Part shown: positions 1 through 53,100 of the stretch, piece after piece
Layout of the letters: the number at the start of each line of letters is the position of its first letter
How positions within the stretch are numbered: position 1 is the first letter of the stretch
Assembly: GCA_017444825.1 (NCBI GenBank)
Contig: JAFSVU010000018.1
Span: 1-53,100, forward strand
Direction: 5' to 3'
DNA: 53,100 bases
Origin: Clostridia bacterium
GTDB lineage: Bacteria > Bacillota > Clostridia > UBA1212
Translations under genes and position numbers: made by a program
Notes under the pieces: generated by a model
The model's database searches: none
Told to the model about the DNA's origin: nothing
Seen by the model: only the letters and a program-made list of their open reading frames with translations

Positions 1-51
1 AAACCGGCGAATAAGGAACTCCTTTTGAAGCGGGTCAAGATGTTTTCCCAT
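1..51 (-). CDS. 5' fragment of a gene cut by the window edge
   Basis: Reading leftward from the ATG at 51-49 gives 17 codons (MGKHLDPLQKEFLIRRF) that run off the window. A GAAGGGAG ribosome binding site lies just upstream on the same strand. The Lys/Arg-rich start resembles the N-terminal helix-turn-helix of several transposases, but 17 residues are too few to assign a family. It lies at the left border of the AT-rich island, so a mobile-element gene would fit, as inference only. Confidence 0.4.
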   Translation of the reverse strand, partial: MGKHLDPLQKEFLIRRF

Positions 52-310
52 AATAGACACTCCCTTCCGGTAGTCGACATCATGATATAAAATCAGCTGA
101 CATTTTTCTACCTGTTCGTGTCTACTTTTATTGTAGCATTACCCCAATGTGCTATGTTGTTTTGGAGTCCGGATTGATTGGTTACTAAAGGGTGCAAGTA
201 AGGTGCAAATTTACAGTCATAATATCTGTCAAATGTGATAATTAGGACTTTTCATCAACCGGTTGGTAGAATTCCGTGGCAGATGAACAGTATTTTAATC
301 ATATCGTTTT
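52..310. other. Intergenic region upstream of the truncated left-edge gene
   Basis: No gene is seen in these 259 bases. On the minus strand an extended -10 box (TGCTACAAT, about 138-130) without a good -35 could drive the gene cut at the left edge. AT-rich and otherwise featureless. Confidence 0.4.
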
Positions 311-616
311 TCATTTCTTCATAGTTTTCCGAATGTCAGCCGTATCCTGCACTGCTCTTTTTAGCCAGTCCGCTCTAACATAATCGAACGGGATGACCAG
401 CTCACGGATATTATCCTCTTTCCCGGGGCGCACAATGTCCTCCGGCAGGTAATCCAGGCCTACTTCGCGCAAACTCAAAACACTGTCATGGATCCATCCG
501 ACTGCCTGACCGTCGCAATACAGGCAATAGCAGCCAAACATCTTCTTGACTTCTACACTTAACCCGCCAAGGCTGTCCAACCACTCTTGAATTATACCCG
601 GATCCTCGTATGCCAT
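311..616 (-). CDS. TfoX N-terminal domain protein
   Basis: This 101-residue protein matches the short TfoX/Sxy N-terminal domain family: an N-terminal helix, then VKKMFGCYCLYCDGQAVG, which corresponds to the family's MFGGxGxYxDG core, and a C-terminal Trp-containing helix. The ATG at 616 is preferred over an upstream in-frame start because GAGGGA sits about six bases ahead of it. Stand-alone N-domain proteins of this type occur in many Firmicutes and have no proven biochemical role; the competence function of full-length Sxy cannot be transferred. It points leftward and is separated from its neighbour by about 110 bases with an inverted repeat. Confidence 0.7.
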   Translation of the reverse strand: MAYEDPGIIQEWLDSLGGLSVEVKKMFGCYCLYCDGQAVGWIHDSVLSLREVGLDYLPEDIVRPGKEDNIRELVIPFDYVRADWLKRAVQDTADIRKTMKK

Positions 617-694
617 AACTGTCCCTCGCTTCTTTATTGCACCAACCATATCCTTTTTGTTGCCAATGGGTCCAACCGGAATTGTATCATGCTG

Positions 695-727
695 AAACTT
701 GTTTGTTCAAGTTGGACAAACAAGTTT
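695..727. terminator. 12-bp perfect inverted repeat at the end of the 162-residue gene
   Basis: AAACTTGTTTGT (695-706) and ACAAACAAGTTT (716-727) are perfect complements around a 9-base loop. The stem begins at the TAA stop (729-727) of the leftward gene. It has no clear T-run, so it is at most a weak terminator or a 3' mRNA-stabilising hairpin. Confidence 0.5.
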
Positions 728-1215
728 TACGGGCTCTGCAAATAGTTCCTTTTTCTCATTATTTCCTTGAGTCTTAGGTTCTTGTCAAACACATCTTCCG
801 TCAGGCCGTTAAGCTCCAGAAGACTCCGAACACACCATTCCGGATCCTGAGTGTGGTACGAAAAGTAAAGATCGTTCATCTGTTTATAGCTGAACAGCTT
901 TGCCACAAAATTTGTTGATTCATCGCGGGTGTACGAAATATATCTGTACATATAACCGATCCAGAAAAGAGCCTCGCGGGAGAACTTGATCTTTCCGTAA
1001 TCGGTGGGCCCGAACTGCCTTGTGATCGAATCGATTCCTTCGGCAACAGAGAGCGACGCCAATGCCGGATTGTTCTTATCCTGCTCCTCCAGAAGGTCTG
1101 AATGCAAATAACGTCTTATAAAAATACCTGTTGAACAGTCAAGCTCGGCCGATTTCTCAAACAGTTTTCCCTGGTACTCGGCCAGCAGCAGACCGTTGTG
1201 ATCAAAGTCTCTCAT
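727..1215 (-). CDS. Hypothetical protein, 162 aa (possible toxin-antitoxin-associated)
   Basis: An acidic, probably cytosolic protein with no membrane segment. Recognisable stretches are GIFIRRYLHSDL near residue 30, YGKIKFSREALFWIGYMYRY near 73-92, and a C-terminal ELNGLTEDVFDKN helix. From memory this pattern resembles small proteins beside DUF3791/DUF3990 toxin-like genes in Firmicutes, but no partner of that type is visible here, so the function is left open. GAGGAAAT precedes the ATG at 1215. It lies 74 bases from the stop of the biosynthetic arm and may be cotranscribed with it or be an unrelated island passenger. Confidence 0.55.
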   Translation of the reverse strand: MRDFDHNGLLLAEYQGKLFEKSAELDCSTGIFIRRYLHSDLLEEQDKNNPALASLSVAEGIDSITRQFGPTDYGKIKFSREALFWIGYMYRYISYTRDESTNFVAKLFSYKQMNDLYFSYHTQDPEWCVRSLLELNGLTEDVFDKNLRLKEIMRKRNYLQSP

Positions 1216-1289
1216 TTCAATATTTCCTCTATATAAAGGCCTGTTTTAAACTGCCTTTTGGCAAGCTTCAGCTTTGTATCGATTGGGAG

Positions 1290-3080
1290 TTAGACCTCGC
1301 TGGTAAAATAAAAACGCTTTATGCTGCACCATGTCAGGCGCTCTGTACTAAACGGGCAATCATCATTATAATCTGCCGGGTCGAATCGCAACCCGCCGAC
1401 GAATCCATTCCAGTTAGGGTTGCTGCTCATATCGACGACATATGTGTGAGATTCTCCGTCCGGTACGGTTTCAAATTCGACCATGCGCTCTCCATACCAA
1501 ATCTGGCTTGCGACATCTGTGAAGAAGACCTGAGCTTTTTTACTTGTTCCGACGATTTTCATTTCAATATGGAGGTATCTGAAGTGAGCGGTGTTAAGGC
1601 TGAAGCCGGTTTTAAAAATGTATGGATCTTCATTTTGGAAAGCAAATCGTAGTTCACTTGGGTCATTGCTTATTGGTTCCATTTGGTAAATGTTGTCAAA
1701 TTTATCGCGCAGTTCAGGATCAAACACTGTCTTTGCGGTATCCTGGCCGGGAAGAGAAATCACGTTAACAGTATAATTGACAGGATCTTTTGATTGCAAT
1801 TCGATTTTGTTGATTTGGATCGGATGTATATATATTGAACAGACGCAACTGAACCTTTCATAATGCCTGTTTATCAGGTAGATGTAATCGTCATTAATAA
1901 TGATCTTATCCCTGCAAGCAGAGTGCCTTTCCGGAATGCCTGCGACGTCTACCCTGCAGGAATAAACCGGTGAATCAAAAACGATTGTCTGAGTGTACAG
2001 ACCGTCTTTTTTCTCTTTCAAATTCACCGGACATGTCAATACTAAATGAGTTGCAGTAAAATCTTCGGAGTACTGCAAACTGTTTAGTTCATGCAGTATT
2101 TGTGGCAGCAAATCGAGTTCTACCGCATATTCCTGTTCCAAAGATTTTATGAGCTTTCCTATATATTCGCTGTCAAAGCAAAGTGTTGCGGGAAACTGTC
2201 CGTTTTTTGACTGGTACTTTATATTCAGAAGTCTGATTTTTTCAAGTCTGGCAGCATGCTCACCGAATTCGCCGATCAGTTTTTTCAAGGCCTCGCTTAT
2301 ATTGTAATTATCGCCAATGTATAGTAGCCTTTCGTAAAGATACTCTTTGTGCTTTACAAAGTCGTGCAAGCTTTTGTAATTGATTTTGCAGTTGACAGAC
2401 TTTAATTCAGTTATAATCGTTCTATATAACTGAACGCCGTATACTACGTTAGGGTTATTGTAAAGTTCTTTCCTTGGCGAACTGTACCACTCGCTCTCTT
2501 TGACACAGAATAGATAGTGCGACAGGTTTTTGATAAAAAGATCGAGGTGAAAATCTGCTTTGAAAGATATTTTTGGCTTGACGACGGTCAGAGTTTGACT
2601 CACGGCGTCAATGCTTCCTCCGGACATGTAATAGGATCTCACTCCATTCAAGGAGTCGTATAACTCGCTTGCAGCGATTTTAGTTACACGCTGTCCCTTG
2701 GTTATGTCAAAAAAGATGGTATCGTATTGGGCTGTTTCTTTGTTGTAACCAAAAACCACCAGCGGATGTACAAAATGGTTCCAATGATATCGCATGGAAA
2801 CGGGTATAAAGTACTCATCGACCCATAGGATCGCGAATTGATCAGAGATTATCGCATTTTGCAGGACTTCATGAAAATCGTTCAATTCATCTATGGAATA
2901 ACAGGTCAGTTGATTGAATAGTCCGTAAAAATCCACGTTGTCGACATAATCGACAACACCGTCATACATCATCAGATTGACGAATCTTTCGGTGATCCAG
3001 CCGGTTTGACTGGGTCTGTTGATAAAATAAAGCAATGGATTGATCTGAAAAGCAGAATTCGTAACAGTGTTCTTTTTCAT
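1290..3080 (-). CDS. BtrH-like N-terminal domain protein with C-terminal beta-sandwich
   Basis: A 596-residue protein without a signal peptide. Roughly residues 15-160 have the layout of the butirosin BtrH N-terminal/papain-like family: FAILWVDEYFIPVS, then HWNHFVHPLVVFGYN, whose His is the usual acid/base position, then a beta-strand and acidic turn. BtrH moves an acyl group from an acyl carrier protein onto an amine. The expected N-terminal cysteine is not obvious here (the segment reads INRPSQTGWITERFV), so the enzyme may be catalytically different or inactive. About residues 440-596 form a carbohydrate-binding-like beta-sandwich with a conserved-looking NWNGFVGGLRFDPAD motif. Its ATG overlaps the ligase stop by 4 bases and GGAGG lies ahead of it, so it is translationally coupled to the ligase. 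Acyl transfer in the peptide pathway is inference. Confidence 0.6.
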   Translation of the reverse strand: MKKNTVTNSAFQINPLLYFINRPSQTGWITERFVNLMMYDGVVDYVDNVDFYGLFNQLTCYSIDELNDFHEVLQNAIISDQFAILWVDEYFIPVSMRYHWNHFVHPLVVFGYNKETAQYDTIFFDITKGQRVTKIAASELYDSLNGVRSYYMSGGSIDAVSQTLTVVKPKISFKADFHLDLFIKNLSHYLFCVKESEWYSSPRKELYNNPNVVYGVQLYRTIITELKSVNCKINYKSLHDFVKHKEYLYERLLYIGDNYNISEALKKLIGEFGEHAARLEKIRLLNIKYQSKNGQFPATLCFDSEYIGKLIKSLEQEYAVELDLLPQILHELNSLQYSEDFTATHLVLTCPVNLKEKKDGLYTQTIVFDSPVYSCRVDVAGIPERHSACRDKIIINDDYIYLINRHYERFSCVCSIYIHPIQINKIELQSKDPVNYTVNVISLPGQDTAKTVFDPELRDKFDNIYQMEPISNDPSELRFAFQNEDPYIFKTGFSLNTAHFRYLHIEMKIVGTSKKAQVFFTDVASQIWYGERMVEFETVPDGESHTYVVDMSSNPNWNGFVGGLRFDPADYNDDCPFSTERLTWCSIKRFYFTSEV

Positions 3081-4426
3081 TGGGTTTTTCCTCCGGGTTT
3101 GCTATCATTTACTATGTGATCAATTACTTCGCTTATGATTATTTTGCCGTTTCTGTTTCTCGGCAGGCTTGCACATCGGACGAAAATATAGGGTATCTCG
3201 TAAGACATCAATTTTGATCTCAGTATTTGTTTATCCTTTGGACCAATGTCTTTTTCATCTACGTACAGGCACCCGATCCGTTCACGGCCGGATATGTCCA
3301 CCTTTACTACAATGCACTCTTTTACGGAGGTGTTGTCTGTTATTATTGTTTCCACGTCGCCGGGATATATCTTATGGGAATCAATGATTATAACATCGTC
3401 TATCCTGCCTACAATGTGAAGCTCGTCGAATTCATCAATAAAGCCTATGTCTCCGGTGTTAAACCAGTTTTCGCAAAGTGACGCGTATTTCCATGTCCCT
3501 ACGGCATACCCTTCAAACTGACAGGGGGATTGAACGTGCAAAACACCATATACACCACGTGGCGTTTCTTTGCCTTGCTCATCAAAAATTTTTATTGCAA
3601 CACCCTTAACCGGCTTGCCGACAGAATTGGTTTTGCAGCACTCAGGCCTTTGAGCCGATACTCTCGGGCCGAGCTCTGACAAACCGTATACGTTGTAGAT
3701 GGGAATGTTTGAAAAAACATCATGCGCCTTTTCGTATGTTTTATCGTTCAAAATCGAGCCACTTACATAGATCGTCCTGACAGAGGAAAGATCATATTTT
3801 GCCTCATCGTAGGCATCCGCAAACATTGATAACAACGTGGGATTGACACATATGAGAGTGACTCCAAACAATGCAATATACTTAAACACATACCTTGGGG
3901 GAACAATTATTGGGCCTATTACAAGTTTCATACCTGTCTTAAGTGCGACAAGCAGTTCGCCTACTAATGTGGAGGAGTGTGAGATAGTTTTGCAAATGTA
4001 TATGCAATCACTTGGATCAGGCTTCATATAGTCGATGATCGCTTCTGCATTTGTATTGATCGCAAAGTGCGATAATATAATTCCTTTTGATTTTCCGGTG
4101 GTGCCTGAACTGTAAATAATAACGGCTTCTTCTCTTGTGTTTTTTTTATGAAAACTACTGTAGATATTATCCGGCAAAAGTGCAGGCGCTTCATTTAATC
4201 TTTCGAATGTAAAAAAACTGACTGAGGTCGACGCAATGGAAAATGCCTCATAATACGCCTTTTCAATATAGCACTTTTTGACACCGGCTTCTTCCATCAT
4301 TGCCAAAGCTGTATCCGCAGGTATTCTCCAATCTATGAGAACCGCACAATCACCATTATTCCAGATTTTGATTAGAGTGTCGATATACCCGATAGAGTTT
4401 TCTCCTATAATTGCGACTCTGCACAT
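3077..4426 (-). CDS. AMP-forming acyl/aryl/aminoacyl ligase (ANL superfamily)
   Basis: A 449-residue adenylate-forming enzyme, slightly short because the N-terminal subdomain is trimmed. Core motifs are visible: YSSGTTGKSKG near residues 105-115 (A3, phosphate loop), YNVYGLSELGPR near 245-258 (A5), NTGDIG and GRIDDVI (A7/A8 hinge) and PRNRNGKI at the C-terminus with the A10 lysine. Such enzymes activate a carboxylate as an acyl-adenylate and pass it to CoA or a carrier-protein thiol; the substrate cannot be read from sequence. AAGGAGA precedes the ATG at 4426. It is the middle gene of the leftward arm, between the nitroreductase and the BtrH-like gene. The acyl carrier protein of the opposite arm is a plausible acceptor, as inference. 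Confidence 0.85.
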   Translation of the reverse strand: MCRVAIIGENSIGYIDTLIKIWNNGDCAVLIDWRIPADTALAMMEEAGVKKCYIEKAYYEAFSIASTSVSFFTFERLNEAPALLPDNIYSSFHKKNTREEAVIIYSSGTTGKSKGIILSHFAINTNAEAIIDYMKPDPSDCIYICKTISHSSTLVGELLVALKTGMKLVIGPIIVPPRYVFKYIALFGVTLICVNPTLLSMFADAYDEAKYDLSSVRTIYVSGSILNDKTYEKAHDVFSNIPIYNVYGLSELGPRVSAQRPECCKTNSVGKPVKGVAIKIFDEQGKETPRGVYGVLHVQSPCQFEGYAVGTWKYASLCENWFNTGDIGFIDEFDELHIVGRIDDVIIIDSHKIYPGDVETIITDNTSVKECIVVKVDISGRERIGCLYVDEKDIGPKDKQILRSKLMSYEIPYIFVRCASLPRNRNGKIIISEVIDHIVNDSKPGGKTQ

Positions 4427-4516
4427 AAATAATCTCCTTTGATAAATCGTTTTCCGTGAAAGGAACAGTATTAGATTATCCTAATTACATTGGATGTTTA
4501 ATGTGATAAGATGATT

Positions 4517-5023
4517 TCAGTAATTGTCTATCAGAAAAGAATTCAAATCTCTTCTTCTTGGTACCTTTGGTTTCTCTGAGGAATAACCAAAGACAATCAA
4601 ACCCATTAACTCAAGCGAATCATCTTTGATTTTCAGGAGTGACTTGATTTGGTCTTGCTTGGAAACTATTTCTCCGATCCAGCAACTGCTTATTCCCAAG
4701 GAGGTTGCAGCAAGCAGCATGTTTTGAATCGCTGCACCGCAAGATTGGACATCTTTTACGTAGTCATATGATAAGTGTTTGTCGAGAAAAACAAGAATGA
4801 ACAACGGCGCAGAACGCATCCAAGACTCGTAGGCCGACAGATGCGATAATTGAGAAATCATTTGGACATCAGTAACACAGCTGAACTTCCAAGGCTGACG
4901 ATTTTTACCGGATGGAGCACAAATTGCTGCCTCTAAAATATTCTTTTGTTTTTCAGCATCGATTACAGTTCTTTCGAAACTCCGGATGCTGCGTCTTTCT
5001 TTAATACAATCAATTACATCCAT
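4517..5023 (-). CDS. Nitroreductase-family flavin oxidoreductase
   Basis: A 168-residue protein with nitroreductase hallmarks: the N-terminal RRSIRSFE FMN-binding arginine motif, APSGKNRQPWKF, GAAIQNMLLAATSLGISSCWIG, and the C-terminal GYSSEKPKVPRR. Members bind FMN as dimers and reduce or oxidise diverse substrates; in natural-product clusters they often desaturate or tailor an intermediate. It is the promoter-proximal gene of the leftward arm, about 90 bases before the ligase. No YcaO cyclase is present, so azoline oxidation of the type seen in thiazole/oxazole peptides is not supported. The ribosome binding site is weak. Confidence 0.85.
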   Translation of the reverse strand: MDVIDCIKERRSIRSFERTVIDAEKQKNILEAAICAPSGKNRQPWKFSCVTDVQMISQLSHLSAYESWMRSAPLFILVFLDKHLSYDYVKDVQSCGAAIQNMLLAATSLGISSCWIGEIVSKQDQIKSLLKIKDDSLELMGLIVFGYSSEKPKVPRRRDLNSFLIDNY

Positions 5024-5071
5024 AGCTTATGATAATACTTAAAACAAAACCATTCTGTTTGCAACGGATTT

Positions 5072-5099
5072 ATTATAGCATGATACGAACGGAAATCAA
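5072..5099 (-). promoter_or_regulatory. Promoter of the leftward biosynthetic arm
   Basis: On the minus strand TTGATT (5099-5094), a 16-base spacer and TATAAT (5077-5072) with an extended -10 (TGC) form a strong SigA-type promoter about 50 bases ahead of the nitroreductase ATG. Confidence 0.7.
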
Positions 5100-5212
5100 A
5101 TAGTTGTGATGATGATATTTTGTGCTGGTCCGTTTTGTAATGATCGGTGTAATACCGGTTTTTAAGGGTTGAGCCAGACTTCAAAAAAGGACAAAAATTC
5201 TTCGGAGAAGGG

Positions 5213-5242
5213 TTGACAAGGATCTCATCAATGTGTTAACAT
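5213..5242 (+). promoter_or_regulatory. Promoter in the divergent region, rightward
   Basis: TTGACA (5213-5218) is followed after 17-18 bases by TTAACAT (5236-5242). It would start a transcript near 5250 that reads the 25-codon leader ORF and, if not terminated, the rightward arm. Confidence 0.6.
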
Positions 5243-5325
5243 GAATTCCAGCAAGGTTGATTAAAAGCCGAGACGATAGTAAATGATGGTATATGTTGTC
5301 GTCTTTTAGAAGAAAGGGAAAAAAT

Positions 5326-5403
5326 ATGGAATCAGTGTCTTACAGTTGTTTATTACTGTTTCTTTATCACGATCACAACAGTCAAAGAAATCTCAGATTT
5401 TAG
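5326..5403 (+). CDS. 25-codon leader ORF (putative attenuator peptide)
   Basis: ATG at 5326 follows AAGAAAGGGA at suitable spacing and the frame ends with TAG at 5401. The peptide reads MESVSYSCLLLFLYHDHNSQ then RNLRF. A promoter lies about 85 bases upstream and an AGACGA/TCGTCT stem (5271-5276 with 5299-5304) sits just before the ribosome binding site. Size, position and the long untranslated stretch after it (332 bases to the next start) suit a regulatory leader peptide like those that control antibiotic-responsive genes by ribosome stalling. It could also be a chance ORF; no terminator/antiterminator pair was clearly seen. Confidence 0.45.
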   Translation: MESVSYSCLLLFLYHDHNSQRNLRF

Positions 5404-5734
5404 TTTGTCTGTTCGCGGACTGACGGCTCAGGTTAAGTGTGGGTGTGTCTTGTTTGTGAAACAGTTTGTTTCTAATGCTCCGGCATTATAAAGCCCATAT
5501 GAATAATCGTACATTTTCGGCGTGAAAGTGTCTTTGGCTATAGTTCGTCACGTTCCCTAAGTTTTAATGATATGTCTTTGGTCTCTTGCAAATGCTTGAT
5601 GACTGCTATTTTTGGCATACGAAAAAACTGAATAATTGTGTCATTTTTGGTGCACTCCTAGGTTATACATAATCAATAATGCATTTTGAATGTATTGGTT
5701 TGAATAAAATAATGCGTTGTAAGGGAGAAAGGAA
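5404..5734 (+). other. Leader between the small ORF and the acyl carrier gene
   Basis: 331 bases without a credible gene. It is AT-rich, contains GTCTGTTCGCGGAC near 5406 as a small hairpin, and ends with GGGAGAAAGG, the ribosome binding site for the ATG at 5735. No convincing promoter pair or intrinsic terminator was found, so the rightward arm may depend on the promoter at 5213-5242. Confidence 0.45.
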
Positions 5735-6013
5735 ATGAATGTAGAAACAAAAATAATTGAGCTAATTTTTCGTAGTGATAATTTAGAAGATTATAACATT
5801 GATGCTTCAGCCGATATAATGAGCATCAACATATTTGAAGATTTGGGATATGATTCGATTCAATTTGTAGAACTAATCATAAGTATTGAAAAATCATTTA
5901 TGATCGAGATCGATGATGACATGCTGGATATGAGTCTTTTTTCAACAGTTCAGGATATTGTGAAAAGCATCAAAGAAATGGTTGGAAACGGAGAAGAAGT
6001 AGAAAATGGATAA
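5735..6013 (+). CDS. Acyl carrier protein
   Basis: A 92-residue acidic protein of the four-helix acyl carrier fold. The phosphopantetheine site is FEDLGYDSIQFVELI with Ser41 in the DSI motif, followed by the typical acidic helix II and EIDDDMLDM. It should be modified by a 4'-phosphopantetheinyl transferase and hold a thioester-bound building block. The start follows AGGGAGAAAGG. It is the first structural gene of the rightward arm and overlaps the next gene by 8 bases. It is unlike a housekeeping AcpP (no fab neighbours, island base composition), so a dedicated role is likely. Probable loading partners are the PaaK-like enzyme directly downstream and the divergent ligase. Confidence 0.88.
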   Translation: MNVETKIIELIFRSDNLEDYNIDASADIMSINIFEDLGYDSIQFVELIISIEKSFMIEIDDDMLDMSLFSTVQDIVKSIKEMVGNGEEVENG

Positions 6014-7244
6014 TTGTTTGTTAGAGCGTATGGTTACGCATTGTTTTTCAACGGTTCCTTATTACGAAAAGATAAAGGAACAAGCCGGCGATTCTTTTTA
6101 CGGGCTTCCAATCATTACAAAGGAAATGGTTTCTTTAAATCCGGATGATTTTTTGTCGTCTTCCTATGTTAAGCCTTATGAACTAGGCAGGCTGATCAAT
6201 AAAAAAACATCCGGCAGTACGGGAACCTGCTTAACTATTTACTGGTCACACGGTGATGATACACTTGCCAATTTAGAGGCCTGGAAATATAGACACAAAT
6301 GGTATGGCGTGTCGATCAAGGATAAATATGTTTCTTTTCACTCCACACTTTATTACGCAAATCGTTTGGCAGAAGAAGAACCGTTGTTTATTCAAAGAGG
6401 TAATAATCTATCTTTGTGTAAAAACAAACTAACAAAGCAAACGATCGGTGAGTATTTCGAACTGATCAAAAGCGTAAAACCAAGCTGGATGTTTCTTCAA
6501 CCGAGTGTTTTGCAATTGTTATTCAGGTATGCTTCTGAAGAACAGTTATCCATTTTGAATGATCTGCAATATATTGAGCTTACGGGCGAATATCTTTCAG
6601 AGCAAACAAAAAAGGCTTTTGAATCGCTGATCCCCAATGTAAAAATTGCAAATATGTATGGAACAACTGAAACCGGTTGCGTCGCACTGCAGTGTCCCTG
6701 CGGACATATGCATATACTACAAAACGCTGTTGTTGAGATATTTGATGATGAGTATAAGCACCAAACAGAATCGGAAGGGAACGTGGTGCTGACCACGCTG
6801 AAAAACTATGCTATGCCGCTTCTTCGTTATCGAATAGGCGATAAGGGATTAATTAAGCGGTCAAACTGTGAATGTGGTTTTTGTGGAGATGATATTATCA
6901 TTACAGCGGGACGGGAAGGCGACATTGTTTATTCTCCTGACGGAAACAATAAGACCTGCTACAGTTTCCTAAAGGTAGTCGAATACGTAAACGATGAATT
7001 CAACAATCCCATCGTTCAGTTCAATTTTGTTCAGCCTGACAAACAATCATTGGTTATGTATTTACAGATCAAACCTTCCTATGACAAGTGGAAAAGAAGC
7101 ATTGAGCAATTATTATATGACAAACTCAGGGAAGAGTTTTCTGCATTCGTGAATATAAAGGTGGTGTTCGACGGTGAGTACGATTTTGAAAGAAATAACA
7201 AGATCAAGTTTTTTGAAAGAAAATGTCTTTCAGAAGGGGAATGA
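6006..7244 (+). CDS. PaaK/CapK-like adenylate-forming enzyme
   Basis: A 412-residue member of the phenylacetate-CoA ligase branch of the ANL superfamily. Motifs: KKTSGSTGTC near residues 67-75 (phosphate loop), MYGTTETGCVALQCPCGHMH near 217-236, RYRIGDKG near 275, then a C-x-CG-x-CG stretch that with the earlier CPCG may bind zinc. The small C-terminal domain is present. It should adenylate a small, often aromatic, carboxylic acid and transfer it to a thiol; overlap with the ACP gene suggests the ACP is the acceptor. This is a second activating enzyme besides the ligase at 3077-4426, so the locus could prepare two building blocks, or one enzyme could act in recycling. The substrate is unknown. 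Confidence 0.8.
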   Translation: MDNCLLERMVTHCFSTVPYYEKIKEQAGDSFYGLPIITKEMVSLNPDDFLSSSYVKPYELGRLINKKTSGSTGTCLTIYWSHGDDTLANLEAWKYRHKWYGVSIKDKYVSFHSTLYYANRLAEEEPLFIQRGNNLSLCKNKLTKQTIGEYFELIKSVKPSWMFLQPSVLQLLFRYASEEQLSILNDLQYIELTGEYLSEQTKKAFESLIPNVKIANMYGTTETGCVALQCPCGHMHILQNAVVEIFDDEYKHQTESEGNVVLTTLKNYAMPLLRYRIGDKGLIKRSNCECGFCGDDIIITAGREGDIVYSPDGNNKTCYSFLKVVEYVNDEFNNPIVQFNFVQPDKQSLVMYLQIKPSYDKWKRSIEQLLYDKLREEFSAFVNIKVVFDGEYDFERNNKIKFFERKCLSEGE

Positions 7245-7245
7245 G

Positions 7246-8691
7246 ATGAATAACCTGCCATTTATAAAACTGTTTAAATCTGTATATGGTCATTACTTTT
7301 TTGATGTTAACACGAATCAAATCGTGAAAATCAGCCAAGATGCCTACTTAAAGCTTGAAAAAATACTCAAGGAAGGTTCCCATACCGGAGGAAGCGATTT
7401 GATAGATGAACTGATCCAAGGTGATCTTGAACTGAGTGAGCTTAGAAGCGAAGGTTTTTTGAAAAGCAATCGCCCGTTAAAAATTGAAATGAAAGAGACA
7501 GCCAAGCTCCCTTATTTTCTGGAACACAGATTACGCACATTAACACTTCAGGTCACACAGCAGTGTAATTTTCGTTGCAGATACTGCCATTATACATACG
7601 GAGACGACAAACAATACCATTCGCATAAATCGAATTCAATGAGTTGGGAAACAGCAAAGGCGGCAATAGACTTCTTTGCGGAAAGAACGCGGGACACAGT
7701 ACGCTTAGACGTAGGATTTTATGGCGGCGAACCCTTACTTGAATATGAATTGATAAAAAAATGTGTGGAGTATTGCAAAACCAAGTTCGAAGGGAAAAAA
7801 CTCAGTTTCCATATGACCACCAACGCTTTTTTATTGACGGTAGATCGGGCAAGGTACTTAATCGAAAACGGGACAAGTATTCTTGTGAGCATAGATGGGC
7901 CCAGAGAGATACACGATAAAAACAGAAAAAACGCAGGAAACGGCTCCGGAACGTTTGATGTAGTATTTAAGAATTTGGAAAAAATAAAAAATGAAATTCC
8001 TCAATACTACGAAAAATTGTCGTTTAACAGCGTTTTGGATCCTGTTAACGATTGCAGCAAAGTGAACAATTTTTTTAACTGTGACATGTTCAGAAAACAA
8101 GAGGTTAAGGCATCAGTACTTCAGCCATCTGTTGGGAAAGGTGTTTTCTATTCTCAAGAGTATCTAAATACCGACAAGAAAGATAGGTTACTTGCGTTAC
8201 TTGCTAAAATTGGTGTCATAGAAGAATCGTGTCTTTCGGTGCTTGCACTTAACAATTTGACTGCCATTAAACGATTTGACGATGATATGCAGCGTTTTGA
8301 TGATATTTCGCAAGTTATGGGTCACGGTGGACCATGTCAACCGGGAGTGTTCAAGTTGTTTGTTACGACAAACGGGAATTTATTTCCTTGTGAAAAGATC
8401 AAAGATAATTCTGAGGTAATGAAGTTAGGAACTGTTTTTACTTCAATAGATGCAGAGAAAGCGAAATACTTGTTTAATGTCGGAAACATCTGTACGGAAC
8501 GCTGTGTAAATTGCTGGAACATACGCCACTGCCAGCTGTGCGCAACAAAAATAAACGATGGCAATGCTCTGTCTGCCGAGATGTGTGCAACCGAATGTAA
8601 GAAAAATTGTTCAAACACGGCATCTCGAATAAAAGCATATATTGCCTTGAGAGAAGTTAAGGAAATGATTGATAAGGGGGCTGTGTCATAA
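7246..8691 (+). CDS. ccpM: Radical SAM/SPASM Cys-rich peptide maturase (CcpM-like)
   Basis: A 481-residue enzyme. Residues 1-95 resemble a peptide-recognition region. The radical SAM cluster motif CNFRCRYC has Cys107, Cys111 and Cys114, followed by the SAM-binding GFYGGEPLL motif and ILVSIDGP. The C-terminal SPASM region is Cys-rich (CQPG, FPCEK, CTERCVNCWNIRHCQLC, CATECKKNC), enough for two auxiliary clusters. Length and context match the clostridial CcpM (TIGR04068-type) maturases that modify Cys-rich precursors, probably by thioether or related C-S/C-C bond formation. The ATG at 7246 has AAGGGGA ahead of it and sits one base past the previous stop. The likely substrate is the peptide encoded at 10044-10208. 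Confidence 0.85.
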   Translation: MNNLPFIKLFKSVYGHYFFDVNTNQIVKISQDAYLKLEKILKEGSHTGGSDLIDELIQGDLELSELRSEGFLKSNRPLKIEMKETAKLPYFLEHRLRTLTLQVTQQCNFRCRYCHYTYGDDKQYHSHKSNSMSWETAKAAIDFFAERTRDTVRLDVGFYGGEPLLEYELIKKCVEYCKTKFEGKKLSFHMTTNAFLLTVDRARYLIENGTSILVSIDGPREIHDKNRKNAGNGSGTFDVVFKNLEKIKNEIPQYYEKLSFNSVLDPVNDCSKVNNFFNCDMFRKQEVKASVLQPSVGKGVFYSQEYLNTDKKDRLLALLAKIGVIEESCLSVLALNNLTAIKRFDDDMQRFDDISQVMGHGGPCQPGVFKLFVTTNGNLFPCEKIKDNSEVMKLGTVFTSIDAEKAKYLFNVGNICTERCVNCWNIRHCQLCATKINDGNALSAEMCATECKKNCSNTASRIKAYIALREVKEMIDKGAVS

Positions 8692-9791
8692 TGATTAAAA
8701 AAACAATCGTTTATCCGTATAGCAGAAGTTTTGCAGCGTATTTGAGACATATCAATTGCAATAAATTATACAACGTTACTGAAGCTGTTATCCCCGGGAG
8801 ATGGTGGAAGGACAATGAAGATGCTGGAGGCATAGACGGGGGCGAAAAAATAGGAATACCGATCAGATATGGTTTTGAGGACTGTTTAAATCAGTGTGAT
8901 ACGGTAATATGGGCAAGTTATGAGTATTATGATAACAAAGCCTTTTATGATACTGTTTTATCGAAGATAGAAAAAGCTTTAGAGCTGGGGAAAAACATTG
9001 TATGCTTTGAGGAACTGACAAAAAAAGAACTTCAACTGTTTAAAGAAAAAGCGGCTGCAAATAATTGTCTGTTCATCTACAAAGAAAACGAAAAATATCC
9101 CGGATCCGATGACGGTGCGCAGAAACCCATAGATGTGCCTATAATAACCGTAACGGGACTCACAGAAGAGTGTTCTAAGTTTGATACGGAATTAAACGTT
9201 TACAGAGCGCTCTCTGCGAAAGGATACAGGGTTTTGCTGATATCATCCAAAACTAACGCAAACCTTTTGAACATTTATTCATTTCCATCATTTATGTTTT
9301 CCCCAAAACGTAGTGAAATGGGAAAAATGAGATTGCTAAGATCGTATATAGCACATTTACAACAGAAGGTGTCTCCGGACGTTATAGTTTTGGGCGTACC
9401 GGGAGGACTGCTGCCGTTTAACGATCAGTATGATATGCATTACGGTATTATTGCATATGAAGTATTCTCGGTGCTAAAAACGGATTACAATGTTGTCAAT
9501 GTATGGTGCGATGTTTTAGACAGTTTAATCATCGATAAGATACCCGATATCTGCAGGTACAGATACGGAATGAACGTAAATGCGATAGGAGTATCAAATA
9601 TAAGCTTATATCTCGAGGGTTTGCAAGATGAACAAAGTACTTTGGAGTATAGCGTTTATGACTCGGATATGGTTGATAAGACAATAGCTTTTACAAACAA
9701 GGAGTCTAATAGCCTGAAAATGTATAACCTGGTAAAGAATGATTCAGTTGACAAATTAGTTGATGACATCATTATCTCATTATCTGAATAA
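8691..9791 (+). CDS. TIGR04066-type peptide maturation system protein
   Basis: A 366-residue protein that starts on the last base of the maturase stop codon. N-terminal KTIVYPYSRSFAAYLRHI and VIPGRWWKDNEDAGG, a middle FEDCLNQCDTVIWASY, and a nucleotide-binding-like second half (PIITVTGLTEECSKFDTEL followed by YRALSAKGYRVLLISS) match what I recall of the TIGR04066 family, which occurs only beside CcpM-type maturases and ACP-related proteins. A classical Walker A lysine motif is not evident, although the strand-loop-helix pattern resembles the P-loop of the cobyrinate synthase/DUF1611 group. Its biochemical role is unknown; it may act as an ATP-dependent partner of the maturase or of the carrier protein. 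Confidence 0.7.
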   Translation: MIKKTIVYPYSRSFAAYLRHINCNKLYNVTEAVIPGRWWKDNEDAGGIDGGEKIGIPIRYGFEDCLNQCDTVIWASYEYYDNKAFYDTVLSKIEKALELGKNIVCFEELTKKELQLFKEKAAANNCLFIYKENEKYPGSDDGAQKPIDVPIITVTGLTEECSKFDTELNVYRALSAKGYRVLLISSKTNANLLNIYSFPSFMFSPKRSEMGKMRLLRSYIAHLQQKVSPDVIVLGVPGGLLPFNDQYDMHYGIIAYEVFSVLKTDYNVVNVWCDVLDSLIIDKIPDICRYRYGMNVNAIGVSNISLYLEGLQDEQSTLEYSVYDSDMVDKTIAFTNKESNSLKMYNLVKNDSVDKLVDDIIISLSE

Positions 9792-9804
9792 AGGAACAAA
9801 AATA

Positions 9805-10047
9805 ATGAACTGCATTGATCAAAACCGGAATGAAATAGAAACGATTATACGTGAAATACTATGTAAAAAACTTTGTAGGGACGCAGAAGATCTGTCAAAA
9901 CTATCCGTTACGGAGCTGCTTTATTTGTATGGAGAAATATGTGCAGAGTTCAATATTCTTCTTACGGCGGACGATATTAACAATGGCTGTTTTTCTTCAT
10001 TACATGATCTGATTGATACCTTATGTGAGAAAGGAAATAAAAAATGA
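9805..10047 (+). CDS. Peptide maturation ACP-related protein
   Basis: An 80-residue protein with an ACP-like helical pattern, corresponding to the TIGR04069-type ACP-related proteins of these loci. Where a carrier protein has DSL/DSI, this one reads KLSVTELLYLYGEI: a serine (about residue 34) is kept but the preceding Asp is Leu, so phosphopantetheinylation is uncertain. AAAGGAAC lies before the ATG at 9805. Its TGA overlaps the ATG of the precursor peptide (ATGA), making it the translational partner of the substrate gene. It could be a chaperone or docking factor for the precursor rather than an acyl carrier. Confidence 0.7.
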   Translation: MNCIDQNRNEIETIIREILCKKLCRDAEDLSKLSVTELLYLYGEICAEFNILLTADDINNGCFSSLHDLIDTLCEKGNKK

Positions 10048-10208
10048 AAAAACTCGTTAAAAAAAATGAAAACAGGTTAATGAATATAAACATACAGGCG
10101 TTTGGTGCCTGCAGGAGCGGGGCATGTAGTTGTGCGTGCTATGGTCCCAAACATCCCGAATTCGATGACAACACCGATCGTGATCTGTTGCCTACATTGC
10201 ACAAATAA
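10044..10208 (+). CDS. Cys-rich RiPP precursor peptide (CLI_3235/Clo7bot-like)
   Basis: A 54-residue ORF starting in the ATGA overlap with the ACP-related gene. The Lys/Asn-rich leader (MKKLVKKNENRLMNINIQAF) is followed by a core with Cys23, Cys28, Cys30 and Cys32 in GACRSGACSCACYGPKHP and an acidic, cysteine-free tail ending DLLPTLHK. A basic leader, a C-x4-C-x-C-x-C cluster and a position behind the maturase and ACP-related genes are what is expected of a CcpM substrate. The cysteines are the likely thioether donors. The subtilase 61 bases downstream is the probable leader peptidase. Exact family membership (CLI_3235 or Clo7bot type) is from memory of these families and untested. Confidence 0.82.
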   Translation: MKKLVKKNENRLMNINIQAFGACRSGACSCACYGPKHPEFDDNTDRDLLPTLHK

Positions 10209-10269
10209 CTAAATAAATCTTTTGTGTCCTTGCAAAGTTTTTTACATAGTTTTTTCACGTGGAGAAAAC

Positions 10270-11457
10270 ATGATCAAAGTAGCGTTTATTGACAATGGTA
10301 TTACAACGGGTTTACTTCAGGAGGGGTTTGTAGATGAGACTGTTAGCTTTTTCACAGCGGACAACTCGCAAGACACGAACGATGGTACAGTCAACCATGG
10401 TTCATTGTGTGCAGCGATTTTTGAAAAGTATTTGCATTTTGACAAGCCGTACATAATAGACGTAAGAATTTCAAAAGTTGGCGAAGAGTCCTACCTGGCA
10501 GAATTCATTAAGGCTATTGAGTGGTGTACAGATAACAATGTTGACATAATAAATATCAGCATGGGGACCACAAACCGTTTTGCATTTCCGGTTATCAGGA
10601 AAGCCTTGCATGCTGCATTTATGAAAGGAATCATTGTTGTCGCAGCCATGGATAATGGACAAAAGTATACTCTGCCGGCCTGTCTTTCGGGTGTTATAGG
10701 CGTAAAAACGTCGACGCTTTATACAAACGGAGAGTATAAACTCAGATGGTACCCTTTTGACGGAATAGATGTTATTACGGGGGGACGGCATCAAATTCAA
10801 ACTCCTGATGGCAAGGAATTGGCTACTATTAATACAAACAGTTTTTCTGCACCTGTTATCACTGCGCACGTCTCAAACATTTTTTTTGAGTTTGGGAAAA
10901 TACCGTACGATGAAGTGATGCTGTTGCTGGCGAAGAGGGCGGCAAACACGTTTGGTTATTTCATAAAAGGATATTATCCATACTTCTGGAACAGTATTAC
11001 AGATTACAAGGATGACTTCCTTTGGGATAAAGAAATGTACTCAAAGATTGTAAAACCGTATCTGAAGAATAAGAAGAAGCCAATTGAAACACCGGCTGTT
11101 TCTTTCGCCGGTGATAACAAATCCAAATGCGTCGAAGTAATCGACAAGTTCGCTCAAAAACTGGAAAAAGAAAGCTACACATTTATCATATTGTCGGATT
11201 CGATATTGAGATTCTCGGACAATGTCATTATACCGTCAGGATGCGATATAGAGAACTTTTTTTCCTGTGTTGACGATCTGTTTACACCCGACGTTTATCT
11301 TATTGTGTCAGAAAACAAGTGTCCTGCGGATGTATTGGTTAAAGTTGACGATTCAATTCATATCGAATATGAAGACTGTGGAAAAAACTTCGCAAAAGAA
11401 TACTTGATGAACGATATTTGTGAGGCTTGTGGATATTTGCTCGAGATACTTAAATGA
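10270..11457 (+). CDS. Subtilisin-like (S8) serine protease, probable leader peptidase
   Basis: A 395-residue protein beginning at the ATG behind GGAG (10261-10264). The S8 catalytic triad is visible: Asp8 in AFIDNGI, His43 in VNHGSLCAA and Ser191 in NSFSAPVIT, with oxyanion Asn129 in VVAAMDNG. There is no signal peptide or pro-region, so it should act in the cytosol. The C-terminal ~190 residues are not protease-like and may recognise the substrate or exporter. Because neither exporter carries a C39 peptidase domain, this enzyme is the natural candidate to remove the leader of the peptide encoded just upstream. Confidence 0.85.
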   Translation: MIKVAFIDNGITTGLLQEGFVDETVSFFTADNSQDTNDGTVNHGSLCAAIFEKYLHFDKPYIIDVRISKVGEESYLAEFIKAIEWCTDNNVDIINISMGTTNRFAFPVIRKALHAAFMKGIIVVAAMDNGQKYTLPACLSGVIGVKTSTLYTNGEYKLRWYPFDGIDVITGGRHQIQTPDGKELATINTNSFSAPVITAHVSNIFFEFGKIPYDEVMLLLAKRAANTFGYFIKGYYPYFWNSITDYKDDFLWDKEMYSKIVKPYLKNKKKPIETPAVSFAGDNKSKCVEVIDKFAQKLEKESYTFIILSDSILRFSDNVIIPSGCDIENFFSCVDDLFTPDVYLIVSENKCPADVLVKVDDSIHIEYEDCGKNFAKEYLMNDICEACGYLLEILK

Positions 11458-11470
11458 GAAAGGTGCAAAA

Positions 11471-13255
11471 ATGAGATCTTTTTTTAAGACGGTTCGGTTT
11501 TCGTTTGGATTGCTGTATAAGTCAAGCAAACTGATGTTTGCAGCGTATTTTTTGCTGCAGGTGGCTTGCAGCGTTGTCCCATTAATGAGTGTTTACGTGT
11601 TGAGAGACTTGTTAAACGCTCTGGTCGATATAGAGTCAGTAGGGTGGTCTGTTCTTTGGCCGGTTTGCCTGTATGCCGTTATCCTGATCTCCTTGATCGT
11701 TCTCCAATCGATGGATTCCTTGCTTCATGATCTGATGTATGAAAGGGCAATGCACAAATATGCCTATGATTTTGCTCAAAAAATGAGTGTATTGCCAATG
11801 TCATTTATTGACACAGCTGAAGGAAGAGACAAGATTGATGAGGCGCGTTATTTGATGACGACGGCGGTCAACTTTCCGACGTATCTCATCAGATTTTTGT
11901 CGGTTGCAGCTTCTTTTGTTATAGCATACATGCAGATTGCGTCGTTTAATATTGGTTTTTCTCTTTTATTTATTTCCCTCTCTGTTCCGGGAATAATATT
12001 TCAAATGGTTTTTTCCAGGAAAGCTGACCGTCTCAGAAGGGCTCAGGCTCCTGACGTAAGAAAGTTTTGTTATTACAGATGGATGCTGACTGATGCGTGG
12101 CCCGCAAAAGACGTTCGCATGTACGATCTCACGAAACCGATCTCGAAAAGATATGATGAAGAAAAAAAGCATTACCGCGATGCAAACAAAAAGCTGGATA
12201 AGAAAAAGATGTGGGCGGAACTGCTCACGGAATTGGTTAAGAGAAGCGGCGAGATCGCATTCAGCATTTTTGTAATAATAAAAGCGGTTTCGGGGGAGAT
12301 CGGCGTGGGCGACACGGCAATGTACATTAGTTTTGCCGTTGCTGCGATCGAGTCGTTCGAGGGTGTTGCAGGCATTCTTGTTTACGGAGTGATACGTTCG
12401 AGTGCGAATATGAAGTATGTTTTTGATTTCTTCGAAAGAGAAACACCCGAACGTAAGACAGGAACGCGAAAGCTTGAATCGTTTGAATCATTGGTTTTTG
12501 ACAATGTATATTTTAAGTATCCTGCTTCCGAAACATACGTTTTGCAAGGCGTTTCTTTTGAGTTAAAAAAAGGTGACAAGCTTTCTATCGTGGGGGTCAA
12601 CGGTTCGGGAAAATCGACGATAGTAAAACTGATGCTCGGCCTGTACGAGATCGAATCGGGGACAGTGCTTATAAACGGATATCCGGTAAGCGATTATGAC
12701 ATTCAGGACGTACGCAGACTCTTTTCCGCACTTTTCCAGAGTTTTGTTCAGTATCCGCTCACGCTGAGAGAAAACATTGCACTGTCTGATTTAGACCGGA
12801 TGGATAATGATAAGGAGATTGAGAGCGTATTGGTTAAAAGCGGTGTATTTGATGAGATCAAGCCAAAGCTTAAGAATGGGTTGGACTCTTTTATGACCAG
12901 GAGCTTTGACGATGAAGGGACCGAACTTTCAAGAGGACAGTGGCAGAAGATCGCGTTGTCCCGTGCATATTTTAAGAACGCAGAGATCGTTATTTTTGAT
13001 GAACCCTCTGCCGCACTTGACGCTGAGGCTGAAGACCGGATATTTAAGAATTTTGAAACGATAGCTGACGGAAAAACAAGCGTAATGATCTCACACAGGA
13101 TATCGAGTGCCAGGATCTCAAACAAAATAATTGTGTTGGACGGTGGGAAGATCACCGAACATGGAACTCATGACGAGCTTATGGAACTAAGCGGTCTGTA
13201 TGCAAAGCTGTATAACCTCCAAAGAAACAAATACACGATAAAGGAGGAAGAATGA
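11471..13255 (+). CDS. ABC exporter half-transporter, subunit A
   Basis: A 594-residue fused permease-ATPase of the type I exporter fold: about six membrane segments in residues 15-310, then an NBD with VGVNGSGKST (Walker A), an LSRGQ signature in place of LSGGQ, IVIFDEPSAALD (Walker B with the catalytic Glu) and SHRIS (switch His). The changed signature suggests it forms a heterodimer with the next gene in which one ATP site is weaker. The ATG at 11471 is chosen because AAAGGTG precedes it. It lacks a peptidase domain. Likely role: export of the processed peptide product and/or self-resistance. Confidence 0.87.
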   Translation: MRSFFKTVRFSFGLLYKSSKLMFAAYFLLQVACSVVPLMSVYVLRDLLNALVDIESVGWSVLWPVCLYAVILISLIVLQSMDSLLHDLMYERAMHKYAYDFAQKMSVLPMSFIDTAEGRDKIDEARYLMTTAVNFPTYLIRFLSVAASFVIAYMQIASFNIGFSLLFISLSVPGIIFQMVFSRKADRLRRAQAPDVRKFCYYRWMLTDAWPAKDVRMYDLTKPISKRYDEEKKHYRDANKKLDKKKMWAELLTELVKRSGEIAFSIFVIIKAVSGEIGVGDTAMYISFAVAAIESFEGVAGILVYGVIRSSANMKYVFDFFERETPERKTGTRKLESFESLVFDNVYFKYPASETYVLQGVSFELKKGDKLSIVGVNGSGKSTIVKLMLGLYEIESGTVLINGYPVSDYDIQDVRRLFSALFQSFVQYPLTLRENIALSDLDRMDNDKEIESVLVKSGVFDEIKPKLKNGLDSFMTRSFDDEGTELSRGQWQKIALSRAYFKNAEIVIFDEPSAALDAEAEDRIFKNFETIADGKTSVMISHRISSARISNKIIVLDGGKITEHGTHDELMELSGLYAKLYNLQRNKYTIKEEE

Positions 13256-13256
13256 A

Positions 13257-15041
13257 ATGAACAAAGTGAAGCGTTTTTTCTCCGGAATGATCAAAAATGT
13301 CTGGTTTGGTATTAAGACAAGTTTCTTTGCGTCAAAGTTCTATTTTTCAATGAAAATATTGATACTTCTTTCCGAGACCCTTATTCCGCTTGTGAATATC
13401 TGGCTTTGGAAAGAGATCCTGAACGGAATCGTGGATTACGAAGCCAAGGGCGGCGCAATTTTGATATGTCTTGCGGTTTATCTTGTCCTGCAACTGGCAA
13501 CCTATCTTCTGGCGAAATTCGGTTCGTACGTAAACACCCGCTTCGGAGATGAGATGCAGTTCTATATCGAAAAGGTTATGATGGAAAAAACCTCCCGGGT
13601 GTCTTTGGCGTTTTTTGATTCTGCTCAAATGGGGGATAAGGTCCGCCATGCAAGAAGCAATTTTGACGCCATGACGCAGATGACCTGGCTTGCGTTTGAT
13701 ATTGTCTCAGCGTTTATCAACGTAATTGCCGCGCTTGTTATCGTCCTGGCATACAAGTGGTGGGTGGGGCTTATTACGCTTGCATTTTTGATCCCGTTTA
13801 TGATTTATAACAAAAAACGGGCTGAGCGCAGATTGGAAATGGAAAAAGAGCAGCTTCGTGACAACCGCAAGATGGATTATTACGGGAACGTGTTTTCCGA
13901 CAACAACATCCAATTTGAGGTGAAACTGAATAACATTGGCGCGTATTTCCTGAGTAAATACAGAGAAACATGGAAAAAGCTTTACAACATCAACAAATCG
14001 GAAAACGTCAGGCACAATATAATTAATTCGCTGATCCTTGCGCTCAACGTCTCTTGTGATTTTCTGGTGTTGATATTGTCTGTCTTCGACGTCGTTAACA
14101 ATCAGATAGGGATCGGCGACGTACAGTATAATCTGAGCATAGTTGCGAGGCTTCATTCACAGGCGCAATTGCTGATGGAGCAGGTGATCCAATTCCTTAA
14201 CAGCAATACAAGGCTGATGGAGCTTCAGGAATTTTTGGATATTAAACCGGAAACAGAAAAGAGCGGCACGCTTAAGCCTTCGCAAAACCCAAAGATCGAG
14301 TTCATAGGCGTCAGCTTTCGATACCCCAATTCTGACCAATACGTTCTCAGGAACTGTTCATTTACAATAGAACCGAACGAAAAGATCGGTTTGATAGGTC
14401 TTAACGGGGCAGGCAAATCAACAATAATCAAGTTGATGTTCCGTTTCTACGATCCGGAAGAAGGGTGCATAAAACTGGACGGGGTCGACTTGAAGGAGTA
14501 TGACGTTTATGCGGTGAGAAAGGTGTTTGGCGTTCTGTTTCAGGACTATGTTACTTACTGCCTGCCGCTTAGGGAGATCATAGCTCTTTCCGATTTTGAC
14601 GAGCGATTCAATGATGAAAAGCTTAAAAGAGCCTGCGATATCAGTGGCGCAAGTGAGATCATCAAGGACTGGGAGGACGGTTTCGAGAGCGTTTTGGGGC
14701 GCTACTATGCAGATAACGGGAAAGACCTTTCCGGTGGTCAATGGCAGATTGTAGGCCTTGCGCGTGCATACTTTAAGGACAGTGATTATATGATTTTGGA
14801 TGAACCTTCTGCAGCGCTTGACCCCTTTGCGGAAGACCGGATATTCGAGCGGCTTTACCGGTTGAGCGAAGGGAAAAGCTCGGTTACTATCTCACACAGG
14901 CTGTCCAACACGACTCTTGCGGATAAACTGTTGGTCATTGACGACGGTCATATCATAGAGCAGGGTTCTCACTTTGAGCTTCTTAAGCAAAACGGGAAGT
15001 ATGCGCAGCTGTTCCGGCTTCAGGCAGAAAAATACCAATGA
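13257..15041 (+). CDS. ABC exporter half-transporter, subunit B
   Basis: A 594-residue partner of the preceding gene, one base after its stop. Membrane domain in residues 20-310; NBD with IGLNGAGKST, a canonical DLSGGQW signature, YMILDEPSAALD and SHRLS. Equal length and parallel architecture support a heterodimeric exporter. It is the last gene of the rightward arm and is followed after about 28 bases by a strong intrinsic terminator. Confidence 0.88.
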   Translation: MNKVKRFFSGMIKNVWFGIKTSFFASKFYFSMKILILLSETLIPLVNIWLWKEILNGIVDYEAKGGAILICLAVYLVLQLATYLLAKFGSYVNTRFGDEMQFYIEKVMMEKTSRVSLAFFDSAQMGDKVRHARSNFDAMTQMTWLAFDIVSAFINVIAALVIVLAYKWWVGLITLAFLIPFMIYNKKRAERRLEMEKEQLRDNRKMDYYGNVFSDNNIQFEVKLNNIGAYFLSKYRETWKKLYNINKSENVRHNIINSLILALNVSCDFLVLILSVFDVVNNQIGIGDVQYNLSIVARLHSQAQLLMEQVIQFLNSNTRLMELQEFLDIKPETEKSGTLKPSQNPKIEFIGVSFRYPNSDQYVLRNCSFTIEPNEKIGLIGLNGAGKSTIIKLMFRFYDPEEGCIKLDGVDLKEYDVYAVRKVFGVLFQDYVTYCLPLREIIALSDFDERFNDEKLKRACDISGASEIIKDWEDGFESVLGRYYADNGKDLSGGQWQIVGLARAYFKDSDYMILDEPSAALDPFAEDRIFERLYRLSEGKSSVTISHRLSNTTLADKLLVIDDGHIIEQGSHFELLKQNGKYAQLFRLQAEKYQ

Positions 15042-15069
15042 GTTCTGAAGCGCCAAATGGTTCAGATCC

Positions 15070-15096
15070 GGGCGGGTGTCATTCCCGCCCTTGTTT
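15070..15096 (+). terminator. Intrinsic terminator of the peptide operon
   Basis: GGGCGGG (15070-15076), a 7-base loop, CCCGCCC (15084-15090) and TTGTTT. It marks the right end of the biosynthetic arm. Confidence 0.8.
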
Positions 15097-15137
15097 GTCC
15101 TTGTTGTCAGGTAAACGATGCGATTGACAAGAAAGGG

Positions 15138-15460
15138 GTTTGCAAATAGAATACATAGGATAAGTAAAAGCGGTGCCGGACAAGGTAACAGGTAAGAGGT
15201 AATAGGTAATAGGGGCCCACGTCGACTACATTTCATCGAGGAACGATTCTGCACGAAGTGCAGCCAAGTGACGAGATGCAAGGTGCGAGACGCAAGGGGT
15301 GCCGCTCAAGGTAACAGGTAAAAAGTAAGAGGTAATAGGGGCCCACGTCGACCACATTTCATCGAGGAACGATTCTGCACGAAGTGCAGCCAAGTGACGA
15401 GATGCAAGGTGCGAGACGCAAGGGGTGCCGCCTTAGGTAAAAAGTAAGAGGTAATAAGTT
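15138..15460. repeat. 126-bp tandem repeat with GTAATA-type short repeats
   Basis: This stretch has no gene. It begins with GCGGTGCCGGACAAGGTAA, passes through several GGTAATA/GGTAAGA units, then GGGGCCCACGTCGAC, ATTTCATCGAGGAACG and a CTGCAC-GAA-GTGCAG hairpin. The whole block recurs with a period of 126 bases (GGGGCCCAC at 15212 and again at 15338), and the GGTGCCG plus GTAA part starts a third time near 15425. Related pieces occur at 19372-19440 (inverted), 21672-21705 and 45517-45596. It separates the AT-rich island from the GC-rich backbone. Confidence 0.85.
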
Positions 15461-15503
15461 AGAGGTGCGGAAATAGCGCATTGGCGTAAAACACGGAGGG
15501 TTT

Positions 15504-17537
15504 ATGAAAGACTTTGGAAGACCGCTCAGAATCACACACGGGTATTTCGGCTACAGTGAGGATGACAGTTTCGACGTAAAAGTAGCGAAGACCGAGAGTC
15601 GCATAAAGGCGCTCAAGGAGAAGGGCTTCGGCGGCATTGTGACCAATGTGGCAGACAGCAACTACCTTCACAACGAGACCGAGTGGCGGCTTATGAAGGA
15701 GAAGGAACGCATCTGCCGCGAAAACGATATGCGCATGTGGCTCTACGACGAAAAGGGCTACCCCAGCGGAGGGGCGTGGAAGGAGACGTTGACGGCTCAC
15801 CCGGAATATGAGGCGAGGGCACTTGTGGCGGTCCATGAGGTGCTTGCCCCCGGCGAGGAGAGGATCTTCAGGCTGCCCTACGGACATGAGGAGACCCTTT
15901 CGGTGGCGGGCTTCCGGATGAAGGGGGACGTGATCACCGACGGGGAGCTTGACGAAGGTCCGGTCTTTTTCGGGAAAGACGACGAGACAATGGTCAGGAA
16001 CGACGGCGAAACGAAGATGCTGGTCATTGGTTTTTACACGAAAAGGGCCTTTGAGGGCGCCCACTGCCAGAACAACGTGTGCGCTTCGAGGCGGTACATT
16101 GACGTGAGCAGCGAGGAGGCCGTGGGGGAGTTCATCGACAATACCTACAGAAGATATGCGGACTGCCTTGGTTACAGCTTTGCAAAGGAGATCGGTGACG
16201 GGAGGCCGGAGGCTACGGTCGAGGCTATTTTTACGGACGAGCCGTCCTACATGGGGCACTACATTAACCAAGGGATCAAAACTCCGGCGATCGACCACAC
16301 CCCGGACCCGAACATACCGCTTTACCCCGTGATCAACTGGGGCATGCATTTCACGGAAAAATTCAGGGAGCTTTACGGATACGATATCACGGACAACCTT
16401 GTTTACCTTTTTGCGGGCGGATCCGAGAAGGCGAGGCGCGTGAGGCGCGATCTGGGTGGGCTGGCAAGTCTGCTGTTTGAAACAAGCTTTTTCGGACAAA
16501 TAGGGAAATATTGTGAGGAGAGGGGACTCCTGTTTTCGGGCCACGTGCTTCTTGAGGACGAGCTTAAGCTCCACGTTCGCTTCGAGGGCAACATCATGCG
16601 GTTCCTTTCCCATATGCACGTTCCAGGCCTCGACATGCTCCATTCGGTGCCGGAGATCGTCAGAGCCAATGCCTTCACCCCGCTTCTGGTAAGGTCTGCA
16701 GCGGAACTTTACGGCCGTAAACACGTTATGGACGAGGTCTCTGCCCACGCACAGGGCGGCAATGTGACGGAGGAGCAGGTTAAGTGTTCGCTTATGCTTC
16801 AACTCGCGCTGGGTGCAGACATTTTTACATCATACTACAACGACTGCGCGTACACTCCGGATTTCTGGCGGGACCTTAACCAATGCATCTCGGACGCGTC
16901 AAAGGCTCTTGGCGAGAGGGACCTCGGCAAGGCTCTCATTTATTACCCCATCGATACGGTGATGAGCCTGCAGAAGCCCGGAACCGAATTCGACAACGCC
17001 CCCGGGGAGCAGACGCTCATTGACAAGTGCCAGGTAAACCTTGAGACAGCAATGAACTGCTTCGTGGACAGCCTTGTCCCGTTTATATTTGCGGACCCTG
17101 ACGGTATCGAGAATGCCGCCTCCCGTGAGCCTAAGCTCGTAGTGGTGCCCGGGTGCCTCATTACCCCTAAGACAGCGGAATTTATAAAAGCCCTCTCGGG
17201 TCGCTCCAGTGTGGTGTTCTTTGACCCCGAGGGGGCGTTTCAAAGCGAATACGGCAGGGCTGCGGGCCTCGGAGCCGCGCCGCTGACAGGCAGCGGCGCG
17301 GCGTCGGCACTTTGCGAAAGCGCCGCTTTCGCAAAGCTTCGTGAGGCGCTGCCCGCCGGAGGCCTCAGGACCGGTGCCTCCGGCGTGGTCGCGGCCTACG
17401 GCCGCGCACAGGGCGGCGCAAGCGCCGCCCTGGTGGTAAACAGCGCCTCATCCGAGGCCCGTATCCTTTACGGCCGTAACGAAAAAAGCGATGTAGTCCT
17501 GCCGCCATACGGTTACGCCATGCTTACCCTTGAATAA
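15504..17537 (+). CDS. GH106-like glycosyl hydrolase (alpha-L-rhamnosidase-type)
   Basis: A 677-residue protein without a signal peptide. The N-terminal barrel shows GFGGIVTNV, MRMWLYDEKGYPSGGA (the YDExGxPSG signature of GH106-like enzymes), AIFTDEPSYMG with candidate acidic residues, and later LDMLHSVPEI, KHVMDEVSAHAQGGNVTEEQ and DIFTSYYND. These enzymes remove rhamnose or related sugars from plant or bacterial polysaccharides. GGAGG lies before the ATG. The last ~90 residues, normally a beta-sandwich, are unusually Ala/Gly-rich because the DNA there consists of five consecutive perfect stem-loops. No other carbohydrate genes are adjacent. Confidence 0.75.
   Translation: MKDFGRPLRITHGYFGYSEDDSFDVKVAKTESRIKALKEKGFGGIVTNVADSNYLHNETEWRLMKEKERICRENDMRMWLYDEKGYPSGGAWKETLTAHPEYEARALVAVHEVLAPGEERIFRLPYGHEETLSVAGFRMKGDVITDGELDEGPVFFGKDDETMVRNDGETKMLVIGFYTKRAFEGAHCQNNVCASRRYIDVSSEEAVGEFIDNTYRRYADCLGYSFAKEIGDGRPEATVEAIFTDEPSYMGHYINQGIKTPAIDHTPDPNIPLYPVINWGMHFTEKFRELYGYDITDNLVYLFAGGSEKARRVRRDLGGLASLLFETSFFGQIGKYCEERGLLFSGHVLLEDELKLHVRFEGNIMRFLSHMHVPGLDMLHSVPEIVRANAFTPLLVRSAAELYGRKHVMDEVSAHAQGGNVTEEQVKCSLMLQLALGADIFTSYYNDCAYTPDFWRDLNQCISDASKALGERDLGKALIYYPIDTVMSLQKPGTEFDNAPGEQTLIDKCQVNLETAMNCFVDSLVPFIFADPDGIENAASREPKLVVVPGCLITPKTAEFIKALSGRSSVVFFDPEGAFQSEYGRAAGLGAAPLTGSGAASALCESAAFAKLREALPAGGLRTGASGVVAAYGRAQGGASAALVVNSASSEARILYGRNEKSDVVLPPYGYAMLTLE
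17274..17432. repeat. Cluster of five perfect stem-loops inside the glycosidase gene
   Basis: Within 159 coding bases lie five back-to-back inverted repeats: 17274-17285 with 17291-17302 (12 bp), 17310-17321 with 17325-17336 (12 bp), 17354-17363 with 17376-17385 (10 bp), 17390-17396 with 17400-17406 (7 bp), and 17409-17419 with 17422-17432 (11 bp). All pairings are perfect and GC-rich. The encoded stretch is low-complexity Ala/Gly/Ser. Confidence 0.9.
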
Positions 17538-17599
17538 TATTTCCTCTCCGGGTGGCAGGAGCTTAGATACGACTTTTCGGTTTGATCCATTGGTTTCTC

Positions 17600-17628
17600 T
17601 TGCGGCGGCCTCCAAAATTTAGTAAAAT
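17600..17628 (+). promoter_or_regulatory. Promoter of the nfeD-SPFH pair
   Basis: TTGCGG (17600-17605), 17 bases, TAAAAT (17623-17628), about 105 bases before the nfeD start. Confidence 0.5.
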
Positions 17629-17732
17629 AAATCGACAGTTCAAAAGGGTTTAGTGCTGTCATTTCTGTCCCGGCCATGCGGGATGTTTTTGCAATTTACA
17701 TTGCTCAGGCTGTAGAAAAGAGGTGTATTGAC

Positions 17733-18191
17733 ATGTGGTGGATCTGGATAATCGTATGGGCCGTTGTATTTGCAGTCATGCTTGTCATCGAACTTGCCAC
17801 ATCCGGTCTCGTCTCGGTCTGGTTTTGCGCCGGAAGCCTTGTCGCTTTAATACTTGCCGCGTTCAAGGTCGATGTTGTCTGGCAGTGGGTCGCTTTCGTA
17901 GCCGTATCGCTCGTGACCCTTGCTCTCACAAGACCTATTGCAAAAAAGCTGCTTAAAGTGAAGGCCACGCCCACAAACAGTGACCGTATAATCGGAAGCC
18001 GCGCCCTTGTGTGCGAGGAAATAAACAACCTCTCGGGAAAGGGAAGCGTTAAGGTGGAGGGACTCGTGTGGAGCGCCCGAAGCAGCGACGATTCCGTTAT
18101 ACCCGAAGGCGTCTACGTGACGGTCGAAAAGATCGAAGGCGTGAAGGCGGTCGTAAAAATTGAAGAAACAGATGAACAAACCAATGCCTGA
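17733..18191 (+). CDS. NfeD-like membrane protein
   Basis: A 152-residue protein with two or three N-terminal membrane helices (WIWIIVWAVVFAVMLVIEL onward, then WQWVAFVAVSLVTLAL) and a C-terminal OB-fold-like domain of about 70 residues (GSRALVCEEINN, VKVEGLVWSAR, PEGVYVTVEKIEG). This is the short NfeD form. It is normally paired with an SPFH protein and helps organise membrane microdomains; the SPFH gene is 60 bases downstream. AGAGGTG lies before the chosen ATG at 17733; a longer in-frame start upstream would place charged residues before the first helix. Confidence 0.85.
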   Translation: MWWIWIIVWAVVFAVMLVIELATSGLVSVWFCAGSLVALILAAFKVDVVWQWVAFVAVSLVTLALTRPIAKKLLKVKATPTNSDRIIGSRALVCEEINNLSGKGSVKVEGLVWSARSSDDSVIPEGVYVTVEKIEGVKAVVKIEETDEQTNA

Positions 18192-18251
18192 CACAGTGTC
18201 TTGCAAAAGCCCGGAGCATTGGTTAGAGTCAGAGAAAGAAGGAGGTCAAAA

Positions 18252-19241
18252 ATGATCACTGCGATCCTTGCAAATGAAGGCGTTATCTTCGGCGTTATCG
18301 GCGGAGTCGTGGCGCTTCTGTTATTGGTTATTATTACAAGCATTAAGATAGTGCCCCAGTCAAAGGCCTACGTCATCCAGAGGCTCGGCACTTATTACAC
18401 AACGTGGCAGACGGGTCTCCACTTCAAGGTCCCGATCATAGATTCTGTCGCGAAGGTCGTTACCCTGAAGGAACAGGTCGTGGACTTTCCGCCCCAGCCT
18501 GTTATAACCAAGGACAACGTAACCATGCAGATAGACACGGTCGTGTTCTTCCAGATCACGGACCCGAAGCTTTTCACCTACGGCGTGGACCGTCCGATAA
18601 CGGCTATCGAAAACCTTTCGGCGACGACGCTGCGTAATATAATAGGCGAGCTTGAGCTTGACCATACGTTGACGTCGAGGGACACTATCAACTCAAAGAT
18701 CAGGGCGATCCTTGACGAGGCCACGGACCCCTGGGGAATCAAGGTCACAAGAGTCGAGCTGAAAAACATCATCCCGCCTCACGAGATCCAGGATGCCATG
18801 GAAAAGCAGATGAAGGCTGAGCGCCAGAGACGTGAAGTTATACTCAAGGCTGAGGGTGAAAAACAGAGCCGCATTCTGGTGGCCGAAGGTCTCAAAGAGA
18901 GCCAGATCCTCGCTGCTCAGGCCGAAAAAGAGGCTGCCATCCTGAAGGCGGAGGCCGTAAAGGAAGCCAAGATCAAAGAGGCCGAGGGTGAAGCACTTGC
19001 TCTCCGCACGGTCCAGCAGGCACAGGCGGACGCCATCAGATATATAAACGAGGCCGCTCCGGCAGAGGGCTACCTCACGCTCCAGAAGCTGAGGGCCTTT
19101 GAAGCCGCTGCAAACGGCAATGCCACAAAGATCATCATCCCTTCCGAGATCGCATCCGTTGCGGGATTGGCTGAGGGCGTTGTCCAGGCGGTTAAGGGCG
19201 ATGCTCCCGCTAAAGATGCCCCGGCTAAAAAAGAGGAATAA
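18252..19241 (+). CDS. SPFH/band 7 membrane protein (QmcA-like)
   Basis: A 329-residue protein: one N-terminal membrane anchor (VIFGVIGGVVALLLLVIITS), the band 7/PHB domain (VPQSKAYVIQRLG to LKNIIPPHEI, about 38-200), and a long Glu/Ala/Lys coiled coil (AERQRREVILKAEGEKQSR onward) that drives oligomerisation. GGAGGT is placed ideally before the ATG at 18252. It forms an SPFH-NfeD pair with the preceding gene. The family modulates membrane proteases and lateral membrane order; no specific client can be named. Confidence 0.9.
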   Translation: MITAILANEGVIFGVIGGVVALLLLVIITSIKIVPQSKAYVIQRLGTYYTTWQTGLHFKVPIIDSVAKVVTLKEQVVDFPPQPVITKDNVTMQIDTVVFFQITDPKLFTYGVDRPITAIENLSATTLRNIIGELELDHTLTSRDTINSKIRAILDEATDPWGIKVTRVELKNIIPPHEIQDAMEKQMKAERQRREVILKAEGEKQSRILVAEGLKESQILAAQAEKEAAILKAEAVKEAKIKEAEGEALALRTVQQAQADAIRYINEAAPAEGYLTLQKLRAFEAAANGNATKIIIPSEIASVAGLAEGVVQAVKGDAPAKDAPAKKEE

Positions 19242-19285
19242 GCGGCACGGAAATAACCAATGCGGCCTGCCCGCACAGATAAAAC

Positions 19286-19338
19286 GCGCTGCGCGATGAG
19301 TCTGCCGAAATCATTCACGGCCGCCTCCCGCGCAGCGC
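19286..19338. repeat. 10-bp GC-rich inverted repeat after the SPFH gene
   Basis: GCGCTGCGCG (19286-19295) and CGCGCAGCGC (19329-19338) pair perfectly around a 33-base loop. There is no T-run, so termination is doubtful. Confidence 0.5.
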
Positions 19339-19371
19339 ACTGTTGCCTTGCCGGCACCCCGGCGCCGCCAC

Positions 19372-19440
19372 TTATTACCTCTTACTTCTTACTCATTACT
19401 TATTACTTTGTCCGGCACCGCTCTAACTTTGAGCGGCACC
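19372..19440 (-). repeat. GCGGTGCCGGACAA / GTAATA repeat, inverted copy
   Basis: Read on the minus strand: GGTGCCGCTCAAAGTTAGAG, then GCGGTGCCGGACAAAGTAA, then TAAGTAATGAGTAAGAAGT units. It is the same family as at 15138-15460 and 45517-45596, and lies directly upstream of topB. Confidence 0.8.
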
Positions 19441-19460
19441 CCTTTAACTTTTACTGTTCT

Positions 19461-21668
19461 ATGATTTTAATCATTGCGGAAAAACCCAGCCTGGCGCGCA
19501 ACATCAACGCAGGCATCGGGAACATGATAAAGAGAAACGGCTATTTCGAAGGCGGAGGCTACATCGTCACGTGGGCTTTCGGCCATCTTTTTTCTTTGTG
19601 CGACATCGAGGACTACGGGAATGCTCCGAGGCCTGAGGGCGAAAAGCCCCGCTGGACCATGGATAATCTCCCCTGTTTCCCCGAGAAATTTAAATTCAAG
19701 CTTAGAAAGGACGACAGCGGGAAGGAGGACGACGGCGTCAGGAATCAGTTTGGCGTCATCAGAAGTCTGTGCCTCAGGCAGGACGTCGATACCATTGTAA
19801 ATGCCGGGGACGCCGACCGTGAGGGAGAGATCATTGTGCGTCTCTGCGTTATGAACTCCTTCGGGAACCGCGAAAACCTTGAGAAGTCGGGAAAGTCGCT
19901 GAAGAGGCTCTGGCTGCCGGATCAGACCCCGGAGACTGTGCGTTCGGCCCTGGCGGATCTCAAGGATGAAAAAGAGTACGAAAACCTCGCCAATGAAGGC
20001 TTCGCGAGGACGTATATAGACTGGCTGTACGGTGTAAATCTCACCAGATATGCGACCATAAGGACGGGGCGCCTCCTGCGGGTGGGGCGGGTCATCGTGC
20101 CCATCGTCAAGGCAATCTACGACCGTGACATGGCCATCCGGTATTTCAAACCGGAAAAATACTACAGCATTTCTTCCGAGGAAGAAACCAATGGCTGCAA
20201 GGTGCAGCTGGTCAGCAAGCTCAGGTTTGAGAACGACAGGGAGGGGCGAGGATACTACGATGCGCTTAACACCTGTGACCGCTACAACGGTCAGGAGGCT
20301 GTCGTCACCGAAAAAAAGACCAAAAAAGAGACCATAAAACCCGGCAAGCTCTACTCGCTGTCGAAGCTGCAGAGCGTATTGGGGAAAAAATATAAGATGC
20401 CGATGGAGAAAAGCCTTGCCATCGTTCAGAAACTTTACGAGGCGGGCTACCTCACGTATCCGAGAACCAATTCCGAATACCTGGCGACTGCGGAAAAGGA
20501 CAAGGTCAGGAAGGTCCTTGGCGTGGTGGCAAAGCTCGGTTACAACGTGAAGTTCAGGGACGATAAGACTATCTTCGACGACTCAAAGATCGAGTCCCAC
20601 TCAGCGATAACCCCGACGTACATTATACCCGACAAAACCAAGCTCACAGAAGAGGAGCTGACCGTCTACTCCACAGTTATGAGAAGGTTTGCGGCGGTGT
20701 TCTGCGGGGAGCCCTGTCTTGCAGAAAAGACCGAGATCACCGTAAAAGTAGGCGACCTTGAGGAGTTTACTCTGAAGGGGACAGTCGTGACCCAGAAGGG
20801 CTTTATGAAGTACGACGACGGCGGGGTTTCGGACAAAATACTGCCTCCCCTCGAGAAGGGTGACCGGGTGAATATTGACTTCAAACCAGTGGAGAAGGAG
20901 ACAACGCCCCCGAAGCATTATACCATCGAGACTCTGAATAATTATCTCAAGAACCCCTTCCGCGAAGAAAAGGCGGAGGCCGCAAAGAAGCGGAGCGGGA
21001 AAGATCAGGAGCTTCAGGAGGACACGGAGGCCGGGGAAGGCGCCGAAGAGGACGACGCGGAGGAATACCGGATGATCCTCGAGGGTCTGGAGCTTGGGAC
21101 CGAGGCCACCAGGACGGGCATCATTGACAATGCACTTAGGAGCAAGTACATCCAGCTGAAAAAAGACGTTTACACGATCCTCCCCGACGGAGAGTTCCTG
21201 ATACAGGCCATCGGAGGCATGCACATCTCCATGGACAAGTACAAGACGTCGGAGCTCGGAAGAACTCTGAAAAGGATATTCCACGGGACCAAGAACATTG
21301 ACGAGGGCGTGGCGGAGGCCAAGACTGAGGTCGCGGAGGTCTTCGGAAAGAAGGACCTTGTTGAGGCGCCGGAGGACGACACCAACTTCGGATTTATAGG
21401 AGACATGGTGGGGAAGTGCCCACTCTGCGGAAGCGACGTGGTACGCACCTTTTTCGGCTACGGATGCTCCGGATATGCGTCGACGGGATGCAAGTTCTCG
21501 GTGAATCTTCTGGTCTGCGGCAGACTCATATCAAAAACCAATATGTCCCTCCTGCTGGGCTCGGGACGCACGTCCAAGATCAAGGGGTTCAGAAGCAAAG
21601 CGGGGAACGTGTTCGACGCGGTGCTGAAGCTTGAAGAAGGAAAAGCGGTTTTTGATTTTGACAAGTGA
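19461..21668 (+). CDS. topB: DNA topoisomerase III (type IA)
   Basis: A 735-residue type IA topoisomerase. The N-terminal Toprim domain starts ILIIAEKPSLARNI and holds the metal site NAGDADREGEI; the active-site tyrosine lies in AGYLTYPRTNSEYL; and a C-terminal zinc ribbon (CPLCG, GCSGY, GCKFSV) follows. It relaxes and decatenates DNA by single-strand passage. An acidic insertion (EDTEAGEGAEEDDAEE, near 525-540) sits in the later part of the core. The ATG at 19461 lacks a clear ribosome binding site and follows the repeat at 19372-19440; an upstream in-frame extension would read through that repeat and is unlikely. Confidence 0.9.
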   Translation: MILIIAEKPSLARNINAGIGNMIKRNGYFEGGGYIVTWAFGHLFSLCDIEDYGNAPRPEGEKPRWTMDNLPCFPEKFKFKLRKDDSGKEDDGVRNQFGVIRSLCLRQDVDTIVNAGDADREGEIIVRLCVMNSFGNRENLEKSGKSLKRLWLPDQTPETVRSALADLKDEKEYENLANEGFARTYIDWLYGVNLTRYATIRTGRLLRVGRVIVPIVKAIYDRDMAIRYFKPEKYYSISSEEETNGCKVQLVSKLRFENDREGRGYYDALNTCDRYNGQEAVVTEKKTKKETIKPGKLYSLSKLQSVLGKKYKMPMEKSLAIVQKLYEAGYLTYPRTNSEYLATAEKDKVRKVLGVVAKLGYNVKFRDDKTIFDDSKIESHSAITPTYIIPDKTKLTEEELTVYSTVMRRFAAVFCGEPCLAEKTEITVKVGDLEEFTLKGTVVTQKGFMKYDDGGVSDKILPPLEKGDRVNIDFKPVEKETTPPKHYTIETLNNYLKNPFREEKAEAAKKRSGKDQELQEDTEAGEGAEEDDAEEYRMILEGLELGTEATRTGIIDNALRSKYIQLKKDVYTILPDGEFLIQAIGGMHISMDKYKTSELGRTLKRIFHGTKNIDEGVAEAKTEVAEVFGKKDLVEAPEDDTNFGFIGDMVGKCPLCGSDVVRTFFGYGCSGYASTGCKFSVNLLVCGRLISKTNMSLLLGSGRTSKIKGFRSKAGNVFDAVLKLEEGKAVFDFDK

Positions 21669-22031
21669 TCAGGTTAGACGTCGACCGCATTTCATCGAGG
21701 AGCGTATCTGCGTTTTGTGAAGCTTTTTGCCGTAAAAATGCGATAAAAGTTTAACTTTTGCCTTCGCGGGGCGATGAAGCCGAAAATCGGCCCGACCTTA
21801 TTGAAAAACGCCGGAAAACAAAGTACAAATGGGAACCGATGGGCAAAAAGTGATGCAAAACGAAGCAAAACGGCCCATAAGTGGGAATAAACCTTTGACT
21901 CCGGCCTTGAATACCCTATAGATTGAATGATTCTTAAATCGTGAAAAGGCTTGAAAATAACTGAAAAATTTAGCAAAATCAACTTTGGCGTTTATTCGGC
22001 CGATTTTTACATTTATAAAGGATGAATTGAA
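21669..22031. other. 363-bp gap before the Ca2+ ATPase
   Basis: No gene. At 21678-21705 it holds the ACGTCGACCGCATTTCATCG fragment shared with the 126-bp repeats at 15.2 kb. A promoter TTGACT (21895-21900), 16 bases, TATAGA (21917-21922) lies about 110 bases before the ATPase start. The rest is AT-rich and unassigned. Confidence 0.55.
21895..21922 (+). promoter_or_regulatory. Putative promoter of the Ca2+ ATPase-mntP operon
   Basis: TTGACT, 16-base spacer, TATAGA. Confidence 0.4.
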
Positions 22032-24716
22032 ATGAGATATTATACCGAATCTGTTGACGAGGTCCTGGCGGAGGTTAAGAGCAGTTCCGAGGGATTGACC
22101 CGGGAGGAGGCCGGGGCGAGGCTTGAGACTTACGGAAAGAACAAGCTTGCCCAGAAGAAAAAGACTCCTCTGATCGTGCGGTTTTTTAAGCAGATGCTGG
22201 ACCCGATGATCATAGTTCTGATCGCTGCCGCGGCGGTGTCATTGGTTACGGCCATCATCAACGGAGAGGGCCCTGCCGACGTCATCATTATAATGACCGT
22301 TGTCATAATCAATGCGATCCTGGGCGTGTACCAGGAAAACAAGGCGGAGAAGGCCATCGAGGCGCTGCAGGAGATGTCTGCGGCCACCAGCAAGGTCAGG
22401 CGCGACGGAGTCGTGAAGGTGATCCACAGCGAGGAGCTGGTTCCCGGAGACGTGATCGAGCTTGAGGCGGGTGACCAGGTGCCTGCGGATGCGAGGCTTA
22501 TCGAGTGCCACAGCCTAAAGATCGAGGAGGCGGCGCTGACGGGCGAGAGCGTGCCTGTGACCAAGCAGACAGAGCAGCTTCAGCTCATCGGAAACAAAGA
22601 GGTTCCCCTGGGCGACAGAAAGAATATGATCTACATGGGCTCATCGGTATCCTACGGGCGCGGCAGAGCAGTGATCGTAGGCACCGGTATGAACACCGAG
22701 ATGGGTAAGATCGCCGACGTGCTGGCAAAGACCACGGACGGTGACACACCCCTTCAGAAAAAGCTGGCCCAGCTTAGTAAGATCTTAAGTATTCTGGTCC
22801 TCGGGATCTGCGTCGTGATATTTGCCTTTGGCGTAGGAAAGGCCTGGCTTGGCGGCCGGGGCACCGAGAATTTCGACATCTGGAAGACGGTCCTTGAAAC
22901 GTTTATGGTGGCTATAAGCCTTGCGGTGGCGGCGATCCCCGAAGGACTGGCGGCCGTGGTCACGGTGGTGCTTTCCATTGGCGTGACCAATATGTCAAAG
23001 CGCAATGCGATCATAAGAAAGCTCACCGCGGTGGAGACACTGGGCTGCGCGCAGATAATCTGCAGCGATAAGACAGGCACTCTCACCCAGAACAAGATGA
23101 CGGTCGTGGAGCACAGAGGCGCAGACGAGGCACTTACGGCTACGGCCATGGCCTGCTGCAGCGATTCGACCCTTGACGAAAACAACAATGCGGTGGGTGA
23201 GCCCACGGAGAACGCATTGGTCAATTTTGCATACAAGCTGGGCATGCCCAAGTACGACCTGGCCCGGGACTACGTGAGAGTAGGCGAGGCGCCCTTTGAC
23301 AGTATGCGGAAGATGATGTCCACTGTGCACGAGCACGAGGGAAAGGTGGTTCAGTTCACCAAGGGAGCTCCCGACATCGTTCTCTCCCGGTGCGCATATT
23401 ATCTTGACGGCGGCAACGTCCTTCCCATGACCGACGCCAAACGCGCGGAGATACTGAGGGACAATAAAGAGATGGCGGACAAGGCGCTGAGAGTCCTTGC
23501 GGCGGCTGAAAGATTCCATGAGGCTGTGCCCGAGGACCTTGACGCGGCGGTGCTTGAGAAAGACCTGATTTTCCTCGGCCTCACGGGCATGATAGATCCC
23601 GTAAGACCGGAAGTTGTGGACGCGGTGAAGGAGTGCAAGAGCGCGGGCATAAAGACCGTGATGATCACCGGCGACCACCTGGACACCGCTGTGGCCATTG
23701 CAAAAGAGCTTGGTATTTTAGGCGAAAACGAAAAAGCGATCTCGGGTTCTGACCTTGACGATATTTCTGATGAAGAGCTTCAGAAGACCATCGAGCAGTA
23801 CAGAGTCTACGCGAGGGTGCAGCCTGAACATAAGGTGAGGATCGTCAATGCCTGGAAGGCGAAGGGCTACATAACAGCCATGACGGGTGACGGCGTCAAC
23901 GATGCCCCCAGCATCAAGAACGCTGACATTGGCGTGGGAATGGGCATCACCGGAACGGACGTGACCAAAAACGTTGCGGACATGGTGCTGGCGGACGACA
24001 ATTTTGCCACCATCGTGGGAGCCGTTGCCGAGGGAAGAAGGATATACGACAATATCCGCAAGGCCATCCAGTTCCTGCTCTCCTCCAACATGTCAGAGGT
24101 GCTTACAATATTCCTTGCCACGCTGTTTGGCTTCACCATCCTGAAGCCTGTGCATCTCCTGTGGATCAACCTGATCACCGACTGCTTCCCGGCTCTCGCA
24201 CTCGGCGTTGAGCCTGCGGAGGCCAGAATCATGGAAAAACAGCCCAGGTCCTCAAAGGACGGAATCTTCTCCGGAGGAGTGGGCTTTGACATCGTTTACC
24301 AGGGCATCCTCGTTACAATACTCACCCTCACGTCGTTTTTCATTGGCGAGTGGATCGCTGACGGCGCGAATTTCAGCTTCTTCAATATTTCGGAGGACTG
24401 TGTGGCCGGAATGACCATGGCTTTTGTCACCATGAGTATGGCGGAGATATTCCACAGCCTCAACATGAGGAGCCAGCGGGGCAGTATTTTTGCGCTGAAG
24501 ACCAAAAACGCTATGCTTTTCGGCGCGGCGGCTTTGAGCTTCGTACTTACCACGGCGGTAGTGTTCATCCCTGTGGTCAACAGCTGGTTCGGCTTCGCTT
24601 TCACCGCAGGCTTTGAATTTCTCGAATACGTCATCGCCATGGGAATTGCGGCCCTCATGATCCCCTGCGTTGAGATCATAAAACTGGTACAGAGAAAAAT
24701 AGCGAAGAATAGGTAA
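22032..24716 (+). CDS. Calcium-transporting P-type ATPase
   Basis: An 894-residue P2A-type ATPase. Visible motifs: the N-terminal cation-ATPase domain, LTGESVP (actuator), AAIPEGLAAVVTVVLSIG (M4, Glu of the Ca site), CSDKTGTLT (phosphorylated Asp), KGAPD, and MTGDGVNDAP (hinge). M5 reads LLSSNMSEV and M6 reads WINLITDCFPALALG, keeping the Asn/Glu and Asn/Asp ligands of SERCA-type pumps, so Ca2+ (possibly Mn2+) export is well supported. About ten membrane segments are present. AAGGATG precedes the ATG. It overlaps mntP by one base, making a divalent-cation export operon. Confidence 0.92.
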   Translation: MRYYTESVDEVLAEVKSSSEGLTREEAGARLETYGKNKLAQKKKTPLIVRFFKQMLDPMIIVLIAAAAVSLVTAIINGEGPADVIIIMTVVIINAILGVYQENKAEKAIEALQEMSAATSKVRRDGVVKVIHSEELVPGDVIELEAGDQVPADARLIECHSLKIEEAALTGESVPVTKQTEQLQLIGNKEVPLGDRKNMIYMGSSVSYGRGRAVIVGTGMNTEMGKIADVLAKTTDGDTPLQKKLAQLSKILSILVLGICVVIFAFGVGKAWLGGRGTENFDIWKTVLETFMVAISLAVAAIPEGLAAVVTVVLSIGVTNMSKRNAIIRKLTAVETLGCAQIICSDKTGTLTQNKMTVVEHRGADEALTATAMACCSDSTLDENNNAVGEPTENALVNFAYKLGMPKYDLARDYVRVGEAPFDSMRKMMSTVHEHEGKVVQFTKGAPDIVLSRCAYYLDGGNVLPMTDAKRAEILRDNKEMADKALRVLAAAERFHEAVPEDLDAAVLEKDLIFLGLTGMIDPVRPEVVDAVKECKSAGIKTVMITGDHLDTAVAIAKELGILGENEKAISGSDLDDISDEELQKTIEQYRVYARVQPEHKVRIVNAWKAKGYITAMTGDGVNDAPSIKNADIGVGMGITGTDVTKNVADMVLADDNFATIVGAVAEGRRIYDNIRKAIQFLLSSNMSEVLTIFLATLFGFTILKPVHLLWINLITDCFPALALGVEPAEARIMEKQPRSSKDGIFSGGVGFDIVYQGILVTILTLTSFFIGEWIADGANFSFFNISEDCVAGMTMAFVTMSMAEIFHSLNMRSQRGSIFALKTKNAMLFGAAALSFVLTTAVVFIPVVNSWFGFAFTAGFEFLEYVIAMGIAALMIPCVEIIKLVQRKIAKNR

Positions 24717-25306
24717 TGGATCCTGCAATACTGTTTGGTTTAAACTCAATATTTCTCGGGATAGGCCTGGCCATGGATGCTTTTACGGTGTCCGTGGCCA
24801 ATGGTCTCTCTGAGCCTTTGATGAGAAAAAGAAAGGCTCTTTTTATCGCCGGTGTTTTTGCGGTCTTTCAGGGGATAATGCCTCTTTTGGGCTGGCTCTG
24901 TGTCCACACGATAGTGGTGTTTTTCCGGGAATTCGAGAAGTGGACCCCGGTCATAGCACTGGTCCTTCTGGGTATTATAGGCGGAAAGATGCTCGTCGAG
25001 GGGATCGTTAATAAGAAACGGGAGGAGGAAAAACCGAGGATCGGAGTGCTCGCTATACTGGTCCAGGGCGTGGCAACGTCAATAGACGCTCTTTCGGTGG
25101 GATTCACCATTGCCGAGTATGAGCCGGCAACGGCTTTTATCTGCGCTCTCATCATAGCGTCGGTCACGTTCCTCATCTGCCTCGGAGGCATCGCGATAGG
25201 AAAGAAATTCGGAATGAATTTTTCCCGTGCCGCCCGGATCGCGGGTGGCGCCATTCTTATAGCCATCGGCATAGAGATATTCATAAAGGGCTTCTTTACT
25301 TTTTGA
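24716..25306 (+). CDS. mntP: MntP-like manganese efflux pump
   Basis: A 196-residue protein with six membrane segments in two repeated halves, each carrying the family Asp motif: GLAMDAFTVSVANG near 19 and ATSIDALSVGFTIA near 121. This is the MntP/YtaF family, which exports Mn2+. Its start overlaps the ATPase stop (TAATG), implying coupled expression. The TGA stop lies inside the -35 box of the proS promoter. In Bacillota this family also includes YtaF (sporulation-associated); the first half here matches MntP well. Confidence 0.85.
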   Translation: MDPAILFGLNSIFLGIGLAMDAFTVSVANGLSEPLMRKRKALFIAGVFAVFQGIMPLLGWLCVHTIVVFFREFEKWTPVIALVLLGIIGGKMLVEGIVNKKREEEKPRIGVLAILVQGVATSIDALSVGFTIAEYEPATAFICALIIASVTFLICLGGIAIGKKFGMNFSRAARIAGGAILIAIGIEIFIKGFFTF

Positions 25307-25331
25307 CACCAACACGCCGTTGTAGTATAAT
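25303..25331 (+). promoter_or_regulatory. Consensus promoter of proS
   Basis: TTGACA (25303-25308), 17 bases, TATAAT (25326-25331): a perfect SigA promoter. Its -35 box includes the mntP stop codon. Confidence 0.85.
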
Positions 25332-25407
25332 TTTTTCGCAATAATCGGGCGCCGGTCAAGGCCCGGAAATGCCCGCGAATGCTTCAAATCACATTAGGAG
25401 AAATGAT

Positions 25408-27129
25408 ATGAAAGTTTCGGAACTTCTCGGAAGAAGATTTAAAGAGGCCCCCTCATCCTGCATCATCGACAGCCACAAGCTGACGGTAAGAGGCGGCTAC
25501 ATAAAATACATGGCCAACGGCATATATTCCCTGCTGCCTCCAATGAAGAGGATCACGCGGAAGATCGAGAATATAATGCGCGAGGAAATGGACGCCATCG
25601 GAGGCCAGGAGGTGCTGTTCCCTGTGGCGATGCCCGCATCACTCTGGGAGGAATCCGGAAGATATACAAGCATCGGCAGTGAGATGGCCCGCTGGACCGA
25701 CCGCAGCAACAACGCCATGGTGCTGGGCATGACCCACGAAGAGGCCGCCGTGCATATGGCGAGGAACATTGCCGAGTCCTATCAGCAGTACCCGTTTATG
25801 ATCTACCAGATCCAGACCAAGTTCAGAGACGAGCCCAGAGCCCGCGGAGGCCTCATCAGAGTCCGTGAGTTCACCATGAAGGACGGCTACTCCTTCCACA
25901 CATCCCAGGAGGACCTTGAGGAGTACTACGCCAAGTGCTTCAAGGCCTACGAGCGCATTTTTAAGAGAGCGGGCGTTAAGAATTTCATCGCCGTAAAATC
26001 CGACTCGGGCATGATGGGCGGCAGCGTCTCCCACGAGTTTATGCTTCTCACCGAGATCGGCGAGGACACGTTGGTTATTTGTCCCGAGTGCGGCTACAGC
26101 GCCAATATGGAAGCTGCGGAATGCATCACAAATAATGCGAAGGGCGAGGCTGAGCCCATTGAAAAGGTTTCGACTCCCGACGTAAAGACCATAGAGGACC
26201 TCACGAAATTCCTCAAGATTCCCGCGGAGGCATTCTGCAAAGCCGTCGTTTACCAGAAAAACAGTGACGATGCTTACGTGGTGGTGTTCATAAGGGGCGA
26301 CCTGGACGTTAACGAGACGAAGCTCAGAAACTATCTCAAGGAAGAGATCCACCCCGGCGTTGTGACCGAGGATTGCGGCATTGTCGCGGGATTCATCGGA
26401 CCGAAGGGCATCACAAAGAACGCAACCGTAGTGTTTGACCGATCACTCGAAGGCATTGAGAGTCTTGTGTGCGGCGCCAATGAGCCTGATTTTCACTTCA
26501 AGGGCCTCAATATTGCCCGTGATATAGGGAAAGTTGAGTACGTGGACGTGGCCAAGACCTACGCCGGAGCCCAGTGCCCCTGCTGCGGCAAGAAGGCCCT
26601 CACCATTAGCAAGGGCATCGAGATCGGAAACATATTCCAGCTGGGAACGAAATACACCAAGGCCATGGAGATGACGTACCTTGACGCGAACGGCGAGTCC
26701 CACTACCCGATCATGGGCTGCTACGGCATTGGCGTCGGAAGGCTTGCGGCTTCAATCTGCCAGGAGAGCCACGACGACTACGGACCCATCTGGCCCATAT
26801 CCATTGCCCCCTGGGAAGTCGAGATATGCAATCTGAGAAAAGACGATGAGCGGGTGACCGGGACTGCGGAGAAGCTGTATGACGAACTGACCAAAGCCGG
26901 CATCGAGGCCATCTACGACGACAGAGACATCAGGCCGGGGTCGATGTTTGCGGATGCAGACCTCCTTGGCGTGCCGGTGAGAGCCGTTGTGAGTCCCAAG
27001 ACCTGCGACAGAGGCGTTATCGAGGTTTCACTGAGAGACAAGAGCTTAAAGACCGAGTTTGAGGCCGGCGAGGCTGCGGCGAAGATCTGCGAGCTGGTGA
27101 ACGAGCTTAAGGCAAAGCTCAACGCCTGA
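25408..27129 (+). CDS. proS: Prolyl-tRNA synthetase
   Basis: 573 residues, the length of the bacterial (E. coli-type) enzyme with an inserted YbaK-like editing domain. Class II motifs are visible: PPMKRITRKIENIMREEMD (motif 1 region), TKFRDEPRARGGLIRVREF (motif 2) and GCYGIGVGRL (motif 3). The insertion spans about residues 225-400 (LKIPAEAFCKAVVY, FIRGDLDVNETKL, CGANEPDFHF) and removes mischarged Ala. The C-terminal anticodon-binding domain reads IAPWEVEICN and DDRDIRPGSMFADADLLG. TAGGAG lies seven bases before the ATG. It has its own promoter and a hairpin after the stop. Confidence 0.96.
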   Translation: MKVSELLGRRFKEAPSSCIIDSHKLTVRGGYIKYMANGIYSLLPPMKRITRKIENIMREEMDAIGGQEVLFPVAMPASLWEESGRYTSIGSEMARWTDRSNNAMVLGMTHEEAAVHMARNIAESYQQYPFMIYQIQTKFRDEPRARGGLIRVREFTMKDGYSFHTSQEDLEEYYAKCFKAYERIFKRAGVKNFIAVKSDSGMMGGSVSHEFMLLTEIGEDTLVICPECGYSANMEAAECITNNAKGEAEPIEKVSTPDVKTIEDLTKFLKIPAEAFCKAVVYQKNSDDAYVVVFIRGDLDVNETKLRNYLKEEIHPGVVTEDCGIVAGFIGPKGITKNATVVFDRSLEGIESLVCGANEPDFHFKGLNIARDIGKVEYVDVAKTYAGAQCPCCGKKALTISKGIEIGNIFQLGTKYTKAMEMTYLDANGESHYPIMGCYGIGVGRLAASICQESHDDYGPIWPISIAPWEVEICNLRKDDERVTGTAEKLYDELTKAGIEAIYDDRDIRPGSMFADADLLGVPVRAVVSPKTCDRGVIEVSLRDKSLKTEFEAGEAAAKICELVNELKAKLNA

Positions 27130-27142
27130 TATATGAAATAAC

Positions 27143-27178
27143 GGCCCGGGTTCCGAAAGGCTGCCCGGACCTTCTTTG
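27143..27178 (+). terminator. Probable terminator after proS
   Basis: GGCCCGGG (27143-27150) pairs with CCCGGACC (27164-27171) with one mismatch, followed by the modest T-rich TTCTTTGT. Confidence 0.5.
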
Positions 27179-27214
27179 TATAAACCGATCATCAAAAGAG
27201 GAGTGAATAACTTA

Positions 27215-29938
27215 ATGTTCAAAAGAGTTGTCAGAACCGTTTTTGCGCTGCTGACTGCGCTTGTTATGCTGGCGGGACTTTGTGTTTCTGCGGAGGACGC
27301 TGTGACCACCGGGGCTGAGGAGGCCTTTGTCAGCAGTAAATACGGCGCGAAGATACCTTCCTGGGCGATCAAGGAGAGCCGCAGATATTCATATGATTTC
27401 AGCGAGGAGAGCCTTGACTTCTACAAGTCCGACGGAGGGCTCAGGATACTCGGCGCGTCGGGATTCGTGGTGAAGAACGGCACGCTGACATGCGGTTTCA
27501 GAAAAACCTTTGCGATCGCAAGCGAAGGATACCTGGGCGACGATTACGGTCTTGGCGGGGGCACCCTCTCATTTAAGCTTTCGATGACCGGCGGAAAATT
27601 CAAAGTCATCCTCCGCGATTCCGCAGAATCCCCCACGAGAAACGACCTGTATCTGAATTTTGAGTTCAACACCGACGGAACGGTGAACGCGGGGGACGCA
27701 ATGGCAAAGAACATGACCAATGCAGCCCTGAAAAATATTTTCTCAAAGAGCAGAACGCCTGTCATAACATTCGAAGACCACGTGACGTATATCGATCTTC
27801 TGGTGGACGGTGAGCAGGCCTTGAGGCTCGATTACGTCGAAAACGGCGCGGCGGACGGCGAATACACCGTGCCCAACTACAGCAGCAGGATCGTGATGAA
27901 GGACCGGGACGGGAACGTCATCGGGTCGGAGGAGAACTCGCAGATCCAGAGGGGCGGAAGGTTCCTCATCTGCTTCGACAATTTCGAGGGATACATCGAC
28001 GATCTGACCTTCGATAAGACCACGGTGGACCAGACGCTGCCTGATGGCGCGGAGAGGGTCATTGATTATTCAAACTGGGTGGCCACAGACGATCTCGGCA
28101 GGACGACTGCTCTCGGCGACAGGGCGGGTGCTCCCAGGGAAGACAAAACAGTGGGAATTTTCTATTTCCTCTGCTGGACCGGCGCGGGCATACATATCCA
28201 GGACAATACGAAGCTTTTCCTGAACCTGGGGCTTGACGGCATGAAATCATATCTCACCCAGAGCGGCGGAGAGGCGTACTGGGCCGAACCGTACTTTGGT
28301 TATTACAGGAACACAGATACGTGGGTCTACAGAAAGCACGCGTATATGCTGGAGGCCGCAGACATCGACTTCATTTTCCTGGATATTTCAAACGGCGTGG
28401 TCTTCGAGGAAGGCCATCTGACGCTCCTCGATACGTGGCTGAAGATCAGGCAGGAGGGCGGACATACGCCTGACGTCTGTTTCCTTTGCGGCGACACCCC
28501 TGAAAATTTCGAGAAGGACCTGACTCTTTTGAGAAAGGGGGGCGCTTTCACGGAGGAGAACCTCAAAAAGTATGAGGAACTTTTCTTCAAATGGAACGGA
28601 AAGCCCCTGATATTCGGAAACACCGAAAAACTCAGCAAGAGCAACAGGGAGTTCCTGAACGGTTTTGAGGTGCGCGGATGCTGGGCCTGGGAGAACAGGG
28701 ACGGCTACTGGAACTGGATAGAGGAGCTTAACCGGGACGAGGCCGGAAATCTCTACATGTACAAGGGCCGTGACGCGGCCGGCAATTTTGAGGAGCTTGC
28801 GGTGGCTCTCGGCCATCATCCCTCCGCCAGCAAAGGAAGAAGCTTCGTGGAGGGCCGCCAGAACTCAAACGGTCTTCAGAATTTCGAATTTTACCTTGAA
28901 TCTACGCCATGGGGCACCGGCTTTTCGTCCCAGGCGGAATACGCTCTCAGCGTGTCTCCCAGATGCATAATGATAACGGGCTGGAACGAGTGGATCGCAG
29001 GCAACGGCCGGGGGTCCGACTTCATGGCCAATACGCCCGTAAACAACGTGCTCTACGTGGACCAGTTCAACCCGGAGTTCAGCAGAGACGGAGAACCCAT
29101 GCGCATCAGGGACGGAGTGGGCTTTGGCGACAATTACTACTACCAGATAGTCGATTTCGTGCGCCGCTATAAGGGCATCGACTCTCTTAAAACTGCCGAG
29201 GGCCAGGAGAACTTTGACGGCGAAGGAGCCATGAAAGCCGGAGAGGCATCCTTTGACAGCGTCTGGACAAACGTGGGACCCGAGTACAGGGATACCATTG
29301 GCGACGTGGAATTCCGAAACACCATTTCCTATGACGCCGGGTTCAAATATCTCAACGCCACGGGCCGCAACGACCTTGAAAGCGCTAAGATCTCCCAGGA
29401 CGGCGAAAACGTCTATTTTACGGTGAAAACGGTGCACGACGTGGAGACGGCGGACGACAGCTGCTGGATGAACCTCTTTATCGACGCCGATCTGAACCAC
29501 GACACGGGCTGGGAGGGTTACGACTTTGTGATCAACAGGAGCCGTGACGGTAACCAATGCACCGTGGAGAAGCTTGAAAAGGGCTCTTACAAGGGAACCC
29601 CTGCCGGCAATGCGGAGATTGCGTTCAGCGGAAACAGATTGACCGTAAAAATAGCCAAGTCGATCCTCGGGCTGCCGGAGAAGACGGGCATCAACATCGA
29701 CTTCAAATGGGCCGACAACTCCACCGAGACGGGCAACGTCATGTCCTTCATGGACCTTGGCGACACCGCTCCCAACGACCGCTTTAATTTCAGATTTGTA
29801 GGCGATTCGGTGAAATACGAAAAAACCATAGAAGAGCAAAACGGCGGCAAGAAGGGCTGCGGCGGCATCCTTTCCGCAAGCGTCGGCGTCATAGCTCTTG
29901 GGGCAGTGATAATGCTCATTAAAAAAAGGGAGGACTAA
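27215..29938 (+). CDS. Secreted, membrane-anchored GH99/WbsX-like protein
   Basis: A 907-residue surface protein. An N-terminal signal peptide (FALLTALVMLAGLCVSA) is followed by a jelly-roll/LamG-like domain (about 40-260), a GH99/WbsX-like barrel (about 290-690) with GIFYFLCWTGAG, DFIFLDISNG, the family's ITGWNEWIAGNG, YVDQFNPEFSRD and NYYYQIVDFVRRYKGI, then a CBM9/DOMON-like domain (about 705-865: WMNLFIDADLNHDTGWEGYD). It ends in a membrane helix and KKRED. WbsX/GH99-like barrels act on mannose-type glycans; the substrate here is unknown. It is preceded by AGAGGAG and followed after 3 bases by the flavin reductase. Confidence 0.7.
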   Translation: MFKRVVRTVFALLTALVMLAGLCVSAEDAVTTGAEEAFVSSKYGAKIPSWAIKESRRYSYDFSEESLDFYKSDGGLRILGASGFVVKNGTLTCGFRKTFAIASEGYLGDDYGLGGGTLSFKLSMTGGKFKVILRDSAESPTRNDLYLNFEFNTDGTVNAGDAMAKNMTNAALKNIFSKSRTPVITFEDHVTYIDLLVDGEQALRLDYVENGAADGEYTVPNYSSRIVMKDRDGNVIGSEENSQIQRGGRFLICFDNFEGYIDDLTFDKTTVDQTLPDGAERVIDYSNWVATDDLGRTTALGDRAGAPREDKTVGIFYFLCWTGAGIHIQDNTKLFLNLGLDGMKSYLTQSGGEAYWAEPYFGYYRNTDTWVYRKHAYMLEAADIDFIFLDISNGVVFEEGHLTLLDTWLKIRQEGGHTPDVCFLCGDTPENFEKDLTLLRKGGAFTEENLKKYEELFFKWNGKPLIFGNTEKLSKSNREFLNGFEVRGCWAWENRDGYWNWIEELNRDEAGNLYMYKGRDAAGNFEELAVALGHHPSASKGRSFVEGRQNSNGLQNFEFYLESTPWGTGFSSQAEYALSVSPRCIMITGWNEWIAGNGRGSDFMANTPVNNVLYVDQFNPEFSRDGEPMRIRDGVGFGDNYYYQIVDFVRRYKGIDSLKTAEGQENFDGEGAMKAGEASFDSVWTNVGPEYRDTIGDVEFRNTISYDAGFKYLNATGRNDLESAKISQDGENVYFTVKTVHDVETADDSCWMNLFIDADLNHDTGWEGYDFVINRSRDGNQCTVEKLEKGSYKGTPAGNAEIAFSGNRLTVKIAKSILGLPEKTGINIDFKWADNSTETGNVMSFMDLGDTAPNDRFNFRFVGDSVKYEKTIEEQNGGKKGCGGILSASVGVIALGAVIMLIKKRED

Positions 29939-29941
29939 CCA

Positions 29942-30502
29942 ATGGGAAGAAAAAACTTCGGCGCCAAACCGCTCAGCTATCCTCAGCCGGTCTGGATAAT
30001 TGCAACATACGACGAAAACGGTCAGCCTGACGCCATGAACGCTGCGTGGGGCGGCATCAGCGAGATGAACGAGATATCAGTCTGCCTCTCCGCCGGCCAC
30101 AAGACCTGCAAGAATTTCGAGAAAACAGGGGCTTTCACCATCAGCATGGCCGATGCGAAGCACATCACGGCCTGCGACTACGTTGGCATCGCAAGCGCCA
30201 ACAAGACACCGGACAAATTCGAAAGAGCGGGCTTCACCGCCACGAAGAGCTCCTTTGTGAACGCTCCCGTGATCAACGAGCTGGCGGTCTGCATCGAGTG
30301 CCGGGTGAAGGAGTACAACAAGGACACCTGCATTCTGAAGGGAGAAATCGTCAATGTCAGCGTTGACGAGTCCGCATTGACGGACGGAAAGGTGGACGTA
30401 ACCAAGGTCGCCCCCGTCTGCTTCGACCCCTTCAACAACACGTACAATGCCATTGGCGAGGCTGTAGCCAATGCTTTCTCCGAGGGCAAAAAGCTTTTTT
30501 GA
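29942..30502 (+). CDS. Flavin reductase family protein
   Basis: A 186-residue FMN-binding split-barrel protein: PQPVWIIATYDENGQPDAMNAAWGG is the typical N-terminal strand with the flavin-binding segment, followed by CLSAGHKTCKNFEKTGAFTIS and GIASANKTPDKFERAGF. Members reduce FMN or carry out small redox reactions; some clostridial members are rubredoxin-like electron acceptors. It starts 3 bases after the surface-protein stop and may share its transcript, although the functions look unrelated. Confidence 0.85.
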   Translation: MGRKNFGAKPLSYPQPVWIIATYDENGQPDAMNAAWGGISEMNEISVCLSAGHKTCKNFEKTGAFTISMADAKHITACDYVGIASANKTPDKFERAGFTATKSSFVNAPVINELAVCIECRVKEYNKDTCILKGEIVNVSVDESALTDGKVDVTKVAPVCFDPFNNTYNAIGEAVANAFSEGKKLF

Positions 30503-30554
30503 AGGATAAAGCCTTGAAACCCTATTGAAACCCGCGCGCCTGCGCAAAAAAAGG

Positions 30555-30583
30555 TTGAAAAGAATAATCCGAAGTATTAAAAT
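30555..30583 (+). promoter_or_regulatory. Promoter of gap
   Basis: TTGAAA (30555-30560), 17 bases, TAAAAT (30578-30583), about 95 bases ahead of the gap start. Confidence 0.75.
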
Positions 30584-30677
30584 TGCTTGGATTGTGCGGA
30601 GTCCCCGGCTCAGACGGTAAAGATTTCCGCAAATAAAGACAAAAAGTCCTTATCACAATAAATGGAGGTTTATTATC

Positions 30678-31709
30678 ATGGCAGTAAAAGTTGCTATTAA
30701 CGGTTTCGGACGTATCGGACGTCTCGCTTTCAGACAGATGTTCGGAGCAAAAGGCTACCAGGTTGTAGCTATAAACGATCTCACAAGCCCAAAAATGCTT
30801 GCACATCTTCTCAAATATGACACAGCTCAGGGCTCCTACCTCGGAACGATCGGTCAGAATCTTCACACAGTTGAATCCACAGAAGATTCCATCATAGTTG
30901 ACGGAAAAGAAACCAAGATCTACGCTTGCAAAGACGCTAAGGATTGCCCCTGGAAGGCTCTCAAGGTCGACGTGGTTCTCGAATGCACAGGCTTCTACAC
31001 CAGCAAAGAGAAATCCATGGCTCACATTCAGGCAGGCGCTAAGAAAGTCGTTATTTCCGCTCCGGCAGGCAACGATCTCCCCACCATCGTTTACAGTGTT
31101 AACGAGAACACACTGACCCCCGATGACAAGATCATCTCCGCAGCATCCTGCACCACCAACTGCCTGGCTCCTATGGCCAATGCGCTCAACAACGCTTACC
31201 CGATCGTTTCCGGTATCATGACAACTGTTCACGCTTACACCGGCGACCAGATGATCCTCGACGGCCCCCAGAGAAAGGGCGACCTCAGAAGGTCCAGAGC
31301 AGGCGCTATGAACATCGTTCCTAACTCCACAGGCGCTGCAAAGGCTATCGGCCTCGTTATCCCCGCACTCAACGGAAAGCTCATCGGCTCCGCTCAGAGA
31401 GTTCCTACAGCTACAGGTTCCACCACGATCCTCGTTGCTGTCGTTAAGGGCAAGGACGTTACAAAAGAGTCCATCAACGCAGCTATGAAGGCCGCCTCCA
31501 ATGAGTCCTTCGGCTACAACACAGATGAGATCGTTTCCTCCGACGTTATCGGTATGAGATACGGCTCACTCTTCGATGCTACACAGACAATGGTAGCTAA
31601 GATCGACGACGACACATATCAGGTACAGGTTGTTTCCTGGTACGACAATGAGAACTCCTACACCAGCCAGATGGTTAGAACGATCAAATACTTCGCCGAA
31701 CTTAAGTGA
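30678..31709 (+). CDS. gap: Glyceraldehyde-3-phosphate dehydrogenase
   Basis: A 343-residue type I GAPDH. The N-terminal [12 protein letters not shown] Rossmann motif, the NAD-selecting Asp in [10 protein letters not shown], the catalytic cysteine in [12 protein letters not shown] with its His in [28 protein letters not shown]-type phosphate-binding residues, and [13 protein letters not shown] near the end are all present. It catalyses the NAD-dependent oxidative phosphorylation step of glycolysis. GGAGG lies ahead of the ATG, and codon choice is biased as in highly expressed genes. It is monocistronic, followed at once by the structured repeat elements, the first of which may serve as its 3' end. 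Confidence 0.97.
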
Positions 31710-31713
31710 TCAC

Positions 31714-31878
31714 TCTTTTTTGGCTCTTTACGCAATCTGCGAAAGAATATTTATGATAGAAATGCGGATGAAATATGCCGCATTTTTATTATGTTCGCAG
31801 ATTGCTTTTTGCGAGCGGACCTCTCGTAGTACCTTCGTACGACTTCGGGTCCGCGCGCAAAAAAATAGCTCAAAAAAT
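31714..31878 (+). repeat. Structured repeat element, copy A
   Basis: A 165-bp element between two copies of AGTGATCAC (31705-31713 and 31879-31887). It starts TTTTTTGGCTCTTTACGC and ends AAAATAGCTCAAAAAAT, which are imperfect inverted repeats. Stem 1: GCAATCTGCGAA (31732-31743) with TTCGCAGATTGC (31794-31805), enclosing stem 2 AATGCGG/CCGCATT (31761-31767/31778-31784) followed by T-rich bases. Stem 3: 31806-31821 with 31848-31863, capped by GTACCTTCGTAC (31829-31840). Stem 2 plus its T-run could end the gap transcript. Confidence 0.85.
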
Positions 31879-31906
31879 AGTGATCACATTCTACGAGGAA
31901 GTTTAA

Positions 31907-32060
31907 GGCTCTTTACGCATTTTGCGTAGAATAACCTTTTAGAAAAGTGCGGATGAAATATTCCGCATTTTTCTTTTATCAGAACGCAAAATGCTTTGCT
32001 CGAATGGACCGCTCGGAGTACCTTCGTACACCGTCGGGTCCATTCAAGCAAAAATAGCTC
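31907..32060 (+). repeat. Structured repeat element, copy B
   Basis: Same layout as copy A with different stem sequence: stem 1 GCATTTTGCGT (31917-31927) with ACGCAAAATGC (31984-31994); stem 2 TGCGG/CCGCA (31948-31952/31963-31967); stem 3 TTTGCTCGAATGGACC (31995-32010) with the complement at 32037-32052; apical GTACCTTCGTAC at 32018-32029; ends AAAATAGCTC. Confidence 0.85.
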
Positions 32061-32085
32061 ATAACTCTGCGTTTATTGTTATAGA

Positions 32086-32165
32086 CTCTTTTTTGGCTTT
32101 TTACGCAATCTGCGAAATAACAATTAAGATAAGAATGCGGATGAAATATGCCGCATTTTTATTTT
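32086..32165 (+). repeat. Structured repeat element, copy C (5' half only)
   Basis: Very close to the left part of copy A (CTCTTTTTTGGCT, GCAATCTGCGAA, and stem 2 AATGCGG/CCGCATT with TTT after it), then the similarity stops. The third hairpin is missing. Confidence 0.8.
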
Positions 32166-32382
32166 ACACGGAATCACTAAAACCGAAATAAAACTGTTTG
32201 AGATTTGTAAAAATGACAATTTGTCTCTTTTTTTTTGATTTTGCAGTGTTATAATAACAAGCGATGGAGCTGTTTTGATTCCGGTCTGATCTGTAGACTG
32301 AATGAGGATATAGTATGCTTGTTGGCCAAATGAGGTACTTGCAAAAAGAACTGAGATTTTTGTTCATGGCAAGGAGAGTAAT
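32166..32382. other. Upstream region of the lipoprotein pair, with extended -10 promoter
   Basis: AT-rich, no gene. TGTTATAAT at 32247-32255 is an extended -10 box without a good -35 box. AAGGAGAG before 32383 is the ribosome binding site. Confidence 0.45.
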
Positions 32383-33309
32383 ATGAAACTGAAAACTACA
32401 TTGGTTTGTTTGATGATGATCGTTGCGCTTGTGTTTTCTGTGTCTTGCAAGAGAATAGAAAAGACCGGAATGGAATTCAAGATAGATTTTGGCTCTCCGG
32501 GAGAACCGGTGGATATTTCCAAGATAAAGATATCATATGACCTGAGAGAGTTAGAAAATAAAATTTCCGGCAAAACTGCGTATATTTATGGCTCTTCAAA
32601 GATTGAAAAATATGATGATATTGCCGAGCAGTTCGGGTTTACAGCCTTGCAAATTCTCCCTGCTGTCGATGATGTTGTTGAATATCAGGATATATCAGAT
32701 GATCATGTCAGGAGGCTTCTTATTTGGCCAACAGGAACAATTCGATATGATACAGGCGTGAAAGAAACGTCTTTTGAAACAAAAGTAAATCAGAACGATT
32801 GTGTTGAGCTGTCGAAACAAGTATTAGAGCAATATGGTTTAACAAACCAAAGGTTTGACAGCGAATGGAATTACAGTGAAAGAAGGCTGACTGATCCGCA
32901 AAACAATAAAACAACGGTTATCGGATATACTGTGATTCTTTATTTTTTACTGAACGGAACAAGACTGTACGGTGAGCCTCGTGTAACTATACAGTTCAAC
33001 GGCAATGGAGAAGTCGTTTCAATAATGTATAACATGCCTGATTATTATGAGGCCGGGGAATGTGAACTGACAGGCATAGGGCAATTGCTGAAATCAATCA
33101 AAAAAGGGACAATACCGATGATGTATGGATTTGATGAGGAGCCGGAAAGCATCACGATAGAAGACATTGATTTGTGCTATTATTCTCAAACGTCCGGTGA
33201 TAACATTGCCGTTGCCCAACCGATCTATGTTCTTAGTGCAATCGGACATTATGAGGATAAAGACCTGAAATTCAATATGTTGGTTCAGGCTAACCCGAAC
33301 GATGCGTGA
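32383..33309 (+). CDS. Putative lipoprotein, function unknown
   Basis: A 308-residue protein with a lipoprotein signal peptide: LVCLMMIVALVFSVSC, lipid-anchored at Cys22. The mature part has no recognised catalytic motif; NGTRLYGEPRVTIQFNGNGEVVSI and the preceding strands resemble PepSY/YycH-like sensor folds, a weak impression. AT-rich codon use sets it and the next gene apart from their neighbours, suggesting acquisition together. It ends 26 bases before the next start, so the two form an operon acting at the outer face of the membrane. Confidence 0.65.
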   Translation: MKLKTTLVCLMMIVALVFSVSCKRIEKTGMEFKIDFGSPGEPVDISKIKISYDLRELENKISGKTAYIYGSSKIEKYDDIAEQFGFTALQILPAVDDVVEYQDISDDHVRRLLIWPTGTIRYDTGVKETSFETKVNQNDCVELSKQVLEQYGLTNQRFDSEWNYSERRLTDPQNNKTTVIGYTVILYFLLNGTRLYGEPRVTIQFNGNGEVVSIMYNMPDYYEAGECELTGIGQLLKSIKKGTIPMMYGFDEEPESITIEDIDLCYYSQTSGDNIAVAQPIYVLSAIGHYEDKDLKFNMLVQANPNDA

Positions 33310-33335
33310 TAATATTTCAAACGAAGGGAAAGAAA

Positions 33336-34139
33336 ATGATGAAAAAGACTGTTTTGGCGTTGTTTTTGACGGTTGTAATTGTGTTTTTGTTAACAGCTTT
33401 TGTCTTTGCAGATGAAATCGATTCCAGGGCCATATCGAGTGAGGAAAAGGAGTTATTGGGCGCTGGAAACAATGACATATTGATCCGTGTTTTCAACGGC
33501 TCATTTCTTCATGGCTTTGCGCTCGGTGCCGGCATCGATGAATTGACGGGTCCCAAATATGTCCTTGAAGAAATGATCGTTTCTTATCGCCAAGGTGTTC
33601 CCGATTCAGCGGTCTGCTACAGGATCGATGATTCTGTTGCCAATAAAATAGACGGATTGGAGAGCGCGGCTTCCGTTTTTGCCCAGTATACGAGCGGGAG
33701 TGCGGTTGATAAGCTTGAGAAAAAGATAAAGGGCACGATCAGCAGCATTGTTTGCCTGTGTGGAGAAACGTCGTACGACGGAATATACGTATACTACAAA
33801 ACAGACAAAGAGGATTACGTTCTCTACAAAGAGTACGCTTCCGCTGAAAAGACTTACCTTTTCCCGTTCGCAGATTTTCAAACTGTTACGAAAGAATATC
33901 GGAAAAAGAAAATGGAAATGCTCTACGATGAAAACGGAGAGGTGCGCAAAGGGGGAAGTTTACGACTGGAAGATGCAGTCAATGTGGGAAAATACGAATT
34001 TTCCTTGAATGCTATTGAAGGCTGGATAATAACTATTGGTGCTACGGCAGGATTGGCAATCGCGGTATTTATCGTGATCAGGAGGGTCAGATCAAAGGCC
34101 CGGAAGATGACCAACCGGGTCTTTTTTAGTGCTCTGTAA
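33336..34139 (+). CDS. Exported single-pass membrane protein, function unknown
   Basis: A 267-residue protein: signal sequence (LFLTVVIVFLLTAFVFADE), an extracellular domain of about 200 residues with a CLCGETSYDGIYVYYKTDKE strand region, then a C-terminal membrane helix (IITIGATAGLAIAVFIVI) and a short basic tail. GAAGGGA precedes tandem ATGs at 33336 and 33339. Its last 14 codons run through an intrinsic terminator (34097-34127), so the natural stop may once have been earlier. It is the partner of the preceding lipoprotein. No family was recognised. Confidence 0.65.
   Translation: MMKKTVLALFLTVVIVFLLTAFVFADEIDSRAISSEEKELLGAGNNDILIRVFNGSFLHGFALGAGIDELTGPKYVLEEMIVSYRQGVPDSAVCYRIDDSVANKIDGLESAASVFAQYTSGSAVDKLEKKIKGTISSIVCLCGETSYDGIYVYYKTDKEDYVLYKEYASAEKTYLFPFADFQTVTKEYRKKKMEMLYDENGEVRKGGSLRLEDAVNVGKYEFSLNAIEGWIITIGATAGLAIAVFIVIRRVRSKARKMTNRVFFSAL
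34097..34127 (+). terminator. Intrinsic terminator overlapping the 3' end of a CDS
   Basis: GGCCCGG (34097-34103), an 11-base loop, CCGGGTC (34115-34121) with one G-T pair, then six T. It lies inside the reading frame that ends at 34139. Confidence 0.75.
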
Positions 34140-34208
34140 GGGTAAAAACTGCCCTGAAGCCGGTCGGATCGTGCTCGTAAGGGGAGAAATAATAAAAAAA
34201 CCTTGAAA

Positions 34209-34235
34209 TTAGCACTCACCTCTTGACAGTGCTAA
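34209..34235 (+). promoter_or_regulatory. CIRCE operator (HrcA binding site)
   Basis: TTAGCACTC, 9 bases, CAGTGCTAA: the CIRCE inverted repeat with a single mismatch in the right arm. It overlaps the -35 box of the hsp20 promoter, so HrcA binding would block RNA polymerase. Confidence 0.9.
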
Positions 34236-34250
34236 CAATCGTGGTATAAT
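34223..34250 (+). promoter_or_regulatory. Promoter of hsp20
   Basis: TTGACA (34223-34228), 16 bases, TATAAT (34245-34250), embedded in CIRCE. A leader of about 95 bases containing GC-rich pairs follows. Confidence 0.88.
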
Positions 34251-34350
34251 GTAGGCGAACAAGGAAAGAGGCCCCGGGCAGAGATCCCAAGGAAGGATTC
34301 CGGGAGCGAAAGTCCCTGTCCCAAAACATTATAAAACGGAGGAACAGATC

Positions 34351-34788
34351 ATGTATTTACCGAGTATTTTTTCTGAAAACTTTTTTGACGACTTTATGGA
34401 TTACAATTTCCCTACAGTGAATGTGGATAAACAGCTCTACGGGAAAAATGCGAACAGAGTTATGAAGACCGATGTCCGCGAGCACGAAGACGGCTATGAG
34501 GTCGAGATAGACCTTCCGGGCTTCAAGAAGGATGAGATCGACGTTCAGCTGGAGCAGGGTTACCTGACAATTAGGGCTGCCAAGTCTCTTGAAAAAGACC
34601 AGACAAAGAAGGGCAAAGTGATTCGTCAGGAGCGTTACTCAGGCACAATGTCGAGAACCTTCTACGTGGGCGAGAATGTGACCGAAGAGGAAATTAAGGG
34701 CAAGTTCGAGGACGGCGTGCTCAAGCTCTCCATCCCGAAGGCACAGCCCAAGATCCCCGCAAAGAAAACGATCGCTATCGAAGGCTAA
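34351..34788 (+). CDS. Small heat shock protein (Hsp20/alpha-crystallin)
   Basis: 145 residues: a short N-terminal arm (LPSIFSENFFDDFMDY), an alpha-crystallin domain from about residue 40 (KTDVREHEDGYEVEIDLPGF through FEDGVLKLSIPKA) and the C-terminal I-x-I type motif (PKIPAKK). It is an ATP-independent holdase that keeps unfolding proteins soluble. CGGAGG lies ahead of the ATG. Regulation by HrcA through CIRCE is well supported. It is monocistronic with a strong terminator 80 bases after its stop. Confidence 0.95.
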   Translation: MYLPSIFSENFFDDFMDYNFPTVNVDKQLYGKNANRVMKTDVREHEDGYEVEIDLPGFKKDEIDVQLEQGYLTIRAAKSLEKDQTKKGKVIRQERYSGTMSRTFYVGENVTEEEIKGKFEDGVLKLSIPKAQPKIPAKKTIAIEG

Positions 34789-34868
34789 ATAACATGAAGG
34801 CTAAATAACCTCGTAAGATCCATACCTTTCCTTTCAGGGCTCGTTTGAAAAGCCTTGAATGACACAGG

Positions 34869-34900
34869 GCGGCAGGTCAGTCAAATGGCCTGCCGCTTTT
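34869..34900 (+). terminator. Intrinsic terminator of hsp20
   Basis: GCGGCAGG (34869-34876) pairs with CCTGCCGC (34889-34896), the inner TCA/TGG extends the stem, and TTTT follows. Confidence 0.85.
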
Positions 34901-34944
34901 GGTTTTGACGGATGTTACAAAAAGAGGGCAGGGCCCGACCGGCT

Positions 34945-34974
34945 CCGGGGCCCTCCGGTATAAGGCGGCCCCGG
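34945..34974. repeat. GC-rich inverted repeat upstream of the ytqA-like promoter
   Basis: CCGGGGCC (34945-34952) and GGCCCCGG (34967-34974) pair perfectly, four bases before the promoter -35 box. It could be an operator or the tail of the preceding transcription unit. Confidence 0.5.
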
Positions 34975-34978
34975 AAAC

Positions 34979-35007
34979 TTGACAATGAAAAATGCCGTAA
35001 CTATAAT
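34979..35007 (+). promoter_or_regulatory. Consensus promoter of the TIGR01212 radical SAM gene
   Basis: TTGACA (34979-34984), 17 bases, TATAAT (35002-35007): perfect SigA consensus. Confidence 0.85.
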
Positions 35008-35057
35008 GAAAGCCTGAGACCGGTATTGGTCAGTAAAGAAAATGCGGGGAGTTTTTG

Positions 35058-35957
35058 ATGATACCCTACTGTAATCTTAACGGATATCTAAGGAACACGT
35101 ACGGGGCGAGGCTGAACAAGATATGCATTGACGGCGGCTTTACGTGCCCAAACAGGGACGGGAAGTGCGGCACGGGCGGATGTGTTTTTTGCGGAGAGAG
35201 AGGCGCCGGGGATCACATCAAGGGCTCGGTTCCAATCGGGACTCAGGTCGAGACGTACGTTAAAAGATTTCCGGGGGACGTGCAGTTTATCGCATATTTT
35301 CAGAATTTTACAAACACCTATGCTCCCGTGGAGGAGCTGAAAAAGAGATATGACGCGGCACTTATCGATCCCAGGATCAGGGTGCTGGAGATCGGCACGA
35401 GGCCGGATTGCATTGACGAGGCGGTCGGTGAGCTGCTGGAGAGCTACGACAGGGAACGGGACGTTTGGGTGGAGCTGGGACTTCAGACCGCAAACGATAA
35501 GACCGCAAAGCTTATCAACCGGGGCTACACCCGGGAGGTCTTTGAAAAAGCCGTGGAGATCCTTCAGAGGCACGGGCTCAAGACGGTGGTCCACCTGATC
35601 GTGGGGCTGCCGGGAGAGACCTTCGAGGACTTCAAAGAAACGATAAAATACATTAACCGGTTCCATCTTTTCGGGATCAAGATCCACTCGCTTTACGTCA
35701 TGAAGGGGACGGAGCTTGAGAGAATGTACAGGGAGGGCCTGTTTAACCCTCAGACGATGGATGAGTACGTTGACGCAGTTGTTTACGCGTTGCTCCATCT
35801 AAGGCCGGACATGGTCATCCACAGGCTGAAGGGTGACTGCCCGAGAGATCTTCTTGTGGCGCCGGAATGGAACACCGCAAGGGACGAGGTGCTGGGCAGG
35901 ATCAGTAAAAAACTAAACGATAAAGGTCTCCGGCAGGGGGATCTTTTCGGGAAATAA
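35058..35957 (+). CDS. TIGR01212-family radical SAM protein (YtqA/YhcC-like)
   Basis: A 299-residue radical SAM protein. The N-terminal YLRNTYGARLNKICIDGGFTCPNRDG and GGCVFCGERGAG carry the family's spaced cysteines for the 4Fe-4S cluster. AYFQNFTNTYAPVEELKKRY, GTRPDCI, VWVELGLQT and VHLIVGLPGET follow in the order of the YtqA/YhcC group. The reaction is not established for most members. The ATG at 35058, behind GGGGAG, is preferred to an in-frame TTG one codon earlier. It is 67 bases from the DUF4416 gene and probably cotranscribed. Confidence 0.88.
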   Translation: MIPYCNLNGYLRNTYGARLNKICIDGGFTCPNRDGKCGTGGCVFCGERGAGDHIKGSVPIGTQVETYVKRFPGDVQFIAYFQNFTNTYAPVEELKKRYDAALIDPRIRVLEIGTRPDCIDEAVGELLESYDRERDVWVELGLQTANDKTAKLINRGYTREVFEKAVEILQRHGLKTVVHLIVGLPGETFEDFKETIKYINRFHLFGIKIHSLYVMKGTELERMYREGLFNPQTMDEYVDAVVYALLHLRPDMVIHRLKGDCPRDLLVAPEWNTARDEVLGRISKKLNDKGLRQGDLFGK

Positions 35958-36024
35958 ATGGATTTCCGGGAAATGATTAGAATATTCGGGAGACATTTCC
36001 GGAGAATACCGGGGGGAGGAACCA

Positions 36025-36564
36025 ATGGCAACGCCTCAGAAATTCGAATATGAAAAGCTCGTTATAGGCCTGATCTACGCCGACGAGGAGCTGCTTGAGA
36101 CCGTCAAGACCGAGCTTGAAGCGCTTTACGGGGAGATAGATTCGGAGTCCGAAAAGTATTCTTTTTCGGATTTTTCCGGGTATTATGACGGCGAAGCGGG
36201 CGGCACTGTCTGCAGGCAGTTTGTGAGCTTCAAGGCCCCTGTGGATCCATCAAGGCTTGCGGAGATAAAGCTCATGACCAATGACCTGGAGCGCACCCAC
36301 GAGGGGGCTACGGGCAGAAGAGTGAATATAGATCCGGGACTTATTGGCCACGGAAAATACGTGATGGCCACGACCAAGAACGCCAGCTGGCGCATACCAC
36401 TTGAAAAGGGGATCTACGCCGAGCTCACCCTCTCATACGCCAGAAAGAGATGGAACGACTTTTATTGGACCTACTGCGACGTAAAGAGCGAGCGTGTAAA
36501 AGCGTATCTTGCCGGGGTGAGAAAGATATACCTGGCCCAGAGAAAAGAGTTCGAAAAGGCGTAA
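36025..36564 (+). CDS. DUF4416 family protein
   Basis: 179 residues with the DUF4416 pattern: EKLVIGLIYADEELL, SFSDFSGYYDGEAGG, RRVNIDPGLIGHGKYVMATTK and RKRWNDFYWTYCDVKS. It is a soluble protein of unknown function found in anaerobic bacteria. GGGGGAGG precedes the ATG. The neighbour is a radical SAM gene, but no functional link is known. Confidence 0.85.
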   Translation: MATPQKFEYEKLVIGLIYADEELLETVKTELEALYGEIDSESEKYSFSDFSGYYDGEAGGTVCRQFVSFKAPVDPSRLAEIKLMTNDLERTHEGATGRRVNIDPGLIGHGKYVMATTKNASWRIPLEKGIYAELTLSYARKRWNDFYWTYCDVKSERVKAYLAGVRKIYLAQRKEFEKA

Positions 36565-36671
36565 GGCGTTTGGTAAAGCGTAACGGATTTGAACGATGAT
36601 AAAGAAACAAAGAGGGGCGCCCGAATCAGGTCTGGAGCCCCTCTCAAAGTCCTGTGCGCAACGGGATGAGC

Positions 36672-36998
36672 TTAGACTCTTCCGGACTCCTCCACGTCAA
36701 GAATGAAATACGTGGCACCGCCCACGGTGACTTCCTCGCCAACGCTGTCATTGCGAAGGCCTCTGCCGAAGGACTCGTTTGTGGACTTGACCGTTTTTCT
36801 GGTGCTGGAGAACACTTTGAGGATCTCTTTGGCGTCGTCAATGCGGTCGTTTTCAGTGCCTATAAGAAGCGTGGTGTTGCCTACGTTGAGAAAACCGCCT
36901 GTGGTGGAGAGGCGTGTGACCTCGAAGCCGCGGTTGGTTAATGCGGAAACTACGATATTGCTGTCATCGTTGTTAACTATTGCAAGAATCAGTTTCAT
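36672..36998 (-). CDS. darA: Cyclic-di-AMP receptor (DarA/PstA, PII-like)
   Basis: A 108-residue PII-like trimeric protein: MKLILAIVNNDDSNIVVSAL, NRGFEVTRLSTTGGFLNVGNTTLLIG and the C-terminal VTVGGATYFILDVE are diagnostic of the DarA/PstA (DUF970) family. It binds c-di-AMP through the Thr-Gly-Gly-Phe-Leu loop and signals osmotic/K+ status by an unknown output. In many Firmicutes it lies near holB or tmk; here it stands alone, converging on the DUF4416 gene with about 107 bases between the stops, and divergent to nothing. An AAAGGAT ribosome binding site lies upstream of 36998. Confidence 0.93.
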   Translation of the reverse strand: MKLILAIVNNDDSNIVVSALTNRGFEVTRLSTTGGFLNVGNTTLLIGTENDRIDDAKEILKVFSSTRKTVKSTNESFGRGLRNDSVGEEVTVGGATYFILDVEESGRV

Positions 36999-37061
36999 TG
37001 GGTAAATCCTTTCTGCTAAAATAGCGATAATATCGTTGATCGGCCAAATAAATTCGGTTGA

Positions 37062-37550
37062 TTAAAGGTCATAACTTAAGATCGTGAAGCTCTTGCGGTC
37101 CAGCTTCCTGTAATCGGGGATCTCGTAGCGGTTATCGTTGGAGTCGCGAACGAGGACTCTGCCGTCGTAAAAGATTTTAATGTCGTTGTGACGGTTCTGA
37201 ATCGTGAAGGTTGCCACGCCACGCTCGGTCTCGACGGTCCACTTGAGGATGCCGAATTTCTCGGTCCTGTCCACCATGCGAAGGATCTTTGGGACCATGT
37301 AGTACTCGCTAAGACACATCTCCACCAGTTCCCGGGACTCGGGCATGAGCCGGGAAACGTCGCGAATGACTGCCCGCTCTTTATTGTCCTTGTCAAGCAG
37401 CGTAACGTATTTATTTCCGCCGCTCACCGGGAAAAGTCTTCTCGGCTCCACGTCCTCTATAACGTTTCCGTCGTAAAAGTGGACGTCAAGGCGGGGCATC
37501 TCTCTCAGCACAAAACGTGCTTCATCTCCGTTGATATAGATTCTATCCAT
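37062..37550 (-). CDS. DUF1854 protein, partner of the adjacent ABC transporter
   Basis: 162 residues, beta-rich, matching DUF1854: DVHFYDGNVIEDVEPRRLFP, KYVTLLDKDNKERAVIRDVS, LKWTVETERGVATFTIQNRH, then ILVRD-like VLVRDSNDNRYEIPDYRKLD. GAGGATG-like bases precede the ATG. It starts 16 bases after the ABC transporter stop. The DUF1854-ABC pair is also seen in proteobacteria, where databases name it 'cyanophycin metabolism-associated'; no cyanophycin gene is visible here. It probably modulates the transporter. Confidence 0.8.
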   Translation of the reverse strand: MDRIYINGDEARFVLREMPRLDVHFYDGNVIEDVEPRRLFPVSGGNKYVTLLDKDNKERAVIRDVSRLMPESRELVEMCLSEYYMVPKILRMVDRTEKFGILKWTVETERGVATFTIQNRHNDIKIFYDGRVLVRDSNDNRYEIPDYRKLDRKSFTILSYDL

Positions 37551-37565
37551 TTTGACATCCTCCCG

Positions 37566-39824
37566 TCAATCGAAATTTTCCTCGGCCTTGGAGGCGCGAA
37601 CCTTCTCCGACATCGACTGTATCTCGACCAGCCTGTAATACTTGCCCTGCAGGGCCATGAGCTCTTCATGCGAGCCGCTTTCTATTATCTTGCCCTGGTC
37701 GACTACGATGATCTTATTGGCTTTTCTTAAAGTCGAAAGCCTGTGGGCGATCATGATCGTTGTTCTTCCGCTGATGAGTCTCTCAATGGCCTCCTGTATA
37801 AGGTTCTCGGTCTCGGAATCAACGGAAGCCGTAGCTTCGTCGAATATCATTATTGAAGGATTCTTAAGCACCGCTCTTGCGATGGAAATTCTCTGCTTTT
37901 CGCCGCCTGAAAGACCAATGCCTCTCTCACCCAGCATCGTGTCGTAGGCGTCAGGCTGCCTTGCGATGAACTCGTGGGCATTGGCGACGTCCGCCGCGTG
38001 AATTACCTCCTCAACGGATGCGTCAGGCTTGCTGTAGGCTATGTTGTTGAAAACAGTGTCCCGGAAAAGCATCGCTTCCTGCTGAACGTAACCAATGGCT
38101 CCGCGGTAGGCCTCGAGATCCAGGTCTTTTATGTTCTTCCCGTCCAGAAGAATGTCGCCCTCGTAATTATCGTAAAACCTCATGAGAAGGTTGATGAGGG
38201 TGGTTTTTCCGGAGCCTGTGGTTCCGACGATTCCCACGATGTCGCCCGGCTCTATGGTGAGATTTATGTCGGAGAGGACCTTCTTGGTGCGGTCGAAGGA
38301 GAAGTTCACGTTTTTGAACTCGATCCTTCCCTTTATTTCGGGCAGAACTTCATGTGCCTCGGTAGAGACCTCGGGCTCGGCGTCAAGTATGTCGAAAACT
38401 CTTTCCACCGAAGCAAGGGCCTGCTGGTAGGAGTCGTTGAGGTATGCAAAGAAGTTGACCGGCCCGTAGAACATGGACGTGTAGCTGAGGAACGAGACCA
38501 GAAGACCTGCGGAGATGCCTGTTCCCGCGATGACCCAGTGGCCTCCCACCGCCCAGATAAGGAGGGATCCGCAGGTGACTACAAATGAAATGACCGCCGG
38601 GAAAGCAGTTGTGATCCTCGCAGACTGGATGTCCACGTTGTACCACTCCTCGTTGTATTTCTCGAACCTGTCCACAGCTCTTTTCTCGCCGGTGAACGCC
38701 TTGACTACCCTGATGCAGGGGATCGAGTCTGTGAGGACCGATGTTACCGCTGCCCATCTGCGCCATATCCTTCTGTAGAAGGGTGCGATCTTGCGTCCGA
38801 ACCACTTTGCGCCGAGCACCACGATAGGCACCGGAGCCAGGGAGAGGAGCGTCAGTCTCCAGTCCATGATGAACATGATAACTATGATGCCCACCAAAGT
38901 GAAAAACTGGACGATCACATCCTGCGAGAGCCTCAGCACGAACCCGTTGATGGTGGCCGTGTCGCCGCTGATCCTGTTGATGACGGAGCCCGTTGACGTT
39001 TTATCGTAAAACTTCATGGAAAGTCGCTGGGCATGGGCGTAGACGTCGTTTCGCAGTGACTTGATCATCCTGTCGCTGCTGAGCCTGAGCACATAGTTCC
39101 TTATAATATTCACGGTGACGCCAATGAGATACGACCCCGCAAGGATTGCCACCACGATGAGAAGCATCCTTGAATCCTTTGCCGGGAGTATATCGTCAAC
39201 GAGATGCTTTGTGATATAAGGCGGCAGCAGTGCGAGAGCAGTTGAAAGCGCCGAAAGGATGAGGCTTACGAGGAGCTTCGGCGCCTCGGGCTTCACGTAT
39301 TTCATGAGCTTCTTTACAATCTTTCCTTTTGACGCGCAGTTGATGCACTCCGCACCGGGCCTTAAAAGCCTTCTCCCGCACCTCGGGCATACGCAGAGGA
39401 GCTTTTCGTATGTTGCGTCCACTACTTCAAACTGTTCTTCAACGCTCGCTCCTCCCGCGACCTCCGTCAAAAACTGTGCGGCCATGTCGCAGAGCGTGGC
39501 AACTGAGTACGTAAATCTGAGGGGAATTTCATTGGTTCCGTCCTTCTTCGTAATGCGGAGCTGGGAATTCCCGTACATTCTTTTGACGGCAGCTGTCTCA
39601 ATATCGGCGATCTCACCCTCCGATACGCCGCCCTCTATCTCGGGATCCACGGCAATGTACCTCTTCTCGGTCACCGCAAGCGCCGTCACGCCGTAATTTG
39701 CCCTGGCTGTAAGGTCGCCCACGATAACGAACAGAAGCCTGTCATCGTCACGCATTTTCTCCGAGATCTTCATTTCGATTTCTTTCGGCAATTCTTTATT
39801 CTTTAGAAATGTCTGATGCTCCAT
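37566..39824 (-). CDS. ABC transporter with N-terminal PH-like domain and zinc ribbon
   Basis: 752 residues, longer than a usual half exporter. Residues 1-135 form a beta-rich domain (LLFVIVGDLTARANYGVTALAVTEKRYIAVD), then a C4 zinc ribbon (CPRCGRRLLRPGAECINC, about 147-164), six membrane helices (about 175-470), and an NBD with VGTTGSGKTT, GLSGGEKQRIS, SIMIFDEATASVD and AHRLS. This is the type I exporter fold and would act as a homodimer. The cytosolic N-terminal module is typical of the DUF1854-linked subfamily. The substrate is unknown. A strong promoter lies upstream on the minus strand. Confidence 0.85.
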   Translation of the reverse strand: MEHQTFLKNKELPKEIEMKISEKMRDDDRLLFVIVGDLTARANYGVTALAVTEKRYIAVDPEIEGGVSEGEIADIETAAVKRMYGNSQLRITKKDGTNEIPLRFTYSVATLCDMAAQFLTEVAGGASVEEQFEVVDATYEKLLCVCPRCGRRLLRPGAECINCASKGKIVKKLMKYVKPEAPKLLVSLILSALSTALALLPPYITKHLVDDILPAKDSRMLLIVVAILAGSYLIGVTVNIIRNYVLRLSSDRMIKSLRNDVYAHAQRLSMKFYDKTSTGSVINRISGDTATINGFVLRLSQDVIVQFFTLVGIIVIMFIMDWRLTLLSLAPVPIVVLGAKWFGRKIAPFYRRIWRRWAAVTSVLTDSIPCIRVVKAFTGEKRAVDRFEKYNEEWYNVDIQSARITTAFPAVISFVVTCGSLLIWAVGGHWVIAGTGISAGLLVSFLSYTSMFYGPVNFFAYLNDSYQQALASVERVFDILDAEPEVSTEAHEVLPEIKGRIEFKNVNFSFDRTKKVLSDINLTIEPGDIVGIVGTTGSGKTTLINLLMRFYDNYEGDILLDGKNIKDLDLEAYRGAIGYVQQEAMLFRDTVFNNIAYSKPDASVEEVIHAADVANAHEFIARQPDAYDTMLGERGIGLSGGEKQRISIARAVLKNPSIMIFDEATASVDSETENLIQEAIERLISGRTTIMIAHRLSTLRKANKIIVVDQGKIIESGSHEELMALQGKYYRLVEIQSMSEKVRASKAEENFD

Positions 39825-39860
39825 GAGTCACCTCCGATCGGCTTTTTGAAAGCCTGCGGT

Positions 39861-39888
39861 ATTATAGACAAACCAATTCTTTTGTCAA
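39861..39888 (-). promoter_or_regulatory. Promoter of the ABC-DUF1854 operon
   Basis: On the minus strand TTGACA (39888-39883), 16 bases, TATAAT (39866-39861). Confidence 0.8.
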
Positions 39889-39999
39889 GCCAAAAAAGCC
39901 TATTTTTCAACATATTTTAAAGTTTCGGCACACAGCTTCGAAATGGTTTCGGAATTAAGCCGTGGGCCCGGTTGAAGAAACAGTGAAAAAGATTTTCCG

Positions 40000-40028
40000 T
40001 TGAAAAGTATTGGCGTATCTGTTACGAT
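40000..40028 (+). promoter_or_regulatory. Putative promoter of the MmcQ/YjbR gene
   Basis: TTGAAA (40000-40005), 17 bases, TACGAT (40023-40028). Confidence 0.5.
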
Positions 40029-40081
40029 GGACTTGTATGAAAAGGCCGCAGAAACTGCGCCTGAAAGGACAGGTGTCGCCA

Positions 40082-40792
40082 ATGAAAATAGAAGACGAGA
40101 TATTTGCCCGAAAAAAGGTGCTGATGGAAAAACTTGAGGTCTTTGGCTTTACAAAAACCAATGACCTTTGGACCTACAGCGTAGATTTCCTTGACGGTGA
40201 CTTCAGGGCCGAGATAAACGTGAGCCCGGACGGGACCGTTGACGGTAAGGTGATCGACCTGGCTGCAGGGGAGGAGTACCTTCCTGTCCGATACGAGGAT
40301 CGCATTGGCGCGTTTGTGGGTACGGTCCGCCTGGCATACGCGGATATTCTTACGAAAATCGCCGAAGCCTGCTGCGAGGATGAGCTTTTCGTGCATCCTC
40401 AGACAAACCGCATAACGTCTCTTATTTATGAAAAATACGGAGAAAAGCCTGATTTTCCATTCTCAACTGCGCCAACCTACGGGGTGTTCCGTTTCCCGAA
40501 GAACCGCAAGTGGTACGCCCTTGTCATGGACATTCCAAAAAAACTGGTGACAAAAGATCCGGACGCCAATGAGATCGTGGACGTGATCAATATCAAAATC
40601 GACGAGGCAGACCATGACGAAATCGTCGCGAGGCCCGGATTTTACAATGCATATCACATGAACAAGAAAAGCTGGGTGAGCGCCATCCTGGACGACACCG
40701 CGCCGGACAGCTGTCTTATGGAGCTCATCGACAAGAGCAGAAGGTTTGCGGTCGGCTCAAAGGGCGTGAGAAAAGCAGTTGCCGCAAAATAA
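40082..40792 (+). CDS. MmcQ/YjbR-type protein with N-terminal extension
   Basis: 236 residues from the ATG at 40082 (AGGTG upstream). The first ~115 residues (KIEDEIFARKKVLMEKLEVF, YSVDFLDGDFRAEINVSPDG, GEEYLPVR) form an extra domain. The C-terminal ~110 are the MmcQ/YjbR (CyaY-like) fold: YGEKPDFPFSTAPTYGVFRF, KWYALVMDIPKKL, NIKIDEAD, and PGFYNAYHMNKKSWVSAIL. The family is sometimes annotated as DNA-binding but has no firmly proven activity. It appears monocistronic. Confidence 0.85.
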   Translation: MKIEDEIFARKKVLMEKLEVFGFTKTNDLWTYSVDFLDGDFRAEINVSPDGTVDGKVIDLAAGEEYLPVRYEDRIGAFVGTVRLAYADILTKIAEACCEDELFVHPQTNRITSLIYEKYGEKPDFPFSTAPTYGVFRFPKNRKWYALVMDIPKKLVTKDPDANEIVDVINIKIDEADHDEIVARPGFYNAYHMNKKSWVSAILDDTAPDSCLMELIDKSRRFAVGSKGVRKAVAAK

Positions 40793-41325
40793 CCGCAAAA
40801 TAACTGTTGCGGCTCTCTTATAATTAAGTTATAATACCTTGGCGTCTGCCGCCTTTAAAGCGGTGGAATAAACACGAAAACGCGGAGTTAAGAGCTATTT
40901 TTTCGAGCGCGTTTTCAAAAACGAATAGCACGATTTTTGCATTTGTGCCGACAAGGTCCTGAGGAGGCAAAGTTACGAGGGACCTACGAAAATCCGGCCA
41001 GGCTTGTCGTGCGCGGTCCGGCAGCTATTAACAGATATTAGAAGATACGGACGGCGCGATATGGTCGGAGATAACATGGCCTTGCAGTTTTTCGGGGCGA
41101 CGGGTTGTTCCAAAAGAATTCCGGAGGTTCCGAAGAAACCGCGGCGGAGCGGTGGCTCCGTCATAGAAATCTTCTGCTGCAGATGAACGGCGCATTGGTT
41201 ATGACCGGTGCGTTGCTGCAAAAACTCTTTGCGGGGGCAGGAGATCAGCCGGGCTGTGGGTTCGCGCAAAATTGGCTGTAATTTCGGCTGTGCGCGGTCT
41301 TTACCGCAAAGGGGGATGCAAAAAA
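40793..41325 (+). other. 533-bp leader/gene-free region before potA
   Basis: A promoter TTGCGG (40807-40812), 17 bases, TATAAT (40830-40835) starts it. No ORF is credible. Possible RNA structure: CCGC/GCGG (about 40850-40865), GCTATT.../AATAGC (about 40896-40929), GACAAG (about 40950) with CTTGTC (about 41003) enclosing GGTCC/GGGACC, ACCGC/GCGGT (about 41140-41155), and GCGGT-CTTT-ACCGC (about 41295-41308) just ahead of the ribosome binding site. It may be a regulatory leader of the polyamine operon or a separate small RNA. I could not match it to a known riboswitch, tmRNA, SRP or 6S RNA. Confidence 0.5.
40807..40835 (+). promoter_or_regulatory. Promoter of the long potA leader
   Basis: TTGCGG, 17-base spacer, TATAAT. 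Confidence 0.55.
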
Positions 41326-42480
41326 ATGGATGGAATTAATTCTTCTAATGTTGTCGAATTGCGCAATATTACGGTACAGTTCGAGAACGACGTTATCCTT
41401 GATAACCTTAGTCTTTCGATCAGGGATAAAGAGTTTGTCACACTGCTGGGCCCGTCGGGCTGCGGCAAGACAACTACGCTCAGGCTCATCGCGGGCTTTC
41501 TCGAACCGAATTCGGGCGAGATACTGTTCGACGGTGTTGACGTAAAAAATGTTCCGGCACATAAGAGGCCTGTCAATACTATTTTCCAGCGCTATGCGCT
41601 GTTCCCCAACTATAACGTATACGACAATATCGCCTTCGGACTAAAGGTCGCGAAGGTGCCTAAGGATGATATCGCAAGGCGCGTGGACGAGATGCTCGAG
41701 CTTGTGAACCTGAAGGGTTTTGAGAAGAGGCCGGTTCAGAAGCTGTCGGGCGGTCAGCAGCAGAGAGTTGCCATTGCAAGAGCCGCGATCAACAACCCCA
41801 AGGTGCTGCTCCTTGACGAGCCCCTTGCAGCCCTTGACCTGAAGCTCAGGAAGGACATGCAGAGCGAGCTTAAGGCGATGCAGAGACGTCTCGGCATCAC
41901 CTTCGTGTTCGTCACCCACGACCAGGAGGAGGCTCTTTCGATGTCGGATACCATTGTCGTTATGGACAACGGAAAGATCCAGCAGATCGGAAGCCCCACC
42001 GACATCTACAATGAACCGAAGAACGCATTCGTGGCGGATTTCATTGGCGAGTCGAATATCATAGACGGTGTAATGCTGAAGGACAGGCTTGTGAGATTCC
42101 ACAACAGGACCCTTGAGTGCGTTGATTCGGGCTTTGCGCCCAACGAGCCGGTGGACGTGGTCATAAGGCCGGAGGACGTAGATATAGTGCATCCGGACAA
42201 GGGTCTGGTATGCGGTACCGTCACTTCCGTTACGTTTAAGGGCGTTCATTACGAGATCATCATTGACGTTGACGGTTTCAAGTGGATGGTGCAGACCACC
42301 GATGAGAGTAAAGTGAACGATTACGTGGGCCTTTCCATTGAGCCTGACGCCATTCACATCATGAAAAGGTCCGAGTACTCCGGTACGATGGGAGACTACA
42401 GCTATTTCAGCGACGAAATGGAAGAGATCAGCAATCCTGATTTTGGCAGTGAGGAGACCGAAGATGAAAAAGTCGACTAA
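41326..42480 (+). CDS. potA: Spermidine/putrescine ABC transporter ATPase
   Basis: A 384-residue ATPase: GPSGCGKTT (Walker A), [11 protein letters not shown] (Q-loop), [14 protein letters not shown] (signature), [12 protein letters not shown] (Walker B), FVTHDQEEA (switch His), and a C-terminal TOBE domain ([26 protein letters not shown]). It powers uptake of polyamines with PotB, PotC and PotD encoded next. GGGGG precedes the ATG at 41326; the longer in-frame extension upstream lacks such a site. Its stop lies inside potB (17-base overlap). Confidence 0.93.
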
Positions 42481-43285
42481 CGCTCTCCTGAATGCCCCGT
42501 ATGCGGTCTGGGCTGCGATATTCGTCGTCGTCCCGCTTTTCATAGTGCTCATCTACGCTTTCACGGACGGCGAGGGGAATTTCAGCTTTGCCAACATACT
42601 TGCCCTCAAGGACTACTGGTACAATTTCCTGCTGTCCCTGCTCTATTCGCTTATCGCGACGGTCATCACGCTTCTCATAGCCTATCCCTTCGCCTACGCG
42701 CTCAGCAAAACTGCGGAGAAGACCCAGAGGATCCAGATGATGCTGGTCATGCTTCCCATGTGGATGAACCTTCTCATCAGGACTTATTCCTGGATGAACA
42801 TCCTTGACAAAAACGGCGTCATAAACCAGATCCTCACCGCCATGCATCTTCCCACTGGAGAATTTCTCGGAACACCGGGCGCGGTCATATTCGGTATGGT
42901 GTACAACTACCTGCCTTATATGATATTGCCTATTTATACGGTAATGGCGAAAATGGATCCGGCCCTCATAGAGGCAGCCAGGGATCTTGGCTGCAACGGC
43001 TTCAACGTCTGGAGAAGGCTGGTGCTTCCTCTCAGCATGCCGGGCGTTATCTCAGGCATCACCATGGTCTTCGTGCCCTCGGTCAGTACGTTCTACATTT
43101 CCCAAAAACTGGGCAACGGAAAGATCATGCTCATTGGCGACACCATAGAACGTCAGATGCAGATGCTGAACAATTACAACCTGGGCGCTGCGCTGTCGCT
43201 GGTGCTCATGATACTGATACTGGTCAGCATGTTCATAATGAACCGCTTCGCGGATAAAAACGGGGAAGGGGGTATGATCGTATGA
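42464..43285 (+). CDS. potB: Polyamine ABC transporter permease PotB
   Basis: 273 residues, six membrane segments, starting inside potA. The EAA loop that contacts PotA reads [38 protein letters not shown] is typical of PotB. It overlaps potC by 4 bases (ATGA). Confidence 0.93.
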
Positions 43286-44130
43286 AAGCCGTCAACAGGA
43301 TCATAATGGCGGTGGTCTACACGTTCCTCTACGCTCCGCTGCTTCTGATGGTGTTTTTCTCCTTCAATTCGGCAAAGTCGACCTCTGTTTTCGAGTCCTT
43401 CTCCCTCAAATGGTACGGAGAGCTCTTCTCCAGCAGCGACACACTTGCCGCTTTGAGAAACACACTTATTCTGGCAGTCGCGTCCGCGGCCATAGCTACA
43501 GTCCTCGGCACCCTTGCCGCCTTCGGCATATTCCGGGTCAGAAGCAGGTTCTTCAAGCAGACCATGCTCACCGTAACCAATATCCCGATGATGAATCCGG
43601 ATATCGTGACCGGTGTCTCCCTGATGCTGCTGTTCGTTTTCGTGGGCAGGCTGATAGGTGCAACGTCCTATCTGAGCTTCTGGACACTTCTCATTGCCCA
43701 CATCACGTTCAACTTGCCTTACGTTATATTGAACGTATTGCCGAAGCTTAACCAGACCGACAGAAGCCTTTTTGAGGCCGCTCAGGACCTTGGCGCACCA
43801 CCCCTCAAGGCGTTCTTCATGGTCGTAATGCCTCAGATAGTTCCCGGCATCATATCCGGCGCAATCATGGCTTTTACGCTTTCGCTGGACGACTTTGTCA
43901 TCAGTTACTACACGTCCGCAGGCTTCCAGACCCTGCCCCTCAAGATATACTCGATGACAAAGAAGATCGTAAAGCCCGACATGTACGCTCTTTCCAGCAT
44001 CATGTTCGTCGCGGTGCTCGTTCTGCTTCTCATATCCAATATTTTCCAGATGAGATCGGAACGGAAGCAGAATCCTTCTCTCCGGACCGGTGGGCAGAAA
44101 AAGTCCCGGAAGGAAGCATTGGTTAAGTAG
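43282..44130 (+). CDS. potC: Polyamine ABC transporter permease PotC
   Basis: 282 residues with six membrane segments: VYTFLYAPLLLMVFFSFNSAKST at the N-terminus and the EAA loop FEAAQDLGAPPLKAFFMVVMP. SLDDFVISYYTSAGFQTLP is characteristic of PotC. The C-terminus is basic. It pairs with PotB to form the channel and is followed by potD after a short spacer with a GGCCGG hairpin. Confidence 0.93.
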   Translation: MKAVNRIIMAVVYTFLYAPLLLMVFFSFNSAKSTSVFESFSLKWYGELFSSSDTLAALRNTLILAVASAAIATVLGTLAAFGIFRVRSRFFKQTMLTVTNIPMMNPDIVTGVSLMLLFVFVGRLIGATSYLSFWTLLIAHITFNLPYVILNVLPKLNQTDRSLFEAAQDLGAPPLKAFFMVVMPQIVPGIISGAIMAFTLSLDDFVISYYTSAGFQTLPLKIYSMTKKIVKPDMYALSSIMFVAVLVLLLISNIFQMRSERKQNPSLRTGGQKKSRKEALVK

Positions 44131-44211
44131 GAGCATTGGTTAAATAACTGTAAACCCGGCCGGGGACAAAACGGGAACCGGCCATATCATAAAATAATGG
44201 AGATCAATGAA

Positions 44212-45318
44212 ATGAAAAGAATTGTATGTGTAATAGTTGCCTGCGCGATGTTGATCGCTGCCGCCGTGCTTCCGGTTTCATGCGTCAGAAATGACGTTGT
44301 TTTGGAACTTGAGGGCGACTACACAGGACTTGAGGGTACGGAGCTTTACGTTATGAACTGGGGCGAGTACATTTCCGACGGTTCCGAGGGAACTCTGGAC
44401 GTTATCAAGGCGTTTGAGAAAGCCACCGGCATCCACGTCACCTACGACGACACCACTCCCAGCAACGAGGCGATGTACGCAAAGCTTAAGAGCGGCGCAG
44501 TCTCCGTCGATATCGTCATTCCGTCGGACTACATGATCCAGAGGATGATAAAAGAGGACATGCTCCGGAAGATCGACACCTCAAAGATCCCTAACTATAA
44601 GTACATACTTGATGAGTACAAGGGCCTCTACTTTGACCCTCAGAGCGAGTATTCGGTGCCCTACAACGTGGGCATGGTCGGTATCATCTACAACAAGACG
44701 ATGGTGGAAGGCACTCCCGACAGCTGGGATCTTCTCTGGAACGAGACCTACAAGAACGACATTCTTTCATTCAACAATCCGAGAGACGCCTTTGCGACAG
44801 CCCAGTTCCTCCTTGGTCAGGATGTGAACAACGAAGACAAGGCCCTTTGGGATACAGCCGCCGCAAAGCTTAAGGAGCAGACACCGATCCTCCAGGGCAG
44901 AGTCATGGACGAGGTGTTCAACAAGATGGAAGGCAACAACGCAGCCATCGCTCCCTACTATGCGGGAGACTACCTCCTCATGAACAGCATCAACGAGGAC
45001 CTTGAGTTCTACTACCCGAAGGAGGGCACCAACATATTCGTGGACTCGATGTGCATCCCTAAATCATCGAAAAATTACGAGGCAGCTCTCATGTTCATCA
45101 ATTTCATGCTTGAAAATGAAGTGGCACTCGCCAATGCCGAATACCTTTGCTACGCCTCGCCCCACAGCGGTGTGGTAAACAATCCGGATTACTCCTTCAA
45201 GGACAATCAGATACTCTACCCCGATGAGGCCCACAAGCCGAAGACCCAGTACTTCTATGACCTCGATCCCGAGATCAGAAGCTACTATGAAAAGCTCTGG
45301 GAGGAGATAGTGAGATGA
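44212..45318 (+). CDS. potD: Polyamine-binding lipoprotein PotD
   Basis: 368 residues. A lipoprotein signal (ACAMLIAAAVLPVSC) anchors it at the membrane. The mature protein has the PotD pattern: LYVMNWGEYISDG at the start, PSNEAMYAKLKSG, DIVIPSDYMIQRMIKEDML, YSVPYNVGMVGIIYNK and NIFVDSMCIPKSSKN. It captures spermidine/putrescine for PotBC. The start at 44212 is chosen because GGAG (44199-44202) is correctly spaced to it; an upstream in-frame ATG at 44197 is less likely. The stop overlaps the next small ORF. Confidence 0.93.
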   Translation: MKRIVCVIVACAMLIAAAVLPVSCVRNDVVLELEGDYTGLEGTELYVMNWGEYISDGSEGTLDVIKAFEKATGIHVTYDDTTPSNEAMYAKLKSGAVSVDIVIPSDYMIQRMIKEDMLRKIDTSKIPNYKYILDEYKGLYFDPQSEYSVPYNVGMVGIIYNKTMVEGTPDSWDLLWNETYKNDILSFNNPRDAFATAQFLLGQDVNNEDKALWDTAAAKLKEQTPILQGRVMDEVFNKMEGNNAAIAPYYAGDYLLMNSINEDLEFYYPKEGTNIFVDSMCIPKSSKNYEAALMFINFMLENEVALANAEYLCYASPHSGVVNNPDYSFKDNQILYPDEAHKPKTQYFYDLDPEIRSYYEKLWEEIVR

Positions 45319-45515
45319 CATTCTCTGCAATGCTGCAAAGAATAGCTCTGCTGGCAGCCGGGGAAGCCCCTGAGGCGACCCCGGACCCGGCAGTCGTAGT
45401 CGCAAACAGGCCGCCGATAGTATGGTTCATAATTATCGGGTCGGCCATTGTGCTTATCGTTGCCATAATACTGGCGGTCAGGTCGGCCAACAGGAAGTTT
45501 GGAAAAGAATGGTAG
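45315..45515 (+). CDS. Small single-pass membrane protein coupled to potD
   Basis: 66 residues starting in the ATGA overlap with the potD stop. An Ala/Pro-rich stretch (about 13-32) precedes one membrane helix (VWFIIIGSAIVLIVAIILAV) and a basic tail (RSANRKFGKEW). Translational coupling suggests an accessory of the polyamine transporter. No family was recognised. It is followed within two bases by a repeat element. Confidence 0.65.
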   Translation: MTFSAMLQRIALLAAGEAPEATPDPAVVVANRPPIVWFIIIGSAIVLIVAIILAVRSANRKFGKEW

Positions 45516-45516
45516 A

Positions 45517-45596
45517 AGCGGTGCCGGACAAAGTAATAAGTAATAGTTAAAGCGGTGCCGGACAAAGTAATAAGTAATAGGTAATAAGTAAAAGGC
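45517..45596 (+). repeat. GCGGTGCCGGACAA / GTAATA repeat, two tandem units
   Basis: GCGGTGCCGGACAAAGTAA appears twice about 37 bases apart, each followed by TAAGTAATA-type units. It fills the space between the potD-linked ORF and the CPBP gene. Confidence 0.85.
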
Positions 45597-45635
45597 AATG
45601 GGTAAACTTAAAAAGAAAGAAGTTATAGGGAAAAA

Positions 45636-46511
45636 GTGACTGAGAGAGCTGAGGAGAACGGAATACTTTTCAAGATCGCCTGCGGACTGTGCGGGATCTT
45701 TGTTATTTTCTCCTACTCCCTGCTGAGCTTTCTGATGAGGGCGATACCCGGGGTCGAGGATCTTGACAGCAGCACGAGGCGGATCGTTATCAGCGGAGTG
45801 TGGCTGGTGCTCGCCTTGGCCGCGGCATTGGTTCTGTACTTTACCAAAAAGCAGAAGCCTCTCGAGGGGTTCAGGTTACTTGAGATAAGAAGCAAAAAAC
45901 AGGCCTATATCATGCCCGTTATGACGGTGACGGCCTTCCTGGGAGGCATCGGCCTCAACAGGATCGTCACGGTGGCAAATTCGGTCATTCCATTTCCGGA
46001 TTCATGGGTAAGTGCCCATGAGGAGTCGGTGGAGGCGGTGACGGAGGGCGATCCCATAGTTTCGGTGATCGCGGTGTGCGTATTGGCGCCGCTCATCGAA
46101 GAGCTCTCCATGAGAGGCAAGGGGATATATTACTTCAGAAAAGCTTTCGGGAAGAGGGCCGGTACGGCGGTGGCGGTGATATTGACGTCACTTCTCTTTG
46201 CGATCCTCCACGGCAACATCATCCAGGGCCTCTACGCATTCATCTGCGGCCTGCTTTTTGCGCTGCTTTCGCTGCGGGCGGGGTCGGTGGTGCCTTCGAT
46301 ATTTGCCCACATTGGTTTCAATGCGTCGAACCTGCTGTTTTACGCGTTTTTGAACAATCCCAACAGGGAGTACCTGACTCTCTTCGTCAATATCGCCTGC
46401 GTGGCAGTTTTCCTGATCTCGGTGGCGGCGGTGTGGATAATGGGCAGCTTTCTCAGAGAAAAGAAAAAAAGGGACGATGCTCCGCCCCATGACATATACA
46501 TTGACCGGTAA
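45636..46511 (+). CDS. CPBP-family intramembrane glutamic endopeptidase
   Basis: 291 residues with about eight membrane helices. The CPBP (Abi/CAAX protease-like) motifs are PLIEELSMRGKGIYYFR (EExxxR), FAILHGNIIQGLYAFICG (FxxxH) and FAHIGFNASN. It starts with GTG at 45636 behind TATAGGGA. Family members process prenylated or other membrane substrates, or work in bacteriocin immunity; the substrate here is unknown. A terminator follows the stop. Confidence 0.88.
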   Translation: MTERAEENGILFKIACGLCGIFVIFSYSLLSFLMRAIPGVEDLDSSTRRIVISGVWLVLALAAALVLYFTKKQKPLEGFRLLEIRSKKQAYIMPVMTVTAFLGGIGLNRIVTVANSVIPFPDSWVSAHEESVEAVTEGDPIVSVIAVCVLAPLIEELSMRGKGIYYFRKAFGKRAGTAVAVILTSLLFAILHGNIIQGLYAFICGLLFALLSLRAGSVVPSIFAHIGFNASNLLFYAFLNNPNREYLTLFVNIACVAVFLISVAAVWIMGSFLREKKKRDDAPPHDIYIDR

Positions 46512-46524
46512 CGGAGTTTTGTGC

Positions 46525-46551
46525 GGCTCCCTCAAGTCGGGGGCCTTTTTT
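46525..46551 (+). terminator. Intrinsic terminator after the CPBP gene
   Basis: GGCTCCC (46525-46531), 7-base loop, GGGGGCC (46539-46545) with one G-T pair, then six T. Confidence 0.85.
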
Positions 46552-46568
46552 GAACCAAGGGTGACGAT

Positions 46569-47369
46569 ATGATTATTCTGTTTATAGGCGATATTTTCGG
46601 GGTGCCGGGGCGTGATGCGCTTTTTCACGGCCTTTACAATATCAAAAAACGGGAGGGCGTGGATCTTTGCATCGCCAATGGAGAAAATGCCGCGTCAAAC
46701 GGCAGGGGCCTTTCGGGGCGCGACGCCTGCGACATAATGGAGTCGGGCGTTGACGTTATTACGATGGGAAACCACGTCTGGTCCTGCCGGGAGTTTGAAG
46801 AGTTCGCAGACAGGATGCCTGTGGTGAGGCCCGCAAACATCGGACGGGGCCGCCCGGGAAAAGGGTACCTGGTCACCGAGGTGAACGGCGTTAAGGTGGG
46901 CGTCTGCAATATTGAAGGCAGGGCGTTTATCGACATCGTAGGGGACGACATATTTGCCTGTGCGGATGATTGCATTGGCGCTATGAAGGCGGAGGGTGCA
47001 GCGATAACCGTTGTCGATTTCCATGCAGAGGCCACCTCGGAAAAGAAACTGGTGGGGATGTACCTTGACGGCAAGGTTACCGCAGTTCTCGGGACCCACA
47101 CCCACGTGCAGACTGCTGACGAAACGGTGCTGCCGGGAGGGACCGGCTATATCACGGACGCGGGCATGACGGGTATCTCCAAGGAGAGCATCATCGGCAT
47201 GGCTTACAAGGGGGTCTACGAGAAATATGCCCTCGGAAGAAAGAGCTCCTTTGAGCCGGTCAAGCACGGGACGCTTGAGATCAGAGGCGTTGTGATCGAT
47301 GCCGACGAGACCACGGGGAAGTGCCGGTCTGTGAAGCGGATCGCGGAGACGGTGGTGCCGCCGGTGTAA
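46569..47369 (+). CDS. ymdB: YmdB-type metallophosphoesterase
   Basis: 266 residues. Metal-binding motifs of the YmdB/TIGR00282 family: FIGDIFGVPGRD, ANGENAASNGRG, MGNHVWS, VDFHAEATSEK and GTHTHVQTADE. In Bacillus it is a cyclic-nucleotide phosphodiesterase that controls biofilm and late-growth behaviour. AAGGGTG lies ahead of the ATG. pgeF starts 15 bases after its stop, so they probably form an operon. Confidence 0.94.
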   Translation: MIILFIGDIFGVPGRDALFHGLYNIKKREGVDLCIANGENAASNGRGLSGRDACDIMESGVDVITMGNHVWSCREFEEFADRMPVVRPANIGRGRPGKGYLVTEVNGVKVGVCNIEGRAFIDIVGDDIFACADDCIGAMKAEGAAITVVDFHAEATSEKKLVGMYLDGKVTAVLGTHTHVQTADETVLPGGTGYITDAGMTGISKESIIGMAYKGVYEKYALGRKSSFEPVKHGTLEIRGVVIDADETTGKCRSVKRIAETVVPPV

Positions 47370-47384
47370 ACACGCCAATGCGGG

Positions 47385-48206
47385 ATGAAGGCCATGTTTG
47401 AAACAAAAGGGAAACTGACACTGTACAGGGATGAATTGCTCGGGAGCTTAGAAGGCGTCGGGCATTTCTTTACTACGCGCTACGGCGGTGTATCGGGCCT
47501 CAACGGGAACCTTTTTAACGTATCCTTCGGAAAAGAAGACCCGAAAAATGTGGCGGAAAATATCAGGATCCTGGCAGCTGCGGAGGGCCTTCCTTTCGAA
47601 AGATTTACGGCGGTCCGCCAGGTCCACGGGGACACGGTGGTAAGGGTCACCGAGGATATCGCCGGTGCCAGATTCGGGAAGCCTGACCTTTTGATCGAGG
47701 CGGACGCATTGATCACGGACATTCCGTTGACGCCCCTTCTTACTACCCATGGGGACTGCGTGCCGGTTTTTATCTGCGCAAAAAACAGGGCTGTTGCCAT
47801 GGTCCACTCAGGCTGGCGGGGAACCGCGGCGAACATATCGGGAAAGACCGTGGAGGCCATGGACCGGGAGTTCGGGGTGAAGCCCTCGGAGCTTACCTGC
47901 GCCATAGGCCCGGGAATATGCAAAAAATGCTTTGAGATAGACGGGCCTGTCTACGAAATATTGCGGGACGCCTTCCCGGAAGATGATCTCTTCAGGTATG
48001 ACCCCGTGAGAAACAAATACTTCGCAGACCTTCCCGGAGCAGTCTTCCTGTCCCTTACAAGGGCGGGGGTTGATCCCGAAAGGATAGGCCGTGGCGCTCC
48101 CTGCACCTGCTGCAGAGAAAACAGAGACGTTTTCTTCTCCTACAGAGGCGAAAAAGGAACCAATGAAGGCCTCATGGGCGCCGCGATATGGCTGGAAAAA
48201 GCTTGA
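47385..48206 (+). CDS. pgeF: Peptidoglycan editing factor / laccase-domain protein
   Basis: 273 residues of the YfiH/PgeF (COG1496) family: GHFFTTRYGGVSG, the zinc-site motifs VRQVHGDTVV, TTHGDCVPV and HSGWRGTAANI, CAIGPGICKKCFEI, and near the C-terminus CTCCRENRDVFFSYR. Family members remove L-Ser-containing mis-synthesised muropeptide precursors or act on purine nucleosides. The ATG at 47385 is used; another in-frame ATG follows at 47394. Confidence 0.92.
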   Translation: MKAMFETKGKLTLYRDELLGSLEGVGHFFTTRYGGVSGLNGNLFNVSFGKEDPKNVAENIRILAAAEGLPFERFTAVRQVHGDTVVRVTEDIAGARFGKPDLLIEADALITDIPLTPLLTTHGDCVPVFICAKNRAVAMVHSGWRGTAANISGKTVEAMDREFGVKPSELTCAIGPGICKKCFEIDGPVYEILRDAFPEDDLFRYDPVRNKYFADLPGAVFLSLTRAGVDPERIGRGAPCTCCRENRDVFFSYRGEKGTNEGLMGAAIWLEKA

Positions 48207-48233
48207 AGCCAAAGGCCGGAAGCGCTGTTCTTT

Positions 48234-48262
48234 TTGCATAAATATTAAAAATATAGTAAAAT
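48234..48262 (+). promoter_or_regulatory. Promoter of the family 5 binding protein
   Basis: TTGCAT (48234-48239), 17 bases, TAAAAT (48257-48262). Confidence 0.65.
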
Positions 48263-48314
48263 CCCCGTGAAGGTCGAATCTCCTGCGCAGGCCGCAGGAA
48301 TAGTGTGAGGGTTT

Positions 48315-49994
48315 ATGTTTTTCAAAAGATCCCGGACGAATATGCTTAAAAAGGTCGCGGCGTTTACATTGGCGCTGGTGATGCTTGCTCTGTGCGGATG
48401 CGCGGCGGGAGACGTTGAAAATCCGGACGACACGTCATCGCCTAAAGGGACTGCTTTGCCTGCGCCCGCTTCACCCACTCCCGCGATACCGAAGGACGGC
48501 GGCGTTCTCAGGCTGTCCCTGGGGCCCTATGATTCGATCAATCCGCTGATCACCGGCAATGAAGACATCCGTATGTACATGTCCACTCTCGTTTGCGAGA
48601 CTTTCGTTTACATCGACGAAAATATGGTGCCGAAGCCGGGTATTTTCAAGTCCTGGACCGTTGACGATTCTTTGACGATTTGGGAATTTACCATCGAGCA
48701 GGGAGTCAAATTTCACAGCGGCACCCCCGTGGAGCCTGTGGACGTAAAGAACGTGATCGACTACATAGTGGGCTTTGGCGGAAACTATGCCGAGAGCGTG
48801 GAAAACGTCACCGGATGCTCCGTAAAGGACGAGAATACGATCCAGATATTGCTGAAAAAGCCTGATGCGCTGTTTGTGAACAAATTGGCGATACCCCTGG
48901 TGGGCTGGCAGACATTGGTTACGGACCAACCGACGGAGATAGACGGGACGGGCATCTTCAAGGTGATGGAGATAAGCTCCTCGAGGATATACCTTGCGAA
49001 GCACACTCTTTACAGAGACCAGTCGAAGTATACGCATTTTGATGCCGTCGACATTTCGGTCTTCGACAGCGAGGACGGGAAGATCAATTCCGATTTCGAC
49101 TTCTGTCTGGTGCAGGGAACGTCCGTAGGCACGGACCTCATGGACAGAGACACTTATGTGTACTACTACCGGGGCAACAGCTTCGATTACATTGCCATCA
49201 ACTGCACCTCGTCATACGTGCTGGCCAGCGACACCGGGTCCACCGTCTGGGGAACCGACAATTATATTTCACTGGACAATCCCTTCTCCGACAAGCGCAT
49301 GAGGCAGATGCTGAATCTTGTGACCTCAAGGGATGCGCTCATGCGCGCGGCGGCCTCGGACCACGGGGTGCTTTCGCTGTTGCCGCTTTATTCGGGCAGT
49401 GTCTACAGGAAACAGATCAGCGACGGGTACGACTACAGTCCGGACAGGGCGAGCTCCCTGCTTCGCGACATTGGTTATGAGAAGACCGACGAGGGCTGGT
49501 TCAAGAACGGTGAGGAGATCGTGATAAGGGCGATCTGTCCAAAGCGCAACTACAGGATGCTTTCGGCAATGCGAATGGTGGCCGACGCCATGAGAGGCAT
49601 TGGTCTTACGGTGGAGGTGTCGGAGCTTTCGGACGAGGAATACCTGACAAAGCTGAGAAACAAGGAGTTTATGATCGCGGCGGTGGAGACTGACCTGGGT
49701 ACGTGGCAGGATTGCAGCGCATATTTTGAAACTGCCGGCAGACTCAATTTCTCGTTCTACACAAACGGAAAGGTCGACGACTATCTCAAGCAGATCAGAA
49801 CTCACAGCGACCCTGCGGTGATCTCGGCCGCTTACGCAAAAATAGAGGAGATCGTGCTTGACGAATGCCCGATCGTGGGACTGTTTATATCCGACAATGC
49901 CATTGTGGTGAGGAGCAGGCTGAAGGGCGTCCGGGACGAAAGTCTCAAACCCTGGGCTCCGCTGGCGGCAATCACCGAGTGGTGGATCGAATGA
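48315..49994 (+). CDS. Extracellular solute-binding lipoprotein, family 5 (OppA/DppA-like)
   Basis: 559 residues. The signal LALVMLALCGC gives a lipid-anchored cysteine. A Pro/Thr/Ser-rich linker precedes the SBP_bac_5 domain: GGVLRLSLGPYDSINPLI, KPGIFKSWTVDDSLTIWEFTIEQG, VKFHSGTPVEPVDVKNVIDY, later FSDKRMRQMLNLVTSRDAL and the C-terminal YAKIEEIVLDECPIVGLFI. It binds peptides, nickel or other small solutes. No permease or ATPase genes lie beside it, so it must share a transporter encoded elsewhere or act as a sensor. A second possible start is at 48342. Confidence 0.88.
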   Translation: MFFKRSRTNMLKKVAAFTLALVMLALCGCAAGDVENPDDTSSPKGTALPAPASPTPAIPKDGGVLRLSLGPYDSINPLITGNEDIRMYMSTLVCETFVYIDENMVPKPGIFKSWTVDDSLTIWEFTIEQGVKFHSGTPVEPVDVKNVIDYIVGFGGNYAESVENVTGCSVKDENTIQILLKKPDALFVNKLAIPLVGWQTLVTDQPTEIDGTGIFKVMEISSSRIYLAKHTLYRDQSKYTHFDAVDISVFDSEDGKINSDFDFCLVQGTSVGTDLMDRDTYVYYYRGNSFDYIAINCTSSYVLASDTGSTVWGTDNYISLDNPFSDKRMRQMLNLVTSRDALMRAAASDHGVLSLLPLYSGSVYRKQISDGYDYSPDRASSLLRDIGYEKTDEGWFKNGEEIVIRAICPKRNYRMLSAMRMVADAMRGIGLTVEVSELSDEEYLTKLRNKEFMIAAVETDLGTWQDCSAYFETAGRLNFSFYTNGKVDDYLKQIRTHSDPAVISAAYAKIEEIVLDECPIVGLFISDNAIVVRSRLKGVRDESLKPWAPLAAITEWWIE

Positions 49995-50030
49995 TCAAAA
50001 CGGCGCGATCTGTGCCGGGAAGGAAAGATC

Positions 50031-50603
50031 ATGGTTTCGTATATTATAATAAGCGTCGTCTGCCTGGTCCTGCTGGCGGCCGACCAGATAACCAAGGTTA
50101 TCATTGATACAAACTATCTGGAGGGACAGGTCGTCTCTGTCGTCATCAAGGACTTTTTCTCCATAACCAAAGTTCACAACACCGGCGCCGCCTGGGGGAT
50201 CTTCGACAATGCGACCCTGCTTCTTGCGATATTCTCCCTGATCCTTGCGTCATTTATATTTTTCGCTTTTCTGCAGGTAAAACCCGCTCTTTTGAAGCTT
50301 GCCGCAGGCCTCATTTTTGTGGGCGCCATCGGCAACGTGGTGGACCGGTTCCGCCTTGGTTACGTGGTGGATTTTCTGAGCTTCAGGCTCTTCGGCTTTT
50401 ACGATTTTCCGGTGTTCAACGTCGCCGACATCTGCGTTGTGAGCGGCACGATAGGCATAATGATATTCCTGCTGTTCTACTCGTCTAAAACCAGGGCCTT
50501 CAGAGAGGGCACCGTGCTTAGCAGGCTTTTCAGCGGGAAAAATAAAAAAACAGATACACCTCCGGCGGAGGAAACGACCGAAGAAAACAGAGATCAGTTA
50601 TGA
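50031..50603 (+). CDS. lspA: Lipoprotein signal peptidase (signal peptidase II)
   Basis: 190 residues, four membrane helices, with the aspartic-protease motifs of SPase II: LLAADQITKVII, VHNTGAAWGIF, GAIGNVVDRFRLGYVVDF and FNVADICVVSG (the paired Asp catalytic residues). The hydrophilic C-terminal tail (SGKNKKTDTPPAEETTEE) is longer than usual. It cleaves the signal peptides of lipoproteins such as those encoded at 32383, 44212 and 48315. It overlaps rluD by 4 bases. Confidence 0.95.
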   Translation: MVSYIIISVVCLVLLAADQITKVIIDTNYLEGQVVSVVIKDFFSITKVHNTGAAWGIFDNATLLLAIFSLILASFIFFAFLQVKPALLKLAAGLIFVGAIGNVVDRFRLGYVVDFLSFRLFGFYDFPVFNVADICVVSGTIGIMIFLLFYSSKTRAFREGTVLSRLFSGKNKKTDTPPAEETTEENRDQL

Positions 50604-51544
50604 CAGGCAGCTCACGCACCATCAACCTAATATGTGACGTGAAGGGCGAGCGGATCGACGTGTATCTTGCGGACAGCTGCGAGGAGTTTACCAGAAGCGG
50701 CGTCAGAAATCTCATCGACAAGGGCCTGGTGGAGGTCAACGGGGCGGTGTGCAAGGCAAACTACAGGACTTCCGAGGGCGACGTGATAGACGTGACGGTC
50801 CCGGATCCGGAGCCAATTGACGTGGAGCCTGAGGACATACCTCTCGATATAGTTTATGAGGATCCCGAAATAATAGTTATAAACAAGCAGCGGGGGCTTG
50901 TGGTCCACCCGGCGCCGGGAAATGCCTCGGGAACGCTGGTCAATGCGCTGCTTTTTCATTGCAAAGATCTGTCCGACATAAACGGCAAGATCCGCCCGGG
51001 CATCGTCCACCGCATCGACAGGGACACCACGGGCCTTATCTGCGTGGCAAAAACCAATGCCGCCCACCTTTCACTTGCCAAGCAGCTGAAGGATCACTCC
51101 ATGGCGAGGGTGTATTTCGCCGTGACCGAAGGAGCGCCAAGGGGAGGCTCCGGCGTGGTGGACTCCCCCATAGGAAGACACCCGACAGACAGGAAAAAGA
51201 TGGCTGCAGGCGTGAAGAACGGCCGCGAGGCGGTCACACACTACGAGACTCTTGAGAAAAAAGACGGTTTTGCGCTGGTCCGCGTGAACCTTGAGACGGG
51301 CCGCACCCATCAGATCAGGGTGCACATGGCCTCCATCGGTTGCCCCGTGGTGGGAGATCCCGTCTACGGAATCAAGAATCTCAGGGGCCAGGAGGGCCAG
51401 CTGCTCCACGCGGGAAGACTGACACTCAGGCACCCGCTCTCCAACGAAACCATGGTCTTTAAAGCCCCGCTCCCTCAGGATTTCAGATCTTTCCTGGTAA
51501 AACACGGCTTTGAGCTTGCCTCAGACACGGAGGACCTGCTATGA
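50600..51544 (+). CDS. rluD: RluA/RluD-family pseudouridine synthase
   Basis: 314 residues: an N-terminal S4 RNA-binding domain (RIDVYLADSCEEFTRSGVRN), then the catalytic domain with the active-site Asp in GIVHRIDRDTTGLICVAK, and the C-terminal ETGRTHQIRVHMASIGCPVVGDPVYG. It isomerises uridines in 23S rRNA (RluD-type) or related sites. lspA-rluD linkage is common in Firmicutes. It overlaps ispD by 4 bases. Confidence 0.93.
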   Translation: MTGSSRTINLICDVKGERIDVYLADSCEEFTRSGVRNLIDKGLVEVNGAVCKANYRTSEGDVIDVTVPDPEPIDVEPEDIPLDIVYEDPEIIVINKQRGLVVHPAPGNASGTLVNALLFHCKDLSDINGKIRPGIVHRIDRDTTGLICVAKTNAAHLSLAKQLKDHSMARVYFAVTEGAPRGGSGVVDSPIGRHPTDRKKMAAGVKNGREAVTHYETLEKKDGFALVRVNLETGRTHQIRVHMASIGCPVVGDPVYGIKNLRGQEGQLLHAGRLTLRHPLSNETMVFKAPLPQDFRSFLVKHGFELASDTEDLL

Positions 51545-52230
51545 ATATTGCGATAATAATGGCCGGAGGGACCGGAAAAAGGATGAATTCAGATATCCCC
51601 AAGCAGTTTCTGACTGCGGGCGGGAAGCCGGTCATCATCCACACTCTTGAAAAGTTTCAGGCTGCGGAGAGCATTGATGCGGTGACCGTCGTGTGCGCTG
51701 AAGGGTATATTGGTTATTGCAGGGAGCTTGCGGATGCATGGAACATCACAAAATGCCTGTCGGTGATCCCGGGAGGCGCGGAGCGGTATGATTCCTCAAG
51801 AAAGGGCGTGGAAGAGGCTCTTCGGATCGCAAAAATTCTCAAAACCAATGAGCCGGACGTCACCGTTCTCATCCACGACGCGGCAAGGCCATTCATAGAC
51901 GAGCGGATAATTAACGAAAACATTGCCAATGCCTCGGCGCTCGGAGCCTGCGAGACGGTAAGCCCTATGAACGACACCGTGATCCGTGGAAAAGACGGTT
52001 TTGCGGAGGCTGTCGTGGACAGGGAAGACCTGTTCAAGGTCCAGACTCCTCAGAGCTTCAGACTGGACGTTATTAAAGAGGCGTTTGAGAGATATGACCC
52101 CGCGGTCGACGGCCCTGTGACGGATGATGCGTCCCTGGTCCTCAGGCTCGGGGGAAAGGTCGCGCTGGTAAACGGCAGCCCTCTTAACATAAAGATCACG
52201 ACTCCCGAAGACCTGGGTTTTTTCAGATGA
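51541..52230 (+). CDS. ispD: 2-C-methyl-D-erythritol 4-phosphate cytidylyltransferase
   Basis: 229 residues: the nucleotide-binding IMAGGTGKRMNSDIPKQF, TVLIHDAARPFI, TVSPMNDTVI-like segment and DLFKVQTPQSFRLDVIKEAF, then NIKITTPEDL at the end. It makes CDP-ME in the MEP isoprenoid pathway. It is the last gene of the lspA-rluD-ispD operon, and the rnpB promoter begins 4 bases after its stop. A related TarI-type cytidylyltransferase is less likely given the good IspD motifs. Confidence 0.92.
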   Translation: MNIAIIMAGGTGKRMNSDIPKQFLTAGGKPVIIHTLEKFQAAESIDAVTVVCAEGYIGYCRELADAWNITKCLSVIPGGAERYDSSRKGVEEALRIAKILKTNEPDVTVLIHDAARPFIDERIINENIANASALGACETVSPMNDTVIRGKDGFAEAVVDREDLFKVQTPQSFRLDVIKEAFERYDPAVDGPVTDDASLVLRLGGKVALVNGSPLNIKITTPEDLGFFR

Positions 52231-52233
52231 AGG

Positions 52234-52262
52234 TTGCCCGCAACACCAAAAATTGCTATAAT
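52234..52262 (+). promoter_or_regulatory. Promoter of rnpB
   Basis: TTGCCC (52234-52239), 17 bases, TATAAT (52257-52262), about 8 bases ahead of the RNA 5' end. Confidence 0.8.
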
Positions 52263-52269
52263 CAGCACA

Positions 52270-52607
52270 CAAGCAGACTCGACGGTCGCGGGCGGTAACG
52301 AAAGGACCCGTCTGAGGAAAGTCCGGGCTCCGCAGGGCAAGGGTGCCGGGTAACACCCGGTGAAGGTGACTTCCAGGAAAGTGCAACAGAAAACAACCGC
52401 CCGTTCTACGGGTAAGGATGAAAAGGCGAGGTAAGAGCTCACCGGCATTGCGGTAACGTAATGGCCGTGTAAACCCCACCCGGAGCAACACCGTTATGGG
52501 CCGCATGGCTTGCCCGGCCGGCCTGAGGTGGCTCGATTTCGGCAGTGATGTTGAAACTAGATAGATGACCGTCTTAAACGACAGAACCCGGCTTACAGGC
52601 CTGCTTG
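52270..52607 (+). ncRNA. rnpB: RNase P RNA (A-type)
   Basis: The catalytic RNA of RNase P, which trims tRNA 5' ends. Universal elements are clear: GAGGAAAGTCCGGGCTCC (52314-52331), AAGTGCAACAGAAA (near 52380), the GGTAAGAGCTCACCG helix (near 52430), and ACAGAACCCGGCTTACAGG (from 52581). AAGCAG at 52271 pairs with CTGCTT at 52601 to close helix P1. The layout fits the ancestral A type rather than the Bacillus B type. Confidence 0.95.
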
Positions 52608-52609
52608 GA

Positions 52610-52628
52610 CCTCGAGATCGAGGCTCTT
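52610..52628 (+). terminator. Hairpin at the 3' end of rnpB
   Basis: CCTCG-AGAT-CGAGG (52610-52623) followed by CTCTTT. Its right half is shared with the start of repeat copy D. Confidence 0.45.
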
Positions 52629-52772
52629 TACGCAATTCGCCCAAAGAGTTTTTTTTGAGCAATTGCGGAGATAAGAGTCCATGATTTAATCAGTGGGCGA
52701 ATTGCTTTGCCCGAGTAGACCTCTCGAGGTACCTTCGTACATCTTCGGGTCTACGCGAGCAAAAATAGCACT
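52622..52772 (+). repeat. Structured repeat element, copy D
   Basis: Starts GGCTCTTTACGCAA, ends AAAAATAGCAC. Stem 1 GCAATTCGCCC (52632-52642) pairs perfectly with GGGCGAATTGC (52695-52705). Stem 3 TTTGCCCGAGTAGACC (52706-52721) pairs with 52748-52763 with two mismatches. Apical GTACCTTCGTAC at 52729-52740. Stem 2 is diverged. Confidence 0.85.
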
Positions 52773-52804
52773 CAATCTCGAGGCCCAAGGCTGATTGCTA
52801 AATC

Positions 52805-52963
52805 GGCTCTTTACGCAATTAGTTTTGCCAAAGGGTTTTAAAGATATTTCTGCGGAAGAAATACGCACGTTTTTAATTGCGTGGCAAGACAAATTACTTT
52901 TCGAGTGCAAACCGCTCGAAGTACCTTCGTACATCATCGGGTTTGCCCTCGAAAAAATAGCTC
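52805..52963 (+). repeat. Structured repeat element, copy E
   Basis: Same layout: GGCTCTTTACGCAATTAG start; stem 1 52815-52829 with 52883-52897 (13 of 15 paired); stem 2 ACGCA/TGCGT (52863-52867/52878-52882); stem 3 TTTTCGAGTGCAAACC (52898-52913) with 52940-52955 (one mismatch); apical GTACCTTCGTAC at 52921-52932; ends AAAAATAGCTC. Confidence 0.85.
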
Positions 52964-52995
52964 AAGCCAGAATTTACAAGGCTGATTGCTAAATC

Positions 52996-53100
52996 GGCTC
53001 TTTACGCAATTAGTTTTGCCAAAGGGTTTTAAAGATATTTCTGCGGAAGAAATACGCACGTTTTTAATTGCGTGGCAAGACAAATTACTTTTCGAGTGCA
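52996..53100 (+). repeat. Structured repeat element, copy F (cut by window end)
   Basis: Identical to the first 105 bases of copy E at an exact distance of 191 bases. The shared block, including flanking AAGGCTGATTGCTAAATC, begins at 52786 and 52977, so a 191-bp unit is duplicated in tandem and may continue beyond the window. Confidence 0.85.

Follow-up and report, generated by a model that had tools for sequence, protein, structure and literature searches.

The window, i.e. the whole stretch of 53,100 nucleotides that was analysed here, carries an island of biosynthetic genes arranged in two divergent groups. A tightly packed run on the plus strand encodes an acyl carrier protein (ACP), a PaaK-like enzyme, a CcpM-like maturase, a TIGR04066 protein, a TIGR04069-type protein, a precursor peptide, an S8 protease and two ABC proteins, and the genes of a nitroreductase, a ligase and a BtrH-like protein lie on the minus strand, divergent from this run. 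Open reading frame listing and family scans recovered every gene named in the original prediction, and the features are as follows.

1290-3080, minus strand: BtrH-like protein with a long C-terminal extension, C39-like acyltransferase family (PF14399 BtrH_N, below cut-off)
3077-4426, minus strand: acyl-adenylate-forming ligase (LIG), MenE/FadD-like (PF00501)
4517-5023, minus strand: small nitroreductase-family protein (PF00881)
5213-5242, plus strand: promoter-like element TTGACA-18-TAACAT ahead of the operon (motif match)
5735-6013, plus strand: ACP with a GYDSI phosphopantetheine motif (PF00550)
6006-7244, plus strand: PaaK-like adenylate-forming enzyme (PF00501)
7246-8691, plus strand: CcpM-like radical SAM/SPASM peptide maturase (TIGR04068)
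8691-9791, plus strand: TIGR04066 protein with a DUF1611-like predicted fold (TIGR04066)
9805-10047, plus strand: ACP-related protein of the TIGR04069 type, with no Ser for phosphopantetheine (TIGR04069, below cut-off)
10044-10208, plus strand: Cys-rich precursor of 54 amino acids with 4 Cys (TIGR04065, below cut-off)
10270-11457, plus strand: S8 subtilase, candidate leader peptidase (PF00082, QhpE-like)
11471-13255, plus strand: ABC exporter 1, membrane and ATPase domains (open reading frame and homologues in related loci)
13257-15041, plus strand: ABC exporter 2 (open reading frame and homologues in related loci)
15168-15468, plus strand: right island edge, with copies of a 126-nt repeat that is dispersed in the host (97 genome-wide matches)

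From the ACP gene to the TIGR04066 gene the spacing is an overlap or a single base: the ACP and PaaK-like genes overlap by 8 nt, the CcpM-like gene starts one base past the PaaK stop, and the TIGR04066 gene follows directly with a 1-nt overlap. Likewise, the ATG of the precursor overlaps the stop of the TIGR04069-type gene, and on the other strand the start of the BtrH-like gene overlaps the ligase stop. The range first proposed for the locus, 3077-15041, has to be extended to the left, as most of the BtrH-like gene lies outside it; the remaining genes are inside. The promoter-like element is only suggestive, since 4 such sites were found against a shuffle mean of 3.6. Downstream of it, a 5' leader some 490 nt long contains a 25-aa open reading frame, and a search of Rfam found no regulatory RNA in this leader.

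The island is AT-rich, as had been claimed, with a GC content of 36-45% versus 51-56% across most of the remaining contig, and it ends at about 15041-15170, where the dispersed repeat starts. A shift from about 45 to 54% GC at this edge, in a genome of 56 contigs with 3% contamination, might also arise if a foreign contig had been fused to the host in metagenome assembly. However, the right side of the island runs into the repeat with its 97 host matches, and a different genome within the order contains a sister cluster (locus L108) whose ligase is 50% identical, which makes an artefact of this kind extremely unlikely.

The best NCBIfam match of the radical SAM protein is TIGR04068 (CcpM), with 469 bits and an E-value of 1e-140, the next family scoring 209. 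It contains the radical SAM motif CxxxCxxC in the form CNFRCRYC but falls short of the curated equivalog cut-off of 500 bits, so we call it CcpM-like and not an equivalog. The TIGR04066 protein passes its cut-off (252.7 versus 200 bits). The TIGR04069-type protein does not (25.7 versus 70 bits); its position, size and loss of Ser agree with TIGR04069. The precursor (MKKLVKKNENRLMNINIQAFGACRSGACSCACYGPKHPEFDDNTDRDLLPTLHK) matches TIGR04065 over its leader with 19.5 bits (E 8e-4, cut-off 26 missed), and this leader resembles those in the related loci L037, L061 and L065. Judged by sequence, the TIGR04069-type protein and the precursor would at best be divergent family members. The S8 subtilase passes the Pfam cut-off (PF00082, 45.6 bits) and is QhpE-like (72.5 bits). 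In other words, the family labels given originally were borne out at curated thresholds for the ACP, the PaaK-like enzyme, the ligase, the nitroreductase, the S8 protease and TIGR04066, and not for CcpM, TIGR04069, TIGR04065 and BtrH_N; as these four matches lie below the cut-offs, the cluster is a divergent relative. A search of the viral collection gave no match.

The recognition of the CcpM-TIGR04066-TIGR04069-precursor core as a known type proved correct. We gathered about 50 such loci through TIGR04066 searches and a collection scan; CcpM is joined to TIGR04066 in nearly all of them, usually followed by TIGR04069, and S8 and ABC genes are nearby in most. Among published clusters, SacP23 from Paenibacillus polymyxa belongs here, and its product was antimicrobial when expressed in Bacillus subtilis (PMC10731318). 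The window and SacP23 share the radical SAM maturase, TIGR04066, TIGR04069, the S8 protease, the ABC exporter and a Cys-rich precursor, whereas a true ACP, PaaK, ligase, nitroreductase and BtrH-like gene are all missing from the eight genes reported for SacP23.

The AlphaFold model of the TIGR04066 protein (pLDDT 87) consists of a Rossmann-like domain and a P-loop domain. Its matches to the DUF1611 structures 2g0t (VIA-align Z 23.8, rmsd 4.0, 309 aligned) and 2obn (VIA-align Z 23.0) and to DgcN (7xrj, Z 18.9; the entry title names an N-acetyltransferase) span the whole model, while the other matches have Z of 12-15 and cover single domains. Of the P-loop, a remnant GxxxxxxK is conserved across the family; the diversity of a 22-sequence alignment was too high for a pattern scan. 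The predicted fold is that of DUF1611, and as modelled it does not speak for the immunity role that was suggested for TIGR04066 in the SacP23 study (PMC10731318).

The island contains two ACP-like proteins, which were rightly told apart at the outset as a true ACP and an ACP-related protein. The former passes PF00550 (30.4 bits, cut-off 20.8) and has the Asp-Ser attachment motif within GYDSI, a pair common to the added ACPs of the window, L037, L061 and L108. In TIGR04069 proteins the Ser position is mostly occupied by Pro or Ala, in some by Val, Gly or Thr (Val in the window), and the four members that do have Ser there lack the preceding Asp.

The true ACP belongs, with the ligase, the PaaK-like enzyme and the BtrH-like protein, to what we call the acyl arm. 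The ligase scores 158.9 bits against PF00501 (cut-off 29.9) and has the motifs YSSGTTGKSKG, YGLSE and NGKI with Lys428. The PaaK-like protein passes the same cut-off with 58.1 bits, matches the NCBIfam DVU_1553 family below cut-off (90.5 bits) and retains SGSTG, YGTTE and RYRIGD. No plasmid copy of this PaaK was found. The nitroreductase passes the Pfam cut-off (PF00881, 103.5 bits) and turned up in none of the other hybrid loci, i.e. those that combine CcpM with the arm. The BtrH-like protein matches PF14399 (BtrH_N) with 17.5 bits over residues 63-118, below the cut-off of 29.7; its link to the BtrH family runs through the L065 and L037 relatives only (phmmer 5e-6 against the L065 protein). 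It retains the D-E-x-F-I-P and H...GYN motifs. Near its start, where a nucleophile Cys would be expected of the BtrH family, it has NS versus NC in the relatives, at a place where the N-terminal alignment is poor. Its AlphaFold model was set aside as too poor (pLDDT 40). We regard this protein as a candidate acyl transfer enzyme, and its remote match with NS instead of NC as the weakest link of the mechanism discussed below. No GNAT gene was found among the island proteins scanned against Pfam.

The arm recurs beside CcpM in other genomes, a positive outcome for the co-occurrence test that had been proposed. ACP and PaaK genes directly precede CcpM in L061 and L108, and a ligase, ACP and PaaK cluster with CcpM in L037 and L108, both of which have BtrH-like genes. 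L108, from the window's own order, was found by a class-wide search with the PaaK alignment; here the ligase, ACP, PaaK and CcpM-like (360 bits) genes are consecutive, accompanied by two BtrH-like genes, ABC, SAM synthetase and GNAT genes (the only GNAT gene among the hybrid loci), a 48-aa Cys peptide and one protein in the TIGR04066 position. In L037, a Clostridia metagenome-assembled genome (MAG), LIG, ACP, SDR, PaaK, several precursors, CcpM, TIGR04066, TIGR04069, S8 and BtrH-like genes lie on one strand, and the locus also has ABC, glycosyltransferase-TIGR04066 fusion and UDP-glucose dehydrogenase genes. L061, from an Oscillospiraceae MAG, has the order ACP-PaaK-CcpM-TIGR04066-TIGR04069-precursor, with no BtrH-like gene seen within its 12 kb. 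L063 has PaaK-CcpM-TIGR04066-TIGR04069-precursor, and neither an ACP nor a BtrH-like gene was found there. In L064 a BtrH-like gene sits between TIGR04066 and TIGR04069. Three further candidates were not counted: the ACP and BtrH hit of L081 is part of an adjacent polyketide cluster, the BtrH-like gene of L048 adjoins genes resembling a neighbouring non-ribosomal cluster, and the ligase of L046 is of the long-chain acyl-CoA-ligase type and lies amid unrelated genes.

The L063 PaaK has no AMP-binding motifs, which together with the lack of a detectable ACP is what one would expect if PaaK and ACP work together. That it is nevertheless retained beside CcpM could also suggest that PaaK and ACP are structural partners of CcpM and TIGR04069 and not catalysts, TIGR04069 being itself a Ser-less relative of ACP. 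However, the PaaK motif SGS(T/S)G and the ACP Ser are both kept in the window, L037, L061 and L108, and we consider a purely structural role very unlikely.

The two arms also occur apart. The acyl arm is absent from most CcpM loci, and conversely L107 (PLP decarboxylase, ATP-grasp, ACP, ligase, PaaK, BtrH-like) and L177 with L178 (ligase-ACP-PaaK-ABC-ABC, two BtrH-like genes, sugar-nucleotide genes alongside) have the enzyme set of the window, with PaaKs of the same clade and no radical SAM maturase found nearby. In these loci the module probably acts on small molecules. L119 has a ligase, a truncated ACP and an ABC gene. Clusters that consistently lack the arm, or arms found independently, had been named as what would refute the original prediction, and this is borne out in part, yet joint loci recur. 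The seven PaaKs of the module fall into a single clade of the PaaK tree (support 98/97), separate from seven other PaaKs, and CcpM-linked and CcpM-free members are intermixed within it. The CcpM tree unites four of the five hybrid maturases with weak support (83/61) and places that of L037 elsewhere with good support.

How far chance could account for such neighbourhoods was judged from PaaK-profile matches (E<1e-30). None was found in 52 random 20-kb stretches versus 3 in 52 core loci not found through PaaK, a difference that is not significant alone; the stronger background is the genome-wide rarity of these matches, which are confined to 21 of the 391 genomes in the class. L037, L061 and L063 were found via TIGR04066 alone, but they contributed to the PaaK profile, and L108, being found through PaaK, is not independent evidence. 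At an estimated one such PaaK per about 50 Mb, three TIGR04066-found hybrids are far above expectation. Since the arm recurs beside CcpM and each also occurs without the other, the best reading is that two independent modules were joined repeatedly, and not that this is a single chance neighbourhood. Repeated joining is also the simplest history of the two modules, although there may have been one joining followed by losses.

Linkage by itself would also be seen if the island housed two pathways, the acyl arm and the nitroreductase making a separate small molecule that shares regulation and export with the peptide. The ligase, BtrH-like and nitroreductase genes of the window are divergent from the operon, and the arm stands alone beside sugar-nucleotide genes in L177 and, as part of a butirosin-like set with PLP decarboxylase and ATP-grasp, in L107. 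The packing of ACP and PaaK against CcpM, and the PaaK-CcpM adjacency in L061, L063 and L108, speak against such a separation, and we find two pathways somewhat unlikely. The butirosin side-chain arm (BtrI/J/K/H) itself uses a carrier-protein-bound acyl group and an acyltransferase of the BtrH family, two traits which the window would share and which L107 extends with its ATP-grasp and decarboxylase. The window island has neither of the latter, uses adenylate-forming ligases, and its BtrH match is remote.

Our preferred interpretation is that the island is a CcpM-type radical SAM peptide cluster which acquired a stand-alone acyl-activation module and whose peptide is acylated, and we give this about an even chance. 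CcpM, with TIGR04066 and TIGR04069, would crosslink Cys residues of the precursor core. The ligase, PaaK or both would adenylate a carboxylic acid and load the true ACP; the two enzymes may each activate an acid of their own, or PaaK may work after loading. A transferase, most likely the BtrH-like protein, would then move the acyl (or aryl) group from the ACP onto an amine or hydroxyl of the peptide, before the S8 protease cuts off the leader and the ABC proteins export the product. We infer the loading and transfer steps from family knowledge and gene linkage, and find the combined pathway plausible. In its favour are the ACP/PaaK overlap with CcpM one base on, the recurrence beside CcpM, the rarity and clade of the PaaKs, the Ser kept in the true ACP versus TIGR04069, and a phosphopantetheinyl transferase domain encoded in the host genome. 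Against it are the very weak BtrH match of the window with its NS for NC, the 12 kb of L061 without a BtrH-like gene, the CcpM-free module of L107 and L177, and the many CcpM loci, SacP23 included, without the arm.

PaaK and ACP could also act on the peptide without BtrH, either by PaaK condensing the acid directly, as in BagE/FevW-type enzymes, or by the pair adding an amino acid that extends the peptide. The window PaaK matches the BagE/FevW synthetase model (E 2e-13, below cut-off), and L061 and L063 have no visible BtrH-like gene. Such genes do, however, lie with the module in the window, L037, L107, L108 and L177, and we hold this route to be clearly improbable. The fuller version of the preferred interpretation can be put forward only tentatively, at somewhat less than an even chance: a new class of hybrid natural products in which a ribosomal peptide, crosslinked by a radical SAM enzyme, receives an acyl or aryl group from an ACP through a transferase of the BtrH family. 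The module behind it, ligase-ACP-PaaK-BtrH, would be mobile and would decorate small molecules as well as ribosomal peptides.

Ribosomal peptides acylated by a dedicated enzyme, the outcome we propose here, are known among the lanthipeptides, namely lipolanthines, goadvionins, selidamides and nostolysamides (PMC13060382). Those are built on lanthionine and not on radical SAM chemistry, use GNAT transferases, and have no ligase-ACP-PaaK-BtrH module. No combination of CcpM-type peptides with acyl carrier proteins was found in the open literature, subscription journals being mostly outside the scope of this search.

The core of maturase, TIGR04066, TIGR04069, protease and exporter is already known, and the addition here is the stand-alone thiotemplate acyl module. 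If the preferred interpretation is true, a radical SAM peptide class would draw acyl groups from a free-standing carrier-protein module, i.e. two biosynthetic logics would be joined, and the recurring module offers a handle for genome mining. A working ACP next to the Ser-less TIGR04069, together with the predicted DUF1611 fold of TIGR04066, bears on the workings of CcpM clusters such as SacP23.

In the predicted structure, the TIGR04066 proteins (in the window encoded at 8691-9791, + strand, directly downstream of the radical SAM peptide maturase CcpM) have a DUF1611 fold near DgcN. This fold lends no support to the immunity role that was proposed for 23SacE, the TIGR04066 protein of the SacP23 cluster of Paenibacillus polymyxa (PMC10731318).

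A further TIGR04066-ACP pairing is seen in locus L067, with the following gene content:

L067, 5910-17724: S8-TIGR04066 fusion, beta-lactamase-like hydrolase and a radical SAM enzyme of a different kind
L067, 5910-17724, continued: two ABC proteins, a true ACP and a protein that may be BtrH-like

In L037 a glycosyltransferase carries a fused TIGR04066-like domain whose GK P-loop is intact (12078-14429), and the fusion gene is adjoined by a UDP-glucose dehydrogenase gene.

A PaaK-like pseudoenzyme that lacks the AMP motifs is retained next to CcpM in L063 (7351-8547), a locus in which no ACP gene was found. Paralogous substrate-binding lipoproteins are encoded in tandem downstream of this CcpM locus (11879-21092), and an additional precursor peptide is encoded in the same stretch (14713-15006).

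In the window, the ACP gene is preceded by a leader of about 490 nt (5243-5734) that has no match in Rfam and contains a 25-residue ORF, MESVSYSCLLLFLYHDHNSQRNLRF. A 126-nt repeat at 15168-15468 is dispersed across the host genome (97 matches), and a second AT-rich stretch (31501-34500) has 39-44% GC, the contig elsewhere being mostly at 50-56%.

Follow-up and report, generated by a model that had tools for sequence, protein, structure and literature searches.

A radical SAM gene of the CcpM type lies in a tight operon on contig JAFSVU010000018.1 of a Clostridia bacterium, and the question raised by this locus is which peptide the encoded enzyme modifies. It is quite probable, in our assessment, that the answer is a small ORF further along the same operon, at positions 10044-10208 of the window (the whole 53,100-nucleotide stretch analyzed here), and that this ORF encodes the ribosomal precursor of a CcpM-modified RiPP, divergently related to the CLI_3235/CcpM systems, which would mature as proposed below. 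From sequence, the neighboring radical enzyme very probably turns this peptide into a cross-linked antimicrobial, the type of crosslink being a prediction. A divergent CcpM cluster thereby gains its missing substrate, in a gene so tiny that annotation would easily miss it.

A Small Cysteine-Rich Reading Frame in a Maturation Operon

The precursor and the genes that surround it are as follows.

7246-8691, + strand: CcpM-type radical SAM/SPASM maturase (TIGR04068, 469.4 bits, cut-off 500)
8691-9791, + strand: TIGR04066 peptide maturation protein (252.7 bits, above the cut-off of 200)
9805-10047, + strand: acyl-carrier-related protein, TIGR04069-like (25.7 bits against a cut-off of 70)
10044-10208, + strand: precursor peptide of a divergent CLI_3235 type (ORF translation, TIGR04065 match, alignment, held-out profile)
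10270-11457, + strand: subtilase, probable leader peptidase (PF00082; nearest NCBIfam model QhpE)
11471-13255, + strand: ABC exporter subunit 1 (family match)
13257-15041, + strand: ABC exporter subunit 2 (family match)

On the + strand the full order is ACP, PaaK-like ligase, CcpM, TIGR04066, carrier-related protein, precursor, subtilase and two ABC proteins, and from the ACP gene to the precursor all junctions overlap or are at most 14 bases wide. A dispersed repeat lies directly to the right of the cluster (15160-15460), with 79 matches in the genome, more than 30 of which exceed 100 bases at 77-92% identity.

The ORF comprises 54 codons plus a stop and translates to MKKLVKKNENRLMNINIQAFGACRSGACSCACYGPKHPEFDDNTDRDLLPTLHK. 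Translation confirms exactly what the first-pass annotation had described, namely a 54-codon ORF in ATGA overlap with the stop of the carrier-related gene, a basic leader, cysteines 23, 28, 30 and 32 in a C-x4-C-x-C-x-C spacing, and GPKHP after the core. The leader occupies approximately residues 1-21 (MKKLVKK...IQAFG) and is followed by the cysteine cluster (23-32) and an acidic, cysteine-free tail (33-54) that contains EFDDNTDRD; the charges are +4 for the leader and -1 for the core. A purine-rich, plausible ribosome-binding site, AGAAAGGAAATAAAAAATG, lies just 5' of the start codon. Among the 195 ATG-start ORFs of 30-90 amino acids in the window, the precursor alone has four cysteines within 10 residues and it alone has the leader motif M[KR]KL.K[KR]. 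Since shuffled windows yield between zero and four ORFs of comparable cysteine density (mean ∼0.75), cysteine density by itself is not significant, and it is homology that decides whether the ORF is real.

Homology of the Precursor and Placement of the Cluster

Small cysteine-bearing ORFs were gathered from 32 loci of other genomes, each containing CcpM (TIGR04068) and TIGR04066 genes, and 28 precursors of other CcpM clusters, including SacP23 but excluding the window sequence, were used to build a held-out profile. Searched against the complete 2.45 Mb genome in all six frames, this profile gave a single match, the precursor itself, at start codon 10044 with an E-value of 7.2e-7. The curated model for CLI_3235 family bacteriocin precursors, TIGR04065, aligns residues 1-32 of the precursor with positions 1-30 of its 34, at 19.5 bits (E 8.1e-4) and thus below the NCBI cut-off of 26 bits; SacP23 scores higher (40.2 bits), as do two further precursors, at 27.9 and 31.9 bits. 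The alignment nevertheless reveals the CLI_3235 feature set in the precursor, with the leader motif followed by an A[YF] motif and a cysteine-rich stretch, and the ORF adjoins CcpM, TIGR04066, TIGR04069-like and subtilase genes as CLI_3235 precursors do. The small ORFs of the relatives have MKKLGKK...EAY...CxCxC in common. The leader and cysteines of the window precursor align with those of 29 relatives and SacP23, although its C-x4-C-x-C-x-C spacing is absent from every one of them and their tails are mostly Ser/Asn/Tyr-rich rather than acidic.

A homologous small cysteine ORF is present in 27 of the 32 other loci, a count that is partly circular because the majority of these ORFs went into the profile, while the match in the window is not. 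The ORF mostly precedes CcpM, and in nine of the 27 it comes downstream of TIGR04066 as in the window; hence homologues do occur at the corresponding position in related clusters. The gene order CcpM, TIGR04066, carrier-related gene, precursor is also found again, in locus L070, where CcpM is spread over two overlapping frames, and L092 looks alike. No near-identical cluster was found in a second genome.

These data support the earlier proposal that the ORF encodes the probable radical SAM substrate, through the TIGR04065 and held-out matches and the gene neighborhood. Of the two precursor families suggested at that time for HMM comparison, CLI_3235 fits and Clo7bot does not, as the precursor has no Clo7bot match and the maturase scores 469 bits as CcpM versus 64 bits (cut-off 600) with the Clo7bot maturase model. 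Because TIGR04065, TIGR04068 and TIGR04069 all score below their curated cut-offs, the naming of the cluster is a matter of distant homology and synteny. With three of four family models under the NCBI cut-offs and extra genes present, we class it, on sequence grounds, as a diverged form of the CLI_3235/CcpM type rather than a strict member.

The same evidence bears on two readings in which the peptide would not be a CcpM substrate at all. That a frame containing cysteine codons has stayed open here by chance might be argued from the shuffled windows, which have ∼0.75 ORFs of like cysteine density on average, yet this is contradicted by the sole genome match of the held-out profile falling at this locus and by the ribosome-binding site, ATGA coupling and leader motif, and we give it almost no weight. 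CxCxC clusters can bind metals, and a peptide that remains unmodified, with its cysteines coordinating a metal or forming disulfides while the radical SAM enzyme acts on some other substrate, would be in keeping with this. We consider it very improbable, given that the family profile reveals no other candidate substrate in the genome and that such precursors are paired with CcpM in most of the loci examined.

The Maturase and the Proposed Maturation Pathway

The CcpM protein contains CNFRCRYC at residues 107-114 and a cysteine-rich C-terminal half, as is typical of SPASM enzymes, and its next-best family is that of RumMC (209 bits), with lachnocin at 202 bits and PapB at 177 bits. The best solved relative by sequence is 5wgg, which we take to be CteB, a sactisynthase. 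CteB is described in PMC8172795, where sactipeptide topology and SPASM chemistry are also reviewed. None of the papers found reports a solved structure for a CcpM product. In the subtilase, a candidate triad of Asp8, His43 and Ser193 can be read from the sequence in the expected motifs. The QHNDH maturation locus, suggested by the QhpE match, was considered and rejected, as the QhpE and QHNDH-maturase models score far below their cut-offs and the neighboring genes differ. In the carrier-related protein no phosphopantetheine site of the DS(L/I) type is visible, and SVTELLYLY stands in its place.

We propose that CcpM binds the basic leader MKKLVKK...IQAFG and, with its radical SAM and auxiliary Fe-S clusters, would link up to four cysteine thiols (23, 28, 30 and 32) to the tail (33-54). 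The acceptors of these thioethers would be backbone or side-chain carbons of the tail, giving hairpins, and each bond would lower the mass by 2 Da. Maturation may be assisted by TIGR04066, probably together with the protease, and by the carrier-related protein. The subtilase would then cut the leader off near the AFG/A boundary, and the peptide, most likely an antibacterial, would leave the cell through the two ABC proteins. Leader binding, thioether formation, leader removal and ABC export are proposed because the family assignments imply them. The tail may also be trimmed, since the mass of SacP23 is ∼1 kDa below that of its predicted core. The acyl module described below probably readies an acid on a carrier, and this acid may be attached to the peptide. 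The first-pass statement that the ORF defines the product is safe only in part, as neither the crosslinks nor tail trimming nor a possible acylation can be deduced from the sequence of the ORF.

The TIGR04066 Protein

An AlphaFold2 model of the TIGR04066 protein, made with 28 sequences, has a pLDDT of 88, and Foldseek matched it to the DUF1611 structures 2g0t and 2obn (E 6e-12 and 1.5e-11, TM ∼0.63) and to DgcN (7xrj, E 2e-8). As modeled, the protein has a DUF1611/DgcN-like fold, in which the putative P-loop region is degenerate with the lysine mostly kept (NKF or similar in most members). Four clusters that also contain a related radical SAM gene encode a subtilase whose C-terminal portion is a TIGR04066-like domain.

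L071, 4911-6752: subtilase-TIGR04066-like fusion
L072, 6821-8647: subtilase-TIGR04066-like fusion
L100, 3477-5147: subtilase-TIGR04066-like fusion
L101, 5868-7550: subtilase-TIGR04066-like fusion

The authors of the SacP23 study took TIGR04066 for an immunity protein (PMC10731318), an assignment supported by neither the fold match nor the fusions, and the existence of the latter argues that TIGR04066 works with the protease instead. An ACP-like gene whose DSL site is intact is present in L071 and L072 as well. Near the fused subtilases of the other two clusters there are small ORFs (L100, 1378-1819; L101, 9042-9188) with the common pattern SLKK-N-NYSTV-TLGCHCGC, which probably represent a second precursor family. 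The family model does not detect TIGR04066 in any of the other 30 genomes of the order. A divergent homologue was detected in the order in G013 only, by a dedicated profile that has that very protein among its rows.

The Acyl-Activation Module

The genes to the left of CcpM suggest that the cluster includes the activation of a small acid and its transfer to a carrier protein.

5735-6013, + strand: acyl carrier protein (ACP) with an intact LGYDSI site (PP-binding, 30.4 bits)
6006-7244, + strand: PaaK-like AMP-dependent ligase (AMP-binding, 58.1 bits), its gene overlapping that of the ACP and stopping immediately ahead of CcpM
4517-5023, - strand: flavoprotein of the nitroreductase family, perhaps belonging to the acyl module (family match)
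3077-4426, - strand: second adenylating enzyme, AMP-binding (family match, orthologue search)
1290-3080, - strand: BtrH_N/AziU3-like protein carrying a carbohydrate-binding-like domain at its C terminus (BtrH_N match, fold match)

The last three genes run divergently from the precursor operon. Clear orthologues of the second adenylating enzyme (51-56% identity) are present in only three other genomes among the 391 of the class that were searched, and extending the search to the phylum added none outside the class. G013, one of the three, belongs to the same order but another family and contains a run of AMP ligase, ACP, PaaK-like ligase, CcpM-like and TIGR04066-like genes (L112, 9847-15042), with the AMP ligase 52% identical to the second adenylating enzyme of the window, the CcpM-like gene scoring 360 bits with TIGR04068, and two BtrH-like proteins nearby. 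No CcpM gene was found near the ligase orthologue of the other two genomes in the stretch read, the contig of G260 ending beside the orthologue. This module probably belongs to the present cluster variant. In the G013 operon no CLI_3235-type leader was found. Following that operon is a 48-residue ORF with three cysteines (L112, 15122-15268) that the CLI_3235 profile does not match and that is possibly a precursor of another type, and upstream in the same region an adenylating enzyme, an ACP and a BtrH-like protein occur together once more (L112, 117-3432).

The BtrH-like protein matches BtrH_N with an E-value of 0.005, below the cut-off. Its structural model, with a pLDDT of 64, is of intermediate quality, and the best fold match is AziU3 of Streptomyces sahachiroi (E 2e-8). 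AziU3 functions in azinomycin biosynthesis, BtrH_N/AziU3-type proteins act in carrier-protein chemistry, and the window protein is a probable part of the acyl module. Acyl transfer by this protein is uncertain, since it has Trp at the position held by Cys in the two G013 homologues. Its C-terminal domain, probably carbohydrate-binding, recurs in proteins of roughly 1000 residues across the order.

Crosslink Acceptors and Possible Acylation

Two further readings accept the precursor as the CcpM substrate and differ in what is made of it. The bonds might be β- or γ-carbon thioethers to Asp or Glu, as in PapB-like ranthipeptides, and not the α-carbon thioethers of sactipeptides. The tail of the precursor is rich in these residues, the maturase scores not far lower with PapB than with RumMC and lachnocin, and PapB itself joins Cys to Asp/Glu (PMC9413430). 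Nonetheless RumMC scores above PapB, and Asp/Glu-defined acceptors are unlikely for the family as a whole because the tails of the relatives are mostly not acidic; we regard this reading as possible but rather unlikely.

Acylation would add to our preferred explanation, with the ACP-loaded acid joined to the N-terminal amine, a lysine or a Thr/Ser of the tail. An ACP whose serine is intact and a PaaK-like ligase, both encoded in this compact operon, point in this direction, as do the BtrH_N/AziU3-type fold and the second adenylating enzyme, which is rare (four of 391 class genomes, this one included) but has a CcpM-type gene as its neighbor in two families. Set against this, there is no certain acyltransferase, given the Trp-for-Cys replacement and the model quality of the BtrH-like protein, the SacP23 cluster manages without such a module, and what the module produces could be another compound altogether, so that we advance acylation only tentatively. 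More speculative still is a specific hybrid RiPP, in which an acid placed on the ACP by the PaaK-like (or second) ligase would be attached by the BtrH/AziU3-type enzyme to the radical-SAM-crosslinked CLI_3235-type peptide. In CcpM systems the degenerate carrier-related protein would then be a remnant of such a carrier or work alongside it. No radical-SAM RiPP combining an acyl carrier protein with a subtilase turned up in a search of the literature. With the CcpM substrate proposed, maturation becomes testable, and the locus raises family-wide questions as to the roles of TIGR04066 and the carrier-like protein and the joining of carrier-bound acids to peptides.

Comparison with Known Systems

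Among better known enzymes, RumMC of ruminococcin C and CteB resemble CcpM as SPASM radical SAM maturases, being the next-best NCBIfam and the best PDB sequence match, respectively, but by score they are separate maturase families. The likeness to QhpE/QhpD of quinohemoprotein amine dehydrogenase maturation consists in the subtilase, which is nearest to QhpE, and in the radical SAM protein, which also scores with the QHNDH maturase model. The sactipeptide-like cluster of Roseburia intestinalis L1-82 has the same TIGR04068, TIGR04066, TIGR04069, subtilase and ABC transporter genes, and while a 2015 survey of gut genomes found these markers without a structural gene (PMC4573289), a small precursor is identified in the window.

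The nearest experimentally studied relative is SacP23 from Paenibacillus polymyxa #23, with the precursor MRKLVKRSTNVGDTIEAFGCGCSCYCPC... and a cluster of TIGR04068, TIGR04066, TIGR04069, subtilase and ABC transporter genes, which when expressed in B. subtilis yielded a heat-stable, protease-sensitive anti-MRSA peptide of 3404 Da (m/z 3404) whose Edman sequencing was blocked and whose linkages were not determined (PMC10731318). The window precursor differs from SacP23 and CLI_3235 in falling below the TIGR04065 cut-off, in having only four cysteines, spaced C-x4-C-x-C-x-C, and an acidic tail, in the position of its gene after the carrier-related gene, and in the extra ACP/ligase module. It shares with SacP23 the M[KR]KLVK[KR]...I.AFG leader, the cysteine-rich core, the cysteine-free tail and the same marker genes in the cluster.
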